Notes under the pieces: generated by a model
What the model was told of the DNA's origin: nothing
What the model saw: only the letters and a program-made list of their open reading frames with translations
Databases searched by the model: none
Translations under genes and position numbers: made by a program
Shown here: positions 1 through 58,494 of the stretch, piece after piece
Layout of the letters: each line of letters starts with the position of its first letter
Position numbering within the stretch: the stretch's first letter is position 1
Assembly: GCA_023554245.1 (NCBI GenBank)
Contig: JAMJQL010000040.1
Span: forward strand, 1 to 58,494
Source of the DNA: Gemmatimonadota bacterium
GTDB taxonomy: Bacteria; Gemmatimonadota; Gemmatimonadetes; Palauibacterales; Palauibacteraceae
Reading direction: 5' to 3'
Length of the DNA: 58,494 nucleotides

Positions 1-135
1 CACGAAATCCGCCAGCCCCTTCGCCGCCTGAACCTCCGTGATCGCCGCCGTCAGCGTCGTCTTCCCGTGGTCCACATGCCCGATCGTTCCCACGTTTACG
101 TGCGGCTTCGTCCGCTCGAATTTCTGCTTCGCCAT
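1..135 (-). CDS. tuf: Elongation factor Tu, N-terminal 45 residues (cut by window edge)
   Basis: EF-Tu is the GTPase that delivers aminoacyl-tRNA to the ribosome. The 45 visible residues begin [20 protein letters not shown] and contain the P-loop GHVDHGKTT at about residues 19-27, which is typical of EF-Tu. The ATG at 135 is preceded by GGAG about 9 bases upstream. The rest of the gene lies beyond base 1. It follows tRNA-Thr and tRNA-Tyr on the same strand, an arrangement known from the tufB operon of many bacteria, where the tRNAs and tuf are co-transcribed. Identification is secure; only the length is unknown. Confidence 0.97.
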
Positions 136-214
136 CTCGACTATGCTCCTGTTTCAGCGCGGCGCCGGGCGCCACGACACTCCGACCATGTTTCGTTTCA
201 GCGGGTGAAACGGA

Positions 215-297
215 TGGTGGGGGGAGGATTCGAACCTCCGTAGGCGTACGCCGGCAGATTTACAGTCTGCTCCGTTTGGCCGCTTCGGTACCCCACC
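215..297 (-). tRNA. tRNA-Tyr (GTA anticodon)
   Basis: On the minus strand the acceptor GGTGGGG at 291-297 pairs with CCCCACC at 216-222, with discriminator A at 215. The anticodon loop has GTA inside the stem CAGA/TCTG. The T arm GGAGG-TTCGAAT-CCTCC is intact. The molecule is 83 bases, as expected for the long-variable-arm class. The 3' CCA is not encoded. It lies between tRNA-Thr and tuf. Confidence 0.95.
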
Positions 298-325
298 CCG
301 GTCTGTTCACGGCCGCCCCCGTTCC

Positions 326-355
326 GGAGCGTGCCTCCGTGACAAGTCACGCTCC
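326..355. repeat. Inverted repeat in the tRNA-Thr/tRNA-Tyr spacer
   Basis: GGAGCGTG (326-333) is complementary to CACGCTCC (348-355), and a second nested palindrome GTGAC-AA-GTCAC occupies 339-350. The spacer (298-401) holds no gene. The hairpin could help process the tRNA-tRNA-tuf precursor; this is inference. Confidence 0.4.
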
Positions 356-401
356 CGGACCGCCACACAGCTCAGGGGGGTCGGGAGCGTCTCGTCGCTG
401 G

Positions 402-475
402 AGCTGGCGGTGGGACTCGAACCCACAACCTTCGGATTACAAATCCGATGCTCTCTCCAGTTGAGCTACGCCAGC
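402..475 (-). tRNA. tRNA-Thr (TGT anticodon)
   Basis: The minus-strand acceptor GCTGGCG (469-475) pairs with CGCCAGC (403-409), with discriminator T at 402. The anticodon TGT sits in the stem CGGAT/ATCCG. The D-arm GCTCAACTGGAGAGC and T-arm GTGGG-TTCGAGT-CCCAC are canonical. Length is 74 bases; CCA is not encoded. It is the first gene of the tRNA-tRNA-tuf unit. Confidence 0.95.
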
Positions 476-490
476 CGAAATCAGACCGTC

Positions 491-519
491 AACATATCGG
501 CGGTGAGTGAGATCGTCAA
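491..519 (-). promoter_or_regulatory. Sigma70-type promoter of the tRNA-Thr/tRNA-Tyr/tuf unit
   Basis: On the minus strand -35 TTGACG (514-519) and -10 TATGTT (491-496) are separated by exactly 17 bases. The tRNA-Thr 5' end is 15 bases past the -10. This is the best consensus match seen in the window, as expected for a strongly expressed tRNA/tuf operon. Confidence 0.75.
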
Positions 520-556
520 CCATCCGCGGGTGTCCCGATTCGGGTGAGCGGGACGC

Positions 557-2035
557 TCAATCCACGGTGCTCGCGAGCCGCCATCGCGGGCCATCGGGCG
601 TGTCTTCGATCGCCACTCCGCGCGCGAGGATCTCGTCGCGAATCCGATCTGCCTCGTCGAATTGCCTGCGGGCGCGAGCCTCGGTCCGCGCCCTCAGCCG
701 AGCCTCCACCCATTCAGAGAGTTCGGCACTTGCCGCTCCCTCCTCCCGGGCTCGGAGCGCGAGCACGCCGAACACGCGGTCGAACGACGCGATGGCCGGC
801 CGCAGAGCCCGAGCGATGGCCGCGGCCTCGCGGTCCGGCGCCCCATCCAGCATCGCGTTGCCCTCGCGAACCAGCTCGAAGGTCGCGGCGAGTGCGTCCG
901 CGACGTTGAGGTCGTCATCGAGTGCGGACTCGAATGACGACCGCCACTTGTCGGCAAGCTCCCCGGCGGCGTCCGCGGGAGCGACCGGGTCCGCGTCAGC
1001 GGGCGGCTCGGAAGCGAATCCGCCCTCGCTCGCCTCGAGTCGGCGCTCGAACTCACGAAGTCTGCCGACGGATCGAGCGGCCTGCTCGAGGCCCTCCAAC
1101 GTGAAGTTCAGCTGCTGCCTGTGGTGGCCGCTCAGCAGCAGGTACCGGATCGAAGATGGCCGGTATCCCGACTCTTGCAGGGACGCCAGAGTATGGAAGT
1201 TGCCCAGCGATTTCGACATCTTCCGGCCATCGACGAGCAGGTGGGCGGCGTGCAGCCAGAATCGTGCGAAGGGACGTCCCGTGGCGGCCTCCGACTGGGC
1301 CATCTCGTTGACGTGGTGGGGAAAGATGTTATCGACTCCGCCGGTGTGAATGTCGAAGCTCTCACCCAGGTATTCCATCGCCATTGCCGAGCACTCCAGG
1401 TGCCAGCCCGGACGCCCCGGACCCCACGGCGAATCCCAGACGGCGACATTCGACTCTGATTCGCGAGCTCCGCCCTTCCAAAGAACGAAGTCGCGGGGGT
1501 CGTCCTTCGAGTACTCCTCGTCTCCCTCCACCCGGGTTCCGGCCTTCAGGCTCCCGGGGTCGAGGTCGATCAACCGGCCGTAACCGGGAAACCGGTCTAC
1601 CGCGAAGTAGATCGAGCCTTCGCGGGAATACGCCACCTCGGATTCCTCCAGTCGGCGCACCAGCTCGATCATCGACTCGACGTGCTCGGTAGCGCGCGGA
1701 GTGTGCTCGACCGATTCGAGCCCGAGTGTCTCCCAGTCCTCGAAGAACGAGGCCTCGACCGGGCGGGTGATCTCCTCCAGCGGCACCCCCTGGTTCACGG
1801 CGGCGCGGATCGTCCGGTCGTCCACATCCGTGATATTCATGACCTGGACGACCTCCCAGCCCTTCCATTCCAGATAGCGACGGAGCAGGTCTTCCCAGAC
1901 GAATGCACGGAAATTTCCTATGTGCGCCCGATCGTAGACCGTCGGACCACACGTGTACATCCGCACGATTCCGGGCTCGAGAGACTCGAACGCCTCGACC
2001 TTGCGACCGAGTGTGTTGTAGAAGCGAAGGGACAT
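557..2035 (-). CDS. cysS: Cysteinyl-tRNA synthetase
   Basis: This class I synthetase charges tRNA-Cys with cysteine. The 492-residue product starts MSLRFYNTLGRK. It has the zinc-binding CGPTVYD (Cys29), a HIGH variant HIGN at residues 38-41, HLECS (Cys215), the HH pair near 240 and the KMSKS loop at 272-276, all diagnostic of CysRS. The C-terminal helical anticodon-binding region includes DEADRIRDEI. An upstream in-frame ATG exists at 2200, but the added stretch is low-complexity arginine-rich sequence that overlaps the 3' end of the upstream gene, so the ATG at 2035 is preferred. It follows the secreted-protein gene by 7 bases and ends before the tRNA promoter. Confidence 0.96.
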   Translation of the reverse strand: MSLRFYNTLGRKVEAFESLEPGIVRMYTCGPTVYDRAHIGNFRAFVWEDLLRRYLEWKGWEVVQVMNITDVDDRTIRAAVNQGVPLEEITRPVEASFFEDWETLGLESVEHTPRATEHVESMIELVRRLEESEVAYSREGSIYFAVDRFPGYGRLIDLDPGSLKAGTRVEGDEEYSKDDPRDFVLWKGGARESESNVAVWDSPWGPGRPGWHLECSAMAMEYLGESFDIHTGGVDNIFPHHVNEMAQSEAATGRPFARFWLHAAHLLVDGRKMSKSLGNFHTLASLQESGYRPSSIRYLLLSGHHRQQLNFTLEGLEQAARSVGRLREFERRLEASEGGFASEPPADADPVAPADAAGELADKWRSSFESALDDDLNVADALAATFELVREGNAMLDGAPDREAAAIARALRPAIASFDRVFGVLALRAREEGAASAELSEWVEARLRARTEARARRQFDEADRIRDEILARGVAIEDTPDGPRWRLASTVD

Positions 2036-2042
2036 TCCGAAC

Positions 2043-2768
2043 TCAGCTTTCCGTCTCGACCGCCGCTTCGAGCGGGGCCGTGCTCTCGCTTTCCGGCAGG
2101 ATCTCTTCCGGTTGCTGTTCCGGTTCCGGAAACTGACGCTCATACCAGGTCCGGTAAGCGTCGATCGCCTCGGGGTGTGACTCCGCCCATTCCCCTGCAC
2201 ACGCCCCGACCTGCCGGTTTCCGAGATCCACGATCAGCGCCGGAAGGTGTCCTTCGACCCGGGCGAATGCGAGCGCGTCCAGCGGCGCGTACGGCGGCCC
2301 CCCGAACAGGGTGCGGGCCACGATCCATCCATCCACGAAGGATGAGACCGCCTGCGCCTCCCACGCGATGAGCGAGTCGCATGAAGCATCGGGATCCTTC
2401 CCTCGAATCACGCGCATCCGCATTACCGAGTAGTTCTCGTACGCCCGGTCGGCCTCGCGGAGGTTTCCGGGGGTGATGACCTGCACGACGGAATCGCTCT
2501 GAACCGTTACGGCATTCCACGGCCAGGCCGGATCCTCGTCCCGTTCCGTGGCCCGTTCACCGAAGCCGAGAGCGTACATGACGCGTGGGTCCTCCTCGAG
2601 GTCCTTTCGGAGAGCCCGGGTCGTATCGAGCATCACCTTCACGCGCTCCGTCTCGAGGGTGATGCTGTCCCCGGCCGGAGATACGACGCGGTACTGACCG
2701 GAGGCGGAGGCGGGGAGGGCGAGGAGCGCCAGAAACGCGAGCCGCAGTGTGTCCGTGATCTGCCTCAC
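2043..2768 (-). CDS. Secreted protein of unknown function, 241 residues
   Basis: No family is recognised. Residues 1-24 form a Sec-type signal peptide: a charged start, hydrophobic LAFLALLALPASA, then a likely cleavage before QYRVVSPAG, so the product is probably periplasmic. The mature part is mixed alpha/beta with two cysteines (CDS and CAGEW), which could form a disulfide. The C-terminal 30 residues are rich in Glu, Pro and Gln and look disordered. Its ATG overlaps the glmS stop by 4 bases and cysS follows 7 bases later, so it is translated in one operon with both. The neighbours (amino-sugar synthesis, a tRNA synthetase) do not reveal its job. Confidence 0.75.
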   Translation of the reverse strand: MRQITDTLRLAFLALLALPASASGQYRVVSPAGDSITLETERVKVMLDTTRALRKDLEEDPRVMYALGFGERATERDEDPAWPWNAVTVQSDSVVQVITPGNLREADRAYENYSVMRMRVIRGKDPDASCDSLIAWEAQAVSSFVDGWIVARTLFGGPPYAPLDALAFARVEGHLPALIVDLGNRQVGACAGEWAESHPEAIDAYRTWYERQFPEPEQQPEEILPESESTAPLEAAVETES

Positions 2769-4621
2769 TCGACCGTTACGCTCTTGGCCAGATTTCGCGG
2801 CATGTCCACGTCGCAGCCGCGCAGCAGTGCGATGTGATACGCGAGCAACTGCAACGGGATGACCGTGAGGAGCGGTTGCAGCGGGTCCATGGTCGCCGGC
2901 ACCGGAATGACGTGGTCGGCTTTCCCGTCCAGGTCGTGATTGCCCTCGGTTACGATTGCGATCACCCTCCCTCCGCGGGCCTTCACTTCTTCGATGTTGG
3001 CGGCGACCTTCGGATAGACGGCGTCACTCGGGGCGATGAAGACGACGGGCATGTTCTCGTCGATCAGGGCGATCGGACCGTGCTTCATCTCTGCCGCCGG
3101 ATATCCTTCCGCGTGCACGTAACTGATTTCCTTCAGCTTGAGAGCGCCCTCCAGCGCCACCGGGAAATTGTAGCCGCGCCCGAGGTAGAGCGCGTTGGCG
3201 TGTCGCTGGTATTCCTCGGCGATCGTCGCGATCTGGGCGTCGAGCGCGAGGGCCTTCTCGACGGAGGCCGGGATCTCCTCAAGCGCCGCGACCAGCTTTC
3301 GCCCCTCCAGCAGTGAGAGACCGCGCTTCCTCGCCAGTAACAGCGTGAAGAGAGCGAGAACGGTCAACTGACCGGTGAACGCCTTCGTAGACGCGACCCC
3401 GATCTCCGGACCGGAGTGGATGTACACGCCCCCGTCCGACTCCCGGGCAATCGAAGATCCGACCACGTTGACGATCCCCATGACCGGCGCGCCCTGCCGC
3501 TTGGCTTCCCGCATGGCGGCGAGCGTATCGGCGGTCTCTCCGGACTGGGAGATCGCTACGACGAGCGTATTTTCGGTTACGATCGGTCGGCGGTAGCGGA
3601 ACTCCGATGCATACTCGACCTCGACCGGAATCCGCGCGATGTCCTCGATCAGGTACTCACCCACGAGTGCCGCGTGCCAGCTCGTTCCGCAGGCCGTGAA
3701 GACGATACGCTCCACCCGGTCCAGGACCTCTTCCAGATGCCTCAACCCACCCAGCCTGGCGCTTCCGTCGTCCTCGAGCAGCCGGCCCCGCATCGCGTCC
3801 CGGATCGTGGACGGCTGCTCGAAGATCTCCTTCAACATGAAGTGGTCGTAGCCGCCCTTTTCGATCCGCTCGAGATCCCAATCGATGTGCTTCACTTCAC
3901 GCTCGACCCGGTTGAACGTCCCGCTCGGACCGTAGTCGGAGAGCGAGTGGATCTCGTGGCCCTCCCGGGTGAGAACGGCCAGTTCACCGTCGTCGAGGTA
4001 GACGACCTGTCGAGTATGGTCGAGCACCGCTGCCACGTCGGAAGCGACGAAGGTCTCGTTGGCCTCCCCTTCGCCGACCCCGATCAGGAGCGGAGAGCCG
4101 CGCCGGGCGACGACAATCTTGTCCGGGTCCCGCGGGTCGATCACCGCGATGCCGAAAGCGCCTTCAACCCGCATCAGCGCCGAGGCGACCGCGTGCTCGA
4201 GATTGCCGTCGTACACCTCATCGATCAGGTGACAGAGCACCTCGGTGTCCGTTTCGGTATGGAATTCGTGACCCAGCTCCACGAGCCGTGCCTTCAGAGT
4301 CTCGTAATTCTCGATGATGCCGTTGTGCACGAGCAGCACATTTCCTCGGCCGGCCGAGTGGGGATGCGCGTTCACCGTGGTTGGCGGTCCGTGCGTCGCC
4401 CAACGGGTGTGTCCGATCCCGCAGTTCCCGGTCAGCGGATCCCGGGCGAGCCCTCGTTCGAGCACGGCCAGTCGACCCGCCGCCTTCTGAACCTGGATCT
4501 CTCCGTCGTCCAGCACCGCGATTCCGGCTGAGTCGTACCCCCGATACTCCATGCGCCGGAGCCCTTCGACCAGGATCGGTTGGGCCTTGCGCGCACCTAT
4601 GTACCCTACGATTCCACACAT
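2765..4621 (-). CDS. glmS: Glutamine-fructose-6-phosphate aminotransferase (isomerizing)
   Basis: GlmS makes glucosamine 6-phosphate from fructose 6-phosphate and glutamine, the first step toward UDP-GlcNAc for peptidoglycan and LPS. The 618-residue protein begins MCGIVGYIG, with Cys2 as the glutaminase nucleophile, followed by TRWATHG and HNGIIENY of the class II amidotransferase domain. Two SIS sugar-isomerase domains follow (ACGTSW, SQSGETADT, ST-KAFTGQ), ending DMPRNLAKSVTVE as in the family. glmM ends 30 bases upstream, so glmM-glmS form a pathway operon. No strong Shine-Dalgarno sequence precedes the ATG, and no glmS ribozyme is visible in the 30-base gap. Confidence 0.97.
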   Translation of the reverse strand: MCGIVGYIGARKAQPILVEGLRRMEYRGYDSAGIAVLDDGEIQVQKAAGRLAVLERGLARDPLTGNCGIGHTRWATHGPPTTVNAHPHSAGRGNVLLVHNGIIENYETLKARLVELGHEFHTETDTEVLCHLIDEVYDGNLEHAVASALMRVEGAFGIAVIDPRDPDKIVVARRGSPLLIGVGEGEANETFVASDVAAVLDHTRQVVYLDDGELAVLTREGHEIHSLSDYGPSGTFNRVEREVKHIDWDLERIEKGGYDHFMLKEIFEQPSTIRDAMRGRLLEDDGSARLGGLRHLEEVLDRVERIVFTACGTSWHAALVGEYLIEDIARIPVEVEYASEFRYRRPIVTENTLVVAISQSGETADTLAAMREAKRQGAPVMGIVNVVGSSIARESDGGVYIHSGPEIGVASTKAFTGQLTVLALFTLLLARKRGLSLLEGRKLVAALEEIPASVEKALALDAQIATIAEEYQRHANALYLGRGYNFPVALEGALKLKEISYVHAEGYPAAEMKHGPIALIDENMPVVFIAPSDAVYPKVAANIEEVKARGGRVIAIVTEGNHDLDGKADHVIPVPATMDPLQPLLTVIPLQLLAYHIALLRGCDVDMPRNLAKSVTVE

Positions 4622-4651
4622 GTATTCAGTGTTTCCCGTGTCGAGTCGGAA

Positions 4652-6052
4652 TCAGTCGCCCGTCAGGGCTGCTACGTGGGCTTCCGCCCGGTCCGCCAGC
4701 TCCACCGCCCGGTCCGTCTCCGGTGCCTCCGAGATGATTCGCAAGATCGGTTCCGTGCCGGAGGGCCTCACGTGTAACCACTCGCCGGCCTCCGGCCAGG
4801 TGATTCGGAGCCCGTCCGTATCGTCGAAGGTGGCGCCTTCGCTGGCTTCGTCTCGCAGTGCCTCGTAGGCGCGAGCGGCCCCGCCCGGGGGTTGGGCCGT
4901 CTTCCGCTTGACCATTGTATACCGTCTGCGACCTCGCAGGAGTTCCCCCGGTCCGGTACGGTGGGTCGCCAGGTGGCTCAGTACGAGGGCTGCCGCCAGT
5001 GGCGCATCGCGCGTGAGATTGAGGTCGGGAAGCATCACCCCACCGTTCCCCTCCCCCCCGATCACGGCATTCCGTTCGGACATCATGGCAGCCACCCTGG
5101 CTTCTCCCACGGCACTTCGGAAGAAGGGCACATCCGCCGCCCTCGCTACGTCCTCGATGGACTGGCTGGACGAGAGATTCGTCACAACCGGCCCGGGCCG
5201 GCGCTCCAGAACGTATTCGGTCGCGAAGGCGAGGGTCCAGTCCTCACCGATCGGCGCCCCGGTCTCGTCCACGAGTGCGAGGCGGTCTGAATCTGGATCC
5301 ACGGCCAGTCCAACGACGGCCCCTGCTGTCCGCACCCGGTCGCCGAGCTCGCCGAGGTTTTCCGGGGTCGGCTCCGGGTTGCGGGGAAATCGGCCGTCGG
5401 GATCGAGTCCGATACCCTCGACACGGCAGCCCAGACGGGTCAGCAGCTCCGGCACCACTACGGCACCGGCACCGTGCACGCAGTCGAGGGCCACGACGGG
5501 AGCCCAGGCGCGAATCGCGTCCGCATCGACGAGGTCGAGATCCAGGATCCTCTCGACGTGGTGAGCGGCTACGTTCTCCACCTCGCCTCCCGCTCCAAGG
5601 GAATCCCAGTCGGCGAGCGATGGACCGGCCTCGTAGAGCGACTGGATCGCCAGGCCATCGTCGGGGGTGACGAAACGACCGTCAGCGGCGGCGAGCTTGA
5701 GTCCGTTCCATTCCACGGGGTTGTGGGAAGCCGTGACGATCAGCCCTCCGAGGGCGAGCTGATCGTCTTTCACCGCGAGTAGATGTGTCGGCGTCGGTGC
5801 GATACCGGTCAACCGGACATCGAGACCTGCGGCCCGCACTCCAGCGGCCACCGCATCCGAGAGAAGCGAGCCGGATGTGCGCGAGTCCCGCCCTACGAAC
5901 ACGTAGTGCCCGCTGCCGCCCCCGGGGGCCCGATCCCGGATGAACGATCCGAATGCCGCGCCGTACCTGGCGGCGACCTCCGGCGTCATCGTACGTCCCA
6001 CGATGCCGCGAATCCCGGATGCGGAGACTATAAAAGGATAATCGGCCGTCAC
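4652..6052 (-). CDS. glmM: Phosphoglucosamine/phosphohexose mutase (GlmM-type)
   Basis: It interconverts glucosamine 6-phosphate and glucosamine 1-phosphate (alpha-D-phosphohexomutase family). Visible motifs are the N-terminal SGIRGIVG, the phosphoserine loop TASHNP, the metal loop DPDSDRLAL, the sugar-binding GGEGNGGV and the C-terminal phosphate loop RPSGTEP. About 466 residues. The GTG at 6052 is chosen because GGGAG stands 6 bases upstream and the protein then starts right at the family core; an ATG at 6085 would add 11 residues. The sequence resembles the PMM/PGM-like GlmM used by archaea and several bacterial phyla rather than E. coli GlmM, so some breadth of substrate is possible. Its place before glmS supports the amino-sugar role. 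Confidence 0.9.
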   Translation of the reverse strand: MTADYPFIVSASGIRGIVGRTMTPEVAARYGAAFGSFIRDRAPGGGSGHYVFVGRDSRTSGSLLSDAVAAGVRAAGLDVRLTGIAPTPTHLLAVKDDQLALGGLIVTASHNPVEWNGLKLAAADGRFVTPDDGLAIQSLYEAGPSLADWDSLGAGGEVENVAAHHVERILDLDLVDADAIRAWAPVVALDCVHGAGAVVVPELLTRLGCRVEGIGLDPDGRFPRNPEPTPENLGELGDRVRTAGAVVGLAVDPDSDRLALVDETGAPIGEDWTLAFATEYVLERRPGPVVTNLSSSQSIEDVARAADVPFFRSAVGEARVAAMMSERNAVIGGEGNGGVMLPDLNLTRDAPLAAALVLSHLATHRTGPGELLRGRRRYTMVKRKTAQPPGGAARAYEALRDEASEGATFDDTDGLRITWPEAGEWLHVRPSGTEPILRIISEAPETDRAVELADRAEAHVAALTGD

Positions 6053-6168
6053 TTCACTCTCCCACTGGGCTGCCGCCGGTAACATCGCACGCGACGTTTA
6101 CGCACAACTCGGCGGGAAACTTACCTGGAGAGCAGGTGGATGGGCATAGGTCTTTGGTCCAACGTCGG

Positions 6169-6612
6169 TCAGGGATTCGCTTTCAGTCGCCTGGCCCGCC
6201 GCCGCACCTCCGTCACAGACAGCGAAAGAGTCGCGAATCCTCGAGCCCAGCGCACGGGACGACCGGCGACAACGGCGGCATCCTGCGAACCGAGCTTCAG
6301 CGAGGCCACTACCGCGCCCAGCGAGTGAGAGGGCTTGAAGCGGATCAACAGACGGGCGCGGGACGCGGTGACCCGGACGGCGACCGGTTCTATGTCGAGT
6401 CGGCGACACAAGGTGATGAGGTGCGCCTCGATCGATCCCCTGATCTCCAGAGCGACGAGAGGCAGGCGGTCGACGGTGGACCAGACGATCTCCGCGTAGA
6501 GTCGGTGCGCCGCACGCTCCGCGGGATTGCCTCCGGTCTCGACGCCCATGCGGACCGCTGGGGCCGGCGAGGTATGCCGGGCTCGATCGATTGTACGCTC
6601 TCGGGTCGACAT
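6169..6612 (-). CDS. Degenerate IS200-type (Y1) transposase-like protein, catalytic residues lost
   Basis: The 147-residue protein has the layout of the Y1/REP-associated tyrosine transposase domain: HRLYAEIVWSTVDRLPL (first strand), a helix, then TASRARLLIRF where active enzymes have DHVHLLV, PSHSLGAVVASLKLGS (the lK-GS helix) and RWARGFATLSLS (normally W--GY-aFsVs). The HUH metal motif is replaced by Arg85-Ala86-Arg87. The terminal helix that should carry the catalytic tyrosine (residues 134-147) is arginine-rich and has no tyrosine; the only Tyr in the protein is Tyr39. The frame is open and undamaged, which suggests a non-catalytic domesticated nucleic-acid-binding protein rather than a decaying insertion sequence. 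No flanking repeats are seen. The family call is by pattern only. Confidence 0.6.
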   Translation of the reverse strand: MSTRERTIDRARHTSPAPAVRMGVETGGNPAERAAHRLYAEIVWSTVDRLPLVALEIRGSIEAHLITLCRRLDIEPVAVRVTASRARLLIRFKPSHSLGAVVASLKLGSQDAAVVAGRPVRWARGFATLSLSVTEVRRRARRLKANP

Positions 6613-6691
6613 GATCGAATCGTGCGGCCACCCGTCATCGAGGACTCAACTTCGGCCGGCCGTGCGCCTCGGTACCCCTGCGCAGTAGCTT

Positions 6692-6706
6692 CGCCCGTCC
6701 CGGGCG
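6692..6706. repeat. Short hairpin in the cystathionine enzyme leader
   Basis: CGCCCG (6692-6697) and CGGGCG (6701-6706) form a 6-bp GC stem with a 3-base loop; a second CGGGCG downstream could compete for pairing. It lies about 50 bases before the start at 6756. Its role is unknown and it does not match a SAM or SAH riboswitch that I can recognise. Otherwise the 143-base divergent gap is featureless. Confidence 0.25.
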
Positions 6707-6755
6707 ACCCGGGCGTCGACCGCAGCCGAGAAACGACCAAAGGGATGAGCCGACG

Positions 6756-7916
6756 ATGCAAACGCCTTCCGGAGCCGGGTTCGGAACCCTCGCCGTGCAT
6801 GCGGGACAGGAGCCGGAGCCACGCAGCGGCGCGATAATGACTCCGATATACCAGACGTCCACTTATGTGCAGGATGGCGTGGGACGAACACGTAACGGAC
6901 ACGAGTACGCCCGTGTGTCGAATCCCACTCGCACGGCCCTGGAGGCCAACCTCGCCGCACTCGAAGGGGGCGTCGCGAGCCGGACCTTTGCCTCGGGTCT
7001 CGCCGCGACCGAGGCGGTGCTCAAGTCGACGCTCTCTGCCGGTGATCGCGTCGTGTGTGGCGACAATCTCTACGGTGGCAGCGAGCGGCTGTTTCGGTTC
7101 TGGGAGCGCTTCGGACTCGAGTTCGAGTTCGTCGATACCGGCGACGTAGCGACCGTGAGGGATGCGCTGGAGCGGGGCGCCCGAATGCTATTCCTCGAGA
7201 CGCCCACGAACCCGTTGATGCGCATCACCGACATCGAGTCGTGCGCCGCCGCGGCCCACGAGGCGGGTGCGCTCCTGGTAGTGGACAACACGTTCGCCAC
7301 CCCCTGGCTACAACGACCCCTCGAGCTCGGTGCCGACTTCGTCATTCACTCATCCACGAAGTACCTGGGCGGTCACAGCGATCTCATCGGCGGTGCCGTG
7401 ATCGTCGCTTCCGCGGAGAGAGACGAGGCGCTCGCCTGGCAGCAGATGGCCACCGGGGCGGTCCCCGGGCCGATGGACTGTTTCCTCCTGCTCCGGTCGA
7501 CGAAGACCCTGCATGTCCGGATGCGCGCCCACTGCGACAACGCGGCGCGGATCGCGGTCTTCCTCGACGAGCACCCGGAGGTCGAGCAGGTTCTCTATCC
7601 CGGATTGGCGCATCACCCGGAGCACGAGCTGGCACGCCGGCAGATGCTCGGATTCGGAGGCATGATCACGCTGGACATCGGTTCCCCCGAACGGGCCGAA
7701 GCACTGGCCGCCTCCACCCGGGTCTTCGCGCTTGCCGAGAGCCTCGGCGGCGTGGAGAGCCTGATATCGGTGCCCTCGAAGATGACGCACGCTTCCGTTC
7801 CTCGGGAGCGGCGCCTGAAGATGGGGCTGACAGACAGCCTGGTTCGCCTTTCGGTGGGAATCGAGGACCCGGACGACCTCGTGGCGGATCTCGCGCAGGC
7901 GCTCGATCGAATCTGA
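6756..7916 (+). CDS. Trans-sulfuration PLP enzyme (cystathionine gamma-synthase / gamma-lyase)
   Basis: A 386-residue member of the Cys/Met metabolism PLP family. It has AVHAGQEP and IYQTSTYVQ at the N-terminus, YARVSNPT, the cofactor-binding FASGLAA, DNTFATP and the Schiff-base lysine in SSTKYLGGHSD (Lys202), then SLGGVESL and the terminal RLSVGIED signature. These enzymes either join homoserine ester and cysteine to cystathionine or cleave cystathionine; sequence motifs alone do not separate synthase, beta-lyase and gamma-lyase. It is transcribed away from the Y1-like gene and heads a loose + strand cluster with the M48 protease, purD and mutM. No metA/metX lies nearby to fix the direction. 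Confidence 0.9.
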   Translation: MQTPSGAGFGTLAVHAGQEPEPRSGAIMTPIYQTSTYVQDGVGRTRNGHEYARVSNPTRTALEANLAALEGGVASRTFASGLAATEAVLKSTLSAGDRVVCGDNLYGGSERLFRFWERFGLEFEFVDTGDVATVRDALERGARMLFLETPTNPLMRITDIESCAAAAHEAGALLVVDNTFATPWLQRPLELGADFVIHSSTKYLGGHSDLIGGAVIVASAERDEALAWQQMATGAVPGPMDCFLLLRSTKTLHVRMRAHCDNAARIAVFLDEHPEVEQVLYPGLAHHPEHELARRQMLGFGGMITLDIGSPERAEALAASTRVFALAESLGGVESLISVPSKMTHASVPRERRLKMGLTDSLVRLSVGIEDPDDLVADLAQALDRI

Positions 7917-8069
7917 GTCGGGGGAGACCGGACCCGGCGGATTCGCTGAAATCGGTGCCCCGGAGCGTCCGGACTGAAACCGCACAGTGCCCCGGCGCGT
8001 ACTTCGAATGAACGAAGCGGGCGGTCTTCACCGACCGGCCGGTTACCTCGAGACCAGTGGAAGGCGGAC

Positions 8070-9119
8070 ATGGGAGACAACGAGAACGGCGCGATGGACG
8101 GCAAGGCTGACGGAGCCAGGGCCGTGAGTCGCAAGAAAAGGGGCTCGGACCAGCGCCGAATCCTGACACAGATCAGCGCGATTGCCTGGGAGCACCCGGC
8201 TGACCGCGCTGCCCTCAACGCACTTCGGAAGATCCCCGGCTTCGATCTCGCCTTGCGAAAGGTGTTCGGGACGTTCGGGGAGCGTGCGATCCGGCTGGCA
8301 TTCAAGGCGAACGCCGTTCGTGTGACCGAAGACCAGTATCCGTGGATCCACGAGAGGCTGCTGCGCGTCTGCGAAGTCCTGGACCTCGAGGACGTACCAG
8401 AGCTCTACGTATCACAGACACCGGTCGTGAACGCGGGAGCGGTAGGACTCGGTGACCCTTTCATCGTCCTCAATTCCTCGATGCTCGAGGTGCTCGATCG
8501 GGACGAGACGGAAGCGGTGATCGCGCACGAGGTGGGGCACATCCTCAGCGGCCACGTGTTGTACCGCACTCTGCTGCTGCTTCTCATGCGACTCGTGCAG
8601 TTCCGGTTCCCGCTCGCGGGCATCGCCGCGCTGCCGATTCTGCTCGCTCTGCTGGAGTGGTACAGGAAGTCCGAGCTTTCGTGCGACCGCGCAGCGCTTC
8701 TCGGCATGCAGGACCCCGAGATCGTGATGAGCTCGCTCATGAAGCTCGCCGGAGGCACCCGCGGCGAGGAACTGAATCTCGAGGCATTCATCGCCCAATC
8801 CGACGAATACCGAGAGGGCGGCGACCTGCTCGATTCCGTCTACAAGGTGTTGAACGCGATCGGTGCGACGCATCCGTTCGCGGTGGTACGGGTCGCCGAG
8901 TTGCGAGACTGGATGGACAGCGGCGCCTACGAGAGAATCCTGGCGGGCGACTACCAGCGTCGGGACGAGTCCGACGACCGATCCTACCGGGAAGACCTCG
9001 AGGAGGCGATGAAGGGCTACACCGACACCGCGCACGAACTGATGGATGAGGTGGACGCGGCGGTAGACCGGCTGAAGTCGAAGGTCGGCGATGTCTGGAA
9101 GAAGTCCCGCTCGAGCTGA
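8070..9119 (+). CDS. M48-family membrane-associated zinc metallopeptidase
   Basis: The 349-residue protein contains the zinc-protease motif HEVGH at residues 153-157 within VIAHEVGHILSGH, and a downstream glutamate in ELSCDRAALLG, the M48 (HtpX/Ste24-like) arrangement. Two hydrophobic stretches between them (LLLLLMRLVQF and LAGIAALPILLALL) suggest a membrane hairpin. The first 35 residues are polar with a basic KKRG patch and no signal peptide. The last 70 residues are charged. GGAAGG stands 6 bases before the ATG. The family degrades or matures membrane proteins; a housekeeping quality-control role is likely but no substrate is evident. It precedes purD by 76 bases. Confidence 0.9.
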   Translation: MGDNENGAMDGKADGARAVSRKKRGSDQRRILTQISAIAWEHPADRAALNALRKIPGFDLALRKVFGTFGERAIRLAFKANAVRVTEDQYPWIHERLLRVCEVLDLEDVPELYVSQTPVVNAGAVGLGDPFIVLNSSMLEVLDRDETEAVIAHEVGHILSGHVLYRTLLLLLMRLVQFRFPLAGIAALPILLALLEWYRKSELSCDRAALLGMQDPEIVMSSLMKLAGGTRGEELNLEAFIAQSDEYREGGDLLDSVYKVLNAIGATHPFAVVRVAELRDWMDSGAYERILAGDYQRRDESDDRSYREDLEEAMKGYTDTAHELMDEVDAAVDRLKSKVGDVWKKSRSS

Positions 9120-9195
9120 TCGATCGGATGTGGGATTGCGCGCGGTCCTTCTCCGCCGGGTGGCGGGGTCGGGCCGCGCTCTGCATCGTAGCCGC

Positions 9196-10473
9196 ATGAG
9201 CACCGAATCGATTCTTCTGGTCGGAAACGGCGGACGTGAGCATGCCATGGCCGCCGCGATCCGAAACGACACTCCCGATGCGGACCTCTTCATCGCACCG
9301 GGCAATCCTGGTACGGCGCGCCTGGGCACCAACGTTCCGATCGCGGCCGACGACGTCGCCCGGCTTCTGCGCTTCGCGACCGATCGGAGTATCGGCCTTA
9401 CGATCGTGGGGCCGGAAGTGCCCCTGGCCGCAGGGCTCGGCGACGCGTTCGCCGAGCGTGGTCTGCCCCTCTTCGGGCCGGACGCGGCTGCCGCGCGGAT
9501 CGAGTCCTCCAAGGCGTTTGCGAAGCGACTGATGGCCGAGGAGGGAGTTCCGACGGCGGAGTTCGAGGTGTTTACCGATGCGGAGGAGGCGATTGCCCAC
9601 GTTCGCTCGGGAACCGTCCCGGTGGTGGTGAAGGCCTCGGGGCTGGCGGCCGGTAAGGGCGCGATCGTCTGCGAAGATCGCGACCAGGCTGAGTCAGCCG
9701 TCCGAGAGGTGATGGTGGAACGGCGATTCGGCGATGCGGGGGATTCTCTCGTCGTCGAGGAATTCATGGAGGGAGAGGAGCTTTCCGTGTTCTTTCTCTC
9801 CGATGGATCGGCCGCCGTGCCGCTGGTTCCCTCCCGCGACCACAAGCGGCTCGAGGAGGGTGATCGCGGGCCCAACACTGGCGGGATGGGGGCCTATGCT
9901 CCGGTCCGAGGCGCCGACGCGGAGCTGATCGACCGGATCCGAGTCTCGATCGCCGAACCAGTGCTCGCCGGTATGGCCGCGCGGGGCTGCCCCTACGTGG
10001 GATTCCTCTACGCCGGCCTGATGCTTACCCCGGAAGGGCCGAAGGTCATCGAGTTCAACTGTCGGCTGGGCGATCCGGAGGCCCAGGCGGTGCTCCCGCT
10101 CACCCGTGGCGGGCTCGTCGATCCCATGCGGGCCGTTGCACGCGGAGGAGCGCTGGATGGGTGGAAACCGGACCTGGCTCCCGGTGCCGCCCTGGTCACC
10201 GTCCTCGTCAGCGACGGTTATCCCGGATCATATCCGAAGGGCCTGCCCATCGAGATCCCGGAAGATCTCGAAGGCCCCGAAGTGCACGTCTACCACGCCG
10301 GCACGGCGGACAGCGCGGACGGCCTCGTCACCAGCGGCGGCCGGGTCCTCGGCGTGACCGGGATCGGTGCGGACCTGTCGGAAGCTGCCCGGCGCAGCCG
10401 GGAAGCCGCTGGCCGAATCCGCTTCGAGGGGGCGAAGTTCCGCCGCGACATCGGTCACTCCGAGCTGGACTGA
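9196..10473 (+). CDS. purD: Phosphoribosylamine-glycine ligase
   Basis: PurD catalyses the second step of de novo purine synthesis, joining glycine to phosphoribosylamine with ATP. The 425-residue ATP-grasp protein begins MSTESILLVGNGGREHAMA with the glycine-rich GNGGREHA, followed by VGPEVPLAAGL, the grasp lysine region VVKASGLAAGKGA, PNTGGMGAY and FNCRLGDPEAQ, all PurD signatures. The ATG at 9196 is used because the protein starts there like all homologues; an open upstream extension into the protease 3' end is not conserved in character. mutM starts 23 bases after its stop. No other pur genes are in the window. Confidence 0.97.
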   Translation: MSTESILLVGNGGREHAMAAAIRNDTPDADLFIAPGNPGTARLGTNVPIAADDVARLLRFATDRSIGLTIVGPEVPLAAGLGDAFAERGLPLFGPDAAAARIESSKAFAKRLMAEEGVPTAEFEVFTDAEEAIAHVRSGTVPVVVKASGLAAGKGAIVCEDRDQAESAVREVMVERRFGDAGDSLVVEEFMEGEELSVFFLSDGSAAVPLVPSRDHKRLEEGDRGPNTGGMGAYAPVRGADAELIDRIRVSIAEPVLAGMAARGCPYVGFLYAGLMLTPEGPKVIEFNCRLGDPEAQAVLPLTRGGLVDPMRAVARGGALDGWKPDLAPGAALVTVLVSDGYPGSYPKGLPIEIPEDLEGPEVHVYHAGTADSADGLVTSGGRVLGVTGIGADLSEAARRSREAAGRIRFEGAKFRRDIGHSELD

Positions 10474-10496
10474 CGACAGGGGCCCGGATCCACCCG

Positions 10497-11324
10497 ATGC
10501 CCGAGCTTCCCGAAGTCGAGACCATCCGCCGTGAGCTCGCTCCGCGTCTGGAGGGGCGCCGGATTCTCGATCTTCGAATCACCAAACCGGACATTCTCCT
10601 CGGTGGAGTTTCCCCTTCCGAGTTCCGCGACCGAATCCGGGGTGTCCGGGTCCGCTCAGTCTCGAGGCGAGGCAAGTGGCTCCTGTTCGAGCTGGATGGA
10701 GAGGTGCTGGTGAGTCAGCTCCGGATGACCGGGCGGTTCGCCGTGGGGCCCGGCCCCGCGCCTCCGATCGAGGACTTCCGGCACGTGGCCGCCGAATTCG
10801 ATCTCGACGACGGTCAGACGCTGTTCTACGACGATGTGCGCCGGCTGGGCGGGTTCATGCTTCTCACTCGGGAGGAATGGACGAGAGAAGAAGCGCGGTT
10901 CGGACCCGAACCGCTGGCACCCGGATTCCGGGCCCGCGATCTGGACCGGGTCATCCGCCGTGGACGACTCCCCGTGAAGAACGCCCTCATGGATCAGGCC
11001 AGACTGGCAGGGATCGGCAACATCTACGCGAGCGAGGCACTGCATGCGGCGAAGATCGATCCTGCGCGGGCGGCCGGAACGTTGAGCGGCATCGAGATTC
11101 GCGTGCTCCACCGTTGCCTGCGCGGGATACTGCGAAAGGCGCTCGAGAGCTCCGGCACGACGGTCAGCGACTACCGGGCCGTGAACGGTAGATCGGGGTC
11201 GTATCAGAAGCGCCTGAAGGTCTACGGACGGGAAGGAGAAGCCTGTTTCCGGTGCGGCGCCCCGATAAGGAGAATCGTGCAGTCAGGAAGGAGCACCTTC
11301 TACTGTCGTGAGTGCCAGAACTAG
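10497..11324 (+). CDS. mutM: Formamidopyrimidine-DNA glycosylase
   Basis: Fpg/MutM removes 8-oxoguanine and formamidopyrimidines and nicks the abasic site. The 275-residue product starts MPELPEVETIRREL, giving the catalytic Pro1 and Glu2 after Met removal. It has the conserved lysine region SRRGKWLL, the helix-two-turn-helix QARLAGIGNIYASE, and the C-terminal zinc finger with Cys-X2-Cys (CFRC) and Cys-X2-Cys (CREC). Length is normal. It is co-oriented with purD and its stop overlaps the convergent phosphodiesterase stop by 4 bases. Confidence 0.97.
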   Translation: MPELPEVETIRRELAPRLEGRRILDLRITKPDILLGGVSPSEFRDRIRGVRVRSVSRRGKWLLFELDGEVLVSQLRMTGRFAVGPGPAPPIEDFRHVAAEFDLDDGQTLFYDDVRRLGGFMLLTREEWTREEARFGPEPLAPGFRARDLDRVIRRGRLPVKNALMDQARLAGIGNIYASEALHAAKIDPARAAGTLSGIEIRVLHRCLRGILRKALESSGTTVSDYRAVNGRSGSYQKRLKVYGREGEACFRCGAPIRRIVQSGRSTFYCRECQN

Positions 11325-11824
11325 TCGTGACGGCCAGCCCGGAACGATTTCCCGCTCGGAAGCTCGAGGTGGTCGAACTCGACACGCCCACCCTCGACCG
11401 TCGCGATCGCCAGCGCCGGCGGGCTTCCCCCTCGCCCGGACGAGGCCGCCCCGGGGTTGATGATCCAGCGCGTTCCTGCCTGACGGGCCTTCGGGCGGTG
11501 CGTGTGCCCGTGCACGATTACGTCGGCGGCGGGGAACTGCTCGAGAAGCAACTCGTAATTCGGGTGCACGAGGTGCCCGTGCGTGACCGCGAATCTGACC
11601 CCTTCCACGTCCAATTCCTGTGTCTCCCGGGTCACGGCCCGGACTTCGGGTCCATCCACGTTTCCCCACACGGCATCGACCGGCGCGATCGCCGCGAGAT
11701 CCTCCAGGGAATCGATCCGGCCTGCGTCTCCCGCGAACAGGATTCGGTCCACGCCCGCCAGCAGGTCGAATACTTCCGACCGCAGGGTCCCGTGAATGTC
11801 GCTGATCAGTCCGATCCGTATCAC
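11321..11824 (-). CDS. YfcE/MJ0936-type metallophosphodiesterase
   Basis: The 167-residue protein has all calcineurin-like metal motifs in order: ISDIHGT at residues 8-14, FAGDAG, WGNVD, THGH and HGHTHRP, then INPGAAS. This is the compact YfcE/MJ0936 family, dinuclear-metal phosphodiesterases active on model phosphodiesters whose natural substrate is mostly unknown. The Asn of GNxD/H is present; the usual His after it is Asp. It is convergent with mutM and divergent from the ECF sigma factor, so it is its own unit. Cytoplasmic; no signal sequence. Confidence 0.92.
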   Translation of the reverse strand: MIRIGLISDIHGTLRSEVFDLLAGVDRILFAGDAGRIDSLEDLAAIAPVDAVWGNVDGPEVRAVTRETQELDVEGVRFAVTHGHLVHPNYELLLEQFPAADVIVHGHTHRPKARQAGTRWIINPGAASSGRGGSPPALAIATVEGGRVEFDHLELPSGKSFRAGRHD

Positions 11825-11881
11825 GCAGGCCTCCGGGGCGGGACAATCGGTATCCGCACCCGCGACTCGGGCCGGTTCCGG

Positions 11882-11911
11882 TTGTCGAAGGGGCGATCTC
11901 TCGTCTAGGTT
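11882..11911 (+). promoter_or_regulatory. Candidate promoter of the ECF sigma operon
   Basis: -35 TTGTCG (11882-11887) and -10 TAGGTT (11906-11911) with an 18-base spacer, 73 bases before the TTG start at 11985. It resembles a housekeeping promoter; a separate autoregulated ECF promoter was not identified. Confidence 0.45.
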
Positions 11912-11984
11912 CGGGCCACGGTAGGGAGGGGCTGACGACGGGGCAACGCCTGCGGCGGGCTGCGCGGGAGGGCGACGGAGAGGC

Positions 11985-12587
11985 TTGGACTATTCGGAAA
12001 AGACCGACCAGGATCTCGTCCGCCTCAGCCGGCGTGGCGACGAGCGGGCCGCCCGGGAACTGGTGCACCGGTTCGAGCGACCCGTGTTCTCGCTCATCTA
12101 CCGCATGGTTCGTGATCGCGAGCTGGCCGAGGATCTCTCTCAGGACGTGTTCGTCCGCACCTTCAATAACCTGGATCGCTACGACCGGTCTTACAAGTTC
12201 TCTTCCTGGCTGTTCAAGATCGCCTACAATCTCACCGTCGATCACCTGAGGCGCCGGGAGTTGCCGACGATCTCCGTCCACGGGGCCCCGGACGCCGTCA
12301 CCCCGGATCGGCAGGAGGCGACTTCCGTAACCCTCGAATCCGACGAAGAAGCACCCGATGATCGGCTCGTCGCCAAGGAACTCGCCGGCGAGCTGGAAGA
12401 AGCGATTTCGGCTCTCCGCGAAGACTACAGGACGGCGATTCTCCTGCGACACGTGGAGGGACGTTCGTACGAAGAGATCGCGGAAATCATGGAGATCCCT
12501 CTCGGAACGGTGAAGACATACATCTTTCGCGCGCGTCGAGAGCTTCGGGAGGCACTGTCCGCCACGCACGGCGATCCGGACGACTGA
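11985..12587 (+). CDS. ECF (RpoE-type) RNA polymerase sigma factor
   Basis: The 200-residue protein has sigma region 2 (AARELVHRFERPVFSLIYRMV, with the region 2.2 element AEDLSQDVFVRTF) and region 4 (ISALREDYRTAILLRHVEG-SYEEIAEIMEIPLGTVKTYIFRARRELRE), joined by a Glu/Asp-rich linker and lacking region 3. The start is TTG at 11985, preceded by GGAGAGG, and gives MDYSEKTDQDL; no better ATG exists. The gene for a zinc anti-sigma factor follows at 52 bases and two envelope genes after that, so the regulon likely includes its own operon. Its trigger is not visible in the sequence. Confidence 0.94.
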   Translation: MDYSEKTDQDLVRLSRRGDERAARELVHRFERPVFSLIYRMVRDRELAEDLSQDVFVRTFNNLDRYDRSYKFSSWLFKIAYNLTVDHLRRRELPTISVHGAPDAVTPDRQEATSVTLESDEEAPDDRLVAKELAGELEEAISALREDYRTAILLRHVEGRSYEEIAEIMEIPLGTVKTYIFRARRELREALSATHGDPDD

Positions 12588-12639
12588 AACCCGGGACCCC
12601 CGCCCTCCGTACAGGCAGGGGAACGGAGGAGATGAGGTC

Positions 12640-13257
12640 ATGAACGACCCGACGGACATCACCAGGATGCACCTGGCCCCGGACGCCCGGGAGCGCATCG
12701 GCATGGGCGGTGAGCCCGACGCCGGCGAGACCCGGCACCTGGCAGGCTGCAGGCAGTGCAGGCGGGAAGTCGCCGAGATCGGATCGGTGCAGCTCCGGCT
12801 CGCCGCCCTGGTGTCGCTCGCACCGTCGGCCGGGTTCGCCGACCGCGTGATGGCCCGGATCCAGCTTCCCGCGCCGGTGTGGGTGAGAGCGCTGGACGGG
12901 GTGCGGGCCAACCGCCTGCGCACCGCGGCAGTCGCAGCTACGCTCGTGGCCGCCGTCTCGGGCATGTTCGCGTGGCTGACCGCGTATCCGCAGGTCACGC
13001 CGGGCATGATGGCTCGTCTGATCTGGGAACGAGGGACCGGCCTGCTCTGGCAGGGTGTCTTCTCAGCGGGTCGCGCCGTCTACGACTCCGGAGTGCTCGC
13101 GCTGCTCGATGCATTCCGGGCCGATCTGACACCATGGAGCGCCGCCGGCGCGCTGGCTACGCTCGCGCTGATCGGCACCGTGTCTCTGCTTATGCTGATG
13201 AAACTGATGGATGTGACACCAGGGACGATACGAACGGGAGCCCGGAGAATTGGCTGA
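12640..13257 (+). CDS. Zinc-binding anti-sigma factor with two membrane segments
   Basis: It is predicted to hold the ECF sigma factor at the membrane until a signal releases it. The 205-residue protein has the ZAS motif H-X3-C-X2-C as His33, Cys37 and Cys40 (RHLAGCRQC) in a cytoplasmic N-terminal region, then hydrophobic segments at about 96-115 and 168-187. The region between them (about 50 residues) would face the periplasm and could be the sensor. Spacing and order after the ECF gene are standard for sigma/anti-sigma pairs. It shows no match beyond the ZAS core to a named anti-sigma subgroup. Confidence 0.82.
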   Translation: MNDPTDITRMHLAPDARERIGMGGEPDAGETRHLAGCRQCRREVAEIGSVQLRLAALVSLAPSAGFADRVMARIQLPAPVWVRALDGVRANRLRTAAVAATLVAAVSGMFAWLTAYPQVTPGMMARLIWERGTGLLWQGVFSAGRAVYDSGVLALLDAFRADLTPWSAAGALATLALIGTVSLLMLMKLMDVTPGTIRTGARRIG

Positions 13258-13329
13258 TCTGAGTGTGAACGGCGGCGTGCCCTGCGGGACGGCCGCGTCA
13301 ACGAATCCGGTAGGGGGAGCGGGAGGACG

Positions 13330-14919
13330 ATGATGAAGACCGAATCGAGACGCTCGAATCGCGGGGCGCGCCTGATCGCGTGGAGCCTGGTACTCGGAGC
13401 CGTGGCGGCCGTCGTGCTGCTGCTGCCCCGTGCGCGCGCCATGGCGCAGGAGTATCCGGTGGTGGGAAGTGCGGTCACGATGTCTTCTTCGGAAGCGTCG
13501 CTGGACCTGGATCTTGCCACGGGCGAGACCCGCTCGATCTCCTTCCGTGACGGGAACGTCTACGTGGACGGACGGGTCAGCGGCTCGTACGAACCGGGTG
13601 GCGCGCTCGAAAGCTCGTGGAGGGAGTTGCTGCGAGACCCGTCCATACTCGATGCAGGCGCCGTAGACGACCTCCTGCTCGGCTGGTCTTCGCCGTCCGG
13701 CTCGGCTGCCGCGACCGCAGTGGCCGACGCTTTCGCGTTTCTCAGTCCGGCGGCCGTCGATCAAGCACAGGAACAGGCCGATGTCGTCGTTGGCGATCTC
13801 GGTGATGGAAGCGTGGCGATCGCACCGGGCATTCGCTCGCTCGACCACCTGACCCGGAGCATGGAACAGCTTCATCGGTCCCTCTCCCGAATCGGATCGC
13901 ACGCGCTGGCCTCGGGCGAAGACGTGGCTCTCGTGATTCACGATGACTACACGATCGGCTCGGCGCAGGCGATCGAAGGCGACATGGCCGTGCTCGACGG
14001 CGACGTGATGCTCGAGGGCACGATCCGGGGCGACGCGATCGTTCTCGACGGGACGCTCACCCTGGCCGAAGGGGCGCGCATCGAAGGCGACCTCCTGCAG
14101 GTGGGTGGCGACGTGATTGACGCTGGCGGGAGGGTCGCGGGAGAGCTGGTCTCGGTCAGCATCGTCCTCGACGACCTTGCGGTAGAACTCGAAGGGCTGG
14201 ACGATCTCGACCTTCGGTTCGACGAATTCGATTCCGGAGACGTTCACGTCAGGGTCCAGAACGACCGGCCCGGCTTCTTCGGGCGCATCGGCCACAACAT
14301 CGGTCATGCGATCGGCGGCCTCGCAGGCGTTCTGGCCTGGTGGATCGGTCTCGTCGCGTTCGGCGCGGGCCTCGTGTATTTCTTCCGACATCGTCTCGAG
14401 ACCGTGGCGGATACCGCGCGGCGCAACCTCTCCCGCTCCTTCGGCGTCGGCCTGGCGGGCGAGCTCCTGTTCGTTCCGATCGGGCTGGTTCTGGTGGTCG
14501 GAATCATCACCTGGCTCGTGATCCCGTTCTATCTGCTCGCCGCGGCTCTCGCGGTTCCCGCGGGCTATCTCGCCATCGCCCACGCGACCGGCGAGGTATT
14601 CGAGGGTCGCAGGTACGACTGGGTGGAGCGACTGAACCTCAATCGTTCGAATTCTTACTGGTACATCGCGATCGGTCTGGCCGTACTGCTGGCACCGTTC
14701 GCGTTCGGCTCGGTCATGTACCTGTTCGGAGGAATTCTCGGCTTCCTGAGGGGCCTGCTGTTCTTCGCGGGTGGAGTCATCACCTGGGCCGCGATCACGA
14801 CCGGCGTCGGTGCATTGCTCCTTTCGCGCGGCGGCAGCTCTCGCGAATACGCCGACGGGGCGATCCCCGATCTGTTCGCCGACCTGGACGATCTTCCGGC
14901 GGAGGCGCCCGATGCGTAG
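13330..14919 (+). CDS. Bactofilin-like polymer-forming membrane protein
   Basis: The 529-residue protein starts with a signal peptide or anchor (hydrophobic residues 15-33, then RARAMAQE). Residues about 213-278 are a right-handed beta-helix-like repeat, IEGD-MAVLDGDVMLEGTIRGD followed by ARIEGDLLQVGGDV, typical of bactofilin/polymer-forming cytoskeletal domains. Several strongly hydrophobic segments follow between about 325 and 505. It therefore places a bactofilin-like repeat outside a multi-pass membrane domain, unlike classic cytosolic bactofilins. Its stop overlaps the next gene start by 8 bases. Together with the sigma pair it points to envelope sensing or repair. Function is inferred from fold only. 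Confidence 0.7.
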   Translation: MMKTESRRSNRGARLIAWSLVLGAVAAVVLLLPRARAMAQEYPVVGSAVTMSSSEASLDLDLATGETRSISFRDGNVYVDGRVSGSYEPGGALESSWRELLRDPSILDAGAVDDLLLGWSSPSGSAAATAVADAFAFLSPAAVDQAQEQADVVVGDLGDGSVAIAPGIRSLDHLTRSMEQLHRSLSRIGSHALASGEDVALVIHDDYTIGSAQAIEGDMAVLDGDVMLEGTIRGDAIVLDGTLTLAEGARIEGDLLQVGGDVIDAGGRVAGELVSVSIVLDDLAVELEGLDDLDLRFDEFDSGDVHVRVQNDRPGFFGRIGHNIGHAIGGLAGVLAWWIGLVAFGAGLVYFFRHRLETVADTARRNLSRSFGVGLAGELLFVPIGLVLVVGIITWLVIPFYLLAAALAVPAGYLAIAHATGEVFEGRRYDWVERLNLNRSNSYWYIAIGLAVLLAPFAFGSVMYLFGGILGFLRGLLFFAGGVITWAAITTGVGALLLSRGGSSREYADGAIPDLFADLDDLPAEAPDA

Positions 14920-15769
14920 CAGCGGCCTGTTAGCGGTGCTCCTGTTCGGCTTCTTTGCCCCGCTCGCGGCCCAACAGCCCGAGTGGACCGACCTGTCGGC
15001 GCGTCGGCAGACGGACGGGATCCGGGCCGTGGAGGCGAAGATCACCTACGTGGCGGGAGAACTCGAGGTCCGGGCGGCTGACGCAGGACTGCTCTACGAC
15101 ATAGGGCTCCATTACGACGCGGCACTTCTGCGCCCCGAGCGCAGCTGGCGGGCGGAGGGTGACGTCGGCCGCCTCGAATTGCGTTTCGAGTCGGTGGACG
15201 ACAATGGCACGGACTGGGACATGGATGACGGTGAGTTCGGGGAGCTGGTGCTCGGGCTCAGTCGCGAGGTCCCTACGGATCTCACCCTGGAGGTGGGGGC
15301 GGCGGAATCCAGTCTCGATCTCGGCGGCATTCCACTCACCGGTCTCGTCTATCGGACGGGGGCGAGCAGCACCGAGATGAAGTTCGGCGAGCCGAATCCC
15401 GCACGGATCGGCACCCTCGAACTGGCCGCCGGAGCGGCATCATTCGAGGCGGCGGGGCTCGGAAACGCCCGGTTCGACGAACTGGAATTCGACGGAGCCG
15501 TGGGCGACGTGACACTCGATTTCACCGGGGAATGGAGCGGTGATGCGACGGCGGACATCGCCGTGGGGCTCGGAGCTCTGCGGCTCGTGATTCCCCGCGA
15601 TATCGGAGTGCGACTGGAGAAGTCCGGCTTCCTGGCCGGATTCAACCCCCGCGGAATGGAGAAGGTCGAAGGGGGCTGGCAGACGTCGAACTTCGACTCG
15701 GCCCGGCACACTCTGAGGATCAAACTGAAGGCGGCGTTCGGGAAGGTCGACGTTCAGTTCGTGAACTGA
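14912..15769 (+). CDS. Secreted toastrack / LiaF-like protein
   Basis: The 285-residue protein begins with a signal peptide (LLAVLLFGFFAPLAAQQ). The rest is repetitive beta-strand sequence, for example ARIGTLELAAGAASFEAAGL and FDELEFDGAVGDVTLDF, typical of toastrack (DUF4097 / LiaF C-terminal) folds, and ends KLKAAFGKVDVQFVN, close to the way LiaF-like domains finish. In Gram-positives LiaF controls an envelope-stress two-component system; here it is the last gene of an ECF sigma operon and probably acts in the periplasm. ATG at 14912 overlaps the upstream gene. The operon ends in a hairpin that includes its stop codon. Confidence 0.65.
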   Translation: MRSSGLLAVLLFGFFAPLAAQQPEWTDLSARRQTDGIRAVEAKITYVAGELEVRAADAGLLYDIGLHYDAALLRPERSWRAEGDVGRLELRFESVDDNGTDWDMDDGEFGELVLGLSREVPTDLTLEVGAAESSLDLGGIPLTGLVYRTGASSTEMKFGEPNPARIGTLELAAGAASFEAAGLGNARFDELEFDGAVGDVTLDFTGEWSGDATADIAVGLGALRLVIPRDIGVRLEKSGFLAGFNPRGMEKVEGGWQTSNFDSARHTLRIKLKAAFGKVDVQFVN

Positions 15770-15798
15770 GCGGGGCCCGCTCTGGTCAGTCCCGCTCA
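15767..15798. terminator. Bidirectional hairpin between convergent genes
   Basis: TGAGCGGG (15767-15774) pairs perfectly with CCCGCTCA (15791-15798) around a 16-base loop. The stem contains the stop codon of the plus-strand gene and the loop contains that of the minus-strand gene. No T-tract. Confidence 0.5.
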
Positions 15799-16568
15799 GG
15801 CCGGACCAGCACGGGTTCGCCGCGCCCCACCGACAGCCGCTCCGAGGCACTTCCTTCCCGCACGGATATCTCCAGCGTGCCCGCCGATCCGATCACGGCA
15901 ACCAGCTGTCCCGGATCGACACTCGTGTAGCTGAGCCGCACCCCGGAGATCTCCGTGCCACCCAGTTCGATGAGCGCGGTCGGCGAGACCCAGGATGCGG
16001 GGATGTCCGTGACGAGATTGCCGAACCGGTCCACGTGGGCCACCTGCCCTCTGACGCACTCACGGCTGCGGTGAGGCTCGCTCAGTTCCAGCCGGCTGAT
16101 CGATTCGAACTCGATGGGATCTCCGAGAGCGGCTGGCGACTCGCCGGCGGCGACCCGCGCGGCGGCCGGGGCGAAGAGATCTCTGCCGTGGAAAGTGGAA
16201 CTGAGCGTGTCCGATGCGCATCGATCGGGATCGAGTGCCCAGGCTGTGTCCGGCATTCCTTCGCCGAGCGCCCGGCTCACCACTCCGTTGTCCGGCCCGA
16301 CGAACCACCGTCCGCCGGATTGGAGCAACATCGCCCTGCGGGCGCCGCCCACGCCCAGATCCACTACGACCAGGTGCACCGTTCCTTCCGGATAACGATT
16401 CCAGACCCGCGAGAGGACCCAGGCTGCCGCTTCGACGTCGCCGGGCGTGACGTCGTGGGCCACGTCCACGAGGGTGGCGCCGGGCGCTGCCGAGAGGATC
16501 GCTCCCTTGACCTCTCCCACGTATCCATCAGCGGTTCCGAAGTCGGTGATCAGGGTGACGATCGGCAT
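15786..16568 (-). CDS. SAM hydroxide adenosyltransferase / SAM hydrolase (DUF62 family)
   Basis: The 260-residue protein has the family hallmarks ITDFGTADGYVGEVKGAI at the N-terminus (Asp near residue 8), VDVAHDV, VVVDLGVGG and FVGPDNGV in the N-domain, and a C-terminal beta-barrel with VDRFGNLVTDI. The family splits S-adenosylmethionine to adenosine and methionine using hydroxide; fluorinase and chlorinase are relatives with an added loop, which I do not see here. Physiological role in most bacteria is unclear. Its ATG follows the mrp stop with no gap, so it is the last gene of the long minus-strand operon. Confidence 0.9.
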   Translation of the reverse strand: MPIVTLITDFGTADGYVGEVKGAILSAAPGATLVDVAHDVTPGDVEAAAWVLSRVWNRYPEGTVHLVVVDLGVGGARRAMLLQSGGRWFVGPDNGVVSRALGEGMPDTAWALDPDRCASDTLSSTFHGRDLFAPAAARVAAGESPAALGDPIEFESISRLELSEPHRSRECVRGQVAHVDRFGNLVTDIPASWVSPTALIELGGTEISGVRLSYTSVDPGQLVAVIGSAGTLEISVREGSASERLSVGRGEPVLVRPERD

Positions 16569-17744
16569 TCAGCTCGACTCCTTCTCCAGCGCTTCGACAC
16601 GCGACTCGACTCGATCGGCGACGTCCAGCAGCGCGCGGGACTCGGGTGAATCAGGCTGCCCGATCACCGGCGGGACACCCCGGTCGCCCTGCTCCCTGAC
16701 GGCCATCCCGAGCGGCACCGCGCCCAGAAACGGCACCCCGAGGGAGGCGGCCAGCGCCTCCCCTCCGCCTGCGCCGAACAGCTCGTGGACCGAGTCACAG
16801 TCGGGACAGACGAACCCGCGCATGTTCTCGACCAGCCCGAGAACCGGCACGTCCACGCTCTCGAACATGCGGATCCCCTTGAGCACTCCCTGAACCGCCA
16901 CATCCTGCGGCGTGGTGACCATCACCGCGCCGGTCACGCTCACCAGCTGGACGAGAGAGAGCTGGGCATCTCCGGTGCCGGGGGGCAGGTCCACGATCAG
17001 GTAGTCCAGTTCGCCCCACGCGACCTGGTGCAGAAACTGGCGGACGATTCCCATGATGATCGGTCCCCGCCAGATCGCGGGAGTGTCCTCTCCCACCAGG
17101 AATCCCAGGCTCATCAGCTTGACCCCGTGCTTCTCGACCGGGATCACTTGCTCATCCCTCATGCGCGGCTTCTCATCCGCCCCGAACATCGTCGGGACGT
17201 CCGGGCCGTAGATGTCCGCATCCATCAGTCCGACCTTGAGTCCCGCCTTGGCCCAGGCGGCCGCGAGATTGGTTGAGACGGTCGACTTGCCGACCCCGCC
17301 CTTTCCGGAACTGACGGCGATCACGTGGCGAACCCCGGGCAGCGACTCGGCCTCGCTGGGATGTCTCGATGCCTCCTCCCGACTCACCTGGCCGGGCGAG
17401 GGCGGCGGTGTGCGCTCGGCCGCGGGCGGCGCCATCACGGGCAGCGGCCGGCGACCGCCCGCGGGCCGCTGGCGCGGAGTCGCGGCGCCGGCGCTCGCGG
17501 GCGCGTCGGTCGAGCCGGATTGGGCTGCGGCGGCGCTCGCAGACGCGACCGATACCCGCGAAACGCCCGGGATGCCCATCGCGACGAGCCGGATCGAGTC
17601 GGCGATCCCCGGATCGTCGCCGGACCGCAACGCCAGAGAGATACGGGTGTCGCCGCCCGGGTCCACCTCCACGGAGCGGACGATCCCTGCGGTGACCACG
17701 TCTGTGCCGCCGGATCCCGTCTGCACCCGGGCGAGCCTGTCCAT
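16569..17744 (-). CDS. mrp: Mrp/ApbC-type iron-sulfur carrier ATPase
   Basis: Mrp proteins bind and hand over Fe-S clusters. The protein (about 391 residues) has an N-terminal DUF59-like part (VDPGGDTRISLAL to IPGVSRVSV), a long low-complexity Ala/Pro/Arg linker of roughly 75 residues, then a MinD-type ATPase with the deviant Walker A SSGKGGVGKST, Walker B DLPPGTGDA and the cluster-binding Cys-X2-Cys in GFVCPDCDSV. The ATG at 17744 is chosen because AAGGA stands 8 bases upstream; an ATG at 17774 would add 10 residues. A NifU-like scaffold gene sits 66 bases upstream, supporting a joint Fe-S role. Confidence 0.93.
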   Translation of the reverse strand: MDRLARVQTGSGGTDVVTAGIVRSVEVDPGGDTRISLALRSGDDPGIADSIRLVAMGIPGVSRVSVASASAAAAQSGSTDAPASAGAATPRQRPAGGRRPLPVMAPPAAERTPPPSPGQVSREEASRHPSEAESLPGVRHVIAVSSGKGGVGKSTVSTNLAAAWAKAGLKVGLMDADIYGPDVPTMFGADEKPRMRDEQVIPVEKHGVKLMSLGFLVGEDTPAIWRGPIIMGIVRQFLHQVAWGELDYLIVDLPPGTGDAQLSLVQLVSVTGAVMVTTPQDVAVQGVLKGIRMFESVDVPVLGLVENMRGFVCPDCDSVHELFGAGGGEALAASLGVPFLGAVPLGMAVREQGDRGVPPVIGQPDSPESRALLDVADRVESRVEALEKESS

Positions 17745-17810
17745 CACGATATCCTTCAGAGTATGACCATCCATGTCGGCGGTAGTCCCGTCGTTGGGGG
17801 GAGTCTCAGG

Positions 17811-18080
17811 TCAGCCGTTCTCTACGGATTCGACGCTGTGGACCTCGGGAATCAGCATCCTGAGCCGCTGCTCGATCCCGGCCTTCAGCGTGAGGGAAGA
17901 CATCGGGCAAGCGTAGCAGGCGCCCACCATCCGGATCCGGACTACGCCGCTGTCCAGGTCGAAATCCACCAGCTCGATGTCGCCTCCATCGGCCCGGATC
18001 GCAGGGCGAAGAGAGGCCAGCACCTCTTCGATGCGGTCCCCCGGGGGGGTAGTCGGAACGGTCGTCGTCACGTCTTTCAT
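17811..18080 (-). CDS. NifU C-terminal-domain Fe-S scaffold protein
   Basis: A short (89-residue) Nfu domain: RIEEVLASLRPAIRADGGDIELVDF, then GACYACPMSSLTLKAGIEQRL with the cluster-binding Cys-X2-Cys, and a final IPEVHSVE. Nfu proteins carry 4Fe-4S clusters to target enzymes. The start is uncertain. ATG 18080 gives the standard domain, while an in-frame ATG at 18167 would add 29 residues of unconserved look and overlap the upstream gene by 26 bases. Next gene downstream is mrp, so the two form an Fe-S delivery pair. Confidence 0.88.
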   Translation of the reverse strand: MKDVTTTVPTTPPGDRIEEVLASLRPAIRADGGDIELVDFDLDSGVVRIRMVGACYACPMSSLTLKAGIEQRLRMLIPEVHSVESVENG

Positions 18081-18141
18081 GCGGGTCCGTAGCTGCACGA
18101 TCGCGGAGGCGCCTTGTGCGCCCCCGGCGTCGCGCAGGAAG

Positions 18142-19194
18142 CTATTCCGGCCGAAGAACGCCGTCAATGAAACGCGTTCTCAACGAGCCGACGATGCGTC
18201 CTCCGTGCTCGCGGCCATTCTGGATGAAGATCCGGTTCGCGTCGTAGCCGGCCGCCATCACCCCGGCGATGAAGAGACCCGGTACGGGCGTCTCCATGGT
18301 CTCGGGATCGTGTTCCGGCACCCCCGTCTGCGAATCGACCGGAGCCTCGAGTGAGAGCAGAAGGCGCGGATCGGGTCGGAAGCCCGTCATCGCGAGAACG
18401 AAGTCGTTCGGTATCCACTCTTCGTGGCCCTGTGCTTCACCCATCACCGAATGCCCATTCTCCGCTCGGGCGCCCTCGGCCGGACCGATCCGCACCCGGT
18501 CCGGCTCGATCGCGAGCAGTCTGCTGTTCCAACGGACCGCGATTTCTCCGGCCGCCACCCGATTCCGAATGTCGGGCAGCACCCACGGCTTCACACCCCG
18601 GTCGAAGTCCCCCAGCACGTGAACCAGGGTGACCCGGGCTCCGGCCCTAAATGTGGAGAGCGCGGCATCGATCGCCGAGTTGCCTGCTCCCACGACGACC
18701 ACGTCCTGGTCGAAGTAGAGATGCGGCTCACGAAAGTAGTGGCTGACCTTCTGCAGATCCTCGCCAGCCACCCCGAGTCGATTCGGAGTGTCGAAGTAGC
18801 CCGTGGCGATGACGAGTGCGTCGGAGCGGAATTCGCCGTCCCCACCGCGATGTCTTCGCGTACTCACCACGAACCCGTCGCCCGCCCGGCCGACGCCGAT
18901 CACCTCTTCGTACTGCCGAACATCGAGCTCGAAATGGGAGACGATCCGGCGGTAGTAGTTGAGCGCTTCGGCCCGCGAAGGCTTGTCCGAGATCGAGACG
19001 AAGGGAACGCCCCCGAGCTCGAGATGCTCGGGCGTGCTGAAGAAGGTCATCCCGAGCGGGTAGCGCTCGATCGCGCTCACGATCGGTCCCTTGTCGAGAA
19101 GAACGCAGGACAGGCCTGCCTCCCTGGCGGCCACGCCAACGGCCAGGCCGCAGGGACCAGCGCCAATCACGGTTATGGTCGTGCGCTCGCTCAC
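18142..19194 (-). CDS. ypdA: YpdA-family FAD/NAD(P)-dependent thiol-disulfide reductase
   Basis: The 350-residue flavoprotein has the FAD dinucleotide fold VIGAGPCGLAVGVAA at the N-terminus, a second NAD(P)-binding fold VVVGAGNSAIDAALS near the middle, VIATGYFD, and a C-terminal GLFIAGVMAAGYDANRIFIQNGREHG. The single cysteine in GPCG and the absence of a CXXC pair fit YpdA, the bacillithiol-disulfide reductase, rather than thioredoxin reductase. GTG at 19194 is used (GAGGG upstream); an upstream ATG at 19302 would add 36 arginine- and serine-rich residues overlapping the acylase gene. If correct, the organism may use bacillithiol, but no bshA/B/C is in the window. Confidence 0.8.
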   Translation of the reverse strand: MSERTTITVIGAGPCGLAVGVAAREAGLSCVLLDKGPIVSAIERYPLGMTFFSTPEHLELGGVPFVSISDKPSRAEALNYYRRIVSHFELDVRQYEEVIGVGRAGDGFVVSTRRHRGGDGEFRSDALVIATGYFDTPNRLGVAGEDLQKVSHYFREPHLYFDQDVVVVGAGNSAIDAALSTFRAGARVTLVHVLGDFDRGVKPWVLPDIRNRVAAGEIAVRWNSRLLAIEPDRVRIGPAEGARAENGHSVMGEAQGHEEWIPNDFVLAMTGFRPDPRLLLSLEAPVDSQTGVPEHDPETMETPVPGLFIAGVMAAGYDANRIFIQNGREHGGRIVGSLRTRFIDGVLRPE

Positions 19195-19207
19195 GCCGGG
19201 TCGTCCC

Positions 19208-21712
19208 TCAAGGCTCGAAGGTGACAGTTCTCTCCGATCGGAGAAACGCCGCGTCTTCATCGAGGGGCAGGTCGACGAGCGCGCCGCTGCGCCAGCGCGC
19301 ATTGAGGTCCCTGTAGTGGGGACTCATCGGATTCCCGCTCTGGCCGGTCGGGATCAGGAACCCGGCCCTGATCCCCCGCGGCGATATCTCCGCCACGAAG
19401 CGTTCCGACGGGCCGTACTCGCTGATCCACGGGGGGGTCCACGAGCTTGCGTCGAGTGTCGTCCAGATCCGGTAGTCGTCCGGGCGCAGGGTATCCGGTC
19501 CGCCCTCGGAAGCATAAGGACCCACGTTCAGTCCGAGCGCGCGCTCCAGCCAGTCGACGCTTCCGAGCGGGTGCGCGTGCCGCTCCTCGTGCAGCTCACC
19601 CCAGGACTTCCCATCCGTCACCCGCACGGCATCCCGCATCGCGCGCTCCTCCAGTTCGACGAGGTTCTCGACCCGCGGAGTCGACACGTCGTCGATCCAG
19701 GCACTGCCCTCTTCCAGCGTCCGTAGCACCGCCTCGATCGGAAACAGCGCCCATTCCGGAGCGCTCGCGTATTCATCGGCAGCGATCAGGGTGCGGAGCC
19801 GGTAGAACCAGCTGTAGAACAGCGGCGCCGCTCGCGCATCCTCGCTCACGACCCGATCCCACCCCGACAGCAGCTCCGCCTGATCGGTCAGTCCGAGACG
19901 GCGGGCGGCAGCGACGGAACGATCGATCACCCGATCGGCAAGGAGGCTTCGCGTATCGTGCTGCAGCCGATACGTGCTTTCCAGCGTCCAGTCGCGTCTC
20001 ACCTCCAGCGCCTGGGTGATTCGCAGGGCGCGGAATGGAGGTGCGTAGTCCGAGCTGATCGAGCGCCCGAAGCCCCGAGCCTGAAGGTTGTTGGCTGTCG
20101 CCACGTATCCTCTTCGTGGATCGCGCGCCGCGGGATGCGCATCGGAGGGCCAGAAACCCGGCCAGCCGTCGACGACGGAATCGGACGGCGTCGGCACCGC
20201 CCCGTCACGACCCCCGCGAAGCGGAATCCGGCCTCCGAGGCGGTAGCCGATCGTGCCGTCGCGCGCAGCGTACACGACGTTCTGGTGGGGTCGGGCGAAC
20301 GCCGACACCGCACGGTCCATCGCTGCCGCTCCATCGGCCCGGTTCAGTGCCTGGACGCCCGTGGTGGAGGTCTCGAGGGTGGCCGCCACCCAGAGAACCG
20401 ACAGGTCGGCGCCCAGACCCGACAGGACGTCGCTGATCAGCGGCCCACGCGAGGTAGAGCGGATCCGCATCAGCTCGGGTGCGTCGCGCCCCCTGACCCG
20501 AATCGTATCGATCCGGACATCGAGCTCCCGCCAGCCATCCCCTGCATCACCCGGCTCCCGGTACCGGAGGCCATCATCGGAGAGCCTCTCGATGACGTAG
20601 TCGGTGTCATCCACCATTCCGTTCGTGAATCCCCACGCTACGTAGCGATTGTGGCCGACCACCACGCCCGGTACGCCGGGCAGTGTGAATCCGACCACGT
20701 GCAGCGCGTCGGCTTCCCCGTGCAGGGCAGCCAGGTACCAGAGGGATGGGGCCCGAAGCGCGAGGTGCATGTCGTTGGCGAGGATCGGGTGTCCCGAAGC
20801 GGTGCGATCTCCGGACACGACCCACGCATTCGATCCGGACCGAGCCGATATCGAGCCGAGGACGCGAAAGGGCGACCATCGGTCGGACCCGGCCCGATCC
20901 GCGCCCCCGTCCGTCGTCCCGTAGACCGCCGTGTGATCCGGGAATCGTGAGGCCGGAGCTTCCGAAGCCCGGCTGACGGGTGCCTGCGACGGGGACCCGC
21001 TCGACGGCGGTGACGAGAGCGCACCGGGAGGCGGAGACCACGCCCCATCCAGGATCGTCGGCCCCCACTCCGGATAGCCATCGAGGAGCAGAGCGAAGCG
21101 GGCCGAATCGAGCAGCTGCGAAGCCCGGAACCGCGAGAGCTCGGCTCGCCACACGGCGAGATCCAGGTTCATCACCATGCCGACAGCGAGGGTCGATTCG
21201 ATGCTCCAGGGCTCCGGCTTCAGACGCAGAAGCCAGAATTCGGGCGGCAGCGCCGGGCGTTCGGACAACCGCGCGTTGACTCCCTCCACGTATGCTTCGA
21301 CGCGCAACCGCTCCGGGGGCGACAGAGTCTCGGCCGCCCGTTCCGCGGCTCGCCAGGTGCCGAGGGTGCGGACGAACCGGTCCGTGGCCAGACCGGGCTC
21401 CCCGAACAGCTCGGCGAGCCGGCCCGCAGCGATCCGGCGGAACAACTCCATCTGCCAGAGACGGTCGGTCGCATGCAGGTAACCGAGCGCGCGCAGTGCG
21501 TCGGCCTCGTTCGAAGCGAAGATGTGCGGGATTCCGAAGCTGTCGGCGTGAACCCGGACCGAAGAGGTCAGCCCGGACAGTTCGATCGAGCCGGATGGTG
21601 GCACGGCCGAGCGGGACATCTGAAACCAGATCAGTGTGACAGCCAGTCCCGCCAGCCAGAGTAGACCGCAGACGCCTGCCAGTACGACCCGCCGGATGCT
21701 CGCTCGGCTCAT
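19208..21712 (-). CDS. Penicillin-acylase family (S45) hydrolase
   Basis: An 834-residue Ntn-hydrolase precursor. It has an N-terminal membrane/signal segment (VVLAGVCGLLWLAGLAVTLIWF), the alpha chain with VHADSFGIPHIFASNEADALRALGYLHATDRLWQME, a spacer, then the autoprocessing site GSNAWVVSG where the serine becomes the N-terminal nucleophile of the beta chain. NDMHL and GFTLPGVPGVVVGHN follow as in the family. Family members hydrolyse N-acyl side chains of beta-lactams, acyl-homoserine lactones or other amides; the substrate cannot be told. Likely periplasmic. Its ATG overlaps the upstream STAS gene by 4 bases. Confidence 0.92.
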   Translation of the reverse strand: MSRASIRRVVLAGVCGLLWLAGLAVTLIWFQMSRSAVPPSGSIELSGLTSSVRVHADSFGIPHIFASNEADALRALGYLHATDRLWQMELFRRIAAGRLAELFGEPGLATDRFVRTLGTWRAAERAAETLSPPERLRVEAYVEGVNARLSERPALPPEFWLLRLKPEPWSIESTLAVGMVMNLDLAVWRAELSRFRASQLLDSARFALLLDGYPEWGPTILDGAWSPPPGALSSPPSSGSPSQAPVSRASEAPASRFPDHTAVYGTTDGGADRAGSDRWSPFRVLGSISARSGSNAWVVSGDRTASGHPILANDMHLALRAPSLWYLAALHGEADALHVVGFTLPGVPGVVVGHNRYVAWGFTNGMVDDTDYVIERLSDDGLRYREPGDAGDGWRELDVRIDTIRVRGRDAPELMRIRSTSRGPLISDVLSGLGADLSVLWVAATLETSTTGVQALNRADGAAAMDRAVSAFARPHQNVVYAARDGTIGYRLGGRIPLRGGRDGAVPTPSDSVVDGWPGFWPSDAHPAARDPRRGYVATANNLQARGFGRSISSDYAPPFRALRITQALEVRRDWTLESTYRLQHDTRSLLADRVIDRSVAAARRLGLTDQAELLSGWDRVVSEDARAAPLFYSWFYRLRTLIAADEYASAPEWALFPIEAVLRTLEEGSAWIDDVSTPRVENLVELEERAMRDAVRVTDGKSWGELHEERHAHPLGSVDWLERALGLNVGPYASEGGPDTLRPDDYRIWTTLDASSWTPPWISEYGPSERFVAEISPRGIRAGFLIPTGQSGNPMSPHYRDLNARWRSGALVDLPLDEDAAFLRSERTVTFEP

Positions 21713-22299
21713 CCCTTCGCGTGGGGGATGCGATCGGACGGATTGCTGGCCGACGACGCCGAGAACGAGAGGGACTCGAAGGCGTCACCGTTCCGGCGGA
21801 CCAGGCGCCGGCGCAACAGCCCGGCGAGGAGCGAGGCGCAGGAGCCCGAATCGACACCCAGCCGGCGCGCGAGCTCCTCGGTTCGAACTCGGCCGCAGGC
21901 TGCGAGCATTCGCCATGCGGCGACCGCCTCAGGCTCTACTTCGCCGAGCAGCACCGGCTCGCCACCGATCCGTTCCGCTGAGACGGCGAGACCCCGGCGG
22001 CGCAGAGCTCCTTCCACGGGATCGAGATGGTGTTCCCGGACACCGCGAACCAGCACGAAACGAGGCAACGCATCGCCGGTCTCGCCGGCCGAGCCCATGA
22101 CCAGCTTCGCCACGACTTCGTCGGCGCAGCTGAAGTCGATTACGGCGACATCCCGGAAATCGATCACCGCGATCGTCTCACCCCGCTCCGCCATCAGTCG
22201 CTCGATCCCATCGCGGACGGCGCGACCGGTTTGCCGCGTGACGAGATTGGGCTGGTAGAGGCTCGCGACCGCGATGGCCGGTCCACTCTCGCTGCTCAC
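21709..22299 (-). CDS. STAS-like (DUF4325-type) domain plus winged helix, regulatory protein
   Basis: The 196-residue protein has an N-terminal STAS-like segment: LVTRQTGRAVRDGIERLM then ETIAVIDFRDVAVIDFSCADEVVAKL (residues 42-66), which resembles DUF4325. After a second alpha/beta part, residues about 125-172 form a winged-helix unit (AAWRMLAACGRVRTEELARRLGV, then LLAGLLRRRLVRRNGDAF). The C-terminal 20 residues are serine-rich. It overlaps by 4 bases with both the STAS-HATPase gene before it and the acylase after it. A partner-switch or transcriptional role is inferred; no named orthologue is recognised. Confidence 0.65.
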   Translation of the reverse strand: MSSESGPAIAVASLYQPNLVTRQTGRAVRDGIERLMAERGETIAVIDFRDVAVIDFSCADEVVAKLVMGSAGETGDALPRFVLVRGVREHHLDPVEGALRRRGLAVSAERIGGEPVLLGEVEPEAVAAWRMLAACGRVRTEELARRLGVDSGSCASLLAGLLRRRLVRRNGDAFESLSFSASSASNPSDRIPHAKG

Positions 22300-23198
22300 C
22301 GCACCTCCTCGGTCCGGGCCGGCATCACGATGAGAATCTGTGCACCGGGAAAGGCGGGAAGAGATCTCTGCATCGACGGGTAGTCATCCCAGTCGGGAAC
22401 CAGCGCGATCTGTGCGTCACCACTTCGGATTGCCAGCATTCCGTCCCATTTCTCGACCTGCCTCCGGATCGCCTGGAGCCCCTGGCCCCGACCCGGGTCC
22501 CGGAAGCGCGATTCCCCGTAGAGCAGCGCCGCCTCGAGAGCCATCGCGGCCGACCAGGACTCGCCATAGCGTCGGGCGTGCTCGGAGCCCAGTGATCCCT
22601 CGAATCCCATTCCCACATCCATCACCGCGAGCATCAACACTTCCCGACCCAGCCGCTCGCGGTAGTTGTACGTCTGTGCGCACACCCAGCCGTCGGCATC
22701 CGCGTGCTCGATGATGTTCTGGCATACCTCCGAGAGCATGACGCTGAACTGAATCACCGAGGGCTTCGGGTAGTGAAGCCTCTTCTCCAGAATCGCAGCC
22801 GACCGCTCGCGAACTTTCTCGACGACCGTGTGGACATCGTGGTGCGACCGGATCGGAGTGATCTCGAGAAGCGCGTCGGAGGTCCCGTGCGACGGTGCGC
22901 TGCCCGGTTCCATGTCGAACACATCATGCGCCGCCGGCCAGAATTCCATCCGGTCCAGGTAGCTGCGCACATCCCGATTATCGGGCGCTTCGATGCGGGG
23001 GGAAAGCCCGGTCCGGTCCCGTGAGACCTGAGCCGCGGCAAGCAGACCGATCAGACCGTAGGGCGACACCCAGCGCACGTGCTTGGCGTTGAACAGCAGC
23101 CGGGAAGCCGATGCCTCGGGAAGGCCGCCGAGCGTCGCCACGAGCTCCTCGAAACCCCGATGGTCGAGCACCTCCGGAACCTCGATCACCTTGCTCAC
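22296..23198 (-). CDS. STAS-like domain fused to GHKL/HATPase domain (RsbW-like regulator)
   Basis: 300 residues. The N-terminal 90 look STAS-like (RLLFNAKHVRWVSPYGLIGLLAAA). The C-terminal half is a GHKL ATPase without a histidine-phosphorylation domain: the N box SEVCQNIIEHA at 156-166 has Glu157, Asn161 and His165, the G1 box is DVGMGFEG at 194-201 and the G2 box GRGQGL at 236-241. Such stand-alone ATPases act as anti-sigma or anti-anti-sigma kinases. GTG 23198 is preceded by GGAGAG 7 bases upstream and overlaps the PfkB stop (GTGA). With the next STAS gene it forms a two-protein module; the sigma factor it might act on is not adjacent. Confidence 0.72.
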   Translation of the reverse strand: MSKVIEVPEVLDHRGFEELVATLGGLPEASASRLLFNAKHVRWVSPYGLIGLLAAAQVSRDRTGLSPRIEAPDNRDVRSYLDRMEFWPAAHDVFDMEPGSAPSHGTSDALLEITPIRSHHDVHTVVEKVRERSAAILEKRLHYPKPSVIQFSVMLSEVCQNIIEHADADGWVCAQTYNYRERLGREVLMLAVMDVGMGFEGSLGSEHARRYGESWSAAMALEAALLYGESRFRDPGRGQGLQAIRRQVEKWDGMLAIRSGDAQIALVPDWDDYPSMQRSLPAFPGAQILIVMPARTEEVR

Positions 23199-24160
23199 AC
23201 TGGCTCTCCGGCTCGCATTGTCCGATTCGCTCCTCGCAGCACCTCGACGAGACCCGTTGTACCGCGGTGGCGGGCCGCCACGCCGGCCATGCGATTCGCC
23301 CGTCGGGCGGCTGCGGCTGGCCGATCTCCCTCCAGAAGTGCGGTGGCGCAGACGGCGCCCCACACATCGCCGCAACCCGTGGGGTCGGCGAGCCTCTCGG
23401 GCACCGGCTGAACGGGCTCGGTACCCATCTTCACATCGCCCGCTCCCGACTCGTCGCGGCTCCACCAGCTCGCCCCGCGTGCCCCGCGGGTCACGAACAG
23501 TGCCCTCGGGCCACGTGCCACTGATTCGCTCGCCGCCGTGTCCGGATGATCTCCCTCCGCCGTGAGGGCGGCCAGCTCCTCGTCGTTCATCTGGATCCAA
23601 TCAAAACACTCCCGCCAGGAAGGCCAGGTCGGCAGTGATTGCAGGGTGCGCACCCCGTCGGGACGCACGGCCAGCAGCAGAGAGTGAACGTCTGCATAAA
23701 TCGGCCCCTCCTGAACGACCCGCAGGCTGCGCGCCGCCTCGAGGTCGAGCTCCCAGCCCGCGATGAAGTTCACGATCAGCGCATCGCAGGTCTCCGCAAG
23801 CGGCGCCAGTTCCGTACCACTCCAGCCCGGTACACCGCCCGTCAGCTTTTCGCAACGACGCGGCCCCGAGTGGTAATGGAGATCGACCCGATTGTTCGGC
23901 TCCGGCACCGTGACCACTCCGTCGAGCGACCCGATCCGCGTGAGGCCGCTGAAGAACCTGTCCGCCTGAAGTCTGAGGTCCTCGCCGACCTTTACGATCG
24001 GCAGAATCTCCCATCCTTCCGGGGCCACTGCCTCGAGCGCACAGAGAGAGTAGGCGATTCCCCCCCAGTCCGTGAACGGTTCGGGCGCCTGGCCTTCGTC
24101 CGTACCGGGCCGATGGATCGTGTCGAGAACCAGGGTTCCGAGAACGCCGAGTCGCGACAT
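23195..24160 (-). CDS. PfkB/ribokinase-family sugar kinase
   Basis: 321 residues. It opens SRLGVLGTLVLDTIHRP, has a substrate region FTDWGGIAYSLCALEA, and ends with the PfkB anion-hole and base motif DPTGCGDVWGAVCA (Asp of GCGD is the catalytic base). The exact sugar is unknown. ATG 24160 starts one base after the ROK-kinase stop (TGAGATG), a typical coupled start; an upstream ATG at 24196 would overlap. Neighbouring ROK kinase and family 9 glycosyltransferase suggest a sugar-phosphate pathway feeding the cell envelope, such as heptose or hexose activation. Confidence 0.88.
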   Translation of the reverse strand: MSRLGVLGTLVLDTIHRPGTDEGQAPEPFTDWGGIAYSLCALEAVAPEGWEILPIVKVGEDLRLQADRFFSGLTRIGSLDGVVTVPEPNNRVDLHYHSGPRRCEKLTGGVPGWSGTELAPLAETCDALIVNFIAGWELDLEAARSLRVVQEGPIYADVHSLLLAVRPDGVRTLQSLPTWPSWRECFDWIQMNDEELAALTAEGDHPDTAASESVARGPRALFVTRGARGASWWSRDESGAGDVKMGTEPVQPVPERLADPTGCGDVWGAVCATALLEGDRPAAAARRANRMAGVAARHRGTTGLVEVLRGANRTMRAGEPV

Positions 24161-24161
24161 C

Positions 24162-25154
24162 TCAGAGATCGCCGAACCGTTCCTGGCGGAAGACACAGGC
24201 GGCGCCGATGACGCCTGCCATGCTTCCCAGGTCGCTGGTTACGATCCGGCAGTTGTCCGAGGCGTGACTGAACGCGCGTCGCCGGACTTCCTTCCTGAGT
24301 GGCTCGAGCAGGCGATCGCCTGCCCGGGTGACCCCGCCGGAGATCACCACCATGCCCGGATTGAGGATGTTGATCAGGTTCGCGATTCCGGTCCCGAGGA
24401 ATCTCGCCGTGTCCTTCATCACATCTTTCGCGTATTCGTCTCCGGCGACGATCGCTTCGTACACCGTCTCCGCGGTGATGCGCGCGAGTTCGCCCTCCAC
24501 CATCGAAGGAAGCAGGCTCGGTTCGCCCGACTGCAGACCTTCGATCGCCCGTGCCGCGATCGCCGGCCCCGAAGCGTACGCCTCGAGACAGCCGTAGTTG
24601 CCGCAATTACAGCGACGTCCGGTCGAGTCGATCGTCATGTGCCCCACTTCTCCGGCGACGTCGGAGATCCCGTGAAACACCTTGCCGTCCAGCACGATAC
24701 CGCCCCCGATTCCGGTCCCCAGGGTCACGCCGACCAGCGTGCTGACGTCCTGGCCGGCACCCTGCCACCATTCCCCGAGAGCTGCTGCGTTGGCGTCGTT
24801 GTCCAACTCGGCCTCGAGTCCCACCGCGTTGGAGATCAGGTCCCGAAGCGGAAAATTCCGCCACCCGAGATTGGGCGTGTCGATTACGGTGCCCGTGCGT
24901 CGATCCAGGGGCCCCGGAGAGCCGAGCCCGATACCCACGAACGCCTCTTCCGGAATTCCGGCCTCCATCCGTGCGTCCCGCATCGCGCCGCGGATGAGAT
25001 CGACGATCCGGTCAACGACGTATTTGGGGCCCTTGTCGGCCTCCGTCGGGGCGGATCGCATTGCCAGCACCGGGCCACCGTCGTACGGCACGACGCCCAC
25101 GTTGATCGATGTCCCGCCCAGGTCCACTCCCACGATGTGTCGACCGTCGTTCAC
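24162..25154 (-). CDS. ROK-family glucokinase
   Basis: 330 residues. N-terminal VGVDLGGTSINVGVV phosphate-binding loop, LGSPGPLD, the catalytic Asp in DNDANAAALGE, LGTGIGGGIV, and the ROK zinc motif EVGHMTIDSTGRRCNCGNYGCLEAYAS with Cys-X-Cys-X4-Cys and His. ROK kinases phosphorylate glucose or related hexoses with ATP. GTG 25154 overlaps the GT9 stop (GTGA); an ATG 69 bases upstream would add 23 basic residues inside GT9. Its place between a glycosyltransferase and a PfkB kinase suggests an operon for sugar phosphates. Confidence 0.92.
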   Translation of the reverse strand: MNDGRHIVGVDLGGTSINVGVVPYDGGPVLAMRSAPTEADKGPKYVVDRIVDLIRGAMRDARMEAGIPEEAFVGIGLGSPGPLDRRTGTVIDTPNLGWRNFPLRDLISNAVGLEAELDNDANAAALGEWWQGAGQDVSTLVGVTLGTGIGGGIVLDGKVFHGISDVAGEVGHMTIDSTGRRCNCGNYGCLEAYASGPAIAARAIEGLQSGEPSLLPSMVEGELARITAETVYEAIVAGDEYAKDVMKDTARFLGTGIANLINILNPGMVVISGGVTRAGDRLLEPLRKEVRRRAFSHASDNCRIVTSDLGSMAGVIGAACVFRQERFGDL

Positions 25155-26242
25155 GTCGACGCCTCCTCGAGGCTTGCGAGCGAGGCTTCCAGAACCTCGT
25201 CCACCGTTACGAGTCGGAGGCACTCACGCTCTGCCGACTCCAGGATCGTCCCGCGGCCTCCGCGGGGGCACTCGTTCTTCACGCACGGCACACAGGGAAG
25301 GTCGAATCGTCCGACCAGGCGGACCCGAGTCGCGAGCGGTCTCGTCTGCCGGACGTCCGCAGGCCCTTCCACCGCCACGATCGGGCGATCGAGCGCGGCC
25401 GCTACGTGCATGGGGCCGGTGTCGTTCGTCACCAGAAGATGGCACGCGTCGAGCGCCCCGGCCAACTCCACGAGCGAGGTCCGCCCTCCAAGATCCAGCA
25501 CACTACCCTCGAGCGTCCCGTCGTCCGTCAGAGCCCGACCGACGACCGCCTCCGTGACCGGCCGATCCTCCGGTCCTCCGAGCACGAGAACCCGATGTCC
25601 GAAACCGGCAAGCGACCGCGCGAGCGCTGCATACTTGTCGACGGGCCAGCGTCTGGCCGTACCGTTCGCTCCGGGGAACAGGGCCACGAGCCGGCGCCCG
25701 TCGGGCGGAATCCTCTCGGCGCGTCGACGCTCGCTCCACGCGGCGCGGGCCGCGTCGATCGCCGCCAACCGTGGCGCCGGAGGCTCGCCCTCCGGCACGG
25801 GAAGGTCCGCGATCGCCAGGAATTCCTTGACCCGGTGATCCTCGAGAAGCGGGGCGCGATCCACCACGTCCGTCAGCAGCCAGCCCCGGCCCCCACCCCC
25901 AGTGCCCCGACGCGCAGTGAGGCCCGCAGCACGGAAAATCAGGGCGGAAGATACCGAGGGAGTGAGGAGAATCCCCCTGCGCACGCCGTACGTGCGCAGC
26001 TCGCGTGCGGCCGCCGCGATGTCCCGCCGGTCGGACAGGGGAAGGAGGCGAGCATCGAGATCGGCCATCGCCACCAGCGGCACGAGCCATGAGACGACCT
26101 GCACCACCGGAGCGGTCCCCGTCTCGCGTCGTTCCTTCTCGCACGCGGCCTGCAGCGCCGGAAGGGCCAGAAGCAGCTCGCCGAGGTGGTTCGGCGCTCG
26201 GATCGCCAGTCGCTCGATCGGCGGAGGACCGGCTTTCTTCAC
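25151..26242 (-). CDS. Glycosyltransferase family 9 (heptosyltransferase-type)
   Basis: 363 residues, GT-B fold. It has the N-terminal [18 protein letters not shown], the mid-protein [24 protein letters not shown], and [27 protein letters not shown], the nucleotide-sugar site typical of WaaC/WaaF. The C-terminus carries [13 protein letters not shown], a cysteine cluster common in GT9. GT9 enzymes add heptose to the lipid A core at the inner face of the inner membrane. ATG overlaps the lepA stop (ATGA). Only this transferase of LPS assembly is in the window, so donor and acceptor cannot be named. Confidence 0.87.
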
Positions 26243-28038
26243 TCGCCCACTTGCAGAACGGCGAGGAAAGCCTCCTGCGGAATCTCAACCGAGCCTACCT
26301 GTTTCATCCTGCGCTTTCCTTCCTTCTGCTTCTCGAGCAGCTTCCGCTTTCGCGTGATATCGCCACCGTAACACTTCGCCGTGACGTTCTTGCGCAGTGG
26401 CCGCACTGTTTCCCGGGCGATCACATCCCGCCCGATCGCCGCCTGGATCGCGACCTCGAACTGCTGACGCGGAATCAGCTCCTTGAGCTTGCGTGCGACC
26501 TTACGGCCGTATTCGTAGGCACGATCCCTGTGAACGATCACGCTGAGCGCATCTACCGGGTCGCCGTTCAGCAGGATATCCAGCTTCACGAGGTCGGACT
26601 CCCGGTAGCCGGCGAGCTCGTAGTCAAGCGCCGCGTAACCTCGGGACACCGTCTTCAGCCTGTCATAGAAGTCGAGCACGATCTCGGCGAGCGGAATGTC
26701 GTAGCGGATTTCCACCCGGTTCGCGTCCAGGTAGTGGAGGCCGACATACTCTCCGCGTCGCTCGTGACACAGCCCCTGAATGCCGCCGATGTAGTCCGAC
26801 GGGGTCACCATGTGAATCCGCACGTAGGGCTCTTCGACTCGCTCGATCACCCCCCGCTCGGGCATCTTGCTGGGGTTCTCGACCGAAACCGCCTCGCCGT
26901 TCGTCAGGGTGACCTGGTACTCCACGTTTGGAATCGTGGTGACTAGGTCCAGGTCGGCCTCGCGTTCGAGGCGTTCCTGAACGATTTCCATGTGCAGGAG
27001 GCCCAGGAATCCGCAGCGGAATCCGAAACCGAGCGCCTGAGATGTCTCCGGCTCGTAGTGCAGGCTGGCGTCGTTGAGCTGCAGACGGCCGAGGGCATCG
27101 CGCAGCTCCTCGAACTGGTCGGAATCGGAGGGATACAGGCCCGCGAACACTACCGGCTTCGCCTCCTGGTACCCGGGAAGCAATTCCGTTGCGCGCCGGT
27201 CTGCATCCAGGATCGTGTCTCCGACCTTGGTATCGGAGATGTTCTTGATCTGTGCCGTGAGATAACCGACCTCCCCGGTCGACAGCACCTCGGCAGGCCG
27301 ATACCCGAGACGCAGGAACCCTACCTCATCCACCTCGTAGACCGCATCGGCCTTCCCGAATCCGATCGTCTGGCCCGGACGTATCTCTCCATCCACCACT
27401 CGGATGAACGGAACGGCACCCCTGTACTTGTCGTACATCGAATCGAAAATCAGGGCCCGAAGCGGCGCCTCCGGATCCCCCTCCGGCGGAGGCACCCTCG
27501 CGACGATCGCCTCGAGTACCTCATCGATACCGGTGCCCTCCTTCGCCGAAGCGAACAGCACTTCCTCCGGATCGATTCCCATCAGGTCGCATACTTCGTC
27601 CCGTCGCCTCTCGGGCTCCGCGGCGGGCAGGTCGATCTTGTTGATGACCGGGATGATCTCGAGGCCCGCATTGATCGCGAGAAACAGGTTCGAGATCGTC
27701 TGAGCCTCGATGCCCTGCGTCGCGTCCACCACGAGAAGGGCGCCCTCGCAGGCTTCCAGGCTCCGGCTGACCTCGTAGGTGAAGTCGACGTGGCCGGGGG
27801 TGTCGATCAGATTCAGCTCGTATTCGTGCCCGTCGCCGGCTCGATAGGGCATGCGGATCGCGTTGAGCTTTATCGTGATTCCCCGCTCTCGCTCGAGATC
27901 CATCGAGTCTAGGATCTGCTCCTTCATCTTCCGCTGCTCCACGGCGCCCGTGCGCTCGAGGAGGCGATCGGCGAGCGTGGACTTCCCGTGGTCGATATGC
28001 GCCACGATCGAGAAGTTACGAATCGAGTCTATGGTCAA
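26239..28038 (-). CDS. lepA: Elongation factor 4 (LepA)
   Basis: LepA is a ribosome-associated GTPase that back-translocates or helps translation initiation under stress. The 599-residue product has G1 [10 protein letters not shown]2 [10 protein letters not shown]3 DTPGHVDF, G4 NKIDLP and G5 [10 protein letters not shown], then EF-G-like domains and the LepA-specific C-terminal domain ending [31 protein letters not shown]. The start is TTG 28038 (MTIDSIRNF), preceded by GAGG; this matches the usual LepA N-terminus and length. It heads the long downstream operon and has its own promoter at 28077-28105. Confidence 0.97.
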
Positions 28039-28076
28039 GCGGGCCTCTGGCGATTCGGCGTTTTCGCGGGAGCGCG

Positions 28077-28105
28077 AATATAGAGGCGCCCCCGGTCCGT
28101 CACAA
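28077..28105 (-). promoter_or_regulatory. Promoter upstream of lepA
   Basis: Minus-strand -35 TTGTGA (28100-28105), 17-base spacer, -10 TATATT (28077-28082), 39 bases before the TTG start. It lies in the 67-base gap after the MBL gene and touches its stop codon. The match is close to consensus and unusual for this GC-rich DNA. Confidence 0.65.
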
Positions 28106-28882
28106 TCAGAAATCCAGTTCCAGTCCGTCGTACGCCGCTTCGACCCCGGCGGGCAGAGAACGTTCGAGTCGGGGGTGGTCCAGCCGGTGCGTGAGGTGCG
28201 TGAGAAGCGCCCGTTCCGGCGCCACCCGCTCGACCACCTCGAGCGCCTCCTCGACGTTGAAATGTGTGGGGTGAGGCGAACCGTACCAGAGGGCGTTGAG
28301 CACCAGGATTCGGCTCCCGGTGAGCAACTCCCAGGCGTCGTCGGGCACCCGTTTGGCATCGACGATCAGCGACAGGTCCCCGCAGCGAAAACCGTAGCTG
28401 GTGAACGCACCGTGCGGATAGCCGATCACGCTCAGGTCGAACCCGGCAGCGTCGATCCGCTCCCGGTCCCGGAACGGAATCGGGTCGAGCCCGGGCACGA
28501 CGGTTCCCGGCTGAATCGTGGGATCCGGTCCGAGAAAGTACGGGAATCGGCCGCGCACCTCGGCCTCGTGCTCCGCAGCGATCCAGAGAGGGATCGGATC
28601 GGCGCCCCGTCCCGAGAAGGCTCGCAGATCGTCGATTCCATGCAGGTGGTCGGCGTGCGGGTGGGTCAGGAACACGCCGTCGAGACTGTCCACCCCCGCG
28701 GCGACGAGTTGCAGACGCAGTTCCGGCGGGGTGTCCACCAGAAGCCGCCTGCGCCCCTCTTCGAGGAGAAGGCCATGCCGGGTCCGCCGGTTCCGGGGAT
28801 CCGGAGAGGTGCAAACGCCACAGCTGCAGCCGATCACCGGCACTCCGAACGACGTCCCCGTCCCGAGAAAGCGAAGCTTCAC
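28106..28882 (-). CDS. MBL-fold hydrolase, PhnP-like
   Basis: 258 residues. It starts [19 protein letters not shown] with a cysteine cluster CSCGVC typical of PhnP-type proteins, then LVDTPPELR, the metal motif [10 protein letters not shown] (HxHxDH), a mid-protein histidine in IGYPHGA, and the distal TLHLT-type site [12 protein letters not shown]. PhnP hydrolyses cyclic phosphodiesters; others in this subgroup act on cyclic nucleotides or lipoate. The cluster does not show a phn pathway, so the substrate is open. It lies 21 bases after pyk. Confidence 0.87.
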
Positions 28883-28903
28883 CGCCCGGTCCTCATCGGC
28901 ATG

Positions 28904-30352
28904 TCACAGCGTCTCGATGCGCATGTAATTCGTGGTGCCCGGCTCGTGGAACGGCACTCCCGCCGTCACCACGAAGGAGTCGCCCTCCGAGCCGAGGCCG
29001 TTGGTCAGAGCGAATTCGCGGGCCAGCGCCAGCATCGCATCGTAGGTGGCCTCATTCTCGAGCCGGAGCGGCACCACCCCGTAAACAAGCGCGAGCTGGC
29101 CCCAGGTGCGCGGTTGATCCGTGACCGCGAGGATCGGAACCGCCAGCCGCTGCGCCGACTGGAGCCGGGCCGTGTAGCCGCTGTTCGTGAACGTGACCAG
29201 GAAGGGAGCACCCAGCCTCTCGGTCGCCTCGGCCGCCGCCCCGGCGATCGCTCCGCTGACCGTGTGATGAACCGGTGACAGGCCTCGAAAACGCGCGCCC
29301 GGCGCTTCGTCGGCGGTAGTCGGCTCCCGCTCGATCCTCCGGATGATTCGCGCCATGGTGCGGACAGAGTCGACCGGATGCTCCCCCACGGCCGTCTCCG
29401 CTGAGAGCATTACGGCGTCGGTTCCGTCGAGCAACGCATTTGCCACGTCCGAGACCTCGGCGCGGGTGGGCCGGGAAGACACGATCATCGACTCGAGCAT
29501 CTGCGTAGCGGTGATGCCGAGCTTGGGAGTCTCGCTGGTAAGACGCAGAATCCGCTTCTGCACGAGCGGAACTTCCTCGAAGTCCAGTTCCACGCCGAGG
29601 TCTCCTCGGGCCACCATCACGCCGTCCGCTCCGGCCAGAATCCCGTGCAGGTTCCGGAGTGCCTGGGCCATCTCGATCTTCGCTATCAGCAGAGCGCGGC
29701 CCGCTACGAGAGATCGCAGCTCGTTCAGGTCGTCCTGGCGGCGAATGAAGCTGAGCGCGATGTAGTCCACGCCCAGGTCCAGGGCGTGCCGTGCGTCTTC
29801 CCGGTCCTTGTCGGTGAGGCTGGGGGCCCCGACCTCCGTCCCCGGCAAGTTAATCCCCTTACCCGACGCGAGAACGCCACCTTCGAGCGCCTCGAGCAGG
29901 ACTCCCTCGGCCCGAATCTCGCTGACCGTGAGCTCGATCTTCCCGTCATCGAACAGCACGCGGTCGCCGGGCCCGAGGTCGACCGCCAGGTCGGGATAGG
30001 TACTCGGGATCACGGCGATCTCATCCTCCGCTGCCGGTGTCGCTGCCCCCTCCGGGTATACCAGGTAGTGATCTCCTTCTTCGATCTGAATCGGCGCGCT
30101 CAGATTCCCGACCCGGATCTTCGGTCCCTGGAGATCCGCGAGGATCGAAATGGGGCGACCCGCGTCGCTCGAGGCCCTGCGGGCCAACTCCACCGCCCGG
30201 GCAGCGTGCTCGTGGGAGCTGTGAGAAAAGTTGACGCGTACCCCGTCCATTCCCGCCCTGACGAGGGCCGCGAACGTCTCGGGATCACGGCTCGCGGGAC
30301 CGAGCGTGCACAGGATCTTTGCGCGTCGGAACGCGGGATTGTCAGTCATCAT
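28904..30352 (-). CDS. pyk: Pyruvate kinase
   Basis: Pyk makes pyruvate and ATP from phosphoenolpyruvate. 482 residues with AKILCTLGPASRDPE at the N-terminus, the substrate/metal motif VRVNFSHS, ALSFIRR, the catalytic Lys in IAKIE, GVMVARGDLGVEL and the allosteric C-terminal region. The first two codons are both ATG (30352 and 30349), and I keep the first. Upstream is a strong hairpin that ends the 30455-30784 gene. It is followed by the MBL gene (21-base gap). Confidence 0.97.
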   Translation of the reverse strand: MMTDNPAFRRAKILCTLGPASRDPETFAALVRAGMDGVRVNFSHSSHEHAARAVELARRASSDAGRPISILADLQGPKIRVGNLSAPIQIEEGDHYLVYPEGAATPAAEDEIAVIPSTYPDLAVDLGPGDRVLFDDGKIELTVSEIRAEGVLLEALEGGVLASGKGINLPGTEVGAPSLTDKDREDARHALDLGVDYIALSFIRRQDDLNELRSLVAGRALLIAKIEMAQALRNLHGILAGADGVMVARGDLGVELDFEEVPLVQKRILRLTSETPKLGITATQMLESMIVSSRPTRAEVSDVANALLDGTDAVMLSAETAVGEHPVDSVRTMARIIRRIEREPTTADEAPGARFRGLSPVHHTVSGAIAGAAAEATERLGAPFLVTFTNSGYTARLQSAQRLAVPILAVTDQPRTWGQLALVYGVVPLRLENEATYDAMLALAREFALTNGLGSEGDSFVVTAGVPFHEPGTTNYMRIETL

Positions 30353-30412
30353 GATCTGCCGTGGTCACGGGTGTTCAGGACGTTCCCGCCTCGGGGTTGC
30401 GGGAGGTCGGGA

Positions 30413-30445
30413 GGCCCGGGCCCCGTTAACGTCGGGGGCCGGGCC
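30413..30445 (-). terminator. Terminator of the 30455-30784 gene
   Basis: GGCCCGG (30413-30419) and CCGGGCC (30439-30445) plus CCCC/GGGG (30421-30424/30434-30437) form a stem of 7 + 4 bp with one G/G mismatch and a 9-base loop. It stands 9 bases beyond the stop at 30455. No T-run follows. Confidence 0.65.
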
Positions 30446-30454
30446 GTCGAGGGC

Positions 30455-30784
30455 TCAGGCGATGAGGCGGTTATCGGCGCAGAGTTCCGGGCGATGTGCG
30501 GCGATCCAGCAGTGGATCGCTTGCAGCGTCCCGTACGGAAGGGACTCCAGAGCCGACGGTTCGAGTCCCGGAATTACGCACGCCGCGGCCCGGCGGAAGA
30601 AATAGGCCTTCTGCCTGGTGCGCTGCTCGCCGCTCAGGCTGGTACCACCGGGGATGTCCGGAATCGGCTCCAGCAACCTTCGATAACTGAATACTTCTCG
30701 GGGAGAGAAAACGTCGGGTATCTGGTAGGATCGTTCTCCGAGCATGAACGACCCGTCCCGTGCGATCTGAAGAGCCTCCGCCAT
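30455..30784 (-). CDS. Orphan 109-residue protein, own promoter and terminator
   Basis: No family is recognised. The sequence is MAEALQIARDGSFMLGERSY followed by QIPDVFSPREVFSYRRLLEP, then RTRQKAYFFRRAAACVIPGL and LPYGTLQAIHCWIAAHRPEL. GGAG stands 8 bases before the ATG. The layout (short N-terminal beta element, arginine-rich helix with FFRR, C-terminal helix) vaguely resembles phage tail-assembly chaperones, but this is weak. Promoter TTGCCC-18-TACTAT lies at 30851-30880 and a hairpin terminator at 30413, so it is transcribed alone between pyk and a cold-shock gene. Cytoplasmic; no membrane segment. Confidence 0.65.
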   Translation of the reverse strand: MAEALQIARDGSFMLGERSYQIPDVFSPREVFSYRRLLEPIPDIPGGTSLSGEQRTRQKAYFFRRAAACVIPGLEPSALESLPYGTLQAIHCWIAAHRPELCADNRLIA

Positions 30785-30850
30785 AGCACCACTCCTTACC
30801 CACCGGTAGGCGATCGAACGGAACCCCTGGGCCGGGGGGTTCGGTCCACG

Positions 30851-30880
30851 ATAGTACCGCCCGGAACGGGGTCCGGGCAA
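30851..30880 (-). promoter_or_regulatory. Promoter of the 109-residue orphan gene
   Basis: Minus strand -35 TTGCCC (30875-30880), 18-base spacer, -10 TACTAT (30851-30856), 66 bases before the ATG at 30784. Confidence 0.5.
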
Positions 30881-31074
30881 ATTTTGCGCGGCTGGCGCCA
30901 CGCCCGGGAAAATCGGACGACCCGCAGGAGCCTGAGATCGTGCGGTACGGCGCCCTCGCCGCAATGGCGAAGCGCAACTGACGGGCTTCTCAATTCCGTG
31001 AGAGCCCGCCGGGCGCCGCCCACAAACGTCCCCGATTCCAGTCGATCATCGATCCCGTACAGGTCCCGAAAGTA

Positions 31075-31120
31075 CAAGATCTGGTGCTCACCGAACCTAT
31101 CCCCTCCACATGTTGTGGGT
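31075..31120. promoter_or_regulatory. Weak tandem NrdR-like boxes
   Basis: CAAGATCTGGTG (31075-31086) and CCACATGTTGTG (31106-31117) have box centres about 31 bp apart, like the strong pairs at 36428 and 44579. The second is a perfect CCACA-TGT-TGTGG palindrome. They lie 75-120 bases upstream of the cold-shock gene -10, a geometry similar to nrdJ. The match is partial, so the call is tentative. Confidence 0.35.
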
Positions 31121-31169
31121 CAAGCTTTTGAGCGCAATGCAGGACTGCGGACCTGACTGAGGCCGGCGC

Positions 31170-31198
31170 TTGTTGGGCCGGCGCCCCGCGCCTAGAAT
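31170..31198 (+). promoter_or_regulatory. Promoter of the cold-shock gene
   Basis: -35 TTGTTG (31170-31175), 17-base spacer, -10 TAGAAT (31193-31198). The predicted transcript would have a leader of about 75 bases, consistent with structured leaders of cold-shock mRNAs. Confidence 0.65.
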
Positions 31199-31280
31199 CC
31201 CGCACGACAACCGGGCCCGTGGAAGCCTCCGCAGCGGTCCGGTGCAGCCAGGTCAATCAGATACGAGGATCTCGAACGAG

Positions 31281-31757
31281 ATGGCACGACAGCGCGGAAA
31301 CGTGAAGTGGTTCGACACAGAGAAAGGCTGGGGGTTCATCCGCCTCGAGAACGGAGAAGAGGTGTTCGTGCACCACTCCGACATCCAGAGCGACGGATTC
31401 CGCAGCCTCAAGGACGGAGCCGAGGTCGAACTCGAGATCGAACGCGCCGAGCGTGGACCGAGGGCCCGGAACGTGGTGCCGATCGGCGCCGACGGCATGC
31501 CGCTCTCGCAGGCCCGGACCGGGTCTTCGGAGCGGTCGCCGGCAGATCGCACACGATCGGAGTCCAGGGGAGGCCGCGGCGGGCGCGGGGGTCGCGAGCG
31601 GCATGGCCGGAAGCCTGACGAGTCGAACGGCGCGCGCCGCTCCGGGCGGGAGAGTTCTGCTGCACGCGCTGGTAGTGGCGGGACCGGAGACGAGCTGCCG
31701 ACGCTCGATGAGCAGGTGCGGACCCGGCTCGCTCCGCGGTTTCGATTCGACGACTGA
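31281..31757 (+). CDS. Cold-shock-domain protein with RGG-rich disordered tail
   Basis: 158 residues. Residues 1-68 are a cold-shock domain: GNVKWFDTEKGWGFI with RNP1 KGWGFI (15-20) and RNP2 VFVHHS (28-33), then LKDGAEVELEIERAERGPRA. The remaining 90 residues are low-complexity and rich in Arg, Gly and Ser, including RGGRGGRGGRE at 96-106. The tail ends TLDEQVRTRLAPRFRFDD. Standard CspA proteins are about 67 residues, so the tail is the unusual part; RGG tails bind RNA or promote condensates. The ATG at 31281 follows an ACGAG-type ribosome site. rpsU is next, 117 bases downstream. Confidence 0.92.
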   Translation: MARQRGNVKWFDTEKGWGFIRLENGEEVFVHHSDIQSDGFRSLKDGAEVELEIERAERGPRARNVVPIGADGMPLSQARTGSSERSPADRTRSESRGGRGGRGGRERHGRKPDESNGARRSGRESSAARAGSGGTGDELPTLDEQVRTRLAPRFRFDD

Positions 31758-31768
31758 GCCGCGGGAAC

Positions 31769-31798
31769 TTGTCGTACCCCTACTCTCGACAGTAGTTT
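31769..31798 (+). promoter_or_regulatory. Promoter between the cold-shock gene and rpsU
   Basis: -35 TTGTCG (31769-31774), 18-base spacer, -10 TAGTTT (31793-31798), just after the cold-shock gene stop. It would give rpsU an independent transcript with a leader of about 70 bases. Confidence 0.5.
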
Positions 31799-31823
31799 AA
31801 GCGGCTACGAATCATGCATGCGT

Positions 31824-31840
31824 ACGGGCGCGATGCCCGT
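31824..31840 (+). repeat. Leader hairpin before rpsU
   Basis: ACGGGC (31824-31829) pairs with GCCCGT (31835-31840) around GCGAT; flanking bases extend the stem with G-U pairs. It sits 35 bases before the TTG start and could be an autoregulatory site, as for other ribosomal-protein mRNAs. Inference. Confidence 0.35.
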
Positions 31841-31874
31841 GCGTCGGTCGCGTTACCGAAGGGGTGAGCGAGTT

Positions 31875-32075
31875 TTGGAGATCCAGATCGCGGAAGGACA
31901 GAATCTCGAAAAGGCCTTGAGGCAGTTCCGTCGCAAGGTGCAGCGCGCGGGGATTCTGGCGGACATGCGCAGGAAGAGGCACTACGAGAAGCCCAGCGAG
32001 GCGAAGCGAAGGAAGCAGAAGGCGGCCCAGCGTCGTCTGGCCCGCAACGCCAGGAGGCGGAAGCAGCGCAGCTGA
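31875..32075 (+). CDS. rpsU: Ribosomal protein S21
   Basis: Small-subunit protein S21 assists initiation on the 30S subunit. The product, 66 residues, begins LEIQIAEGQNLEKALRQFRR and ends with a very basic helix, RRLARNARRRKQRS; this matches S21 in length and pattern. The start is TTG at 31875 (read as Met) with GGGGTGAG upstream; an ATG at 31818 would add 19 unrelated residues. It follows the cold-shock gene. A short hairpin precedes it. Confidence 0.95.
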   Translation: MEIQIAEGQNLEKALRQFRRKVQRAGILADMRRKRHYEKPSEAKRRKQKAAQRRLARNARRRKQRS

Positions 32076-32120
32076 GCGCCGCTCCACTCCGGGCCGTTCC
32101 GGACTCTCCCTTACAGAATT

Positions 32121-32134
32121 GTCGGTCTCCCGAC
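32121..32134. terminator. Weak hairpin between convergent rpsU and lipoprotein genes
   Basis: GTCGG (32121-32125) and CCGAC (32130-32134) form a 5-bp stem with loop TCTC in the 70-base convergent gap. No T-run, so low certainty. Confidence 0.3.
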
Positions 32135-32145
32135 GTCCCCAGTGG

Positions 32146-32553
32146 TCAATCCCGGCAGGCGGGCCGGTCCGGCAGGCTCAGGTAGCCGCGGGGCGACCGC
32201 ACTTGTCCCGAGTACACGGCGCACTCGGCATCGCCGGATCTGGCGACTGCCGAGAACCCATCCCTGCCGCCCTCGATCAGGTCGAGGCCGACTCCGGCGC
32301 CGGGCTTGAAATCGAGGCTCTCGAGGTCGCGCGCATACGTTCCGGTTTCCTCGAAGTACGCTCCCTGCGATACCATCAGCCGGTAGAGTTCGGACTCGAG
32401 GCTCGCGGTTCCCACGACTGCGCCCGCCGAACCGGTCGAGGGACTGCCGGATGCGCCGGGGTCGGTTCCCTCGCCGGATTCACGGCTGCCCGCACACCCG
32501 ATCCCCAGGAGCAGAGCCGCGAGCAGAAGCCGATTCCTCGTCATTCCGGGCAT
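32146..32553 (-). CDS. Lipoprotein with a pilin-like globular domain
   Basis: 135 residues. The signal peptide LLLAALLLGIG ends in a lipobox Cys20 (GIGC), so it is predicted to be a lipid-anchored protein. A Gly/Ser-rich linker follows. The C-terminal part, LESELYRLMVSQGAYFEETGTYARDLESLDFKPGAGVGL, then GGRDGFSAVARSGDAECAVYSGQ, resembles the globular region of type IV pilins (N-terminal helix-like L---yrLm-aQ--YF---gtY---l--L). Real pilins have a prepilin leader and a hydrophobic alpha1-N helix, which this lacks. ATG 32553 chosen; 32544 is a close alternative. Confidence 0.75.
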   Translation of the reverse strand: MPGMTRNRLLLAALLLGIGCAGSRESGEGTDPGASGSPSTGSAGAVVGTASLESELYRLMVSQGAYFEETGTYARDLESLDFKPGAGVGLDLIEGGRDGFSAVARSGDAECAVYSGQVRSPRGYLSLPDRPACRD

Positions 32554-32648
32554 GCCGCACCTGTTCCTGTTGGCAGGTTCATCGGATCGAGTCGCTCTCG
32601 GATCACAAGCTGGCAGCACGCTCCGCAGGGCGACAGGGGCGGAATCCT

Positions 32649-33515
32649 ATGATCGACGCACGCGCGGCGGTCTGGCTCGAGGGTCGTCCGTTCGTACCTG
32701 GCGGCAACCTCGAGAGCCTGCTGCGAGCCCTGCGCTACGGCGACGGGCTCTTTGCGACGCTCAGGATCGAGAAAAGGCGGCTGCTCGGCGCGAAGCGTCA
32801 TGCCGCACGGCTTCTGGCCGGTGCCGAACGACTGGGGCTCGCGCCGCCGGAGGGCTTCGAGCGTGAAGAGGTGATTCCAGCTCGGCTGGCGGCGATCGCA
32901 GCCGAGCTCGACACGAGCGCCGAGGGCGTGTTGCGCTGCCAATGGAGTGCTGAGGGCACGTCGCGTGGCTACGGCCGGGGCAGGAATTCCATCGCGCTCG
33001 TGGAATTCTCACCTGTACCGCCCCCGAGAATTCCCAGCCTGCGAGTTCTCCCGGACGGCTCGGTGCCCCCTGCCACACTTCCCGGCATCAAGAGCTGCAA
33101 CGCGATCTCTCACGTGCTGGCTGCGAACGAGGCACTCCGACTGGGGGTCGACGAGGTGGTTCGAGTGCACGACGGACGAATCACGGAGTGCGCGGCCTCG
33201 AACCTGTTCTTCGAGCGGGAGGGGCGGCTTCTGACTCCGGCTGATTCCCTTCCTCTCTATCCGGGCGTCGTGCGGCAAAGGGTGATGGAAGTCGCGGCCG
33301 CGCTCGGCATCGAGATCGTGAAAGGCGAATGGACACCGGAGGATCTGCTCGCCTGCGACGGCTTGATCCTGACCAACTCGGTCCGCGGCGTAGAATTCGT
33401 GGCCGGCCTCGATGACCGTGAGCTCGGGACGACACCGCTGACCCGCGAACTCGTCTCTGCCGTCCGGGCAGCGCGTCAGGCGGACGCTCTCCCGTTTCCG
33501 GAGATCGGGCCGTGA
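32649..33515 (+). CDS. Class IV PLP aminotransferase / aminodeoxychorismate lyase-like
   Basis: 288 residues of the branched-chain aminotransferase/ADC lyase fold. Motifs are ALRYGDGLFATLRI near the N-terminus, the Schiff-base lysine in PGIKSCNAISHVLAANEA, DEVVRVHDGRITECAASNLFF, and LTNSVRGVEFV at the end. The sequence looks more like PabC (4-amino-4-deoxychorismate lyase, folate synthesis) than IlvE, but motifs do not settle it; D-amino-acid aminotransferase is also possible. GTGA couples it to the next MBL gene. No pabA/B neighbour. Confidence 0.85.
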   Translation: MIDARAAVWLEGRPFVPGGNLESLLRALRYGDGLFATLRIEKRRLLGAKRHAARLLAGAERLGLAPPEGFEREEVIPARLAAIAAELDTSAEGVLRCQWSAEGTSRGYGRGRNSIALVEFSPVPPPRIPSLRVLPDGSVPPATLPGIKSCNAISHVLAANEALRLGVDEVVRVHDGRITECAASNLFFEREGRLLTPADSLPLYPGVVRQRVMEVAAALGIEIVKGEWTPEDLLACDGLILTNSVRGVEFVAGLDDRELGTTPLTRELVSAVRAARQADALPFPEIGP

Positions 33516-34486
33516 GGAAGCTCGATCCCACGGGGCTGCCCGAGCGCCTTTCTCCCCACTGCGTGCGACTGCCCCTGCCCGACCCGTTCGTTCCGGGCGT
33601 CACCTCGGTGTTCGTGCTCGAGTCCCCGGACTCCAGGCACCCGTGGCTTCTCGACGCCGGCGCTGACATGGCGGAATCGACCGCTGCGCTGACGGCGGGG
33701 CTCGCGAGGCTCGGCCTGACTCCGGACGACGCGACCGGCGTCGTGCTCTCCCATACGCACCTCGATCATTCTGGCGGCCTGCTCCGCTGGAAGCCGGCCC
33801 GTCTGCTGGCCCACGAGCGCGCCATAGCCGAGATGCGTAATCGCGAGCCGGCATCCAGCCGGGGCCGGGCCGCCCTGCACCGCATGGGAGTGCCGCCAAC
33901 CGTGGCCGAGGGGCTCGCGCCGGAATCCGAGCCGGTCGGCGGGACGCCGCTCGCGGAAGTCCCTGTTTCGGATCCCGTCGGCGGAGAGGAGGGACCGCTG
34001 CCGGAGTGCGAAGGGTGGCGGTGGATCCTCGCCGAGGGGCATGCCCCGGGTCACCTGATGCTGTTTCACGAGGCAGACCGCCTGCTGCTGTCGGCAGATC
34101 AGTTCCTGCTCAAGTGGAAGTCGCCGCTTCGGATCTCCGACCCGGAGGAAGACAGCTTCGGGCTCTACCTTTCGTCCCTGCAGGGCGCCATCGATCTCGC
34201 TCCAGAGACCGTGTGCTCGAGCCATACGGTCGCCGTGCGGCCCGGCTTGCCGTTCCTCGAGGAGAGGCGGGCGGGTCTGCTGCGCCAGCTGGGGCGCACA
34301 TCGGAGGCGGTCGAGGCCGGGGCAAGAACGGCGTGGGAAGTCGTGGCGGTGGGCGAACGGCGTCCCTCGGACGGGCTGCTGATCCTCTTTCTCCGCGAGC
34401 GGTTCGCGATGCTGCGTCACCTCGCGGCGACGGGCGCTCTCGCCCGCAGCATGGTGGATGGCGTCGAGAGGTTCGACCCCGCCTGA
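33512..34486 (+). CDS. MBL-fold metallohydrolase (glyoxalase-II / lactonase-like)
   Basis: 324 residues. The zinc motif SHTHLDHSGG is preceded by LDAGADMAE; further motifs are GHAPGHLMLFH and LLLSADQFLLKW, then SSHT late in the protein, matching MBL hydrolases of the glyoxalase II-like branch. The C-terminal 70 residues form a helical extension. The GTG start at 33512 overlaps the upstream stop by 4 bases (GTGA). Substrate is unknown; coupled to a PLP enzyme it may clear a by-product, but this is inference. Confidence 0.85.
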   Translation: MRKLDPTGLPERLSPHCVRLPLPDPFVPGVTSVFVLESPDSRHPWLLDAGADMAESTAALTAGLARLGLTPDDATGVVLSHTHLDHSGGLLRWKPARLLAHERAIAEMRNREPASSRGRAALHRMGVPPTVAEGLAPESEPVGGTPLAEVPVSDPVGGEEGPLPECEGWRWILAEGHAPGHLMLFHEADRLLLSADQFLLKWKSPLRISDPEEDSFGLYLSSLQGAIDLAPETVCSSHTVAVRPGLPFLEERRAGLLRQLGRTSEAVEAGARTAWEVVAVGERRPSDGLLILFLRERFAMLRHLAATGALARSMVDGVERFDPA

Positions 34487-34504
34487 ACCCTCGCCCGGTT
34501 CAGG
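34482..34504. terminator. Bidirectional terminator containing both stop codons
   Basis: CCTGAACC (34482-34489) and GGTTCAGG (34497-34504) pair perfectly around a 7-base loop. TGA of the plus-strand MBL gene and the TGA of ispG on the minus strand both lie in the stem. Confidence 0.65.
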
Positions 34505-35783
34505 TCGCGATCGGCGTCTCCGCGCCGAACCGTCGCTCCACGTAGTCCTCGAGAATCTCGATGAACTCGGCAACGATCCGCTCGCCCCTCAGCGTGGAGT
34601 GGTGTTCTCCATCCACGTAGATCGGTGCGCTCGGCGCCTCGAAGGTGCCGGGCAGAGAAATCCCGATGTCTGCGTGGCGGGACTCGCCGGGCCCGTTCAC
34701 CACGCAGCCCATCACCGCAACGTTCAAGGTCTCGACCCCGGGATAACGCTCCCTCCAAGCCGGCATCCGTTCGTTGAGATAACCCTCGATCTCCTGCGCC
34801 ATCTCCTGGAAGAAGGTGCTGGTCGTGCGTCCGCACCCGGGACAGGCCGTGACCTGTGGCTCGAAGCTGCGGATACCGAGCGACTGGAGAATCTGGCGAG
34901 CGACCCGGACCTCCTCGCTGCGATCGCCGCCCGGAGTCGGAGTGAGCGACACCCGGATCGTGTCGCCGATCCCCTCGGCGAGCAGGATCGAGAGCCCGGC
35001 CGTGCTCGCGACGACGCCCTTGCGGCCCATCCCGGCCTCGGTCAGCCCGAGGTGGAGCGGGTAGTCGGAGAGCGGCGCCAGCCGGCGATAGACCGTTACG
35101 AGGTCGCGAACCGCGGAAACCTTGGCGCTCAGGATGATTCGATCGTGCGGCAGCCCGATCTCCTCGGCGACGGCGGCCGAGCGCATGGCGCTCTCGATCA
35201 TCGCGTCGATCATCACCTCGTGCCCATCCCGCGGCTCGGCGAGCTTCGCGTTGGCATCCATCATCGAGGTGAGCAGCTGCTGGTCCAGCGATCCCCAGTT
35301 GACCCCGATCCGGACCGGCTTTCCGTGCTCGATCGCGCACTCGACGATTCGCGCGAAGTTCGCGTCCCAGGTCTTCCCGCCCACGTTACCCGGATTGATC
35401 CGGTACTTGGCGAGCGCCGCCGCGCAGTCCGGGTGGCCGGGCAGCAGGATGTGCCCGTTGAAGTGGAAGTCACCGATCAGCGGTACGATAACGCCGGCAT
35501 CCGCGAGACGGGCGGCAATCTCCGGCACGGCCCGCGCCGCGGCGGGGGTATTCACCGTAACGCGCACGATCTCACTGCCGGCCTCCGCCAGGCTCGCGAC
35601 CTGTTGAACCGTGGAATCGATGTCGGCCGTGTCGGTGTTGGTCATCGACTGCACGACGATCGGGTGATCGCCGCCGACCCCGACCCCGCCTACATCGACC
35701 ACTCCGGTGCGTCGGCGGACGCCGACAGAGATGTCGGAGGCCTGTTCGGATCCCGCTGGGCCGTCGTTCATGGAGTCGAGCAT
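34500..35783 (-). CDS. ispG: 4-Hydroxy-3-methylbut-2-enyl diphosphate synthase (IspG/GcpE)
   Basis: IspG performs the penultimate step of the MEP isoprenoid pathway using a 4Fe-4S cluster. The 427-residue protein has [20 protein letters not shown], the TIM-barrel part with NPGNVG and GVNWGSLD, the cluster cysteines in ACPGCGRT and a third in [16 protein letters not shown] 35783 is selected because GAGG lies 4 bases upstream; an ATG at 35771 is unsupported and an ATG at 35846 adds low-complexity residues. It is convergent with the MBL gene. Confidence 0.96.
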
Positions 35784-35896
35784 CGAGCCTCGGTTGCAGT
35801 GATTCCGGCGGTCAGCCCTACGAGCGTTATCTACGCCCGGTCCCATTCTAACGCTGCGGCTTCGGTACGTTCCACCGGCGCCACCGTGATGCAGAA

Positions 35897-35920
35897 GGGC
35901 CCCGGATCGCTCCGGGGCCC
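35897..35920 (-). terminator. Strong GC hairpin, likely terminator of the 72-residue gene
   Basis: GGGCCCCGGA (35897-35906) pairs fully with TCCGGGGCCC (35911-35920), loop TCGC. On the minus strand it lies 86 bases past the 36007 stop and before ispG. A short pyrimidine run (CTTCT) follows. Confidence 0.55.
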
Positions 35921-36006
35921 AGTGCGCCCGTCGGCCGGCGCGCGGCTCGCGCTGTCCCGGCCTCCGGCGTCTTTCCGTTCGCGGTCGCTTCGCTAGTGCT
36001 CTCCGC

Positions 36007-36225
36007 TCACGCCTGACGGGCGCTGGCCTGCTTGAGGAACGACTTCAATCGGGAGTCGATACCCGACCTCCGTTCCCGCTTCATCTCATGCTCGAACGCG
36101 ATCCGGTTGGCCACGGTCGCATTCCGGATCCAGCGATCGGTGATCGCCGGTCTGTGGAGCACGGTCCCAGCCCTCGGCTTTCCCGACGGGCGAATCGCGG
36201 CCGGAGATCTCATCGACAGAGTCAT
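36007..36225 (-). CDS. Small basic protein, 72 residues, of unknown function
   Basis: The product runs [20 protein letters not shown] to a helical end [14 protein letters not shown]. About a quarter of residues are Arg or Lys, and the second half ([26 protein letters not shown]) would form a basic helix, suggesting nucleic-acid binding. GAGGGACGT precedes the ATG. It has a promoter (TTGAGA-17-TATCAA) at 36305-36333, three DnaA-box-like sites and a tandem NrdR-type pair upstream, and a hairpin terminator downstream, so it is an individually controlled gene. No family is recognised; expression is the main support. Confidence 0.55.
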
Positions 36226-36304
36226 ACGTCCCTCACCGCGGTGGAAGTCACGACATTCATCGGTTCAAGCGTCGAACCGGACCGCTTACCCGCGCGTCGA
36301 GATG

Positions 36305-36333
36305 TTGATAGGGGCCGCTCAACAAGTTCTCAA
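36305..36333 (-). promoter_or_regulatory. Promoter of the 72-residue basic-protein gene
   Basis: Minus strand -35 TTGAGA (36328-36333), 17-base spacer, -10 TATCAA (36305-36310), giving a leader of about 72 bases to the ATG at 36225. Confidence 0.5.
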
Positions 36334-36361
36334 AACGAGCCCCGGGAATTCGAGGGGCCGG

Positions 36362-36422
36362 TTATCCACGACGGCTCGCCGCTTATCCACCGGTTTCCCC
36401 GGGGGCGGTCCGGGTTTTCCAC
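36362..36422. promoter_or_regulatory. Cluster of three DnaA-box-like sites
   Basis: TTATCCAC at 36362-36369 and 36383-36390 match the first eight bases of the DnaA box TTATCCACA, and TTTTCCAC at 36415-36422 is a one-mismatch variant. All are in the same orientation, 21 and 32 bases apart (about 2 and 3 helical turns). Such T-rich 8-mers are rare in this GC-rich DNA. Confidence 0.55.
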
Positions 36423-36427
36423 GCGAA

Positions 36428-36476
36428 CCGCAAGATATTGTGCTGTGAGAAAACTAACCCTACCAGATATTGGGGT
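36428..36476. promoter_or_regulatory. Tandem NrdR-type boxes
   Basis: CAAGATATTGTG (36431-36442) and CCAGATATTGGG (36463-36474) repeat at exactly 32 bases. The first matches the NrdR-box core CWATATATWGTG at 11 of 12 positions. The arrangement equals that upstream of nrdJ. The boxes lie about 120-160 bases upstream of the -10 of the small basic-protein gene. Confidence 0.6.
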
Positions 36477-37630
36477 CAAGCATTGAACGTCGCCATGAGC
36501 CTTCGGCCGGCCTCCCGCAGCAGATCCTCCGATTTGCAGAAGGCGAAGCGCACCAGATGGCTGCCGTCGGACGGGTCGGCGAAGAAGCTGGACCCGGGAA
36601 CCGGGGCGACCCCTGCCTGCTTCGCGAGCCGAAGCGCGAACGCCGTGTCGTCTTCCCCGGAAAGCCCTGAAAAGTCAGCCAGTACGTAGTAGGCGCCGGC
36701 CGGTGGACTGCAGCGGAATCCCGCTTCCAGCAGCGACGACATGAGCAGGTCTCGCCGGCTTCGATAGCCGGAGGCGAGATCCTGGTAGTAGGCGTCGCCG
36801 AGTGTTTCCATGGCCTCGGCCACGGCCTCCTGCAGAGGCGCCGGAGCGCCGACGGTCAGAAAGTCGTGCACCTTCCGGATCGCATCGCCCGCGGCCTCGG
36901 GCGCCACGATCGTGCCGACGCGCCAGCCCGTTACGCTGAAGGTCTTCGAGGCACCGCTCACGGTCACGGTGCGCTCCCGCATTCCGGGCAGTCCAGCGAT
37001 CGGCAGGTGCTGGCCCTCGTAGAGGATGTGCTCGTAAATCTCGTCGGTGATCGCCCACGCGTCGTGACGTCGGCAGAGTTCTGCGATTGCCTCCAGCTCC
37101 GCGCGTGTCAGGACGTGGCCAGTGGGATTGTTCGGTGTATTCAGTACGATCGCACGGGTCGCCGGTGAGAACGCCTGCGCCACACGGTCCAGATCGATCC
37201 CCTCCCCAGGTTGGACCGGCACGAAGATCGGCTTCGCGCCCGACAGGATCGCGTCCGGGCCGTAGTTCTCGTAGAACGGCTCCAGGATGATCACTTCGTC
37301 GCCGGGATCGACCAGTGCGAGCATCACGGCGACCATCGCCTCGGTCGCCCCGCAGGTGATCGTGACGTGGCGGTCGGGGTCCACCTCGAGATCGTACCAG
37401 CGCCCGTAGCCGGCGGCGACCGCCTCGCGCAGTCGGGGCGAGCCCCAGGTCACGGCATACTGATTCACATCGCTCCGGATCGCCCGGACGGCGGCCTCCT
37501 TGAGCACCTCCGGGGCCGGGAAGTCCGGAAATCCCTGCGCCAGGTTGATCGCGCCGCAGCGGTCGGCGACGCGGGTCATCTCGCGAATCACCGACTCGGT
37601 GAAACCGTGGGTGCGACGTGCAGTCTGCAT
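36476..37630 (-). CDS. Class I/II PLP aminotransferase (AspC/kynurenine aminotransferase-like)
   Basis: 384 residues. It has INLAQGFPDFPAP, NQYAVTWGSPRLREAVA, TCGATEA, LNTPNNPTGHVL, the cofactor-contact DEIYEH, the Schiff-base lysine in SGASKTFSVTGWRVG and the arginine near the end in LVRFAFC. This fits the fold-type I aminotransferases acting on aromatic amino acids, kynurenine, methionine or aspartate. GAGG stands 7 bases before the ATG at 37630. It follows the methyltransferase gene by 8 bases. Exact substrate is not fixed. Confidence 0.92.
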   Translation of the reverse strand: MQTARRTHGFTESVIREMTRVADRCGAINLAQGFPDFPAPEVLKEAAVRAIRSDVNQYAVTWGSPRLREAVAAGYGRWYDLEVDPDRHVTITCGATEAMVAVMLALVDPGDEVIILEPFYENYGPDAILSGAKPIFVPVQPGEGIDLDRVAQAFSPATRAIVLNTPNNPTGHVLTRAELEAIAELCRRHDAWAITDEIYEHILYEGQHLPIAGLPGMRERTVTVSGASKTFSVTGWRVGTIVAPEAAGDAIRKVHDFLTVGAPAPLQEAVAEAMETLGDAYYQDLASGYRSRRDLLMSSLLEAGFRCSPPAGAYYVLADFSGLSGEDDTAFALRLAKQAGVAPVPGSSFFADPSDGSHLVRFAFCKSEDLLREAGRRLMATFNA

Positions 37631-37638
37631 TCCCGTCC

Positions 37639-38274
37639 TCAGCGGATCGCGAAGCCGGCGATGTGCGGCGCCCAAGGCGCCCAGCTCACCGCAGAATCGA
37701 ACCGCTCGAGCTCCAGCGAGGAGAACCCGGCCGACTCGAGAGTCCGGGCCGTGTCACGGGTGAGGTCGCACCCTTCTCCCAGCCATTGCCACGGGCGGTG
37801 AATTCGCTCCTGGAGTCTCCTCTTGCCCGATCCCGTCGGAGCGCCGACGTGCTCGAGGAATGCGAAGCGGCCACCGGGTCGGAGGACGCGCCTCACCTCC
37901 GAAACGACACGCTCGGGATCCCGCACGCTGCACAGGACGAGGGTCGAGACCACGAGTTGCGCGCTGGCCGATTCCACATCCATCCCCTCTGCACCCGCGT
38001 GGCGGAGGTCGATCTCGACACCCTGTTTCCGGGCCTGCGCCTGCATCCGGTCCAGCATCATCGGGTTCGGCTCTACCGCGATGACCTTCGTTCCCCGCGG
38101 GTAGTAGCGGAAGTTGGCTCCGGTGCCCGGCCCCAGTTCTACCACCGTCTCGGGAATCTCGCCGAACAGCCGGCGCTTCCTCTCCCCGTACTCCCGGTGC
38201 ATCCCGGGCTCGGCGACCGCCAGGAACCAGGCGTTGAACCGGCCGCGGACCGGGTGGGGCTCGTGAGCGCTCAT
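37639..38274 (-). CDS. Class I SAM-dependent methyltransferase
   Basis: 211 residues. It carries the SAM-binding loop TVVELGPGTGANFRYY, then VIAVEPNPMML, the post-loop acid region LRHAGAEGMDV, VVSTLVLCSV and LRPGGRFAFLEHV, a UbiE/METTL7-like order. Substrate unknown. ATG 38274 is chosen; a more upstream ATG at 38325 would add proline-rich residues in the intergenic region. It shares an operon with the aminotransferase 8 bases downstream. Confidence 0.85.
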   Translation of the reverse strand: MSAHEPHPVRGRFNAWFLAVAEPGMHREYGERKRRLFGEIPETVVELGPGTGANFRYYPRGTKVIAVEPNPMMLDRMQAQARKQGVEIDLRHAGAEGMDVESASAQLVVSTLVLCSVRDPERVVSEVRRVLRPGGRFAFLEHVGAPTGSGKRRLQERIHRPWQWLGEGCDLTRDTARTLESAGFSSLELERFDSAVSWAPWAPHIAGFAIR

Positions 38275-38375
38275 GGGCCCGGGTACCGACGAGGGCCCAT
38301 CCGGGTTCCGTGCAACGCTTGCCACCGCTCGCGGGTTCTCACATTCGAGACAAATGTCCTGAACGAGGAGTAAGA

Positions 38376-38945
38376 ATGTCGAGAAGAAACCTCCCCGCGC
38401 TGCTCGCCCTCTTCCTGGTAGCGACTCCTGCGGCCGCCCAGGACTGGGGCCGGTCGACCGCTGATCTCGACGTCCCGGCGGCGCAAGCGGAAGACGTAAA
38501 ATCGATCGACTCCATCATCTCCGCGCTGTACGACGTGATCTCGGGACCGGCCGGTGAGGCACGCGACTGGGACCGCTTCCGGTCGCTGTTTCTCCCCGAG
38601 GCCCGGCTTGTCCCCTCGGGATCGGCACCCGATGGCAGCACTCGATACCTGGCCTGGAGCGTCGAAGACTACATTGCCACCGCAGGCGGACAGCTCGAGG
38701 CCAACGGGTTCTTCGAAACGGAAGCCCATCGGGTCGAGGAGCGATTCGGCCACATCGCGCACGTATTCAGCACCTACGACTCGTACCGCACGGCAGATGA
38801 AATGAAGGCCCGGGAGCCCTTCATGCGCGGCATCAACAGTATCCAGCTGCTGTTCGACGGCGAGCGGTGGTGGGTGGTCCAGGTCTTCTGGCAGGCCGAG
38901 AGCCCGGAGACGCCGATTCCCGAGCGCTACCTGGGCGAGGGCTGA
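38376..38945 (+). CDS. Secreted NTF2/SnoaL-like protein
   Basis: 189 residues with a signal peptide (LPALLALFLVATPAAA, cleavage before QDWG). The mature protein, VKSIDSIISALYDVISG and DWDRFRSLFLPEARLVPSG to INSIQLLFDGERWWVVQVFWQ, follows the NTF2-like fold with its cone-shaped beta sheet. GAGGAGTAAGA precedes the ATG. Such small proteins often bind or isomerise hydrophobic ligands, or are non-catalytic. No partner is evident; it is divergent from the methyltransferase and convergent with the LKR-like gene. Confidence 0.8.
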   Translation: MSRRNLPALLALFLVATPAAAQDWGRSTADLDVPAAQAEDVKSIDSIISALYDVISGPAGEARDWDRFRSLFLPEARLVPSGSAPDGSTRYLAWSVEDYIATAGGQLEANGFFETEAHRVEERFGHIAHVFSTYDSYRTADEMKAREPFMRGINSIQLLFDGERWWVVQVFWQAESPETPIPERYLGEG

Positions 38946-38965
38946 GGCTGGCATGGCGCCCACTG

Positions 38966-38983
38966 CGCCACCCGTTCGTGGCG
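38966..38983. terminator. Convergent hairpin
   Basis: CGCCAC (38966-38971) pairs with GTGGCG (38978-38983) around CCGTTC, in the 50-base gap between convergent genes; flanking G/C can extend the stem. No T-run. Confidence 0.45.
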
Positions 38984-38995
38984 GGCGTCCGCTGG

Positions 38996-40114
38996 TCACT
39001 CCTCCCGCTGCTGCCGGTAACTGAGGATCTTCGGATTGCAGATCTCGCCGTCGCGCACCTCGATCGCGCGACGCAGGGTCTCGTCCTCGTCCCAGGCTTC
39101 GGGCCCCGACAGCACGCGCCCCAGCCAGGCGACGACGACGTCGGAGATCTCCCAGCTGGCGCTCCGCCACAGCCAGCTCGGGGTGTGATCTACGCCGTAG
39201 TAGAGGGCGGGCCCGACCCCGAAGGTCGGATCGGCGAACGAAGTCGGGCGAGCGAAGGGGAATCCCATCCCCAGGTCACAGCTCACGTCCACGATCAGCG
39301 ATCCGGCCCTCAGGCGGTCTTCCTCATCCGGCTTCATGAACAGGATCGGATCGTCGGTGTCCTGCAGTATTCCGTTGACGATCACATCGGCGTCCGCGAA
39401 CGCTTCCACCATCTCGCGCCGGGTCCCGTCGGGCTCCAGCACGTGAACGCCGCCCTCCGGATCCCTCACCATCCGTCCGAACAGCCCGCCGGCCATGCGA
39501 TCGCGTACCGCCCACGGCGGTCGCAGCGTGTAGACCTCGAAGTCGTGGATGCCGAGTCCCTGCAGGGCCCGGATCGCGCCCCGACTCACCGAGCCGAAGC
39601 TCACGACGGTCGCTCGCAGCGGCCGTCCGAAGTGTCCGGTCTCACCGCGCAGCGACAGAGCGTGAAGCACGGCGCAGTAACCTGCAAGCTCGTTGTTCCG
39701 GTAGAAGAGGTGCATCCCACGGGACCCTTCGGACCACAGGTACATGGCCTCGAAGGCGAGCATCGTCTGGCCGCGCTCCAAGGCCAGGTCCGTGATCTCG
39801 CGCTGCTGCACGCAGTGAGGCCAGCCCCAGAGGACCGCTCCCTCGCGCAGCTCCCTGAGGTCCTCCTCCACCGGTTTCGGCAACAGCACCCCATCGCAGG
39901 TTTCGAGAAGCTCCGCTCGATCCGCTACGCCTCCGAACCGCTTCTCGAGAGTCGCATCCGCTACGCCGAAAGGCTCTCCGTAGCCACGCTCGAACAGAAG
40001 GCGCCTGGCCACGCCGCCCGGAATCCGGTCGAAATGAACCGGGTGGATCGGGACGCGGCGCTCGTTCTCCTTTCGGCTCGTTCCGACGATCCCGAATCGC
40101 TGCAGCTCGCTCAT
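38996..40114 (-). CDS. AlaDH/PNT-family dehydrogenase, lysine-ketoglutarate reductase-like
   Basis: 372 residues. The N-terminal RFGIVGTSRKENERRVPIHP is the alanine-dehydrogenase/transhydrogenase substrate loop, followed by VLLPKPVEED. A Rossmann part follows (ATVVSFGSVSRGAIRALQGL) and then IVDVSCDLGMGFPFARPTSF. N5-(carboxyethyl)ornithine synthase and the LKR half of plant/animal LKR-SDH belong to this branch. The ATG overlaps by 4 bases the end of a saccharopine dehydrogenase gene, so the LKR reading (lysine + 2-oxoglutarate to saccharopine) is favoured. Confidence 0.8.
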   Translation of the reverse strand: MSELQRFGIVGTSRKENERRVPIHPVHFDRIPGGVARRLLFERGYGEPFGVADATLEKRFGGVADRAELLETCDGVLLPKPVEEDLRELREGAVLWGWPHCVQQREITDLALERGQTMLAFEAMYLWSEGSRGMHLFYRNNELAGYCAVLHALSLRGETGHFGRPLRATVVSFGSVSRGAIRALQGLGIHDFEVYTLRPPWAVRDRMAGGLFGRMVRDPEGGVHVLEPDGTRREMVEAFADADVIVNGILQDTDDPILFMKPDEEDRLRAGSLIVDVSCDLGMGFPFARPTSFADPTFGVGPALYYGVDHTPSWLWRSASWEISDVVVAWLGRVLSGPEAWDEDETLRRAIEVRDGEICNPKILSYRQQREE

Positions 40115-41517
40115 CGTACGGCCTCCGGCGCACGGATCGACGGTGAGGGGACGTCACCGCCGTTCGGCGCGACCGGCCGGCGTGTTTCCTCGAACACGAG
40201 TCCCTCGGCCTCGAGAGCATTCAGGATCGGTCCGTACACCGCCGGGTGCGTGGGAATCAGGCTTCCGGTGAGGGTCAACCCCCCGTCCAGCAGCAGCTGA
40301 GCCGCCAGGGCGGTGGGCAGGCCGACGGTCCGCGACATGGCGGTGAAGCCCGCGGCGCCTTCCGTGGCCATCGTCGAGGTGATGACCTCTTCGCCTCCGT
40401 CGGAGCCGATCACGTCGAGCTCGTGCCGCAACACGACCATGTCCCGACCGCCGGCCGGAATCGTCAGCCGGGTTCGCAGCAGGTGATTCATCATCTCGGC
40501 TGGCGTACGCCCGTCGCATTCGAGCCGATCGTCGGAGAACAGGCCGAGCCAGCGCAGGTTTCGAATCACGTCACCATCCACCGGTATCCCGAGGAGCGAG
40601 GCCACCCGCGACTCGACTTCGAATCCGTCGGCCGGCGGTGCGCCGATTCCCGGCAGGAACATCTCCACCACCTCGCGGGCCGAACGTTCGCAGAGATCCG
40701 GAATCCGCAGGCTCTCGTTCGGCAGGCCCAGCCTCACCACCGCGTCCCAGGTCTCGCACCACCCCGGCCACCGCATGGTGGCCCTCAGAATCGTCTCGGC
40801 TTCGTCGAGTCCGAACACGGCTCCGTAGGATACCGAATCCCGATTCGGGTACGCGATCATCGTCCCGACGCCCTCGACCTCCACGGGCCACGTGTGCCGG
40901 AACACCCTGTGGTGCGGCACGAGGCGGATCCTGCCGTGCTCCTTGTACTGGGCGCCGCGTGCGCCCGACATCACCACGTTGCGGGGGTTCCATGTCACCC
41001 AGTATCCGAGCGGGTTCACCTCCTGACCCGGCGCCGGAACCCCGGAGCCGTAGGACCGGAATGCCTGCACCCGGCCGCCCTCGCCACGAATCCGGTCGAG
41101 CAGAGCCATCGCCGACATGTGATCGATGCCGGGATCGAGGCCGAGCTCGGAGAGGATCAGCACCCCCCGGCGCTGCGCGTCGGAATCCAGGGCTCGGACC
41201 GCCTCGTCACGGTAGGAAACCGAGAGCATGTGCGTGCCGTGCGAGAGGCAGTCCCAGGCGACCAGGTGCTGGAAGGCCGGCGCCAGCATGTTGATCACGA
41301 CGTCGGCCTGCGAGATTCTGGCATCGCGCATCGCAGCGTCGTTGACGTCGAAACGGATCGCCGCGCCGCGGGAGTGTCCCGCCACCAGCCATTCGGCGGC
41401 CGATCGGTCGAGGTCGGCCACGGTCACGAACCAGTCCGAGGCCTCCGCCATGTCCAGCAGGCGGTGCACGAGAAATGGGGCGCTCCGTCCGGCCCCGAGG
41501 ACGAGGACCTGCTTCAT
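40111..41517 (-). CDS. Saccharopine dehydrogenase
   Basis: 468 residues. The Rossmann start VLVLGAGRSAPFLVHRLL and NMLAPAFQHLVAWDCLSHGTHMLSVSYRD is typical of Lys9-type enzymes, then LSELGLDPGIDHMSAMALLD and AFRSYGSGVPAP of the substrate domain. The enzyme oxidises saccharopine, in the catabolic direction to glutamate and aminoadipate semialdehyde. Directly upstream of an LKR-like gene with a 4-base overlap (ATGA), so the two recreate as separate proteins the fused LKR-SDH of plants and animals. Cytoplasmic. Confidence 0.88.
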   Translation of the reverse strand: MKQVLVLGAGRSAPFLVHRLLDMAEASDWFVTVADLDRSAAEWLVAGHSRGAAIRFDVNDAAMRDARISQADVVINMLAPAFQHLVAWDCLSHGTHMLSVSYRDEAVRALDSDAQRRGVLILSELGLDPGIDHMSAMALLDRIRGEGGRVQAFRSYGSGVPAPGQEVNPLGYWVTWNPRNVVMSGARGAQYKEHGRIRLVPHHRVFRHTWPVEVEGVGTMIAYPNRDSVSYGAVFGLDEAETILRATMRWPGWCETWDAVVRLGLPNESLRIPDLCERSAREVVEMFLPGIGAPPADGFEVESRVASLLGIPVDGDVIRNLRWLGLFSDDRLECDGRTPAEMMNHLLRTRLTIPAGGRDMVVLRHELDVIGSDGGEEVITSTMATEGAAGFTAMSRTVGLPTALAAQLLLDGGLTLTGSLIPTHPAVYGPILNALEAEGLVFEETRRPVAPNGGDVPSPSIRAPEAVR

Positions 41518-41585
41518 GGCTCCCTGCCTTTGGGGTTAGAACGAAAGCCTAACGGGTCGCCGAGCGCGCGGCGAGCCATGACCGT

Positions 41586-41608
41586 CCGCGCCGGGACTCC
41601 GGGCGCGG
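41586..41608. repeat. Hairpin in the gap before saccharopine dehydrogenase
   Basis: CCGCGCC (41586-41592) and GGCGCGG (41602-41608) form a 7-bp stem with a 9-base loop. It follows the nrdJ terminator in the direction of transcription and may reinforce it. Confidence 0.35.
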
Positions 41609-41639
41609 CGACGACCCCGGACCGACCCCCCAAATGCGA

Positions 41640-41662
41640 AGCCCGGCCACGAGGGCCGGGCT
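41640..41662 (-). terminator. Terminator of nrdJ
   Basis: AGCCCGGCC (41640-41648) and GGCCGGGCT (41654-41662) form a perfect 9-bp stem with loop ACGAG, 86 bases past the nrdJ stop. The following minus-strand sequence is TCGCATTTGGGG. Confidence 0.65.
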
Positions 41663-41747
41663 GTCGCTGTCCCACCTGCCATCTTGTCCGGCGGCGCGTC
41701 CAGGAGGAGCACACCGCCGGGCTGCTACCGCCCGACCGATCCTGGGA

Positions 41748-44336
41748 TCAGCCGCACTCGCTGTAGCCGCAGGCGTGACACTTCATGCACCCCTCGGCGA
41801 ACTCGAGGCTCGAGCCGCAGTCGGGACAGGTGCCGATGAACTGGATCGCGGCCTGCGCCTCGAACCTGTGGATCACCGGCTTTTCGGCGGTTTGAGTGCC
41901 ACCGTTCGTCTGCTTCGCAGCGCCCACCTCCGGGATCGGAAGGGACTGCTGGATGCCTTCCTTCTCCTCCAGGTAACGCTCGACGACCTGAGCGATCGCG
42001 TCGGGGCTGGAAAGCACCTTGTTCGCACCGAATCCGACGGCGCGATCCGAGGAGATGCCCCGGAGCTGCTTGTGAACGGAGCGCAGCGAGATGCCGCTTC
42101 TCAGCGCCAGGCTGATCAGCCGGCCGATCGCCTCGGCATCGGCCATCGCAGGACCGCCCGCCTTGCCGAGCGCTACGAACACCTCGAACGGACGTCCCTC
42201 CTCGTCCTCGTTGATCGTGACGTACATGTCGCCGAGCGGCGAATCGATCTTCCGGGTCACGCCCTTCAATATGGCCGGACGCTTGCGCATCTCGGGCTGC
42301 TTCATGAACCCGCCCTCGAGGGCCGCGATCGTCTCGCCCTGCTCCTCCAGTTCCGACTGGAGCTCGTCTACGCGAGCGAGGGCCCCGGCCAGCTCGGCGG
42401 CCAGCTCGGTGTTGTCGAGCTTCTCGAACGCGGCGACCGTCTCGGGATCGACGAGCCCGGTTCCGGGCGACGCATGCACGCCTCGCGCGGCGGCCTCGGC
42501 GGCCACTTTCCGCGCCGTCTTCCCCGTCGAAAGCACCTGGGCATCCCGCGAGCCGTCGCGATAAACCGTCACTCCCTTGCAGTCGAGCTCGTACGCGAGC
42601 TCGAAGATCCGGCGCACGTCATCGACCGTCGCTCCATTCGGGAAATTGCAGGTCTTCGAGATCGCCGAGTCCGTGTACTGCTGGAAGGCGGCCTGCATCC
42701 GGATGTGTTGTTCCGGTGTGACGTCATGCGCGGTGACGAATGCCGCCTGCACATCCTCGGGCACCTCGTCGAAGTGGATGTGGCCCTCGTCGGCGATCCG
42801 GCGCATCAGTTCCTCGGAATACCAGCCCCCCTCCTTCGCGACCTTCACGAACTCGGGATTCACGTCGGGCATCAGCACGCCGGCCTGGTTCCGCATGAAC
42901 GCGACGGCGAACAGGGGTTCTATGCCGCTGGAGCAGCCGGCGATGATCGAGATCGTGCCGGTCGGGGCGACGGTGGTGACGTTGCAGTTCCGGAGCCGGC
43001 GCATGGGCCGGATCCGGGCGCCCGTCTCGTCGCGGGCACAGCTGTCGTCCGGTCCCCAGATCGAGCGCTCCCACTCCGGGAATACGCCTCGCTCGCGGGC
43101 CAGCCGCTCGGATTCGACCTTCGCCTCTTCGTCCACGAAGCGCATCAGCTCGCGACCCAGCTCGATAGATCGTGCGGACCCGTACGGCTCGCCGAGCTTC
43201 ACCAGCATGTCCGCCCAGCCCATCACGCCGAGGCCGATTCGGCGGATGTTCTTCGACAGCTCGTCGATCTGCGGAAGCGGGTACTGGTTCGCGTCGATGA
43301 CGTTGTCGAGAAAGTGCGTGGCCCGGTGCACGGCCGTCCGGAGGTTGTCCCAGTCGATCCTTCCGTCCTGCACGAAGCGGCCGACGTTGACCGAGCCGAG
43401 ATTGCAGACGTCGTACGGGAGAAGCGGTTGCTCGCCGCACGGATTCGTCGCCTCGTACGAGCCCATGTGAGGAACCGGATTGTAGCGATTCGCTTCATCG
43501 ATGAAGTAGACGCCGGGCTCGCCGTTCCGCCACGCACCGTACACGACCTTTTCGAACACCTCTCGCGCGTCGAGCTCGCCGACCGGCTCACCGCCCCGCG
43601 GGTTGCGCAGCGCGTAGCTCTCGCCCCGCTCGACCGCGTTCATGAAGTCGTCGGTGACCGCTACCGAAATGTTGAAGTTCGTGATCTTGTGCCCTTCCTC
43701 CTTGCAGTCGATGAACTCCAGAACGTCTGGATGGTCGACACGGAGGATCCCCATGTTCGCGCCGCGGCGCGTGCCGCCCTGCTTCACGGCCTCCGTGGAG
43801 GCATCGTAGACTTCCATGAAAGACACGGGACCACTGGCCACGCCCATCGTCGATTTGACGACGTCACCCGACGGACGCAGCCGGCTGAAACCGAATCCGG
43901 TTCCGCCGCCCGACTGGTGAATCAATGCCATGTCGCGGAGAGTCTCGTAAATCCCCTCGAGGCTGTCGGGCACTGGAAGCACGAAGCAGGCCGAGAGCTG
44001 GCCGAGCGGGCGGCCCGCGTTCATCAGGGTCGGGCTGTTCGGCTCGAACTCCCCGTCGGCCATGATCTCGTAAAAGGTCCGCGCGACCTGCTCCACCCGC
44101 TCCTCGCTGGCGCCGTAGCGAGCGTCCACGTCGGCGATCACACGCGCGACGCGCCAGAACATGTCCTGCGGAGTCTCGTTCGGCTCGAGGTCCTGGTCCT
44201 TCTTCAGGTAGCGCTTCGCCAGGACGGTGAGCGCGTTCTCCGAGAGCCGGGGCTCCGGCAGATCGGCGGGCGTGTTCTCGATCGTCTCAGCGGTAGTGTC
44301 GGTCTTCGGGGCGACTGTCGTGTCGGGTCCGTGCAT
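41748..44336 (-). CDS. nrdJ: Adenosylcobalamin-dependent (class II) ribonucleoside-diphosphate reductase
   Basis: NrdJ makes deoxyribonucleotides using a B12-generated thiyl radical, with or without oxygen. The 862-residue protein has [20 protein letters not shown] (active-site cysteine), [44 protein letters not shown] (catalytic NxCxE and partner cysteine), and [10 protein letters not shown]. The C-terminus ends in a cysteine cluster CPDCGSS and [13 protein letters not shown], used for re-reduction. There is no ATP-cone; the extra insert after residue 600 is the family's C-terminal extension. GAGGA precedes the ATG. Tandem NrdR boxes and a TACAAT -10 lie upstream. Confidence 0.96.
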
Positions 44337-44511
44337 CGGTGTGTCCTCGCTGCTTTCCCTGTCGTGGCCGTTGTTCTGCTTCCTGTATCGTCACCGGTCC
44401 CGACGACCGGATTCCTGGCGCGTTCCGTCAGCAGCGTCCCGTTCCCTATGGCGACGACTCCCCCGAGGGTGATAAACACCCTGAAGTCACGTCTCTGGAC
44501 TGATGCAAGGC

Positions 44512-44517
44512 ATTGTA
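44512..44517 (-). promoter_or_regulatory. Candidate -10 box of nrdJ
   Basis: Minus strand TACAAT at 44512-44517 in the context GTAGTACAATGCC. A good -35 is lacking at 16-18 bases (only AGCTTG), as in a regulated promoter. The leader would be about 170 bases. Confidence 0.4.
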
Positions 44518-44578
44518 CTACGGACCGGGCGGGACAAGCTCGGCCGACCTCGAGCGGCCTCGGGGACCCCTCGCGCAC

Positions 44579-44627
44579 ACCCCAATATCTTGGGGTGCAC
44601 CAAGAGTAACCCCCCTACATATGGGGT
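44579..44627. promoter_or_regulatory. Tandem NrdR boxes of nrdJ
   Basis: Box 1, ACCCCAATATCTTGGGGT (44579-44596), is a near-perfect 18-base palindrome; box 2, CCCCTACATATGGGGT (44612-44627), is similar. Centres are 32 bases apart. NrdR repressors bind exactly such tandem boxes (consensus ACACWATATATWGTGT) upstream of ribonucleotide reductase genes. Confidence 0.8.
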
Positions 44628-44693
44628 GCAAGGCCTGATTTTCGGCTGTTACACGAACCGTGATGATGGCGGAATTCCGGGCCGGAACCGGGT

Positions 44694-45224
44694 TCAGCCG
44701 GGCTGCTGCCAGCGGCCTCCGGCATGCAGTTCCTTCAGGGCCCGGTAATGTCCCACGGTGAGCCGAACCCGGCCGCGCAACTCTTCATCCACCGGTCTCA
44801 CGACTCGCCCGGGGACACCCACGACGAGGCTTCCCGGAGGGATCTGCGCCCCCTCGGTAACCAGGGCTCCGGCGGCGACCACGGAGCCCACTCCGACCAC
44901 TGCGTGGGACAGGACGATGGCCCCCATGCCGATAAGACAACCGTCCTCGATGTCGCAGCCGTGAATGATCGCGCGGTGCCCGATCCCGACGCTGTTCCCG
45001 ATCCGGCAGGGTCGATCGACATCGACGTGGACCATCGTCAGGTCCTGGATGTTGGTTGACTCTCCGATCGTTATCGGAGCGATGTCGCCGCGCAGGACGC
45101 ACTGGTACCAGATGCTGGCGTGCGAGCCGATCGTCACGTCCCCGATCACGTCGGCCGAGGGCGCGACCCACACGCCCTCTCCGAGAGTCGGGTGCACCGC
45201 CGTCCGCAGCTCGTCGGCGTTCAT
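44694..45224 (-). CDS. Gamma-class carbonic anhydrase-like (left-handed beta-helix) protein
   Basis: 176 residues made of hexapeptide repeats (VIGDVTIGSHASIW, APITIGESTNIQD, SLVVGVPGRVV). The three metal histidines occur as TMVHVDVD, GIGHRAIIHGC (H..H...H pattern of gamma-carbonic anhydrases and the YrdA/CaiE proteins). Hydration of CO2 or an unknown acyl or cofactor-related role is possible. ATG overlaps the amidase stop by 4 bases, so it is the last gene of the peptidoglycan-recycling operon, an odd partner. Confidence 0.85.
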   Translation of the reverse strand: MNADELRTAVHPTLGEGVWVAPSADVIGDVTIGSHASIWYQCVLRGDIAPITIGESTNIQDLTMVHVDVDRPCRIGNSVGIGHRAIIHGCDIEDGCLIGMGAIVLSHAVVGVGSVVAAGALVTEGAQIPPGSLVVGVPGRVVRPVDEELRGRVRLTVGHYRALKELHAGGRWQQPG

Positions 45225-47137
45225 TCGCCGCCTGCACCGGTCGCGGTTCGCGCCAGGAAAGCCTCTATCCCGTCGGCCACGCCTCGCGCGTAGAGCTCCT
45301 GGAATCCCGGATCTCGCAGCGCCGCCTCGTGTTTCGGCATCATCATGAATGCGCCCTCGGTCAGCACGGCCGGCATCCAGGACATCCGGCACACGGCGAG
45401 ATCCCCCCAGAACACGCCGAGATCCCGCAGGCGCATCGTCGCCAGCATCCCGTCCTGAATCGCTGACGCCAGACCCGCGGCGTGGGGATGGAAGTAGTAG
45501 GTGCTCGTCCCCTCCCGACCGAACGGCCGCACCCCGTCCGGCAGCGCGTTGTTGTGGATCGAGACGAAGAGTTCGGCACCCGCCTCCTCGGCAGCGTTCG
45601 TGCGCTCGTACAGCCCCATCTGCTCTCTGTCGTTTCGGATCAGGATCGGCATGGCGCCTCTCTCGGTCAGGATCCGTTCGAGGATCCGGCCGATCGCCAG
45701 GTTTGCGTCTCCCTCGTAGTAGCCGGTGGGTCCGGTCGCCCCGGCCCCCGGGTGCCCCGGGTCGATCGCGATCCGGCGTCCTGCGAGCGGACGGGCAGGA
45801 TCGATCTCGGGAGCGTTCCGGAGCTCGAGTCGAAGCGTGGCACGACCGCCGGTTCTCTCGTCGTATCGCGCGCGCCAGCCCCAGACCGGCCCCTCGAACC
45901 GCACCCGCATCCGCATCCGCGAACCGGGCAGCTGCGACCATTCCACCGATTCGATCACACGTGGAGAGGGCCCGAGCGAGATGCGATTGGTGACTGCAGT
46001 TGCGCCGAAGAGCACGATCTCGAGGGTGCGAAGGTCAGGCTGCGTCACCTCGAGCGGAAGCGCGGCGGCAAGCCTGATGTCCAGCATTACGCGGTCCCCG
46101 CGCGGCTCGAAGCGGAGATCGCCGACGGCGGAACGCGGTATCGGCGTGCTGGCGGGGAGCAGTTCCACGTCCTCCAGGGTCACCCAGGCATGAAGGTCCG
46201 GGGCGAGGCGAAGGCGAATCCGATCGCCGACCCGCAGGTCCACGATCGCGCGCGTCCCGTCGGGAAAGCGCCACCTGTAGGGTCCGAACGCCGCCGGACG
46301 CGCCACGACCATCCCGTCATTTCCGTTGATCTCGTCGGGCTCGTCGGTCAGCCTCGCCACCGGAGGGGCAATCGGGTCGAGAATCCGGAGCGGAAGGATG
46401 AGGGGCTCGTTCTGTCGCTGCTCGCCCATCCGGGCCCGCACCTCGAGTCGAAGCGAGTCTGCCGTGTCCGACCAGTTGCAGTCTTCCGGCACGCAGGCGG
46501 TCCGATACAGCTCTTCCGCCGACATCGTGAGCACGCGGACGTCACCGGAGGCAGGTGCCAGCGGGATCGTGGTTCGGCCGGCGACGATCTCGACCTCTGC
46601 CCCCGGGTTCGCCCGGATCTCGACGCTCATGGGCTCGTCCGGCCAGGCCCAGCGTTCGGCGCGGACCCCCAGCCGATCCGCGTCGAGCAGCGCTCCCGCC
46701 TCCCAGGGCGAGCCGGTCTGCGCCGGCAGAAGAATCGGGTGTGCGATCGAATCGGTCTCTGCACCGCGACGCGCAACCAGACGGTACGATGCCGTGTCGC
46801 CGCTGGCTGCCGCTGGCACCGGGAGCCAGGCGAGAAACGCGCCGTTCGGTTCCACCTCGACGAACTCGCCGTCGATGATCAGGGTCGCGTCCCCGGTACC
46901 GACGGTGCCGAACACGAAATTCGAATCCCGGGCCGAGATCCGCTGCAGGGAGTCAGGGTACTCGACGTACAGCGAAAGCGGCCCGGTTACGGAGGGAACC
47001 GGCGGCAGCGAACTGCGGATCACACCGGGCGGCAGCGGGCCCGGGTCCCCCGACGAGGCACATGCGGCGAAACCCAATGGCAGCAGTGCGAGCGCACAGA
47101 GCCGTCGGAGGGCATCGAGGCGGCAAGTTCCGATCAT
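45221..47137 (-). CDS. N-acetylmuramoyl-L-alanine amidase (AmiC-type), lipoprotein
   Basis: 638 residues. N-terminal hydrophobic segment LCALALLPLGFAAC gives a lipobox, so it is probably anchored to a membrane. A long beta-rich AMIN-like part follows, and the last 200 residues are an Amidase_3 domain: IAIDPGHPGAG (first His), YYEGDANLAIGRIL (Glu), SIHNNALPDG (second His) and VLTEGAFMM (catalytic Glu). It cleaves the amide between muramic acid and the stem peptide, releasing sugars and peptides for recycling. It follows the symporter by 4 bases and precedes the carbonic anhydrase-like gene. Start at ATG 47137; two longer starts are unlikely. Confidence 0.9.
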   Translation of the reverse strand: MIGTCRLDALRRLCALALLPLGFAACASSGDPGPLPPGVIRSSLPPVPSVTGPLSLYVEYPDSLQRISARDSNFVFGTVGTGDATLIIDGEFVEVEPNGAFLAWLPVPAAASGDTASYRLVARRGAETDSIAHPILLPAQTGSPWEAGALLDADRLGVRAERWAWPDEPMSVEIRANPGAEVEIVAGRTTIPLAPASGDVRVLTMSAEELYRTACVPEDCNWSDTADSLRLEVRARMGEQRQNEPLILPLRILDPIAPPVARLTDEPDEINGNDGMVVARPAAFGPYRWRFPDGTRAIVDLRVGDRIRLRLAPDLHAWVTLEDVELLPASTPIPRSAVGDLRFEPRGDRVMLDIRLAAALPLEVTQPDLRTLEIVLFGATAVTNRISLGPSPRVIESVEWSQLPGSRMRMRVRFEGPVWGWRARYDERTGGRATLRLELRNAPEIDPARPLAGRRIAIDPGHPGAGATGPTGYYEGDANLAIGRILERILTERGAMPILIRNDREQMGLYERTNAAEEAGAELFVSIHNNALPDGVRPFGREGTSTYYFHPHAAGLASAIQDGMLATMRLRDLGVFWGDLAVCRMSWMPAVLTEGAFMMMPKHEAALRDPGFQELYARGVADGIEAFLARTATGAGGE

Positions 47138-47141
47138 CCGA

Positions 47142-48881
47142 TCACAGTCCGTTTGCGAGTTCTCTGTCGGGGCGAAGTCGTCGCAGACCAATCAGGCCGA
47201 CGACCGCGACCACTGCGGAGAGGGCGGCCGTCACCGGTTCGAGCAACAGAGCAGCGCCGAGCGCGAACATCGCCCCGAACAGCAGGAAGGCGGCGAACAG
47301 CGTCCTCGCCAGGTCCCGGCGCAGCGGAGCATCCGGCTCGAGACCGGTCCGGGCGCGAGAGAGCTTCCAGCCCGGCCCCCCGGGTCGGACACGGCGATAG
47401 AACCCATCCAGGGTCTCGTCCGACTCGGGCGGGGTGAGCCACATCACCGGCAGCCAGACGGCGGCCGCTCCGAAGGCGGTTACCGTCAGCCGCAGGCCGA
47501 AGCCCATGCCGCCCCAGAGCGGAAGATAGGTGAGCAGCGCGATCGCGAAACCGGCCAGCATCGAGGCCAGCTCGGCCCACGCGTTTACCCGCCACCAGAA
47601 CCAGCGGAGAATCAGGACCGCGCCCGGTCCGGTTCCGATCGCGATCATGAATCGGAACACGGTACCGATGTCGTCTGCCACGAAGGCGGCCACTCCGCCG
47701 GCGACGACGATGAACACCGAGGCGAGCCGTCCGAGAGCGACGAGCTGGCGCTGATTCGCATCGGGTCTCACGAAACGGGCGTAGAGATCGTTGACGATGT
47801 AGCTGGCACCCCAGTTGATCTGCGTCGAGACGGTGGACATGAACGCCGCCACGAAGGAGGCCATCACGATGCCCAGCACCCCGGCCGGAAGGTAGCGGAT
47901 CATCAGGAGCGGGTAGCCCATCTCGGGGTCCTCGAGGTCCGGAAAGATCACCAGGGCGGCCAGCGCCGTCAGGATCCAGGGCCAGGCCCGCACCACGTAA
48001 TGGAGCAGGTTGAACAGCCAGGCTGCGCCTTCCGCGTCCCGCTCCGTGCGACATGCCGACATGCGCTGCACGAACTCGCCGCCCCCGTCGGAGCGACGCC
48101 AGGCCCACCATTGAATCCCGAGGTAAGCCAGGAAGGTGCCCATCGGCAGATCCGGCGAGCCCGGGCGAGGCACGAGACGGAGCGCGTCCTCGCGCCCGGC
48201 CGCGATCACGCCTTCCTTCAGTGCTGCCAGCCCCCCGATGTCGCCGATCGCGAATCCGGCCACGAGGAGGGCCCCCAGCATGGCGAGACCGAACTGGAAG
48301 AAATCGGTCGCCACGACCCCCCACAGGCCGGAGATGCCGGCGTAGATCATCACGAACACGGAGAGTGCGACCACGATCCAGAGTCGCTCGTCGCCCGGCA
48401 GCCAGGCGGGGAGCGTGCCGAGCAGATCGAACGCCTCCATCACCTTGCGCATGGCCAGCATCACGTAGCCGATCGCAATGCAGTTGATCGGAACCGCGAA
48501 CAGGAAGGCCCGGCTGCCCCGCAACACCGCCGCCGGGCGTCCGCCGTAGCGGAGTTCCGTCAGCTCTGCGTCGGTGACCACCTCCGCCCGGCGCCACAGC
48601 CGCGCGAACAGATAGATGAGCAGGAGATGCGAGAGGGCGAAGGCCCACCACTCCCAGTTCCCGGCGATGCCGCGACGGGCCACCAGACCGGTCACGTAGA
48701 GGGGCGTGTCGACGCTGAAGGTAGTGGCGGCCATCGAGGTGCCGGCGAGCCACCAGGGGAGCGAGCGGCCGCTGACGAAGAAGTCGACCAGGCCGCCGCT
48801 CGCCCGGCGCGCGAGCCAGATCCCGAGCGCGAGGGTGCCGCCCATGTACAGCCCGACGATCCACCAGTCGAGCGCGATCAC
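47142..48881 (-). CDS. Sodium:solute symporter (SSS family)
   Basis: 579 residues with about 13 hydrophobic segments. The SSS signature is seen as DWWIVGLYMGGTLALGIWLARRA, VDFFVSGRSLPWWLAGTSMAATTF and the mid-protein GISGLWGVVATDFFQFG. SSS transporters use sodium to import sugars, amino acids and nucleosides. GTG 48881 overlaps the nagZ stop (GTGA), and it lies between nagZ and the amidase; thus a muropeptide or anhydro-sugar substrate is inferred. AmpG or a MurP PTS component is absent from this window. Confidence 0.87.
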   Translation of the reverse strand: MIALDWWIVGLYMGGTLALGIWLARRASGGLVDFFVSGRSLPWWLAGTSMAATTFSVDTPLYVTGLVARRGIAGNWEWWAFALSHLLLIYLFARLWRRAEVVTDAELTELRYGGRPAAVLRGSRAFLFAVPINCIAIGYVMLAMRKVMEAFDLLGTLPAWLPGDERLWIVVALSVFVMIYAGISGLWGVVATDFFQFGLAMLGALLVAGFAIGDIGGLAALKEGVIAAGREDALRLVPRPGSPDLPMGTFLAYLGIQWWAWRRSDGGGEFVQRMSACRTERDAEGAAWLFNLLHYVVRAWPWILTALAALVIFPDLEDPEMGYPLLMIRYLPAGVLGIVMASFVAAFMSTVSTQINWGASYIVNDLYARFVRPDANQRQLVALGRLASVFIVVAGGVAAFVADDIGTVFRFMIAIGTGPGAVLILRWFWWRVNAWAELASMLAGFAIALLTYLPLWGGMGFGLRLTVTAFGAAAVWLPVMWLTPPESDETLDGFYRRVRPGGPGWKLSRARTGLEPDAPLRRDLARTLFAAFLLFGAMFALGAALLLEPVTAALSAVVAVVGLIGLRRLRPDRELANGL

Positions 48882-50428
48882 GCGAGCGAGGCTCCCGGTC
48901 GGTCGCCTTCAGCCTCGCGAAACTCGGCATCGAGCCGGGCAGCGGCGGCCCGCTCCATCGCTTCCTCGGTGGCCCAGGCGATCATCCCGCGTGCCTCCGA
49001 ACCGAGCTCTGCGAGCAGGCGGGGGTGTCCGAACACGATCGGCCAGGCATTCGGGTGGAGATCGAGCGCCTCCTCGACGGCACGACGCCCCACGTCAGTG
49101 AGGGATGCCGTTCCCTTCCAGGCCTGTGGAGTCGAGGCGATGAGGAGCACCGTCTGTGCGGACTCGGGGTCGGAGATCCGCGCATCGGCGTCGACCACGG
49201 TCCAACCGTGCCGCCGGAGCTCCTCGGCGAACAGGGATCCGAGCGGGGCGCGAGCCGGTTCTGGCCGATCGTCCCAGATCGACACGATCCGCAGTGGAAT
49301 CGCGGGACGGATTCGCCAGGGGCGCTCGCCCACCAGGCGGATCGAGTCGAAGGCGAGCGAGGCTGCTTCAGCCGTATGGCTCACCCGGACAGGCCCGATG
49401 CCGTCATGGCTCTCTGCCGTCGCGGGCTCCGACTCGGCCCGGGCGGCGGGCCGGACTCGTCGGGCTGTCTCCTCCAGCCGGCGAAGCGATGCCTCCAGCC
49501 GATCGCCCGTGCTCATGTCGGCGAGCGCCGCGCGGTCCAGCAGCCTCGCGGAACGCTCGAGGTCGGCCGGATACAGCAGGAGGTCGCAGCCGGCGTTGAG
49601 GGCAGCGACGGCGCCTGCGGCGGCGCCGTCCGGGTCACCGGGAAGATCGACCGCATCGGTGAACCCGCTCATGTTGAGCGCGTCGGTTACCACGATCCCC
49701 TCGAACCTCATCTCCTCACGCAGCAGCTCCTCGAGCAGCCGCGGTTCCAGAGTCGCCGGGCGCGGTGAACCGAGCGCCGGATAGGCCACGTGGGCGGTCA
49801 TGAACGCCGCCGCCAGGTCGGCCACGGCCCGAAATGGATCCAGGTCTTCCGCGAGTTCGGCTCGACCAGCCGGCACGACTGGAAGCTCGTCGTGCGAGTC
49901 CGCGGTCGTCCTGCCGTGCCCCGGGAAGTGCTTCGCGCAGGCACCTACGCCCTCTGCCTGACAGGCCTCGATCCAGGCTCGTCCGAGTCGGCCCACCTCT
50001 TCCGGCCGGGCACCGAAGCTGCGCGTGCCGACGATCGGATTCCTCGGTTCGACATCCAGATCCAGCACCGGGGCGAGGACGAGATTCACGCCTGCCTCGC
50101 GGGCTCCGCTGCCGGTGATCCGGCCCGCCTCACGAGCAGCCTCGAGCGGGTCGGGGCACGCGGCGAGGCCCATCGGCGGCGGCAGCTCGGGCAGGCCCCC
50201 GAACTGCTGGCCGGCCCCCCGTTCCAGGTCCGAGGCGATCCAGAGCCGGTGACGCACGGCCGAACGCCACTCGGACGCCCAGCGGGCGATTCGCTCCGCC
50301 TCTCCGCCGAAGATCACGAAGCCGCCCGCGCCGAGTGCCAGGGCTCGATCCGCCTTCCGGCGTACCTCGTCCTCCGGCTCGAGGTCGAATCGAAGGGCTT
50401 CGAGGAAGAGACGAGCCGCGAGAATCAC
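48878..50428 (-). CDS. nagZ: Glycoside hydrolase family 3 beta-N-acetylglucosaminidase (NagZ-type)
   Basis: 516 residues. The TIM-barrel part has GAGGFVIFGG, IASDLERGAGQQF, LAPVLDLD, GTRSFG, the NagZ-specific KHFPGHGRTTADSHDELP (His-Asp dyad loop) and the nucleophile in VVTDALNMSGF. A C-terminal 170-residue Rossmann-like part follows. No signal peptide, so it is cytoplasmic, like NagZ, which removes GlcNAc from GlcNAc-anhydroMurNAc. GTG 50428 overlaps the anmK stop. Lengths beyond the core barrel (about 340) are seen in Gram-positive NagZ relatives. Confidence 0.92.
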   Translation of the reverse strand: MILAARLFLEALRFDLEPEDEVRRKADRALALGAGGFVIFGGEAERIARWASEWRSAVRHRLWIASDLERGAGQQFGGLPELPPPMGLAACPDPLEAAREAGRITGSGAREAGVNLVLAPVLDLDVEPRNPIVGTRSFGARPEEVGRLGRAWIEACQAEGVGACAKHFPGHGRTTADSHDELPVVPAGRAELAEDLDPFRAVADLAAAFMTAHVAYPALGSPRPATLEPRLLEELLREEMRFEGIVVTDALNMSGFTDAVDLPGDPDGAAAGAVAALNAGCDLLLYPADLERSARLLDRAALADMSTGDRLEASLRRLEETARRVRPAARAESEPATAESHDGIGPVRVSHTAEAASLAFDSIRLVGERPWRIRPAIPLRIVSIWDDRPEPARAPLGSLFAEELRRHGWTVVDADARISDPESAQTVLLIASTPQAWKGTASLTDVGRRAVEEALDLHPNAWPIVFGHPRLLAELGSEARGMIAWATEEAMERAAAARLDAEFREAEGDRPGASLA

Positions 50429-51558
50429 GCCGGGGTCATCTTTCCCAGCAGCCGCGACCCCCTGGCGCCCGTGGCCCAGCCGAGGTCCGAGGGGAAGCCG
50501 AGACGATGCTGTCGCGCCAGCAGAGCGAACGCCGCTGCCTCTCGCGCGTCGCCGTCCCAGCCGGCGAACTCCAGCGGATGCACCGGGCAGTCCAGCCGGG
50601 TCCGGATCCGGCGAACCAACTCGGGATTCCTCGCGCCTCCACCGCAGAGCAGCACCTCGTCCGGCTCGAATCCGAGGAACCCGTGGGCATCGGAGATCGT
50701 CCGAGCGGTCAACTCGGTAAGTGTGGCCAGCAGGTCCTCGGTGCGCTCGCCGGAGAAGCGGTCGAGCCACGGCGTAAGCGCGGCCGAACCGAACCGCTCC
50801 CGTCCCGTGCTCCTGGGCGGTCTCTTCGCGAAGAAGGGATCTGTGAGCCACGCGTCGAGCGCGGCGGGTACCACTTCGCCGGAGGCGGCCAGACTGCCGT
50901 CCAGGTCGAATCGCTGCGCTCCCGATGTCAGCAGACGTGTGGCCTCGTCGATCAGGGCCACGCCAGGCCCCGTGTCGAAGGCCGTCGGGGCGGCGCCCGA
51001 CGCTTCCGCCGGGAGACCCGTGACGTTGGCCATGCCGCCGATGTTCTGGATCGCCCGGCCGCGGTCCGGATCGGAGAGAACGAGGAGATCGAACAGAGGC
51101 GTGAGCGGCGCACCGTGCCCGCCGGCCGCCACGTCCCGCACCCGGAAATCGTGGATTACGTCGATCCCCGTCCGTTCGGCGATCACCGCCGACTCTCCGA
51201 GCTGCAGGGTCGCTCCCCCGTCGTGCCCGGACGGCGGACGGTGCCACACGGTCTGCCCGTGGCTGCCGATGGCGATGACGGACCCGGGATCGATTCCGGC
51301 GTCACCAAGCAGAGCCAGTGAAGCCGCGGCAAACCGCTCGCCGAGATCGAATCCGAGGTCGCAAAGCTCGGCGGAACCGGCACGGCCCGAAACGGCGGCC
51401 GAGAGCCGGGACGCGGTTTCCAGTTCGAAGGGATCCGTGCGAAAGGCCACGAGGTTGGCCTCGTCGGGCCGTTCGGCGCTTCCCCGGAGCTCGATCAGGG
51501 CCGCATCGATCCCATCGAGGGAGGTGCCCGACATCAGGCCGACGTACAGGTCGCTCAC
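50425..51558 (-). CDS. anmK: Anhydro-N-acetylmuramic acid kinase
   Basis: 377 residues of the AnmK family. It opens YVGLMSGTSLDGIDAALIEL, then IGSHGQTVWHRPP, DFRVRDVAAGGHGAPLTP, the ATP-binding NIGGMANVTGLP, DTGPGVALID and GGGARNPELV. It opens the 1,6-anhydro ring and phosphorylates O6, giving MurNAc-6-P for MurQ. GTG 51558 overlaps murQ stop (GTGA). An ATG at 51624 would add 22 residues overlapping murQ. Confidence 0.95.
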   Translation of the reverse strand: MSDLYVGLMSGTSLDGIDAALIELRGSAERPDEANLVAFRTDPFELETASRLSAAVSGRAGSAELCDLGFDLGERFAAASLALLGDAGIDPGSVIAIGSHGQTVWHRPPSGHDGGATLQLGESAVIAERTGIDVIHDFRVRDVAAGGHGAPLTPLFDLLVLSDPDRGRAIQNIGGMANVTGLPAEASGAAPTAFDTGPGVALIDEATRLLTSGAQRFDLDGSLAASGEVVPAALDAWLTDPFFAKRPPRSTGRERFGSAALTPWLDRFSGERTEDLLATLTELTARTISDAHGFLGFEPDEVLLCGGGARNPELVRRIRTRLDCPVHPLEFAGWDGDAREAAAFALLARQHRLGFPSDLGWATGARGSRLLGKMTPA

Positions 51559-52523
51559 GGCGCCTCTTCCGTCGTGTGTGCTGCCGGGAACCGCGCGAGA
51601 CACTCTGCCAGGAACCCGCCGCACGCCTCCAGTCGCTCTTCGGCCATCCCGCGGTCCACACCCATCGCTTGCATGGCGAGGGCCGTCTTGACCCTGCCGT
51701 CGGCGCGGAAGAGGAGATCACTGGCGCGCGGCCGGTCGAGCCCGGTGAGCGCCTCGATGATCCGCAGGCTGCGGTCCTCGAGCTTCCGGCTGGTCGCCCG
51801 GAGATCCACCATGAGATTCCCGTATACCTTGCCGAGCCGGACCATGGTCGCGGTCGTGATCGTGTTGAGCACCAGCTTGGTGGCGGTTCCTGCCTTGAGT
51901 CGGGTGGAGCCGACGATCGCCTCGGGTCCGGTCGGAATCGTGATCCTGTGATCCACCAGGGAGCTGAAATCCGACGGAGGTTCGGAGCAGGTCAGCAGGC
52001 CGGTGCCGGCACCGGCATCGAGGGCCTGCTCCACGGCTGCACGGACGAACGGGGTCGTTCCGGATGCGGCGATGCCCAGCACGAAATCTTCGGGCCCGAC
52101 ACCGGCGTCACGGATCGCCCATCGTCCCGCCTCCTCGTCGTCTTCCACCCCCTCCCGGGCCCTCACCAGCGCCTCCGGACCACCAGCGATGATCCCCTGC
52201 ACCATCTCCGGGTCGGTGCCGAAAGTGGGCGGGCACTCCGCCGCGTCCAGCACGCCGAGACGACCGCTTGTGCCCGCGCCGACGTAGAACAGTCGGCCGC
52301 CTCGCGAAAGCCGGCCCGCCACGTCGTCGACTACCGAGGCAATCGCGTCCGTCGATCGTTTCACGACATCGGGAACGGACCTGTCCTCGAAATTCAGCAG
52401 GTCGATGATCGCGGCCGTGTCGGCCCGATCGATCCGGGCCGTGCGCGGATTGTACTGCTCCGTCAGCCGGTCGTCCCCGAGGTCCATCGGCCCGATTCGA
52501 TCGAGGCGTTCGTTTCCCGTCAC
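51555..52523 (-). CDS. murQ: N-acetylmuramic acid 6-phosphate etherase
   Basis: 322 residues. It has TEQYNPRTARID, the SIS-domain phosphate site YVGAGTSGRLGVLDAAECPPTFG, AGGPEAL-RAREGVEDDEEAG, IAASGTTPFV and LKAGTATKLVLNTITTATMVRLG, matching MurQ throughout. It cleaves the lactyl ether to give GlcNAc-6-P and D-lactate. It starts 15 bases after the first-barrel pair and couples to anmK. GlcNAc-6-P can then enter GlmM/GlmS metabolism via NagA, which is not in the window. Confidence 0.96.
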   Translation of the reverse strand: MTGNERLDRIGPMDLGDDRLTEQYNPRTARIDRADTAAIIDLLNFEDRSVPDVVKRSTDAIASVVDDVAGRLSRGGRLFYVGAGTSGRLGVLDAAECPPTFGTDPEMVQGIIAGGPEALVRAREGVEDDEEAGRWAIRDAGVGPEDFVLGIAASGTTPFVRAAVEQALDAGAGTGLLTCSEPPSDFSSLVDHRITIPTGPEAIVGSTRLKAGTATKLVLNTITTATMVRLGKVYGNLMVDLRATSRKLEDRSLRIIEALTGLDRPRASDLLFRADGRVKTALAMQAMGVDRGMAEERLEACGGFLAECLARFPAAHTTEEAP

Positions 52524-52538
52524 GCAGTGCGACCGCGA

Positions 52539-53489
52539 TCAGAAGTAGTAGCGCAGGTCGAATTCCACGATCCCGAATTTGGCCCGATTGTCGTCGCCCT
52601 GGAGGGGCACGCTGGAACCGGAAAACTGCAGTCCGATCGTGAAGTCGTTCCGGGCCACGTAGCCGACGCGGAGATATCCGGTACTGATGCTTCCATCGAC
52701 GTCCTGCGACGCCTCGGGATACGAGTCGTACAGGTAACCGAGCGCCACGTTGAGCGGAATGTTCCGCCAGGAGGCGAGGTCGAAGTCGAGCTGTGCGCCG
52801 AGCTGCGTGAACACCTCGTCGTCTTCATCCCGCCGCACCGACTCGCCGACTCCCAGGTTCGCAACTGCGATGATCCCGAACAGGGGTGAGAAGGCGTGCG
52901 CGTAGCGGCCACCACCCGAGAAGCGGAGCGTGTTCGACTTGCGGACGATGTCCGCTTCGACTCCTTCGATCACATCCTCTACGAAGCCGGCGATGTCGAC
53001 CTGGGTGACGCTCTTGTTCGAAACCTCGAAGTCCAGCGACAGCATGTCGCGCTCGGACTCGAGCACGCGGGCCAGCCAGCCGATTTCAAACCCGGTGATC
53101 GTGTTGACGCCTCGCGCCAGCAGGGTGCCGAGTTCGGTTCCCAGACGTGCGTCGACGGCGTAGCCGACCCGGAATGCGAACCAGTCCACGATTCTCTGCT
53201 GGTACTCGAAGTCGATGGTGGCGTACAGCAACTCACCCTCGAGGCCGGGGATCGTGTCACCATCGATCACGATCGGCGGCTGCAGCAGGTCGGTCGCCTG
53301 CCCGAGACCCAGGTAGGATACCACGTGGGTGCGGATCCACGGGTCTCCTACCGTGCGCGTCGGGCTGAACCGGTGACCGTCGAGTTCCGGATAGGGACCG
53401 GGTGCGTCCTGCGCCCCGAGCGGCGGGGAGACGAAACACAGCAGCAGGGCGACAGCCGCGAGGTGCATGGAGCGGCGGCATACGTTCAT
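52539..53489 (-). CDS. Predicted outer-membrane beta-barrel protein
   Basis: 316 residues. Signal peptide LAAVALLLCFVSPPLGAQ, cleavage before DAPG. The rest alternates short aromatic-ended strands (for example FAFRVGYAVDARL, GGGRYAHAFSPLF, LNVALGYLYDSYP) and ends in FDLRYYF with a terminal Phe, the usual signal for BAM insertion. GGAGG stands 8 bases before the ATG. No family name is certain. It is the second gene of the peptidoglycan-recycling operon, 15 bases before murQ. Confidence 0.75.
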   Translation of the reverse strand: MNVCRRSMHLAAVALLLCFVSPPLGAQDAPGPYPELDGHRFSPTRTVGDPWIRTHVVSYLGLGQATDLLQPPIVIDGDTIPGLEGELLYATIDFEYQQRIVDWFAFRVGYAVDARLGTELGTLLARGVNTITGFEIGWLARVLESERDMLSLDFEVSNKSVTQVDIAGFVEDVIEGVEADIVRKSNTLRFSGGGRYAHAFSPLFGIIAVANLGVGESVRRDEDDEVFTQLGAQLDFDLASWRNIPLNVALGYLYDSYPEASQDVDGSISTGYLRVGYVARNDFTIGLQFSGSSVPLQGDDNRAKFGIVEFDLRYYF

Positions 53490-53490
53490 C

Positions 53491-54156
53491 TCACTCACCT
53501 CCCCCAAGCGGGATCCACAGGCCGGCCAGGAGCTCGAAGCCGGAAGAGCGGAAGCGGGCCGGGATCAGCGTCTCGGCGCCGACATCCACCTCGACCTCCG
53601 AGATGTCGAGCAGGCTCTGGCTGTAGCGGGCCTCGATCGTCAGCCGCGGCTTGCCGATCGGGAACTGCCCGCCGACACCGAATTTCACGGCCACGTCGAA
53701 GTCCCTGACCGAGTCCTTGACGTCCTCGTCCTCGCCGTCGCCCTCCACGGGCGCCAGGGTCGCATCGAGCAGGAAGCCGACGTCCAACCCGCTGTTGACG
53801 AACAGCTTGCCGCCGCCCGGCTCGATCTTCAGCAGCAACGGGATGGAGACGTACGACAGGCCGAGTGACAGGCTGTCCTGGCGCTCGTCCTGCCCCTCTG
53901 TGTCGAAGGCGATCTTCGTGCCTCGCTCGACCCAGCCCGGCTGCACGCTGATCCACACGGCCTCTGCTACAGCGAATTCGACGAGACCGCCGAACACCGG
54001 TCCGGTCCGGCTGCGGTATTCCGCATTGGAAGGCGCATCGCCGCTCAGACTCGAGCTGGTGATTCCGCCGTAGGCCCCGATTCGGACCTGGGCCCATGCG
54101 TCGGGCGCGAAGACCGCGAGCAGCAGGCCTGCAAGCGCCGGTACGATTCTGCGCAT
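53491..54156 (-). CDS. PorT/OmpW-like outer-membrane beta-barrel protein
   Basis: 221 residues. Signal peptide LAGLLLAVFAPDAWA, then QVRIGAYGGITSSSLSG. Beta-barrel strands occur throughout (for example SLSLGLSYVSIPLLLKI, LFVNSGLDVGFLLDA, TIEARYSQSLLDI) with a Gly/aromatic pattern; it resembles the outer-membrane beta-barrel of PorT-type proteins. GGAGTTCAGC precedes the ATG. It is the first gene of the operon and ends one base before the next barrel gene. Function is unknown; muropeptide exit or entry is a speculative role. Confidence 0.72.
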   Translation of the reverse strand: MRRIVPALAGLLLAVFAPDAWAQVRIGAYGGITSSSLSGDAPSNAEYRSRTGPVFGGLVEFAVAEAVWISVQPGWVERGTKIAFDTEGQDERQDSLSLGLSYVSIPLLLKIEPGGGKLFVNSGLDVGFLLDATLAPVEGDGEDEDVKDSVRDFDVAVKFGVGGQFPIGKPRLTIEARYSQSLLDISEVEVDVGAETLIPARFRSSGFELLAGLWIPLGGGE

Positions 54157-54372
54157 GCTGAACTCCGGGCGTGAGATGAGCCTGGCCCCGTCAGGAGAGG
54201 ACCCGCAGCGGGGCGACGATTCCAACTGAACGTCCGGCAACCGCGCCCGCAATGCTCGAAACTGCATCTGTCGGCTCGAGCTGGCTTTCGGCGGCCCGGG
54301 CACGCCGACATCTTGTGCTGATCGCCGGCAAGGTTGGCTCACCTCCCCGCGAGCGAACGGAAGGCGCAACAC

Positions 54373-55581
54373 GTGCGAGCATCTCGACCTGCCATCTGCC
54401 TGTTGCTGGCTTTTCTGATGGGCCCCGCCTCCGGGTACGCGCAGGAAGCCGAGCCCGACTCCCTGCCGGATGATCCACCCATTCGTGTCGGCCACGGCGA
54501 CAAGGGCTTCGAGTTCGAGACGGCAGACGGCCGGTTTCTCCTCCAACTACAGGCGCGGCTGCAGTTTCGGATCTCCCACCCGTTCGATTCCGACCCGGTA
54601 ACGTTCCAGGAATTCAATGAAAACGACGACCTGTCGTTCTCCGTTCGCCGGGCCCGACTGAAGGTCGGCGGCCACGCCTTCGAGCCGTGGCTCAAGTACT
54701 ACTTCGAGTACGAGCTGGCCAGCGCGGCGCTGCTCAACTTCGAAGCGAAGCTCGAGAAGTGGAAGGCCCTGAGCCTGCACGTGGGGCAATGGAAGGTCGA
54801 ATACAACCGCGAGAGGATGATCTCCTCCGGGAAGCAGCAGACCGCCGATCGGTCGATCCTCACCTACCCTTTCACGATCGACCGGCAGCAGGGAGTGTCG
54901 CTGTACGGACGGCTTCGGGGTAGCGGCGCGGCCGATTTCAGCTACTGGGCCGGCGTGTTCAGTGGAAACGGCCGGGGCGAGAAAGGTGACGACGAGGTCC
55001 CGATGTGGACGGGGCGGCTGCAGTGGAATCCGTTCGGCGAGCCCGTTCCGATGTCCGGATCTGATCTGCAGCGGCACGAGGATCCGGTGGCGATCGTGGC
55101 CCTGGCGGGAGCCACCAACCGAAGCCCCTACACCCGCTTCTCGCAGTCGGGCGGAGGCCAGCTGCCGGGATTCGACGAGGGCATCGAGGGGCAGTACCGG
55201 GTGAACCAGGCGGTGCTGGAGACCGCGTTCATGTGGAACGGGCTCTCCTGGCAACAGGAGCTGCACTGGAAGGAGATCGACGACCGCGTGAACGGCGGCA
55301 CCACGGAGCTGCTCGGAAACCTCCTGCAGCTCGGCTACTTCTTCGGAGAGATCTGGTCGTTCGTCCCGCCGCCGCTGGAGCTGGCGGCGCGTTACGCGCT
55401 CTACGACCCGGACCGGGACGCGGACGAGGACAACCGGCAGGAGTTCACGTTCGCGGCGAACTGGTTCTTCAAAGGGCACCTCAACAAGCTGACGGCGGAG
55501 CTTTCCTACCTGGACTACGAGCTGGATGGCGTCGTCAGGGACGGGACCCGGTTCCGGCTGCAGTGGGACGTGTCGTTCTAG
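54373..55581 (+). CDS. Phosphate-selective porin O/P family protein
   Basis: 402 residues. Signal peptide ICLLLAFLMGPASGYAQ, then the OprO/OprP style N-terminus KGFEFETADGRFLLQLQARLQFR, VRRARLKVGGHAFEPWLKYYFEYEL, GQWKVEYNRERM and a long series of barrel strands ending RLQWDVSF (terminal Phe). Family porins admit anions such as phosphate or pyrophosphate. The start GTG 54373 is chosen because GGAAGG stands 8 bases upstream; a TTG at 54334 would add 13 residues. Divergent from the peptidoglycan-recycling operon, 216 bases apart. Confidence 0.83.
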   Translation: MRASRPAICLLLAFLMGPASGYAQEAEPDSLPDDPPIRVGHGDKGFEFETADGRFLLQLQARLQFRISHPFDSDPVTFQEFNENDDLSFSVRRARLKVGGHAFEPWLKYYFEYELASAALLNFEAKLEKWKALSLHVGQWKVEYNRERMISSGKQQTADRSILTYPFTIDRQQGVSLYGRLRGSGAADFSYWAGVFSGNGRGEKGDDEVPMWTGRLQWNPFGEPVPMSGSDLQRHEDPVAIVALAGATNRSPYTRFSQSGGGQLPGFDEGIEGQYRVNQAVLETAFMWNGLSWQQELHWKEIDDRVNGGTTELLGNLLQLGYFFGEIWSFVPPPLELAARYALYDPDRDADEDNRQEFTFAANWFFKGHLNKLTAELSYLDYELDGVVRDGTRFRLQWDVSF

Positions 55582-55624
55582 GAGGCTGGCCCGGGAGAAT
55601 CAGCGAAGATCTGCACCAATGCGG

Positions 55625-55656
55625 AGCGGGCGGCCGTCCTTCGACGACCGCCCGCT
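55625..55656. terminator. Bidirectional terminator between porin and DUF3604 genes
   Basis: AGCGGGCGG (55625-55633) and CCGCCCGCT (55648-55656) form a perfect 9-bp stem; an inner GTC/GAC pair strengthens it. It lies in the 108-base convergent gap. Confidence 0.7.
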
Positions 55657-55689
55657 GACACCAGGGCCCGACTTCTGAGCTTAGACCTT

Positions 55690-57627
55690 CTACGGCGTGT
55701 ACCAGATCGGGGAGGTGTACGCCCGCTCCTGCGTGACCATCGGGATCTCGTCCGGGAAGTCGAGATCGTACCTCGCCGCCTCGTACGCCGTCCACCGGGG
55801 CGTGGGAATCTCGATCACCCGGGCGTAGTAGAACGCGCTTTGCGTACGGTCGAAATCCGGGTCCTCCCACACCGTGATCAGCTCGGGCGACCCGATCGAG
55901 TTCGTCCAGGTGGCGTTCGCCACGTCCACCGTGTTGCCGACCGGGGGCAGCTTGCCGTCCGAGCCGGGGCGCCGGTCCCCCGACCAGGCGACGTCGTACA
56001 CCATTTCGTGCAGCTCGCCGCTCGCATCCCGCCACCCCTTCACGATCTGGATCCTGTCCAGATTGCCGGACATCGGGTCCTTCATCGCGGCAACCAGGAA
56101 CTTCGGCGAGGCACCGGAGGGCGAAGACCGCAGCGTTCCGCCCATCGGCACGCCCTTCGTGTAGCCCACGCTCGCAGGCAGTCGGCTCAGCGCGTCCGCC
56201 TCCTCGAATTCCCAGCCTCCGAAGAACCGCACGATCATCCGGGGTCCGGTCGTGGCGTAGGTCTCTTTCCGCATCATCGCGTCGAACAGCGCCTTGCGCG
56301 TGTTCTCGGTCGCCCACACGCCAGCATAGCCGGACGACACCATCGACCAGCTCGTGTACTCGGCGTCACCCATCTTGGCCATCGGGTGTTCCCAGCGTTC
56401 TGCGCTCGGTTCGGTACCGGAATGCTTGCCGAAGAAGTTGTCTTCGCCCGCCGTGGCGAGAGCCGTGTGGCTGTCTGTCGAGCCGATCATTCCGAACTTG
56501 TACGGGTTGGTGCCGAGCTCGGCCTCGGCCCGCAGTCCGAGCTTGAGCCCGCTGCGGGCATACTCGTACTGCAGCATGTCGTCCTGCTTGACCTCGGTGA
56601 GATCGAGGTTGCCCTGGTCCCAGGTCTCGTAGTCGGCGAACTCGTCTTCGGGCGACAGATACGGGTGCGCCTCCCCGTCTCCCTTGATCTGGGTCACCTC
56701 GTACAGCGGCTCCCAGCGAGCCCGGGTTTCGGCGTATTCCCTGTCGATCTGCCGCCCGGTAAATGACTCGATCCACGGGAACATGATCCCGTTCGACAGG
56801 TTACCGTTGTGCGCGATCGCGAGCACGCTTCCGCCCGTCTTGTCCTCATAGGCCTGCAGCTGCGTCCACAGGTCCCGGGGGTTATCGGAGCCGAGCGGCG
56901 CCAGGGTCGTGTAAGGAATCACCTGACTGGCCCGGTCGGCATCGTCGCGGAAGATCACCACCCGGTGCAGGTTGGCTCCCCGCGTGTTGGAGGTCCACTC
57001 GTATCCGATGAACGCCGTGAATTTGCCGGGCTCGTCGTATTCCTCGGCCGCGTCCAGGGCTACGTCCCAGGCGTCCCTGAATTCCGGGCTGCCGGGAGGC
57101 GACTTGAGCGCCTCGGGAAACGTGCCATCCGAGAACGCCCCGATGATCTCCACCGCGGCCTCGACACCCTGCTGCCCGCCCGCCTGCACCATGTCGTACC
57201 AGCGCTTCCCCGTCGGGTCCGCCAGCATGTCCGGATCGCCCTCGAACAGTCGCGGGAAGAACCCCATATTGTCCGAGTGGTCGGCCACCACGAGGAAGTC
57301 CAGCGGCCGGTCCAGCTTCACCTGGAGCCCGGTCGACGAGACCACCTCCTCGCCGCGTGCGAACCGGTAAGCGTCCTTCGGCAGCAGGCGCGCGCCGAAC
57401 GATCCGGCATCGAACGACATGCCCGTGTGCAGGTGCGTGTCTCCCCAGTACACCTGGGTCGGGAAATTCCGACCTGCGTAGGGGGAGAAGTGGTCCTGAG
57501 CCGGGAATGCCCCGGAAGCCTCTGCACTCGGTGGCGGCAGGCCGGGCGAGTCCTGGGCGAGCGCAGTGTCGGCGGACAGGGCCAGACCGGCCAGCGCCAG
57601 GCCGGTCAAAGTCATGATTCGATGCAC
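55690..57627 (-). CDS. DUF3604 family secreted metal-dependent protein
   Basis: 645 residues with a signal peptide (LTGLALAGLALSADTALA, cleavage before QDSP). It carries the DUF3604 motifs VYWGDTHLHTGMSFDAG, VVADHSDNMGF, YEWTSNTRGANLHRVV, HNGNLSNGIMFPW and GSTDSHTALATAGEDNFFGKHSG. The His/Asp-rich pattern resembles PHP-type phosphoesterases. Function is unknown. GTG 57627 follows GGAG at 8 bases; an ATG at 57615 is the alternative start for the signal peptide. A small open reading frame with a good ribosome site lies 74 bases upstream. Confidence 0.8.
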   Translation of the reverse strand: MHRIMTLTGLALAGLALSADTALAQDSPGLPPPSAEASGAFPAQDHFSPYAGRNFPTQVYWGDTHLHTGMSFDAGSFGARLLPKDAYRFARGEEVVSSTGLQVKLDRPLDFLVVADHSDNMGFFPRLFEGDPDMLADPTGKRWYDMVQAGGQQGVEAAVEIIGAFSDGTFPEALKSPPGSPEFRDAWDVALDAAEEYDEPGKFTAFIGYEWTSNTRGANLHRVVIFRDDADRASQVIPYTTLAPLGSDNPRDLWTQLQAYEDKTGGSVLAIAHNGNLSNGIMFPWIESFTGRQIDREYAETRARWEPLYEVTQIKGDGEAHPYLSPEDEFADYETWDQGNLDLTEVKQDDMLQYEYARSGLKLGLRAEAELGTNPYKFGMIGSTDSHTALATAGEDNFFGKHSGTEPSAERWEHPMAKMGDAEYTSWSMVSSGYAGVWATENTRKALFDAMMRKETYATTGPRMIVRFFGGWEFEEADALSRLPASVGYTKGVPMGGTLRSSPSGASPKFLVAAMKDPMSGNLDRIQIVKGWRDASGELHEMVYDVAWSGDRRPGSDGKLPPVGNTVDVANATWTNSIGSPELITVWEDPDFDRTQSAFYYARVIEIPTPRWTAYEAARYDLDFPDEIPMVTQERAYTSPIWYTP

Positions 57628-57700
57628 GGTGATCACTCCTGCAGTGTCGATTGACGTGAAGGCGGGGGCCGACTCAGGATGTAGCGGCAACCTGATGAGG

Positions 57701-57736
57701 TCAACTGCCGGGCGTTCCAGACTGAATCCTGTCCAT
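57701..57736 (-). other. Possible 11-codon leader ORF upstream of DUF3604
   Basis: ATG at 57736 is preceded by AAGGAG at 6 bases, and the frame MDRIQSGTPGS ends at 57701. An extended -10-like GTATACC lies further upstream. No repeated amino acid or attenuator is seen, so it may be chance. Confidence 0.2.
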
Positions 57737-57796
57737 CGCGTTCTCCTTCGGACAGGAGTCACGGTTGGTATACTTCGTGACCGTCATGAGTGCCGG

Positions 57797-57812
57797 GGGC
57801 CGCGGCAGGCCC
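57797..57812. terminator. Weak hairpin after the partial barrel gene
   Basis: GGGCC (57797-57801) and GGCCC (57808-57812) form a 5-bp stem, 22 bases past the stop at 57834 in the minus direction. Confidence 0.3.
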
Positions 57813-57833
57813 GAGGTGATGTCGACCGGCGAG

Positions 57834-58494
57834 TCAGAACACGACTTCCACCAGGAACCGGAGGTCCCACACGGTACCGGTCGTCGGACGCACCAGATTG
57901 TAGAACAGCTGCGCCCCCAGGTTCAGGTCGAGCGAACCCAGATGCGTCTTGTACTGCCCGCCACCACCGATCGGGAAATACACCGCTTCCCCGGACGGCT
58001 TATTCCAGTAGACCGAAATGCCATACGGCACGTACGTCAGGTCCCACCGGTCTGACAGGGAGTAGTACACGAACGGCTTGATCATCAGCATGCTCACGTC
58101 CTTGCGGTCGTCGTCCCCCGCGAAGGACCATATCTGGAGTGCGATCGCCCCGGCGAACAGGCCGCCGCTCTCGTACTCGTAGTCGAAGCTCGGCCCGACC
58201 GACCACTTGCCGCTGCCCAGGGTCTCCGAGGTGGCGGTAGGCAACTGGAAAGCGATCCCCGGCGCGAAGTGATGCTTGCCGTGATGCCCACCCTGTTTCG
58301 AGATCCAGAAGCCCGTGAGCAGGTCGGAGATGCCGGTGTCCGCCTCGGTGCCAGGTTCCGGGTTGCCGGGCGGCTGGCCGGGCACGGCGCGAGGGTAATC
58401 CGCGACCTCGAGGTAGGCAATATTCTTGACCTGGTAACCGCCCACCCCGATGTAGCTCTCGAGCTCGACTCCGAGCACGGTCGCGTCGTCCCCC
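57834..58494 (-). CDS. Partial outer-membrane beta-barrel protein (phenol MetA-like)
   Basis: The 3' 220 codons of a gene that continues past the window end; its start is not visible. The visible part begins at the edge and reads VLGVELESYIGVGGYQV. It contains KQGGHHGKHHFAPGIAFQLP, FAGAIALQIWSFAG and VSMLMIKPFVYYSLSDRWDL, and ends LRFLVEVVF with a terminal aromatic. The pattern fits the MetA-pathway-of-phenol-degradation outer-membrane protein group, used for small hydrophobic solutes. Upstream of DUF3604 on the same strand, separated by 206 bases. Confidence 0.72.
   Translation of the reverse strand, partial: GDDATVLGVELESYIGVGGYQVKNIAYLEVADYPRAVPGQPPGNPEPGTEADTGISDLLTGFWISKQGGHHGKHHFAPGIAFQLPTATSETLGSGKWSVGPSFDYEYESGGLFAGAIALQIWSFAGDDDRKDVSMLMIKPFVYYSLSDRWDLTYVPYGISVYWNKPSGEAVYFPIGGGGQYKTHLGSLDLNLGAQLFYNLVRPTTGTVWDLRFLVEVVF

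Follow-up and report, generated by a model that had tools for sequence, protein, structure and literature searches.

Within the window, by which we mean the whole analyzed stretch of 58,494 nucleotides from a Gemmatimonadota bacterium, two adjacent genes encode a kinase-like protein and its putative partner, each carrying a STAS domain. The genes and features considered here are as follows:

26239..28359, (-): ORF at the head of the conserved block, which from our reading of the sequence we take to be lepA; its true start is probably further in

24162..25223, (-): ROK-family (glucokinase-like) gene, overlapping the PfkB gene

23195..24196, (-): PfkB-family sugar kinase, directly upstream of the kinase gene with a 4-base overlap

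22296..23198, (-): STAS + GHKL ATPase (CapK-like kinase), 300 aa, GTG start

22908..23198, (-): STAS domain of the kinase, residues 1-97

22308..22883, (-): GHKL ATPase domain of the kinase, residues 106-297

22704..22733, (-): N box of the kinase, SEVCQNIIEH, residues 156-165

21709..22299, (-): STAS + winged helix protein (CapS-like partner), 196 aa, GTG start

21943..22284, (-): STAS domain of the partner (DUF4325-like), residues 6-119

22117..22137, (-): partner motif DFSCADE, residues 55-61

21757..21942, (-): MarR-like winged helix of the partner, residues 120-181

19208..21712, (-): penicillin-amidase-family acylase, coupled downstream; lineage-specific, in 7/60 loci

The ORFs share four bases between PfkB and the kinase (23195-23198), between the kinase and the partner (22296-22299), and between the partner and the acylase (21709-21712), confirming the positions and overlaps given in the initial annotation.

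Conservation and surroundings of the pair

Conservation of the gene pair, which the initial annotation had proposed as a check, proved very strong. The kinase gene was found in 280 of 298 sampled Gemmatimonadota genomes and the partner gene also in 280/298, with the two adjacent and on the same strand in 60/60 and 80/80 loci. The pair is near-universal in the sampled Gemmatimonadota and vertically inherited, and its persistence across the phylum indicates that the arrangement is not due to chance. A literature search found nothing joining Gemmatimonas with partner switching, or Gemmatimonadota with the STAS domain; genetic tools for this phylum are few.

The neighbors that recur around the pair are lepA, ROK, PfkB, and a PLP enzyme. 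PfkB adjoins the pair in 52/57 loci and ROK is a frequent operon mate (51/57); a preliminary clustering of the neighborhoods, distorted by antisense ORFs of the GC-rich DNA, was not used for these counts. The tie to sugar kinases is common, not strict: some pairs have no PfkB or ROK alongside, and ROK-PfkB is present without the pair in two genomes of family f9 (G097 and G177). The window PfkB is not the sole phosphofructokinase, a role ruled out by two PFK-family genes elsewhere in the genome, and its protein gave no match in the PDB by sequence at 1e-5.

A promoter scan returned one site, at 28105-28077(-), which is no more than shuffled sequence yields. Inspection of the 300 bases before lepA (14 rows of family f1 among 108 extracted) revealed no operator palindrome common to relatives; exact 7+7 inverted repeats occur in this stretch in three of the 14 rows, two of them from close relatives. 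In several of these 14 rows, lepA itself seems to be coupled to the gene upstream. When ten window proteins were compared with PADLOC, the only matches were DrmA (the kinase itself) and PDC-M28B (an Mrp-like protein), and a search of viral contigs gave 41 pattern matches, none of them a relative.

Folds and signature residues

Both AlphaFold2 models are confident (mean pLDDT 91.4 for the kinase and 92.2 for the partner), and their structural matches bear out the earlier assignment of STAS parts to both proteins and of a winged helix to the partner. Residues 1-97 of the kinase model match the STAS protein 1vc1 (Z 10.2) and residues 107-296 match SpoIIAB 1til_E (Z 14.1, rmsd 2.5, 133 aligned). 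The partner model matches the STAS protein RsbS 6jhk (Z 10.3) and SpoIIAA 1til_B (Z 9.6), while its wing domain (residues 120-178) superposes on the MarR-type 4yif with Z 10.1 and rmsd 0.9 over 59 aligned residues. Foldseek ranked the CRISPR regulator Csa3 first for the partner (E 6e-6, TM 0.29, rmsd 12); the two share a two-part layout with a wing domain.

The kinase had been described as a GHKL ATPase without a phosphoacceptor His domain, and the Pfam results agree: counted at E<=0.1, and with the window kinase itself below the curated cut-off, HATPase_c is matched by 39/39 kinase orthologues and HATPase_c_2 by 37/39, STAS_2 is matched by 8/39, and no phosphoacceptor-His family in Pfam matches the kinase. 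A profile of 55 orthologues matches the solved STAS protein 4hyl over residues 3-89 (E 0.0016), SpoIIAA 1auz at E 0.48, and the CheA GHKL domain over residues 181-259 at E about 0.3. NCBIfam returned no family for the kinase and just a chance-level one for the partner, and a PDB sequence search with A3 returned nothing at E<=1.

Nine kinase residues (Glu157, Asn161, His165, Asp194, Gly196, Gly198, Arg237, Gly238, and Gly240) are invariant in 94/94 rows, which makes a purely structural complex, with a kinase that lacks catalysis or does no more than bind nucleotide, very improbable. Equally invariant (94/94) is Pro46 in the kinase STAS domain, which occupies the SpoIIAA phosphoserine position. 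Residue 16 of the kinase, at most a tentative candidate for the counterpart of the CapK aromatic residue W68 (see below), is Phe in 31/39 and 26/55 rows.

In the partner, Ser57 is Ser in 39/39 and 58/59 rows, one of the 59 orthologues having Ala. The likeness of the partner to DUF4325 (PF14213) is weak, at 13.5 bits against a cut-off of 23, with 5/39 orthologues matching, and it differs from that family in falling below the cut-off and in having a wing domain; a PF14213 search of the source genome returned none at E<=1. A plasmid-borne partner adjoining a GHKL gene in Novosphingobium is a clear DUF4325 member (50.9 bits).

CapKS, VapKS, and classical partner switching compared

A 2026 study (PMC13373217) describes CapKS as a DNA-damage switch controlling anti-phage operons, in which CapK, a GHKL kinase, phosphorylates the STAS-wHTH repressor CapS (structures 9z71, 9z72, and 9z73) and thereby breaks the CapS dimer. 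The study also reports that deletion of the N-terminal HTH of CapK had no effect, and that activation by ssDNA runs through an aromatic residue, W68 in CapK and F54 in VapK.

Homology to this system is statistically supported for the kinase. With the window kinase as query, tblastn recovered plasmid pairs in Nostoc (E 2e-11), Cytobacillus (E 9e-6), and Acinetobacter (E 4e-5), in each of which the next gene after the kinase is STAS-wHTH-like; the Cytobacillus pair is followed by ThiF and DUF6527 genes, and phmmer identifies the Acinetobacter partner as a true CapS (1.5e-40 against 9z72, 7.5e-36 against 9z71). The kinase profile aligns with the Acinetobacter CapK that adjoins this true CapS at an hhalign probability of 97.7% (E 1.9e-12), against 26.9% (E 6.8e-4) for the RsbW-type kinase encoded elsewhere in the genome of the window. 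For the partner, the profile matches the Cytobacillus CapS-like protein across STAS and wing (94%, E 1.4e-7), the window protein matches the Nostoc partner (BLASTP E 2e-5), and the direct comparison of the family profile with authentic CapS is weak (5.4%, E 0.0072; 9z71 at E 0.3, wing part only). A match of profile A5 to CapS (1e-16) was not counted as independent because A5 contains authentic CapS and the comparison is partly circular.

In the alignments, partner Ser57 falls on the phosphoserine of CapS. This residue, the second Ser of the DSSF stretch in 9z71, corresponds to S54 of PMC13373217 if the printed-chain offset of two for N145 and K151 applies. The window pair resembles CapK/CapS in its gene order, a STAS-wHTH gene coming immediately after that of the kinase, in its STAS-GHKL core, in the equivalent position of a Ser in helix 2 of the partner STAS, in an active-site Asn of the kinase (Asn161), and in the MarR/ArsR-like wing domain of the partner. 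It differs in that the kinase lacks an N-terminal HTH and begins with STAS, and in that the pair is not beside immune genes, lies downstream inside the lepA-ROK-PfkB block instead of heading a regulated operon, and is of a type vertically inherited across a phylum. The DNA-contacting Asn of CapS, by our reading of the alignments, is not kept in the window partner, and the wing is partly lost in one clade.

SpoIIAB/SpoIIAA and RsbW/RsbV likewise combine a GHKL domain with a STAS protein of superposable fold, and SpoIIAB is the best structural match of the kinase GHKL domain; the genome also has SpoIIE-family matches, located away from the contig of the window on C130 and, weakly, on C143. An RsbW/SpoIIAB-type anti-sigma factor whose sigma factor is released through an antagonist partner is nevertheless improbable here. 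A canonical unit made up of a DSSG-bearing STAS protein, HATPase, and SpoIIE lies apart on another contig, the kinase resembles CapK far more than it does the RsbW-type protein of the genome, and it carries a STAS of its own in which Pro occupies the phosphosite, while the partner has a wing. Neither a sigma factor nor a PP2C phosphatase was noticed beside the pair during inspection of its neighbors.

The wing is the more variable part of the partner (mean pairwise identity 0.26-0.27, against 0.49-0.51 for STAS). In one clade (family f3), its first half is missing in 12/20 loci, leaving one helix and the wing hairpin with STAS and kinase kept, and the same half is missing in L096 and L116 among the 39 loci; an output by direct DNA binding therefore cannot be shared by all the pairs. 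The wing domain is slightly acidic on average (-0.64 and -1.03), and charge was dropped as a sign of DNA binding because true CapS also scores -1.

These losses bear on a rather unlikely alternative, in which the STAS face of the partner, with its C-terminal part as an arm, would hold another protein (for example an operon product such as PfkB, the ROK kinase, or LepA) that phosphorylation frees, the winged helix being protein-binding or vestigial. A precedent is VapS, a STAS domain with a short C-terminal region that inhibits VapC (PMC13373217; structure 9z7o); VapK/VapS also pairs a STAS-GHKL kinase with a STAS partner, and the short-tailed f3 partners match the VapS layout. The far better conserved STAS and the frequency of PfkB and ROK as operon mates point the same way. 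Against this, the window wing is complete and superposes closely on MarR-type domains, most Gemmatimonadota partners carry a full wing, the exceptions to the sugar-kinase linkage show that neither PfkB nor ROK is an obligate partner, and inspection of the regions examined brought no VapC/PIN gene adjoining the pair to notice.

A proposed phosphorylation-released DNA-binding partner

The kinase/STAS-wHTH layout, together with a Ser aligned to the CapS phosphosite, makes a kinase-controlled winged-helix protein the best reading, and we put the probability at roughly 0.6 that the two genes form a kinase-substrate pair of the CapK/CapS kind that is fixed in the Gemmatimonadota chromosome, in which phosphorylation at Ser57 releases a dimeric DNA-binding partner. 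By analogy with CapKS, the cycle may run as follows:

(i) The STAS-GHKL kinase would bind ATP and be the component on which the signal acts.

(ii) Once signaled, it would phosphorylate Ser57, which lies where helix 2 of the partner STAS begins.

(iii) The unphosphorylated partner would be a dimer joined via its STAS face and, in the genome of the window, would bind DNA through its winged helix; repression is the simplest role for it, and its own operon may be among the targets.

(iv) Phosphorylation would split the dimer, and DNA would be released.

The pair is more likely a phosphorylation-released repressor of this kind than a classical partner switch. Of the initial proposal of a partner-switching unit with a DNA-binding output, the kinase-controlled winged-helix protein is the part best supported, with CapKS as its precedent, whereas partner switching in the strict sense, from which the CapKS mode of breaking a repressor dimer differs, is less likely; direct DNA binding fits the full wing in the window but not the f3 loci in which it is half-lost.

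More tentatively, the CapKS-type pair may be an old, fixed, phylum-wide regulator coupled to sugar-kinase and translation-factor genes, and the stump wing of one clade may mean that the switch controls a protein there, not DNA. Present in over nine-tenths of sampled genomes, the pair is a candidate core signaling switch for the phylum. Its near-invariant Ser and invariant Asn open it to direct testing, and the short-wing clade serves as a natural experiment for learning what is truly under the control of the STAS partner. If the proposal is true, the mechanism described for CapKS in PMC13373217 would extend from defence operons to housekeeping, and the pair would be a general signaling chassis, with the immune version recruited from it or the other way round.

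Linkage and inheritance of the kinase-partner pair

In the window, which belongs to a 2.93-Mb draft genome, the pair sits in a row of minus-strand genes:

Minus-strand gene row of the window, from its head to its last gene
head of the row, minus strand: lepA (name presumed from our reading of the sequence)
between lepA and the ROK gene, minus strand: glycosyltransferase-like gene (likewise presumed)
24162-25223, minus strand: ROK-family kinase, upstream of PfkB
23195-24196, minus strand: PfkB-family kinase, directly before STAS-HATPase
22296-23198, minus strand: STAS-HATPase, the kinase of the pair
21709-22299, minus strand: STAS-winged-helix gene, the partner
19208-21712, minus strand: penicillin-amidase-family acylase

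Overlaps of 4 bases link PfkB, STAS-HATPase, the STAS-winged-helix gene and the acylase in a chain, bearing out the coupling of the pair to the PfkB and acylase genes proposed in the initial annotation. The named relatives are Gemmatimonadota, a few carrying only the title 'uncultured bacterium'.

The kinase (E<=1e-5) and the partner (E<=0.01) are each present in 280 of 298 sampled Gemmatimonadota genomes. Both are missing from 16, of which ten lie inside the class and six, the only both-lacking genomes outside it, belong to family f11. A single gene is missing from four more genomes, and these look like assembly breaks, because the genes sit at contig ends or in pieces: the partner begins at base 1 of the contig in G297 and at base 53 in G272, and the kinase is fragmented at, or runs into, a contig end in G232 and G270.

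Linkage of the two genes is conserved. At all 60 loci hand-picked for spread over genera, the partner comes after the kinase on the same strand, with a gap of -20 to +70 bases in 56 (start codons as chosen by us) and of 121, 518, 1059 and 1334 bases in the other four; it also lies beside the kinase in 80/80 named loci, a second set overlapping the first in genomes. What we take to be a cyclophilin-type peptidyl-prolyl isomerase gene intervenes in all seven examined loci with a gap of about 500 bases or more (L080, L093, L100, L146, L156, L167, L186). When 61 kinases are placed on a tree, every one of the seven sampled families groups on one side of a branch, f5 with weak support, and family changes number six, the minimum (shuffled mean 36.7). 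This sorting of the kinases by family fits vertical inheritance.

Sugar kinases as frequent neighbours

Where enough upstream sequence was available, PfkB adjoins the pair in 52/57 loci, ROK lies upstream in 51/57, the order ROK-PfkB-kinase-partner is complete in 49/57 and lepA lies upstream in 46/53; the 80 named loci give 62/70, 52/66, 50/66 and 56/59, respectively. Downstream, a PLP-enzyme-like gene is found in 37/60 loci and an acylase in seven. A PfkB search of 22 genomes (20 without one or both pair genes, two with the pair) gave a match in ten (1e-10). In family f9 (G097, G177), ROK and PfkB are present and the stretches read hold no trace of the pair; in G097 a PLP enzyme immediately follows PfkB, and in G253 the retained PfkB gene has an Mrp-type gene after it. 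PfkB is absent beside some pairs, and the window's genome holds two further PFK-family genes. Because sugar kinases without the pair and pairs without PfkB both occur, the sugar kinases are frequent but loosely linked neighbours, not obligate partners; placement in a sugar-kinase operon thus holds for the window and most loci, but not as a strict association. In G125 (L214, L223) and G264 (L219, L224), one a single-contig genome and the other a draft, the PfkB match is split in two, as a frameshift would do.

Domains, switch residues and kinship with CapK/CapS

Taken singly, both window proteins score under the curated Pfam cut-offs, and orthologue sets were therefore used for domain assignment (E<=0.1 for the kinase). 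HATPase_c is found in 39/39 kinase orthologues and STAS_2 in 8/39; among 39 partner orthologues, DUF4325 is found in five, DUF5817_CT in six and MarR_2, one of several winged-helix families each below 5/39, in four. A profile of 55 kinase orthologues matches the solved STAS protein 4hyl (E 0.0016), CheA (E about 0.3) and SpoIIAA (E 0.48). AlphaFold2 models have mean pLDDT 91.4 (kinase, 55 sequences) and 92.2 (partner, 59 sequences). In second-look structural alignments the kinase model resembles SpoIIAB (Z 14.1) as well as a STAS protein (Z 10.2); for the partner model the matches are RsbS (Z 10.3), SpoIIAA (Z 9.6) and MarR-type wings (Z 10.1, rmsd 0.9, 59 residues). These lines agree on the STAS-plus-HATPase and STAS-plus-winged-helix make-up first read from the sequence.

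This layout has a published precedent. As described in PMC13373217 (June 2026), CapK (HTH-STAS-GHKL) is activated by ssDNA and phosphorylates Ser54 of CapS (STAS-wHTH), whose dimer then dissociates and releases DNA, derepressing the downstream immune operon; in the toxin-antitoxin relative VapK/VapS/VapC, VapS is a STAS protein with a short C-terminal region only. The paper's residue numbers S54, N145 and K151 agree with the printed chain if all three are shifted by two. By this offset, which we deduce, the phosphosite would be the second Ser of the CapS motif, DSSF in 9z71 and DAAF in the S58A structure 9z72.

Ser57 of the window partner (D55-F56-S57-C58) aligns to that second position after Asp and is Ser in 39/39 and 58/59 partner rows; Asp55, Ala59, Asp60 and Glu61 are invariant in both. 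The row sets (kinase 39 and 55, partner 39 and 59) both include the window and share some genomes, and are not independent. The sole exception at Ser57, L149 (7939-8568), has Ala (DYACADE), possibly a loss of phospho-control. In the kinase, the N box and Gly motifs are invariant save Gly236 (93/94 rows). Its own STAS domain is an unlikely substrate, because Pro46 replaces the SpoIIAA phosphoserine (94/94 rows).

A tblastn search with the window kinase (P0001) returned 12 records at E<=10, those with E about 1 being taken as chance; plasmids of Nostoc (2e-11), Cytobacillus (9e-6) and Acinetobacter (4e-5) matched, each with a STAS-wHTH-like protein as the next gene. ThiF and DUF6527 genes, presumably a Bub/Bil-type defence operon, come after the Cytobacillus pair. 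In Acinetobacter the partner is a genuine CapS, with phmmer E-values of 1.5e-40 and 7.5e-36 against the solved chains, and the kinase beside it matches our kinase profile at 97.7%, E 1.9e-12, against 26.9%, E 6.8e-4 for the RsbW-type protein of the window's own genome. Partner-CapS kinship appears weak by direct match (5.4%, E 0.0072; 9z71 at E 0.3) and good by indirect match, through the Cytobacillus CapS-like protein (profile 94%, E 1.4e-7; BLASTP only E 0.03); the Nostoc partner matches by BLASTP at 2e-5.

By layout, kinase homology and switch residues, the pair is CapKS-like, yet without CapK's N-terminal HTH and without immune neighbours among the ten window proteins tested. Our literature search found no Gemmatimonadota or core version of CapKS, and the sections of PMC13373217 consulted speak of neither Gemmatimonadota nor a core version.

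Two further sets of matches were recorded. Gordonia phage Phishy gene 32 (L241, 2911-3762), annotated as a histidine kinase, resembles the window kinase (25.9%, E 6e-7, 89% of length); it lies between tail and integrase genes, with a 75-aa protein next. Plasmids of Rhizobium and Planctomyces carry GHKL-like proteins (L237, L238) beside or near DUF4417 genes; these proteins match the window kinase at chance level (E about 1).

The wing domain and the output of the pair

The wing evolves fast, with a mean pairwise identity of 0.26 and 0.27 in the two partner sets versus 0.49 and 0.51 for STAS. A median of 124 residues follows the Ser motif in the aligned sets; among 20 further f3 loci, only 80-83 residues follow it in 12 and 113-117 in seven, and one runs off its contig end. 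By the element order of the model, what remains of the winged helix in the cut partners (L096, L116, L242-L251, L253, L259) is one helix and the wing hairpin, its first half having been lost. Because L096, L116 and L115, whose ORF is similarly short, form one supported clade on the 61-kinase tree, a single loss among them is likely.

With part of f3 so cut, direct DNA binding could be the function common to the whole family only if the stump retains binding. The direct DNA-binding output proposed initially is therefore not upheld for the whole family; it is plausible for the window partner, whose modelled wing is complete. The main rival, a VapS-like output at the protein level, is rather improbable and would apply above all to the f3 clade. 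A classical anti-sigma role is less needed, because the window's genome has a separate canonical partner-switch unit (L211, 2506-5288 of contig C130), whose chained genes we take, from sequence reading and family matches, to encode an RsbV-like STAS protein bearing DSSG, a HATPase protein that begins with a receiver-like part, and a SpoIIE phosphatase. In the window's lineage, we give a kinase-controlled repressor a probability of about 60%; the signal to its kinase may be ssDNA, by analogy with CapK, or carbon state, as the gene neighbourhood would suggest.

Follow-up and report, generated by a model that had tools for sequence, protein, structure and literature searches.

Lytic transglycosylases are known to release GlcNAc-anhydroMurNAc-peptides from the cell wall. 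In Bacillus subtilis a MurQ-MurR-MurP-AmiE-NagZ cluster includes a secreted NagZ and a secreted amidase, and MurNAc enters through the PTS importer MurP. In Agrobacterium AmpG is replaced by YejBEF-YepA, which imports muropeptides (PMC9790009). Tannerella forsythia possesses MurT, a MurNAc importer of the sodium:solute symporter (SSS) superfamily that lies on one transcript with murK, murQ and AmpG (PMC5790795, PMC5388701). Cell extracts of this organism make peptide-free disaccharides, which are imported by AmpG (PMC7670621). In the largely open-access literature that we searched, we found no paper linking an SSS transporter to AnmK and NagZ. The description of the order to which our host belongs (PMC10469786) mentions neither peptidoglycan nor a symporter.

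In this study we analysed a window of 58,494 nt, meaning the whole stretch of Gemmatimonadota DNA, which carries a block of eight genes on the minus strand (54156-44694). In our view these genes probably form an operon for the recycling of peptidoglycan sugars, with a sodium:solute symporter in place of AmpG as inner-membrane importer. An eight-gene, one-strand arrangement with tight junctions had been proposed in the preliminary description, and the coordinates and family matches bear out both the gene order and the identities, omp2 being called a barrel from its signal peptide and C-terminal Phe only. The block begins with omp1 (53491-54156), a small outer-membrane barrel (OMP_b-brl_2, PF13568, 76 bits), followed after 1 base by omp2 (52539-53489), a putative outer-membrane barrel with no family match and an uninformative single-sequence fold model (pLDDT 31). 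The gene for N-acetylmuramic acid 6-phosphate etherase, murQ (51555-52523; TIGR00274, 340 bits, cut-off 302), has a GTG start and an alternative ATG at 52487; its distance to omp2 is 15 bases, the largest gap in the block, or 51 if the ATG is used. Next comes anmK for anhydro-N-acetylmuramic acid kinase (50425-51558; PF03702, 313 bits; NF007148, 392.7 bits, cut-off 387), whose GTG start lies inside a 4-base overlap with murQ. The following nagZ-type gene (48878-50428) codes for a GH3 beta-N-acetylhexosaminidase with an extra C-terminal region (PF00933, 193 bits; best PDB relative 3sql). This protein scores 160 bits against PRK05337, below the cut-off of 207, and keeps the NagZ motif KHFPGHG...DSH as well as the nucleophile motif VVTDALNM. 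Four-base overlaps also join anmK to nagZ, nagZ to the SSS gene (47142-48881; PF00474, 104 bits) and the amidase gene to the last gene, while 4 bases separate SSS and amidase. The amidase (45221-47137) is a lipoprotein N-acetylmuramoyl-L-alanine amidase of 638 residues with the lipobox GFAAC and a C-terminal Amidase_3 domain at residues 456-625 (PF01520, 116 bits); its zinc ligands and catalytic glutamate, in the motifs DPGH, YYE, SIH and LTE, align with CwlV (1jwq). A gamma-carbonic-anhydrase-like hexapeptide-repeat protein (44694-45224; PF00132; NF050158, 157 bits, below the cut-off of 250) closes the block.

On the 3' side, 357 bases past the operon, the syntenic block has its edge at a minus-strand ORF of a conserved cluster that we call c9 (41748-44336); read by eye, the translation suggests a ribonucleotide reductase. 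The 5' edge is formed by a divergent OprO/P-type porin on the plus strand (54334-55581; PF07396, 62 bits), and further upstream lies a 690-residue DUF3604 protein on the minus strand (55690-57762). A promoter and terminator scan was uninformative, with no promoter-like and two terminator-like sites, the latter fewer than in shuffled sequences. We infer that the eight genes are co-transcribed.

All three genes for the NagZ, AnmK and MurQ steps of classical recycling are present. The proposed pathway would start from GlcNAc-anhydroMurNAc-peptides set free by lytic transglycosylases. Their stem peptide would be cut off in the periplasm by the lipoprotein amidase, as its Amidase_3 active site and lipobox suggest, and the remaining peptide-free disaccharide would be taken up together with Na+ by the symporter. 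Going by family membership, a cytoplasmic NagZ would then split the disaccharide into GlcNAc and anhydroMurNAc, AnmK would yield MurNAc-6-P, and MurQ would produce GlcNAc-6-P and D-lactate. Neither the NagZ of the window nor its relatives with a readable N-terminus carry a signal peptide; hence the disaccharide substrate must enter the cytoplasm. The candidate importer is related to vSGLT and keeps the Na2-site positions (A52/F55/A346/S349/T350), which we take to match A62/I65/A361/S364/S365 of vSGLT. Since the SSS gene overlaps nagZ by 4 bases and the linkage of the two recurs in other genomes, the SSS protein is probably a Na+-coupled importer of peptide-free muro-sugar, with GlcNAc-anhydroMurNAc as its most likely substrate.

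We surveyed 200 Gemmatimonadota genomes and found that the core gene order recurs in the host's family, its order and part of its class. Such recurrence across genera and families puts the order far beyond chance. Relatives of the window SSS at 57-75% identity form a close group, clade A, in 32 of the 200 genomes, and more distant SSS paralogues occur in nearly all of them. In about 26 of these 32 genomes nagZ lies directly before the clade-A gene, usually with murQ-anmK ahead and the amidase after it. The symporter is thus conserved beside nagZ, anmK and murQ in relatives, as the search proposed in the preliminary description had asked. The wider neighbourhood is kept as well: behind a divergent gamma-glutamyltransferase stand murQ, anmK and nagZ, then a transporter slot and the amidase, and finally c9, which turns up downstream of the locus in genomes across the class. 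In many genomes a large secreted protein stands between amidase and c9, and in several loci of the host's family and order the gamma-carbonic-anhydrase-like gene adjoins the amidase. Where the window has its divergent porin, relatives mostly have the gamma-glutamyltransferase. In the SSS tree the host family includes close relatives of Candidatus Palauibacter (L127 among the same-family rows).

Some further features of these loci are worth recording. The divergent gamma-glutamyltransferase flanks murQ across the class, and many loci have a module of protein kinase, PP2C phosphatase and FHA-protease beside nagZ-anmK (both in L081-L117). In relatives from the host's family and order, MurQ is prolonged at the C-terminus by some 170 residues (L033:4657-6099, L031:5023-6471); this extension gives a weak match to the DinB superfamily (22.6 bits against a cut-off of 24.8), and its histidines follow the DinB pattern. 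The extension is missing from the window MurQ (51555-52523). Another family of the class has a different recurring cluster, in which a NagZ-like GH3 gene accompanies a more distant SSS and a second one, of about 27% identity (L053, L054, L057-L063).

Is AmpG really replaced? In the host, a draft MAG of 2.93 Mb in 197 contigs and 92% complete, AmpG (TIGR00901) gave no match at E<=10, and none above the cut-off was found in all 17 sampled genomes of the host's order; absences here and below are those of draft genomes. Among the 200 Gemmatimonadota, AmpG scores above the cut-off in 14 and an AmpG-like protein occurs in 7 more, 21 in total, none of them shared with the 32 genomes that carry clade-A SSS. 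This non-overlap has a hypergeometric P of 0.08 for the strict set and 0.02 with AmpG-like proteins included, kinship being ignored, and taken alone it is weak evidence. Stronger support for replacement comes from genus g38, where the genomes of two species hold different transporters in the same slot with the same genes around: nagZ-SSS-amidase in G047 (L049) and nagZ-AmpG-amidase in G095 (L090). Genus g33 is also split between SSS and AmpG, and its AmpG lies elsewhere in the genome. The loci were picked from lists of SSS and AmpG hits, and slot counts are therefore not free of bias. At many murQ-anmK loci neither transporter is present, so a third route may exist.

Peptide removal gives a less specific picture. 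The AmpD family (PF01510, Amidase_2) was found neither in the host nor in any of 13 genomes of its family, and in 1 of 17 in the order; the Mpl peptide ligase (TIGR01081) was found in none of the 17. These absences fit an import of sugars without peptides. However, only 2 of 14 AmpG-bearing Gemmatimonadota have the AmpD family, so the class in general may strip off peptides outside the cytoplasm, which would then be no mark of the SSS variant. An amidase specific to the SSS variant can be ruled out: the gene also occurs at loci with AmpG and at loci that lack both transporters. For this reason the suggestion that the amidase makes peptide-free sugars outside the cytoplasm, from a presumed substrate, is plausible but not specific to the symporter. 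The preliminary description had also supposed that the classical AmpG/AmpD route is replaced, and had named AmpG and AmpD elsewhere in the genome, with a symporter not conserved beside murQ, as signs to the contrary. What we found is a host without detected AmpG or AmpD family, a conserved symporter and alternation in the same slot; the replacement is supported to this extent, and substrate and direction of the symporter are predicted. Probably this environmental, little-studied group of bacteria recovers its wall sugars through a door other than AmpG.

The closest SSS relatives outside the phylum are found in Cyanobacteria. One scan of genome contigs gave clade-A relatives at 46-61% identity there, and in a quick FastTree tree they form a supported group inside clade A. 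They did not lie beside murQ in the loci viewed, and linkage of SSS and murQ is therefore not universal in clade A. MurQ was present in 6 of 6 tested cyanobacterial genomes. The unlinked relatives, including those of Prochlorococcus and Synechococcus, have contexts of their own (L128-L149, L153). A uniform lack of AmpG in Cyanobacteria was ruled out, as 28 of 146 have it. For the wider SSS family the linkage does recur in other phyla: a Dadabacteria MAG shows murQ-anmK-nagZ-SSS in the same order as the window, the SSS gene adjoins murQ in five Acidobacteriota, and a Nitrospirota MAG has nagZ-SSS. The search had been extended to Bacteroidota at the suggestion of the preliminary description, and there the gene order was not seen: 40 murQ loci had no SSS, AnmK or NagZ nearby. 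Around the three SSS matches inspected in plasmid records (34% identity or less), no further gene of the operon was present within 6-8 kb.

Could the symporter carry something else? It might be possible that the imported substrate is a monosaccharide (MurNAc, anhydroMurNAc or GlcNAc) which the cell scavenges from other bacteria, so that the operon would serve nutritional salvage and not recycling of the own wall. MurT of T. forsythia is such an SSS-superfamily MurNAc importer beside murQ, small sugars could enter through the barrels and the 5' porin, and AnmK would handle anhydroMurNAc. Nevertheless we consider this unlikely: there is no MurNAc kinase (MurK) among the eight genes, and a NagZ predicted to be cytoplasmic, whose gene overlaps that of the symporter, points to import of the disaccharide. 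It is also conceivable that the solute of the symporter has nothing to do with muro-sugars, being for instance an organic acid, D-lactate from the MurQ reaction, or an amino acid or peptide from the amidase, and that the location of the SSS gene reflects operon packing. SSS proteins as a group carry many solutes, paralogues are found in nearly all genomes of the phylum, and the cyanobacterial clade members are unlinked to murQ. Against this stand the recurrence of the linkage in several phyla and the fact that SSS fills the slot held by AmpG in close relatives, and we regard such a solute as very improbable.

A different question is how much of the block belongs to the import system. According to one reading, compatible with muro-sugar import by the symporter, the eight genes, both barrels among them, would make up a single dedicated import system from the outer to the inner membrane. 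The barrels are on the same strand, with 1 base between them and 15 bases to murQ, and there is no terminator-like site between omp1, omp2 and murQ. Yet a tblastn search of relatives, members of the same family included, detected neither barrel beside murQ, and to our knowledge the small-barrel family of omp1 is not known as a sugar porin. We give this extension little credence. The barrels, earlier described as part of the import route, thus fall outside the conserved unit, and together with the divergent porin they are local to the host lineage. If the symporter replaces AmpG as we propose, the barrels would be a lineage-specific addition that is not essential to the system.

The fate of GlcNAc-6-P raises another point. 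The host gave no NagA (TIGR00221) at 1e-10, all of its 11 candidates having been scored. Nor did any of 194 class genomes at 1e-20, with scoring limited to the best candidates of each; MurQ is nearly universal in these genomes. Since NagA was not found, the last step to UDP-GlcNAc is left without an assigned enzyme, and the earlier description of the operon as complete was an overstatement. The window contains glmS beside an archaeal-type GlmM (2765-6085; TIGR03990, 448 bits, cut-off 439; bacterial TIGR01455, 197 bits), and our guess is that this GlmM might isomerise GlcNAc-6-P directly. A bolder version would see in the SSS clade a dedicated Na+-driven importer of GlcNAc-anhydroMurNAc and a third class of AmpG replacement, spread through the order in Gemmatimonadota and possibly present in Cyanobacteria, that feeds a NagA-free pathway, for example via the archaeal-type GlmM; in this full form it seems to us rather doubtful. 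Should the symporter indeed replace AmpG, a large group of mostly uncultured bacteria would recycle its wall with the sodium gradient as driving force and with peptide-free sugars, and muropeptide signalling via AmpG would not apply there. A specific transporter clade would then be named for a function known in only few bacteria. The lack of a recognisable NagA across the class, though MurQ is kept, suggests that a basic pathway contains a step yet to be described.

Compared with known systems, the window shares the NagZ, AnmK and MurQ steps with the E. coli pathway. However, E. coli has AmpG, AmpD, Mpl and NagA, none of which were found in the host, where a symporter and a periplasm-facing lipoprotein amidase stand instead. 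The B. subtilis cluster resembles the window in bringing together amidase, NagZ, MurQ and a sugar importer, and differs in that the window NagZ is predicted to be cytoplasmic, the amidase belongs to a different family, AnmK is present and no PTS importer MurP is among the eight genes. YejBEF-YepA, which is not encoded in the operon either, stands in for AmpG in whole orders without being related to it (PMC9790009), and the symporter proposed here would do likewise. The Agrobacterium system is an ABC transporter for muropeptides and keeps a cytoplasmic AmpD, whereas the host has an SSS protein and no AmpD was found. The MurT-MurK-MurQ operon of Tannerella, with AmpG and YbbC upstream, likewise combines an SSS-superfamily transporter with murQ in an organism that imports peptide-free muro-sugars, a likeness in superfamily and murQ operon context. 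In Tannerella AmpG coexists and carries the disaccharides, while it was not found in our host; MurT carries MurNAc for the kinase MurK in an operon without AnmK and NagZ, and the window has these two and no MurK. Both AmpG replacement and muro-sugar import by an SSS protein thus already have precedents, in YejBEF-YepA and in Tannerella MurT.
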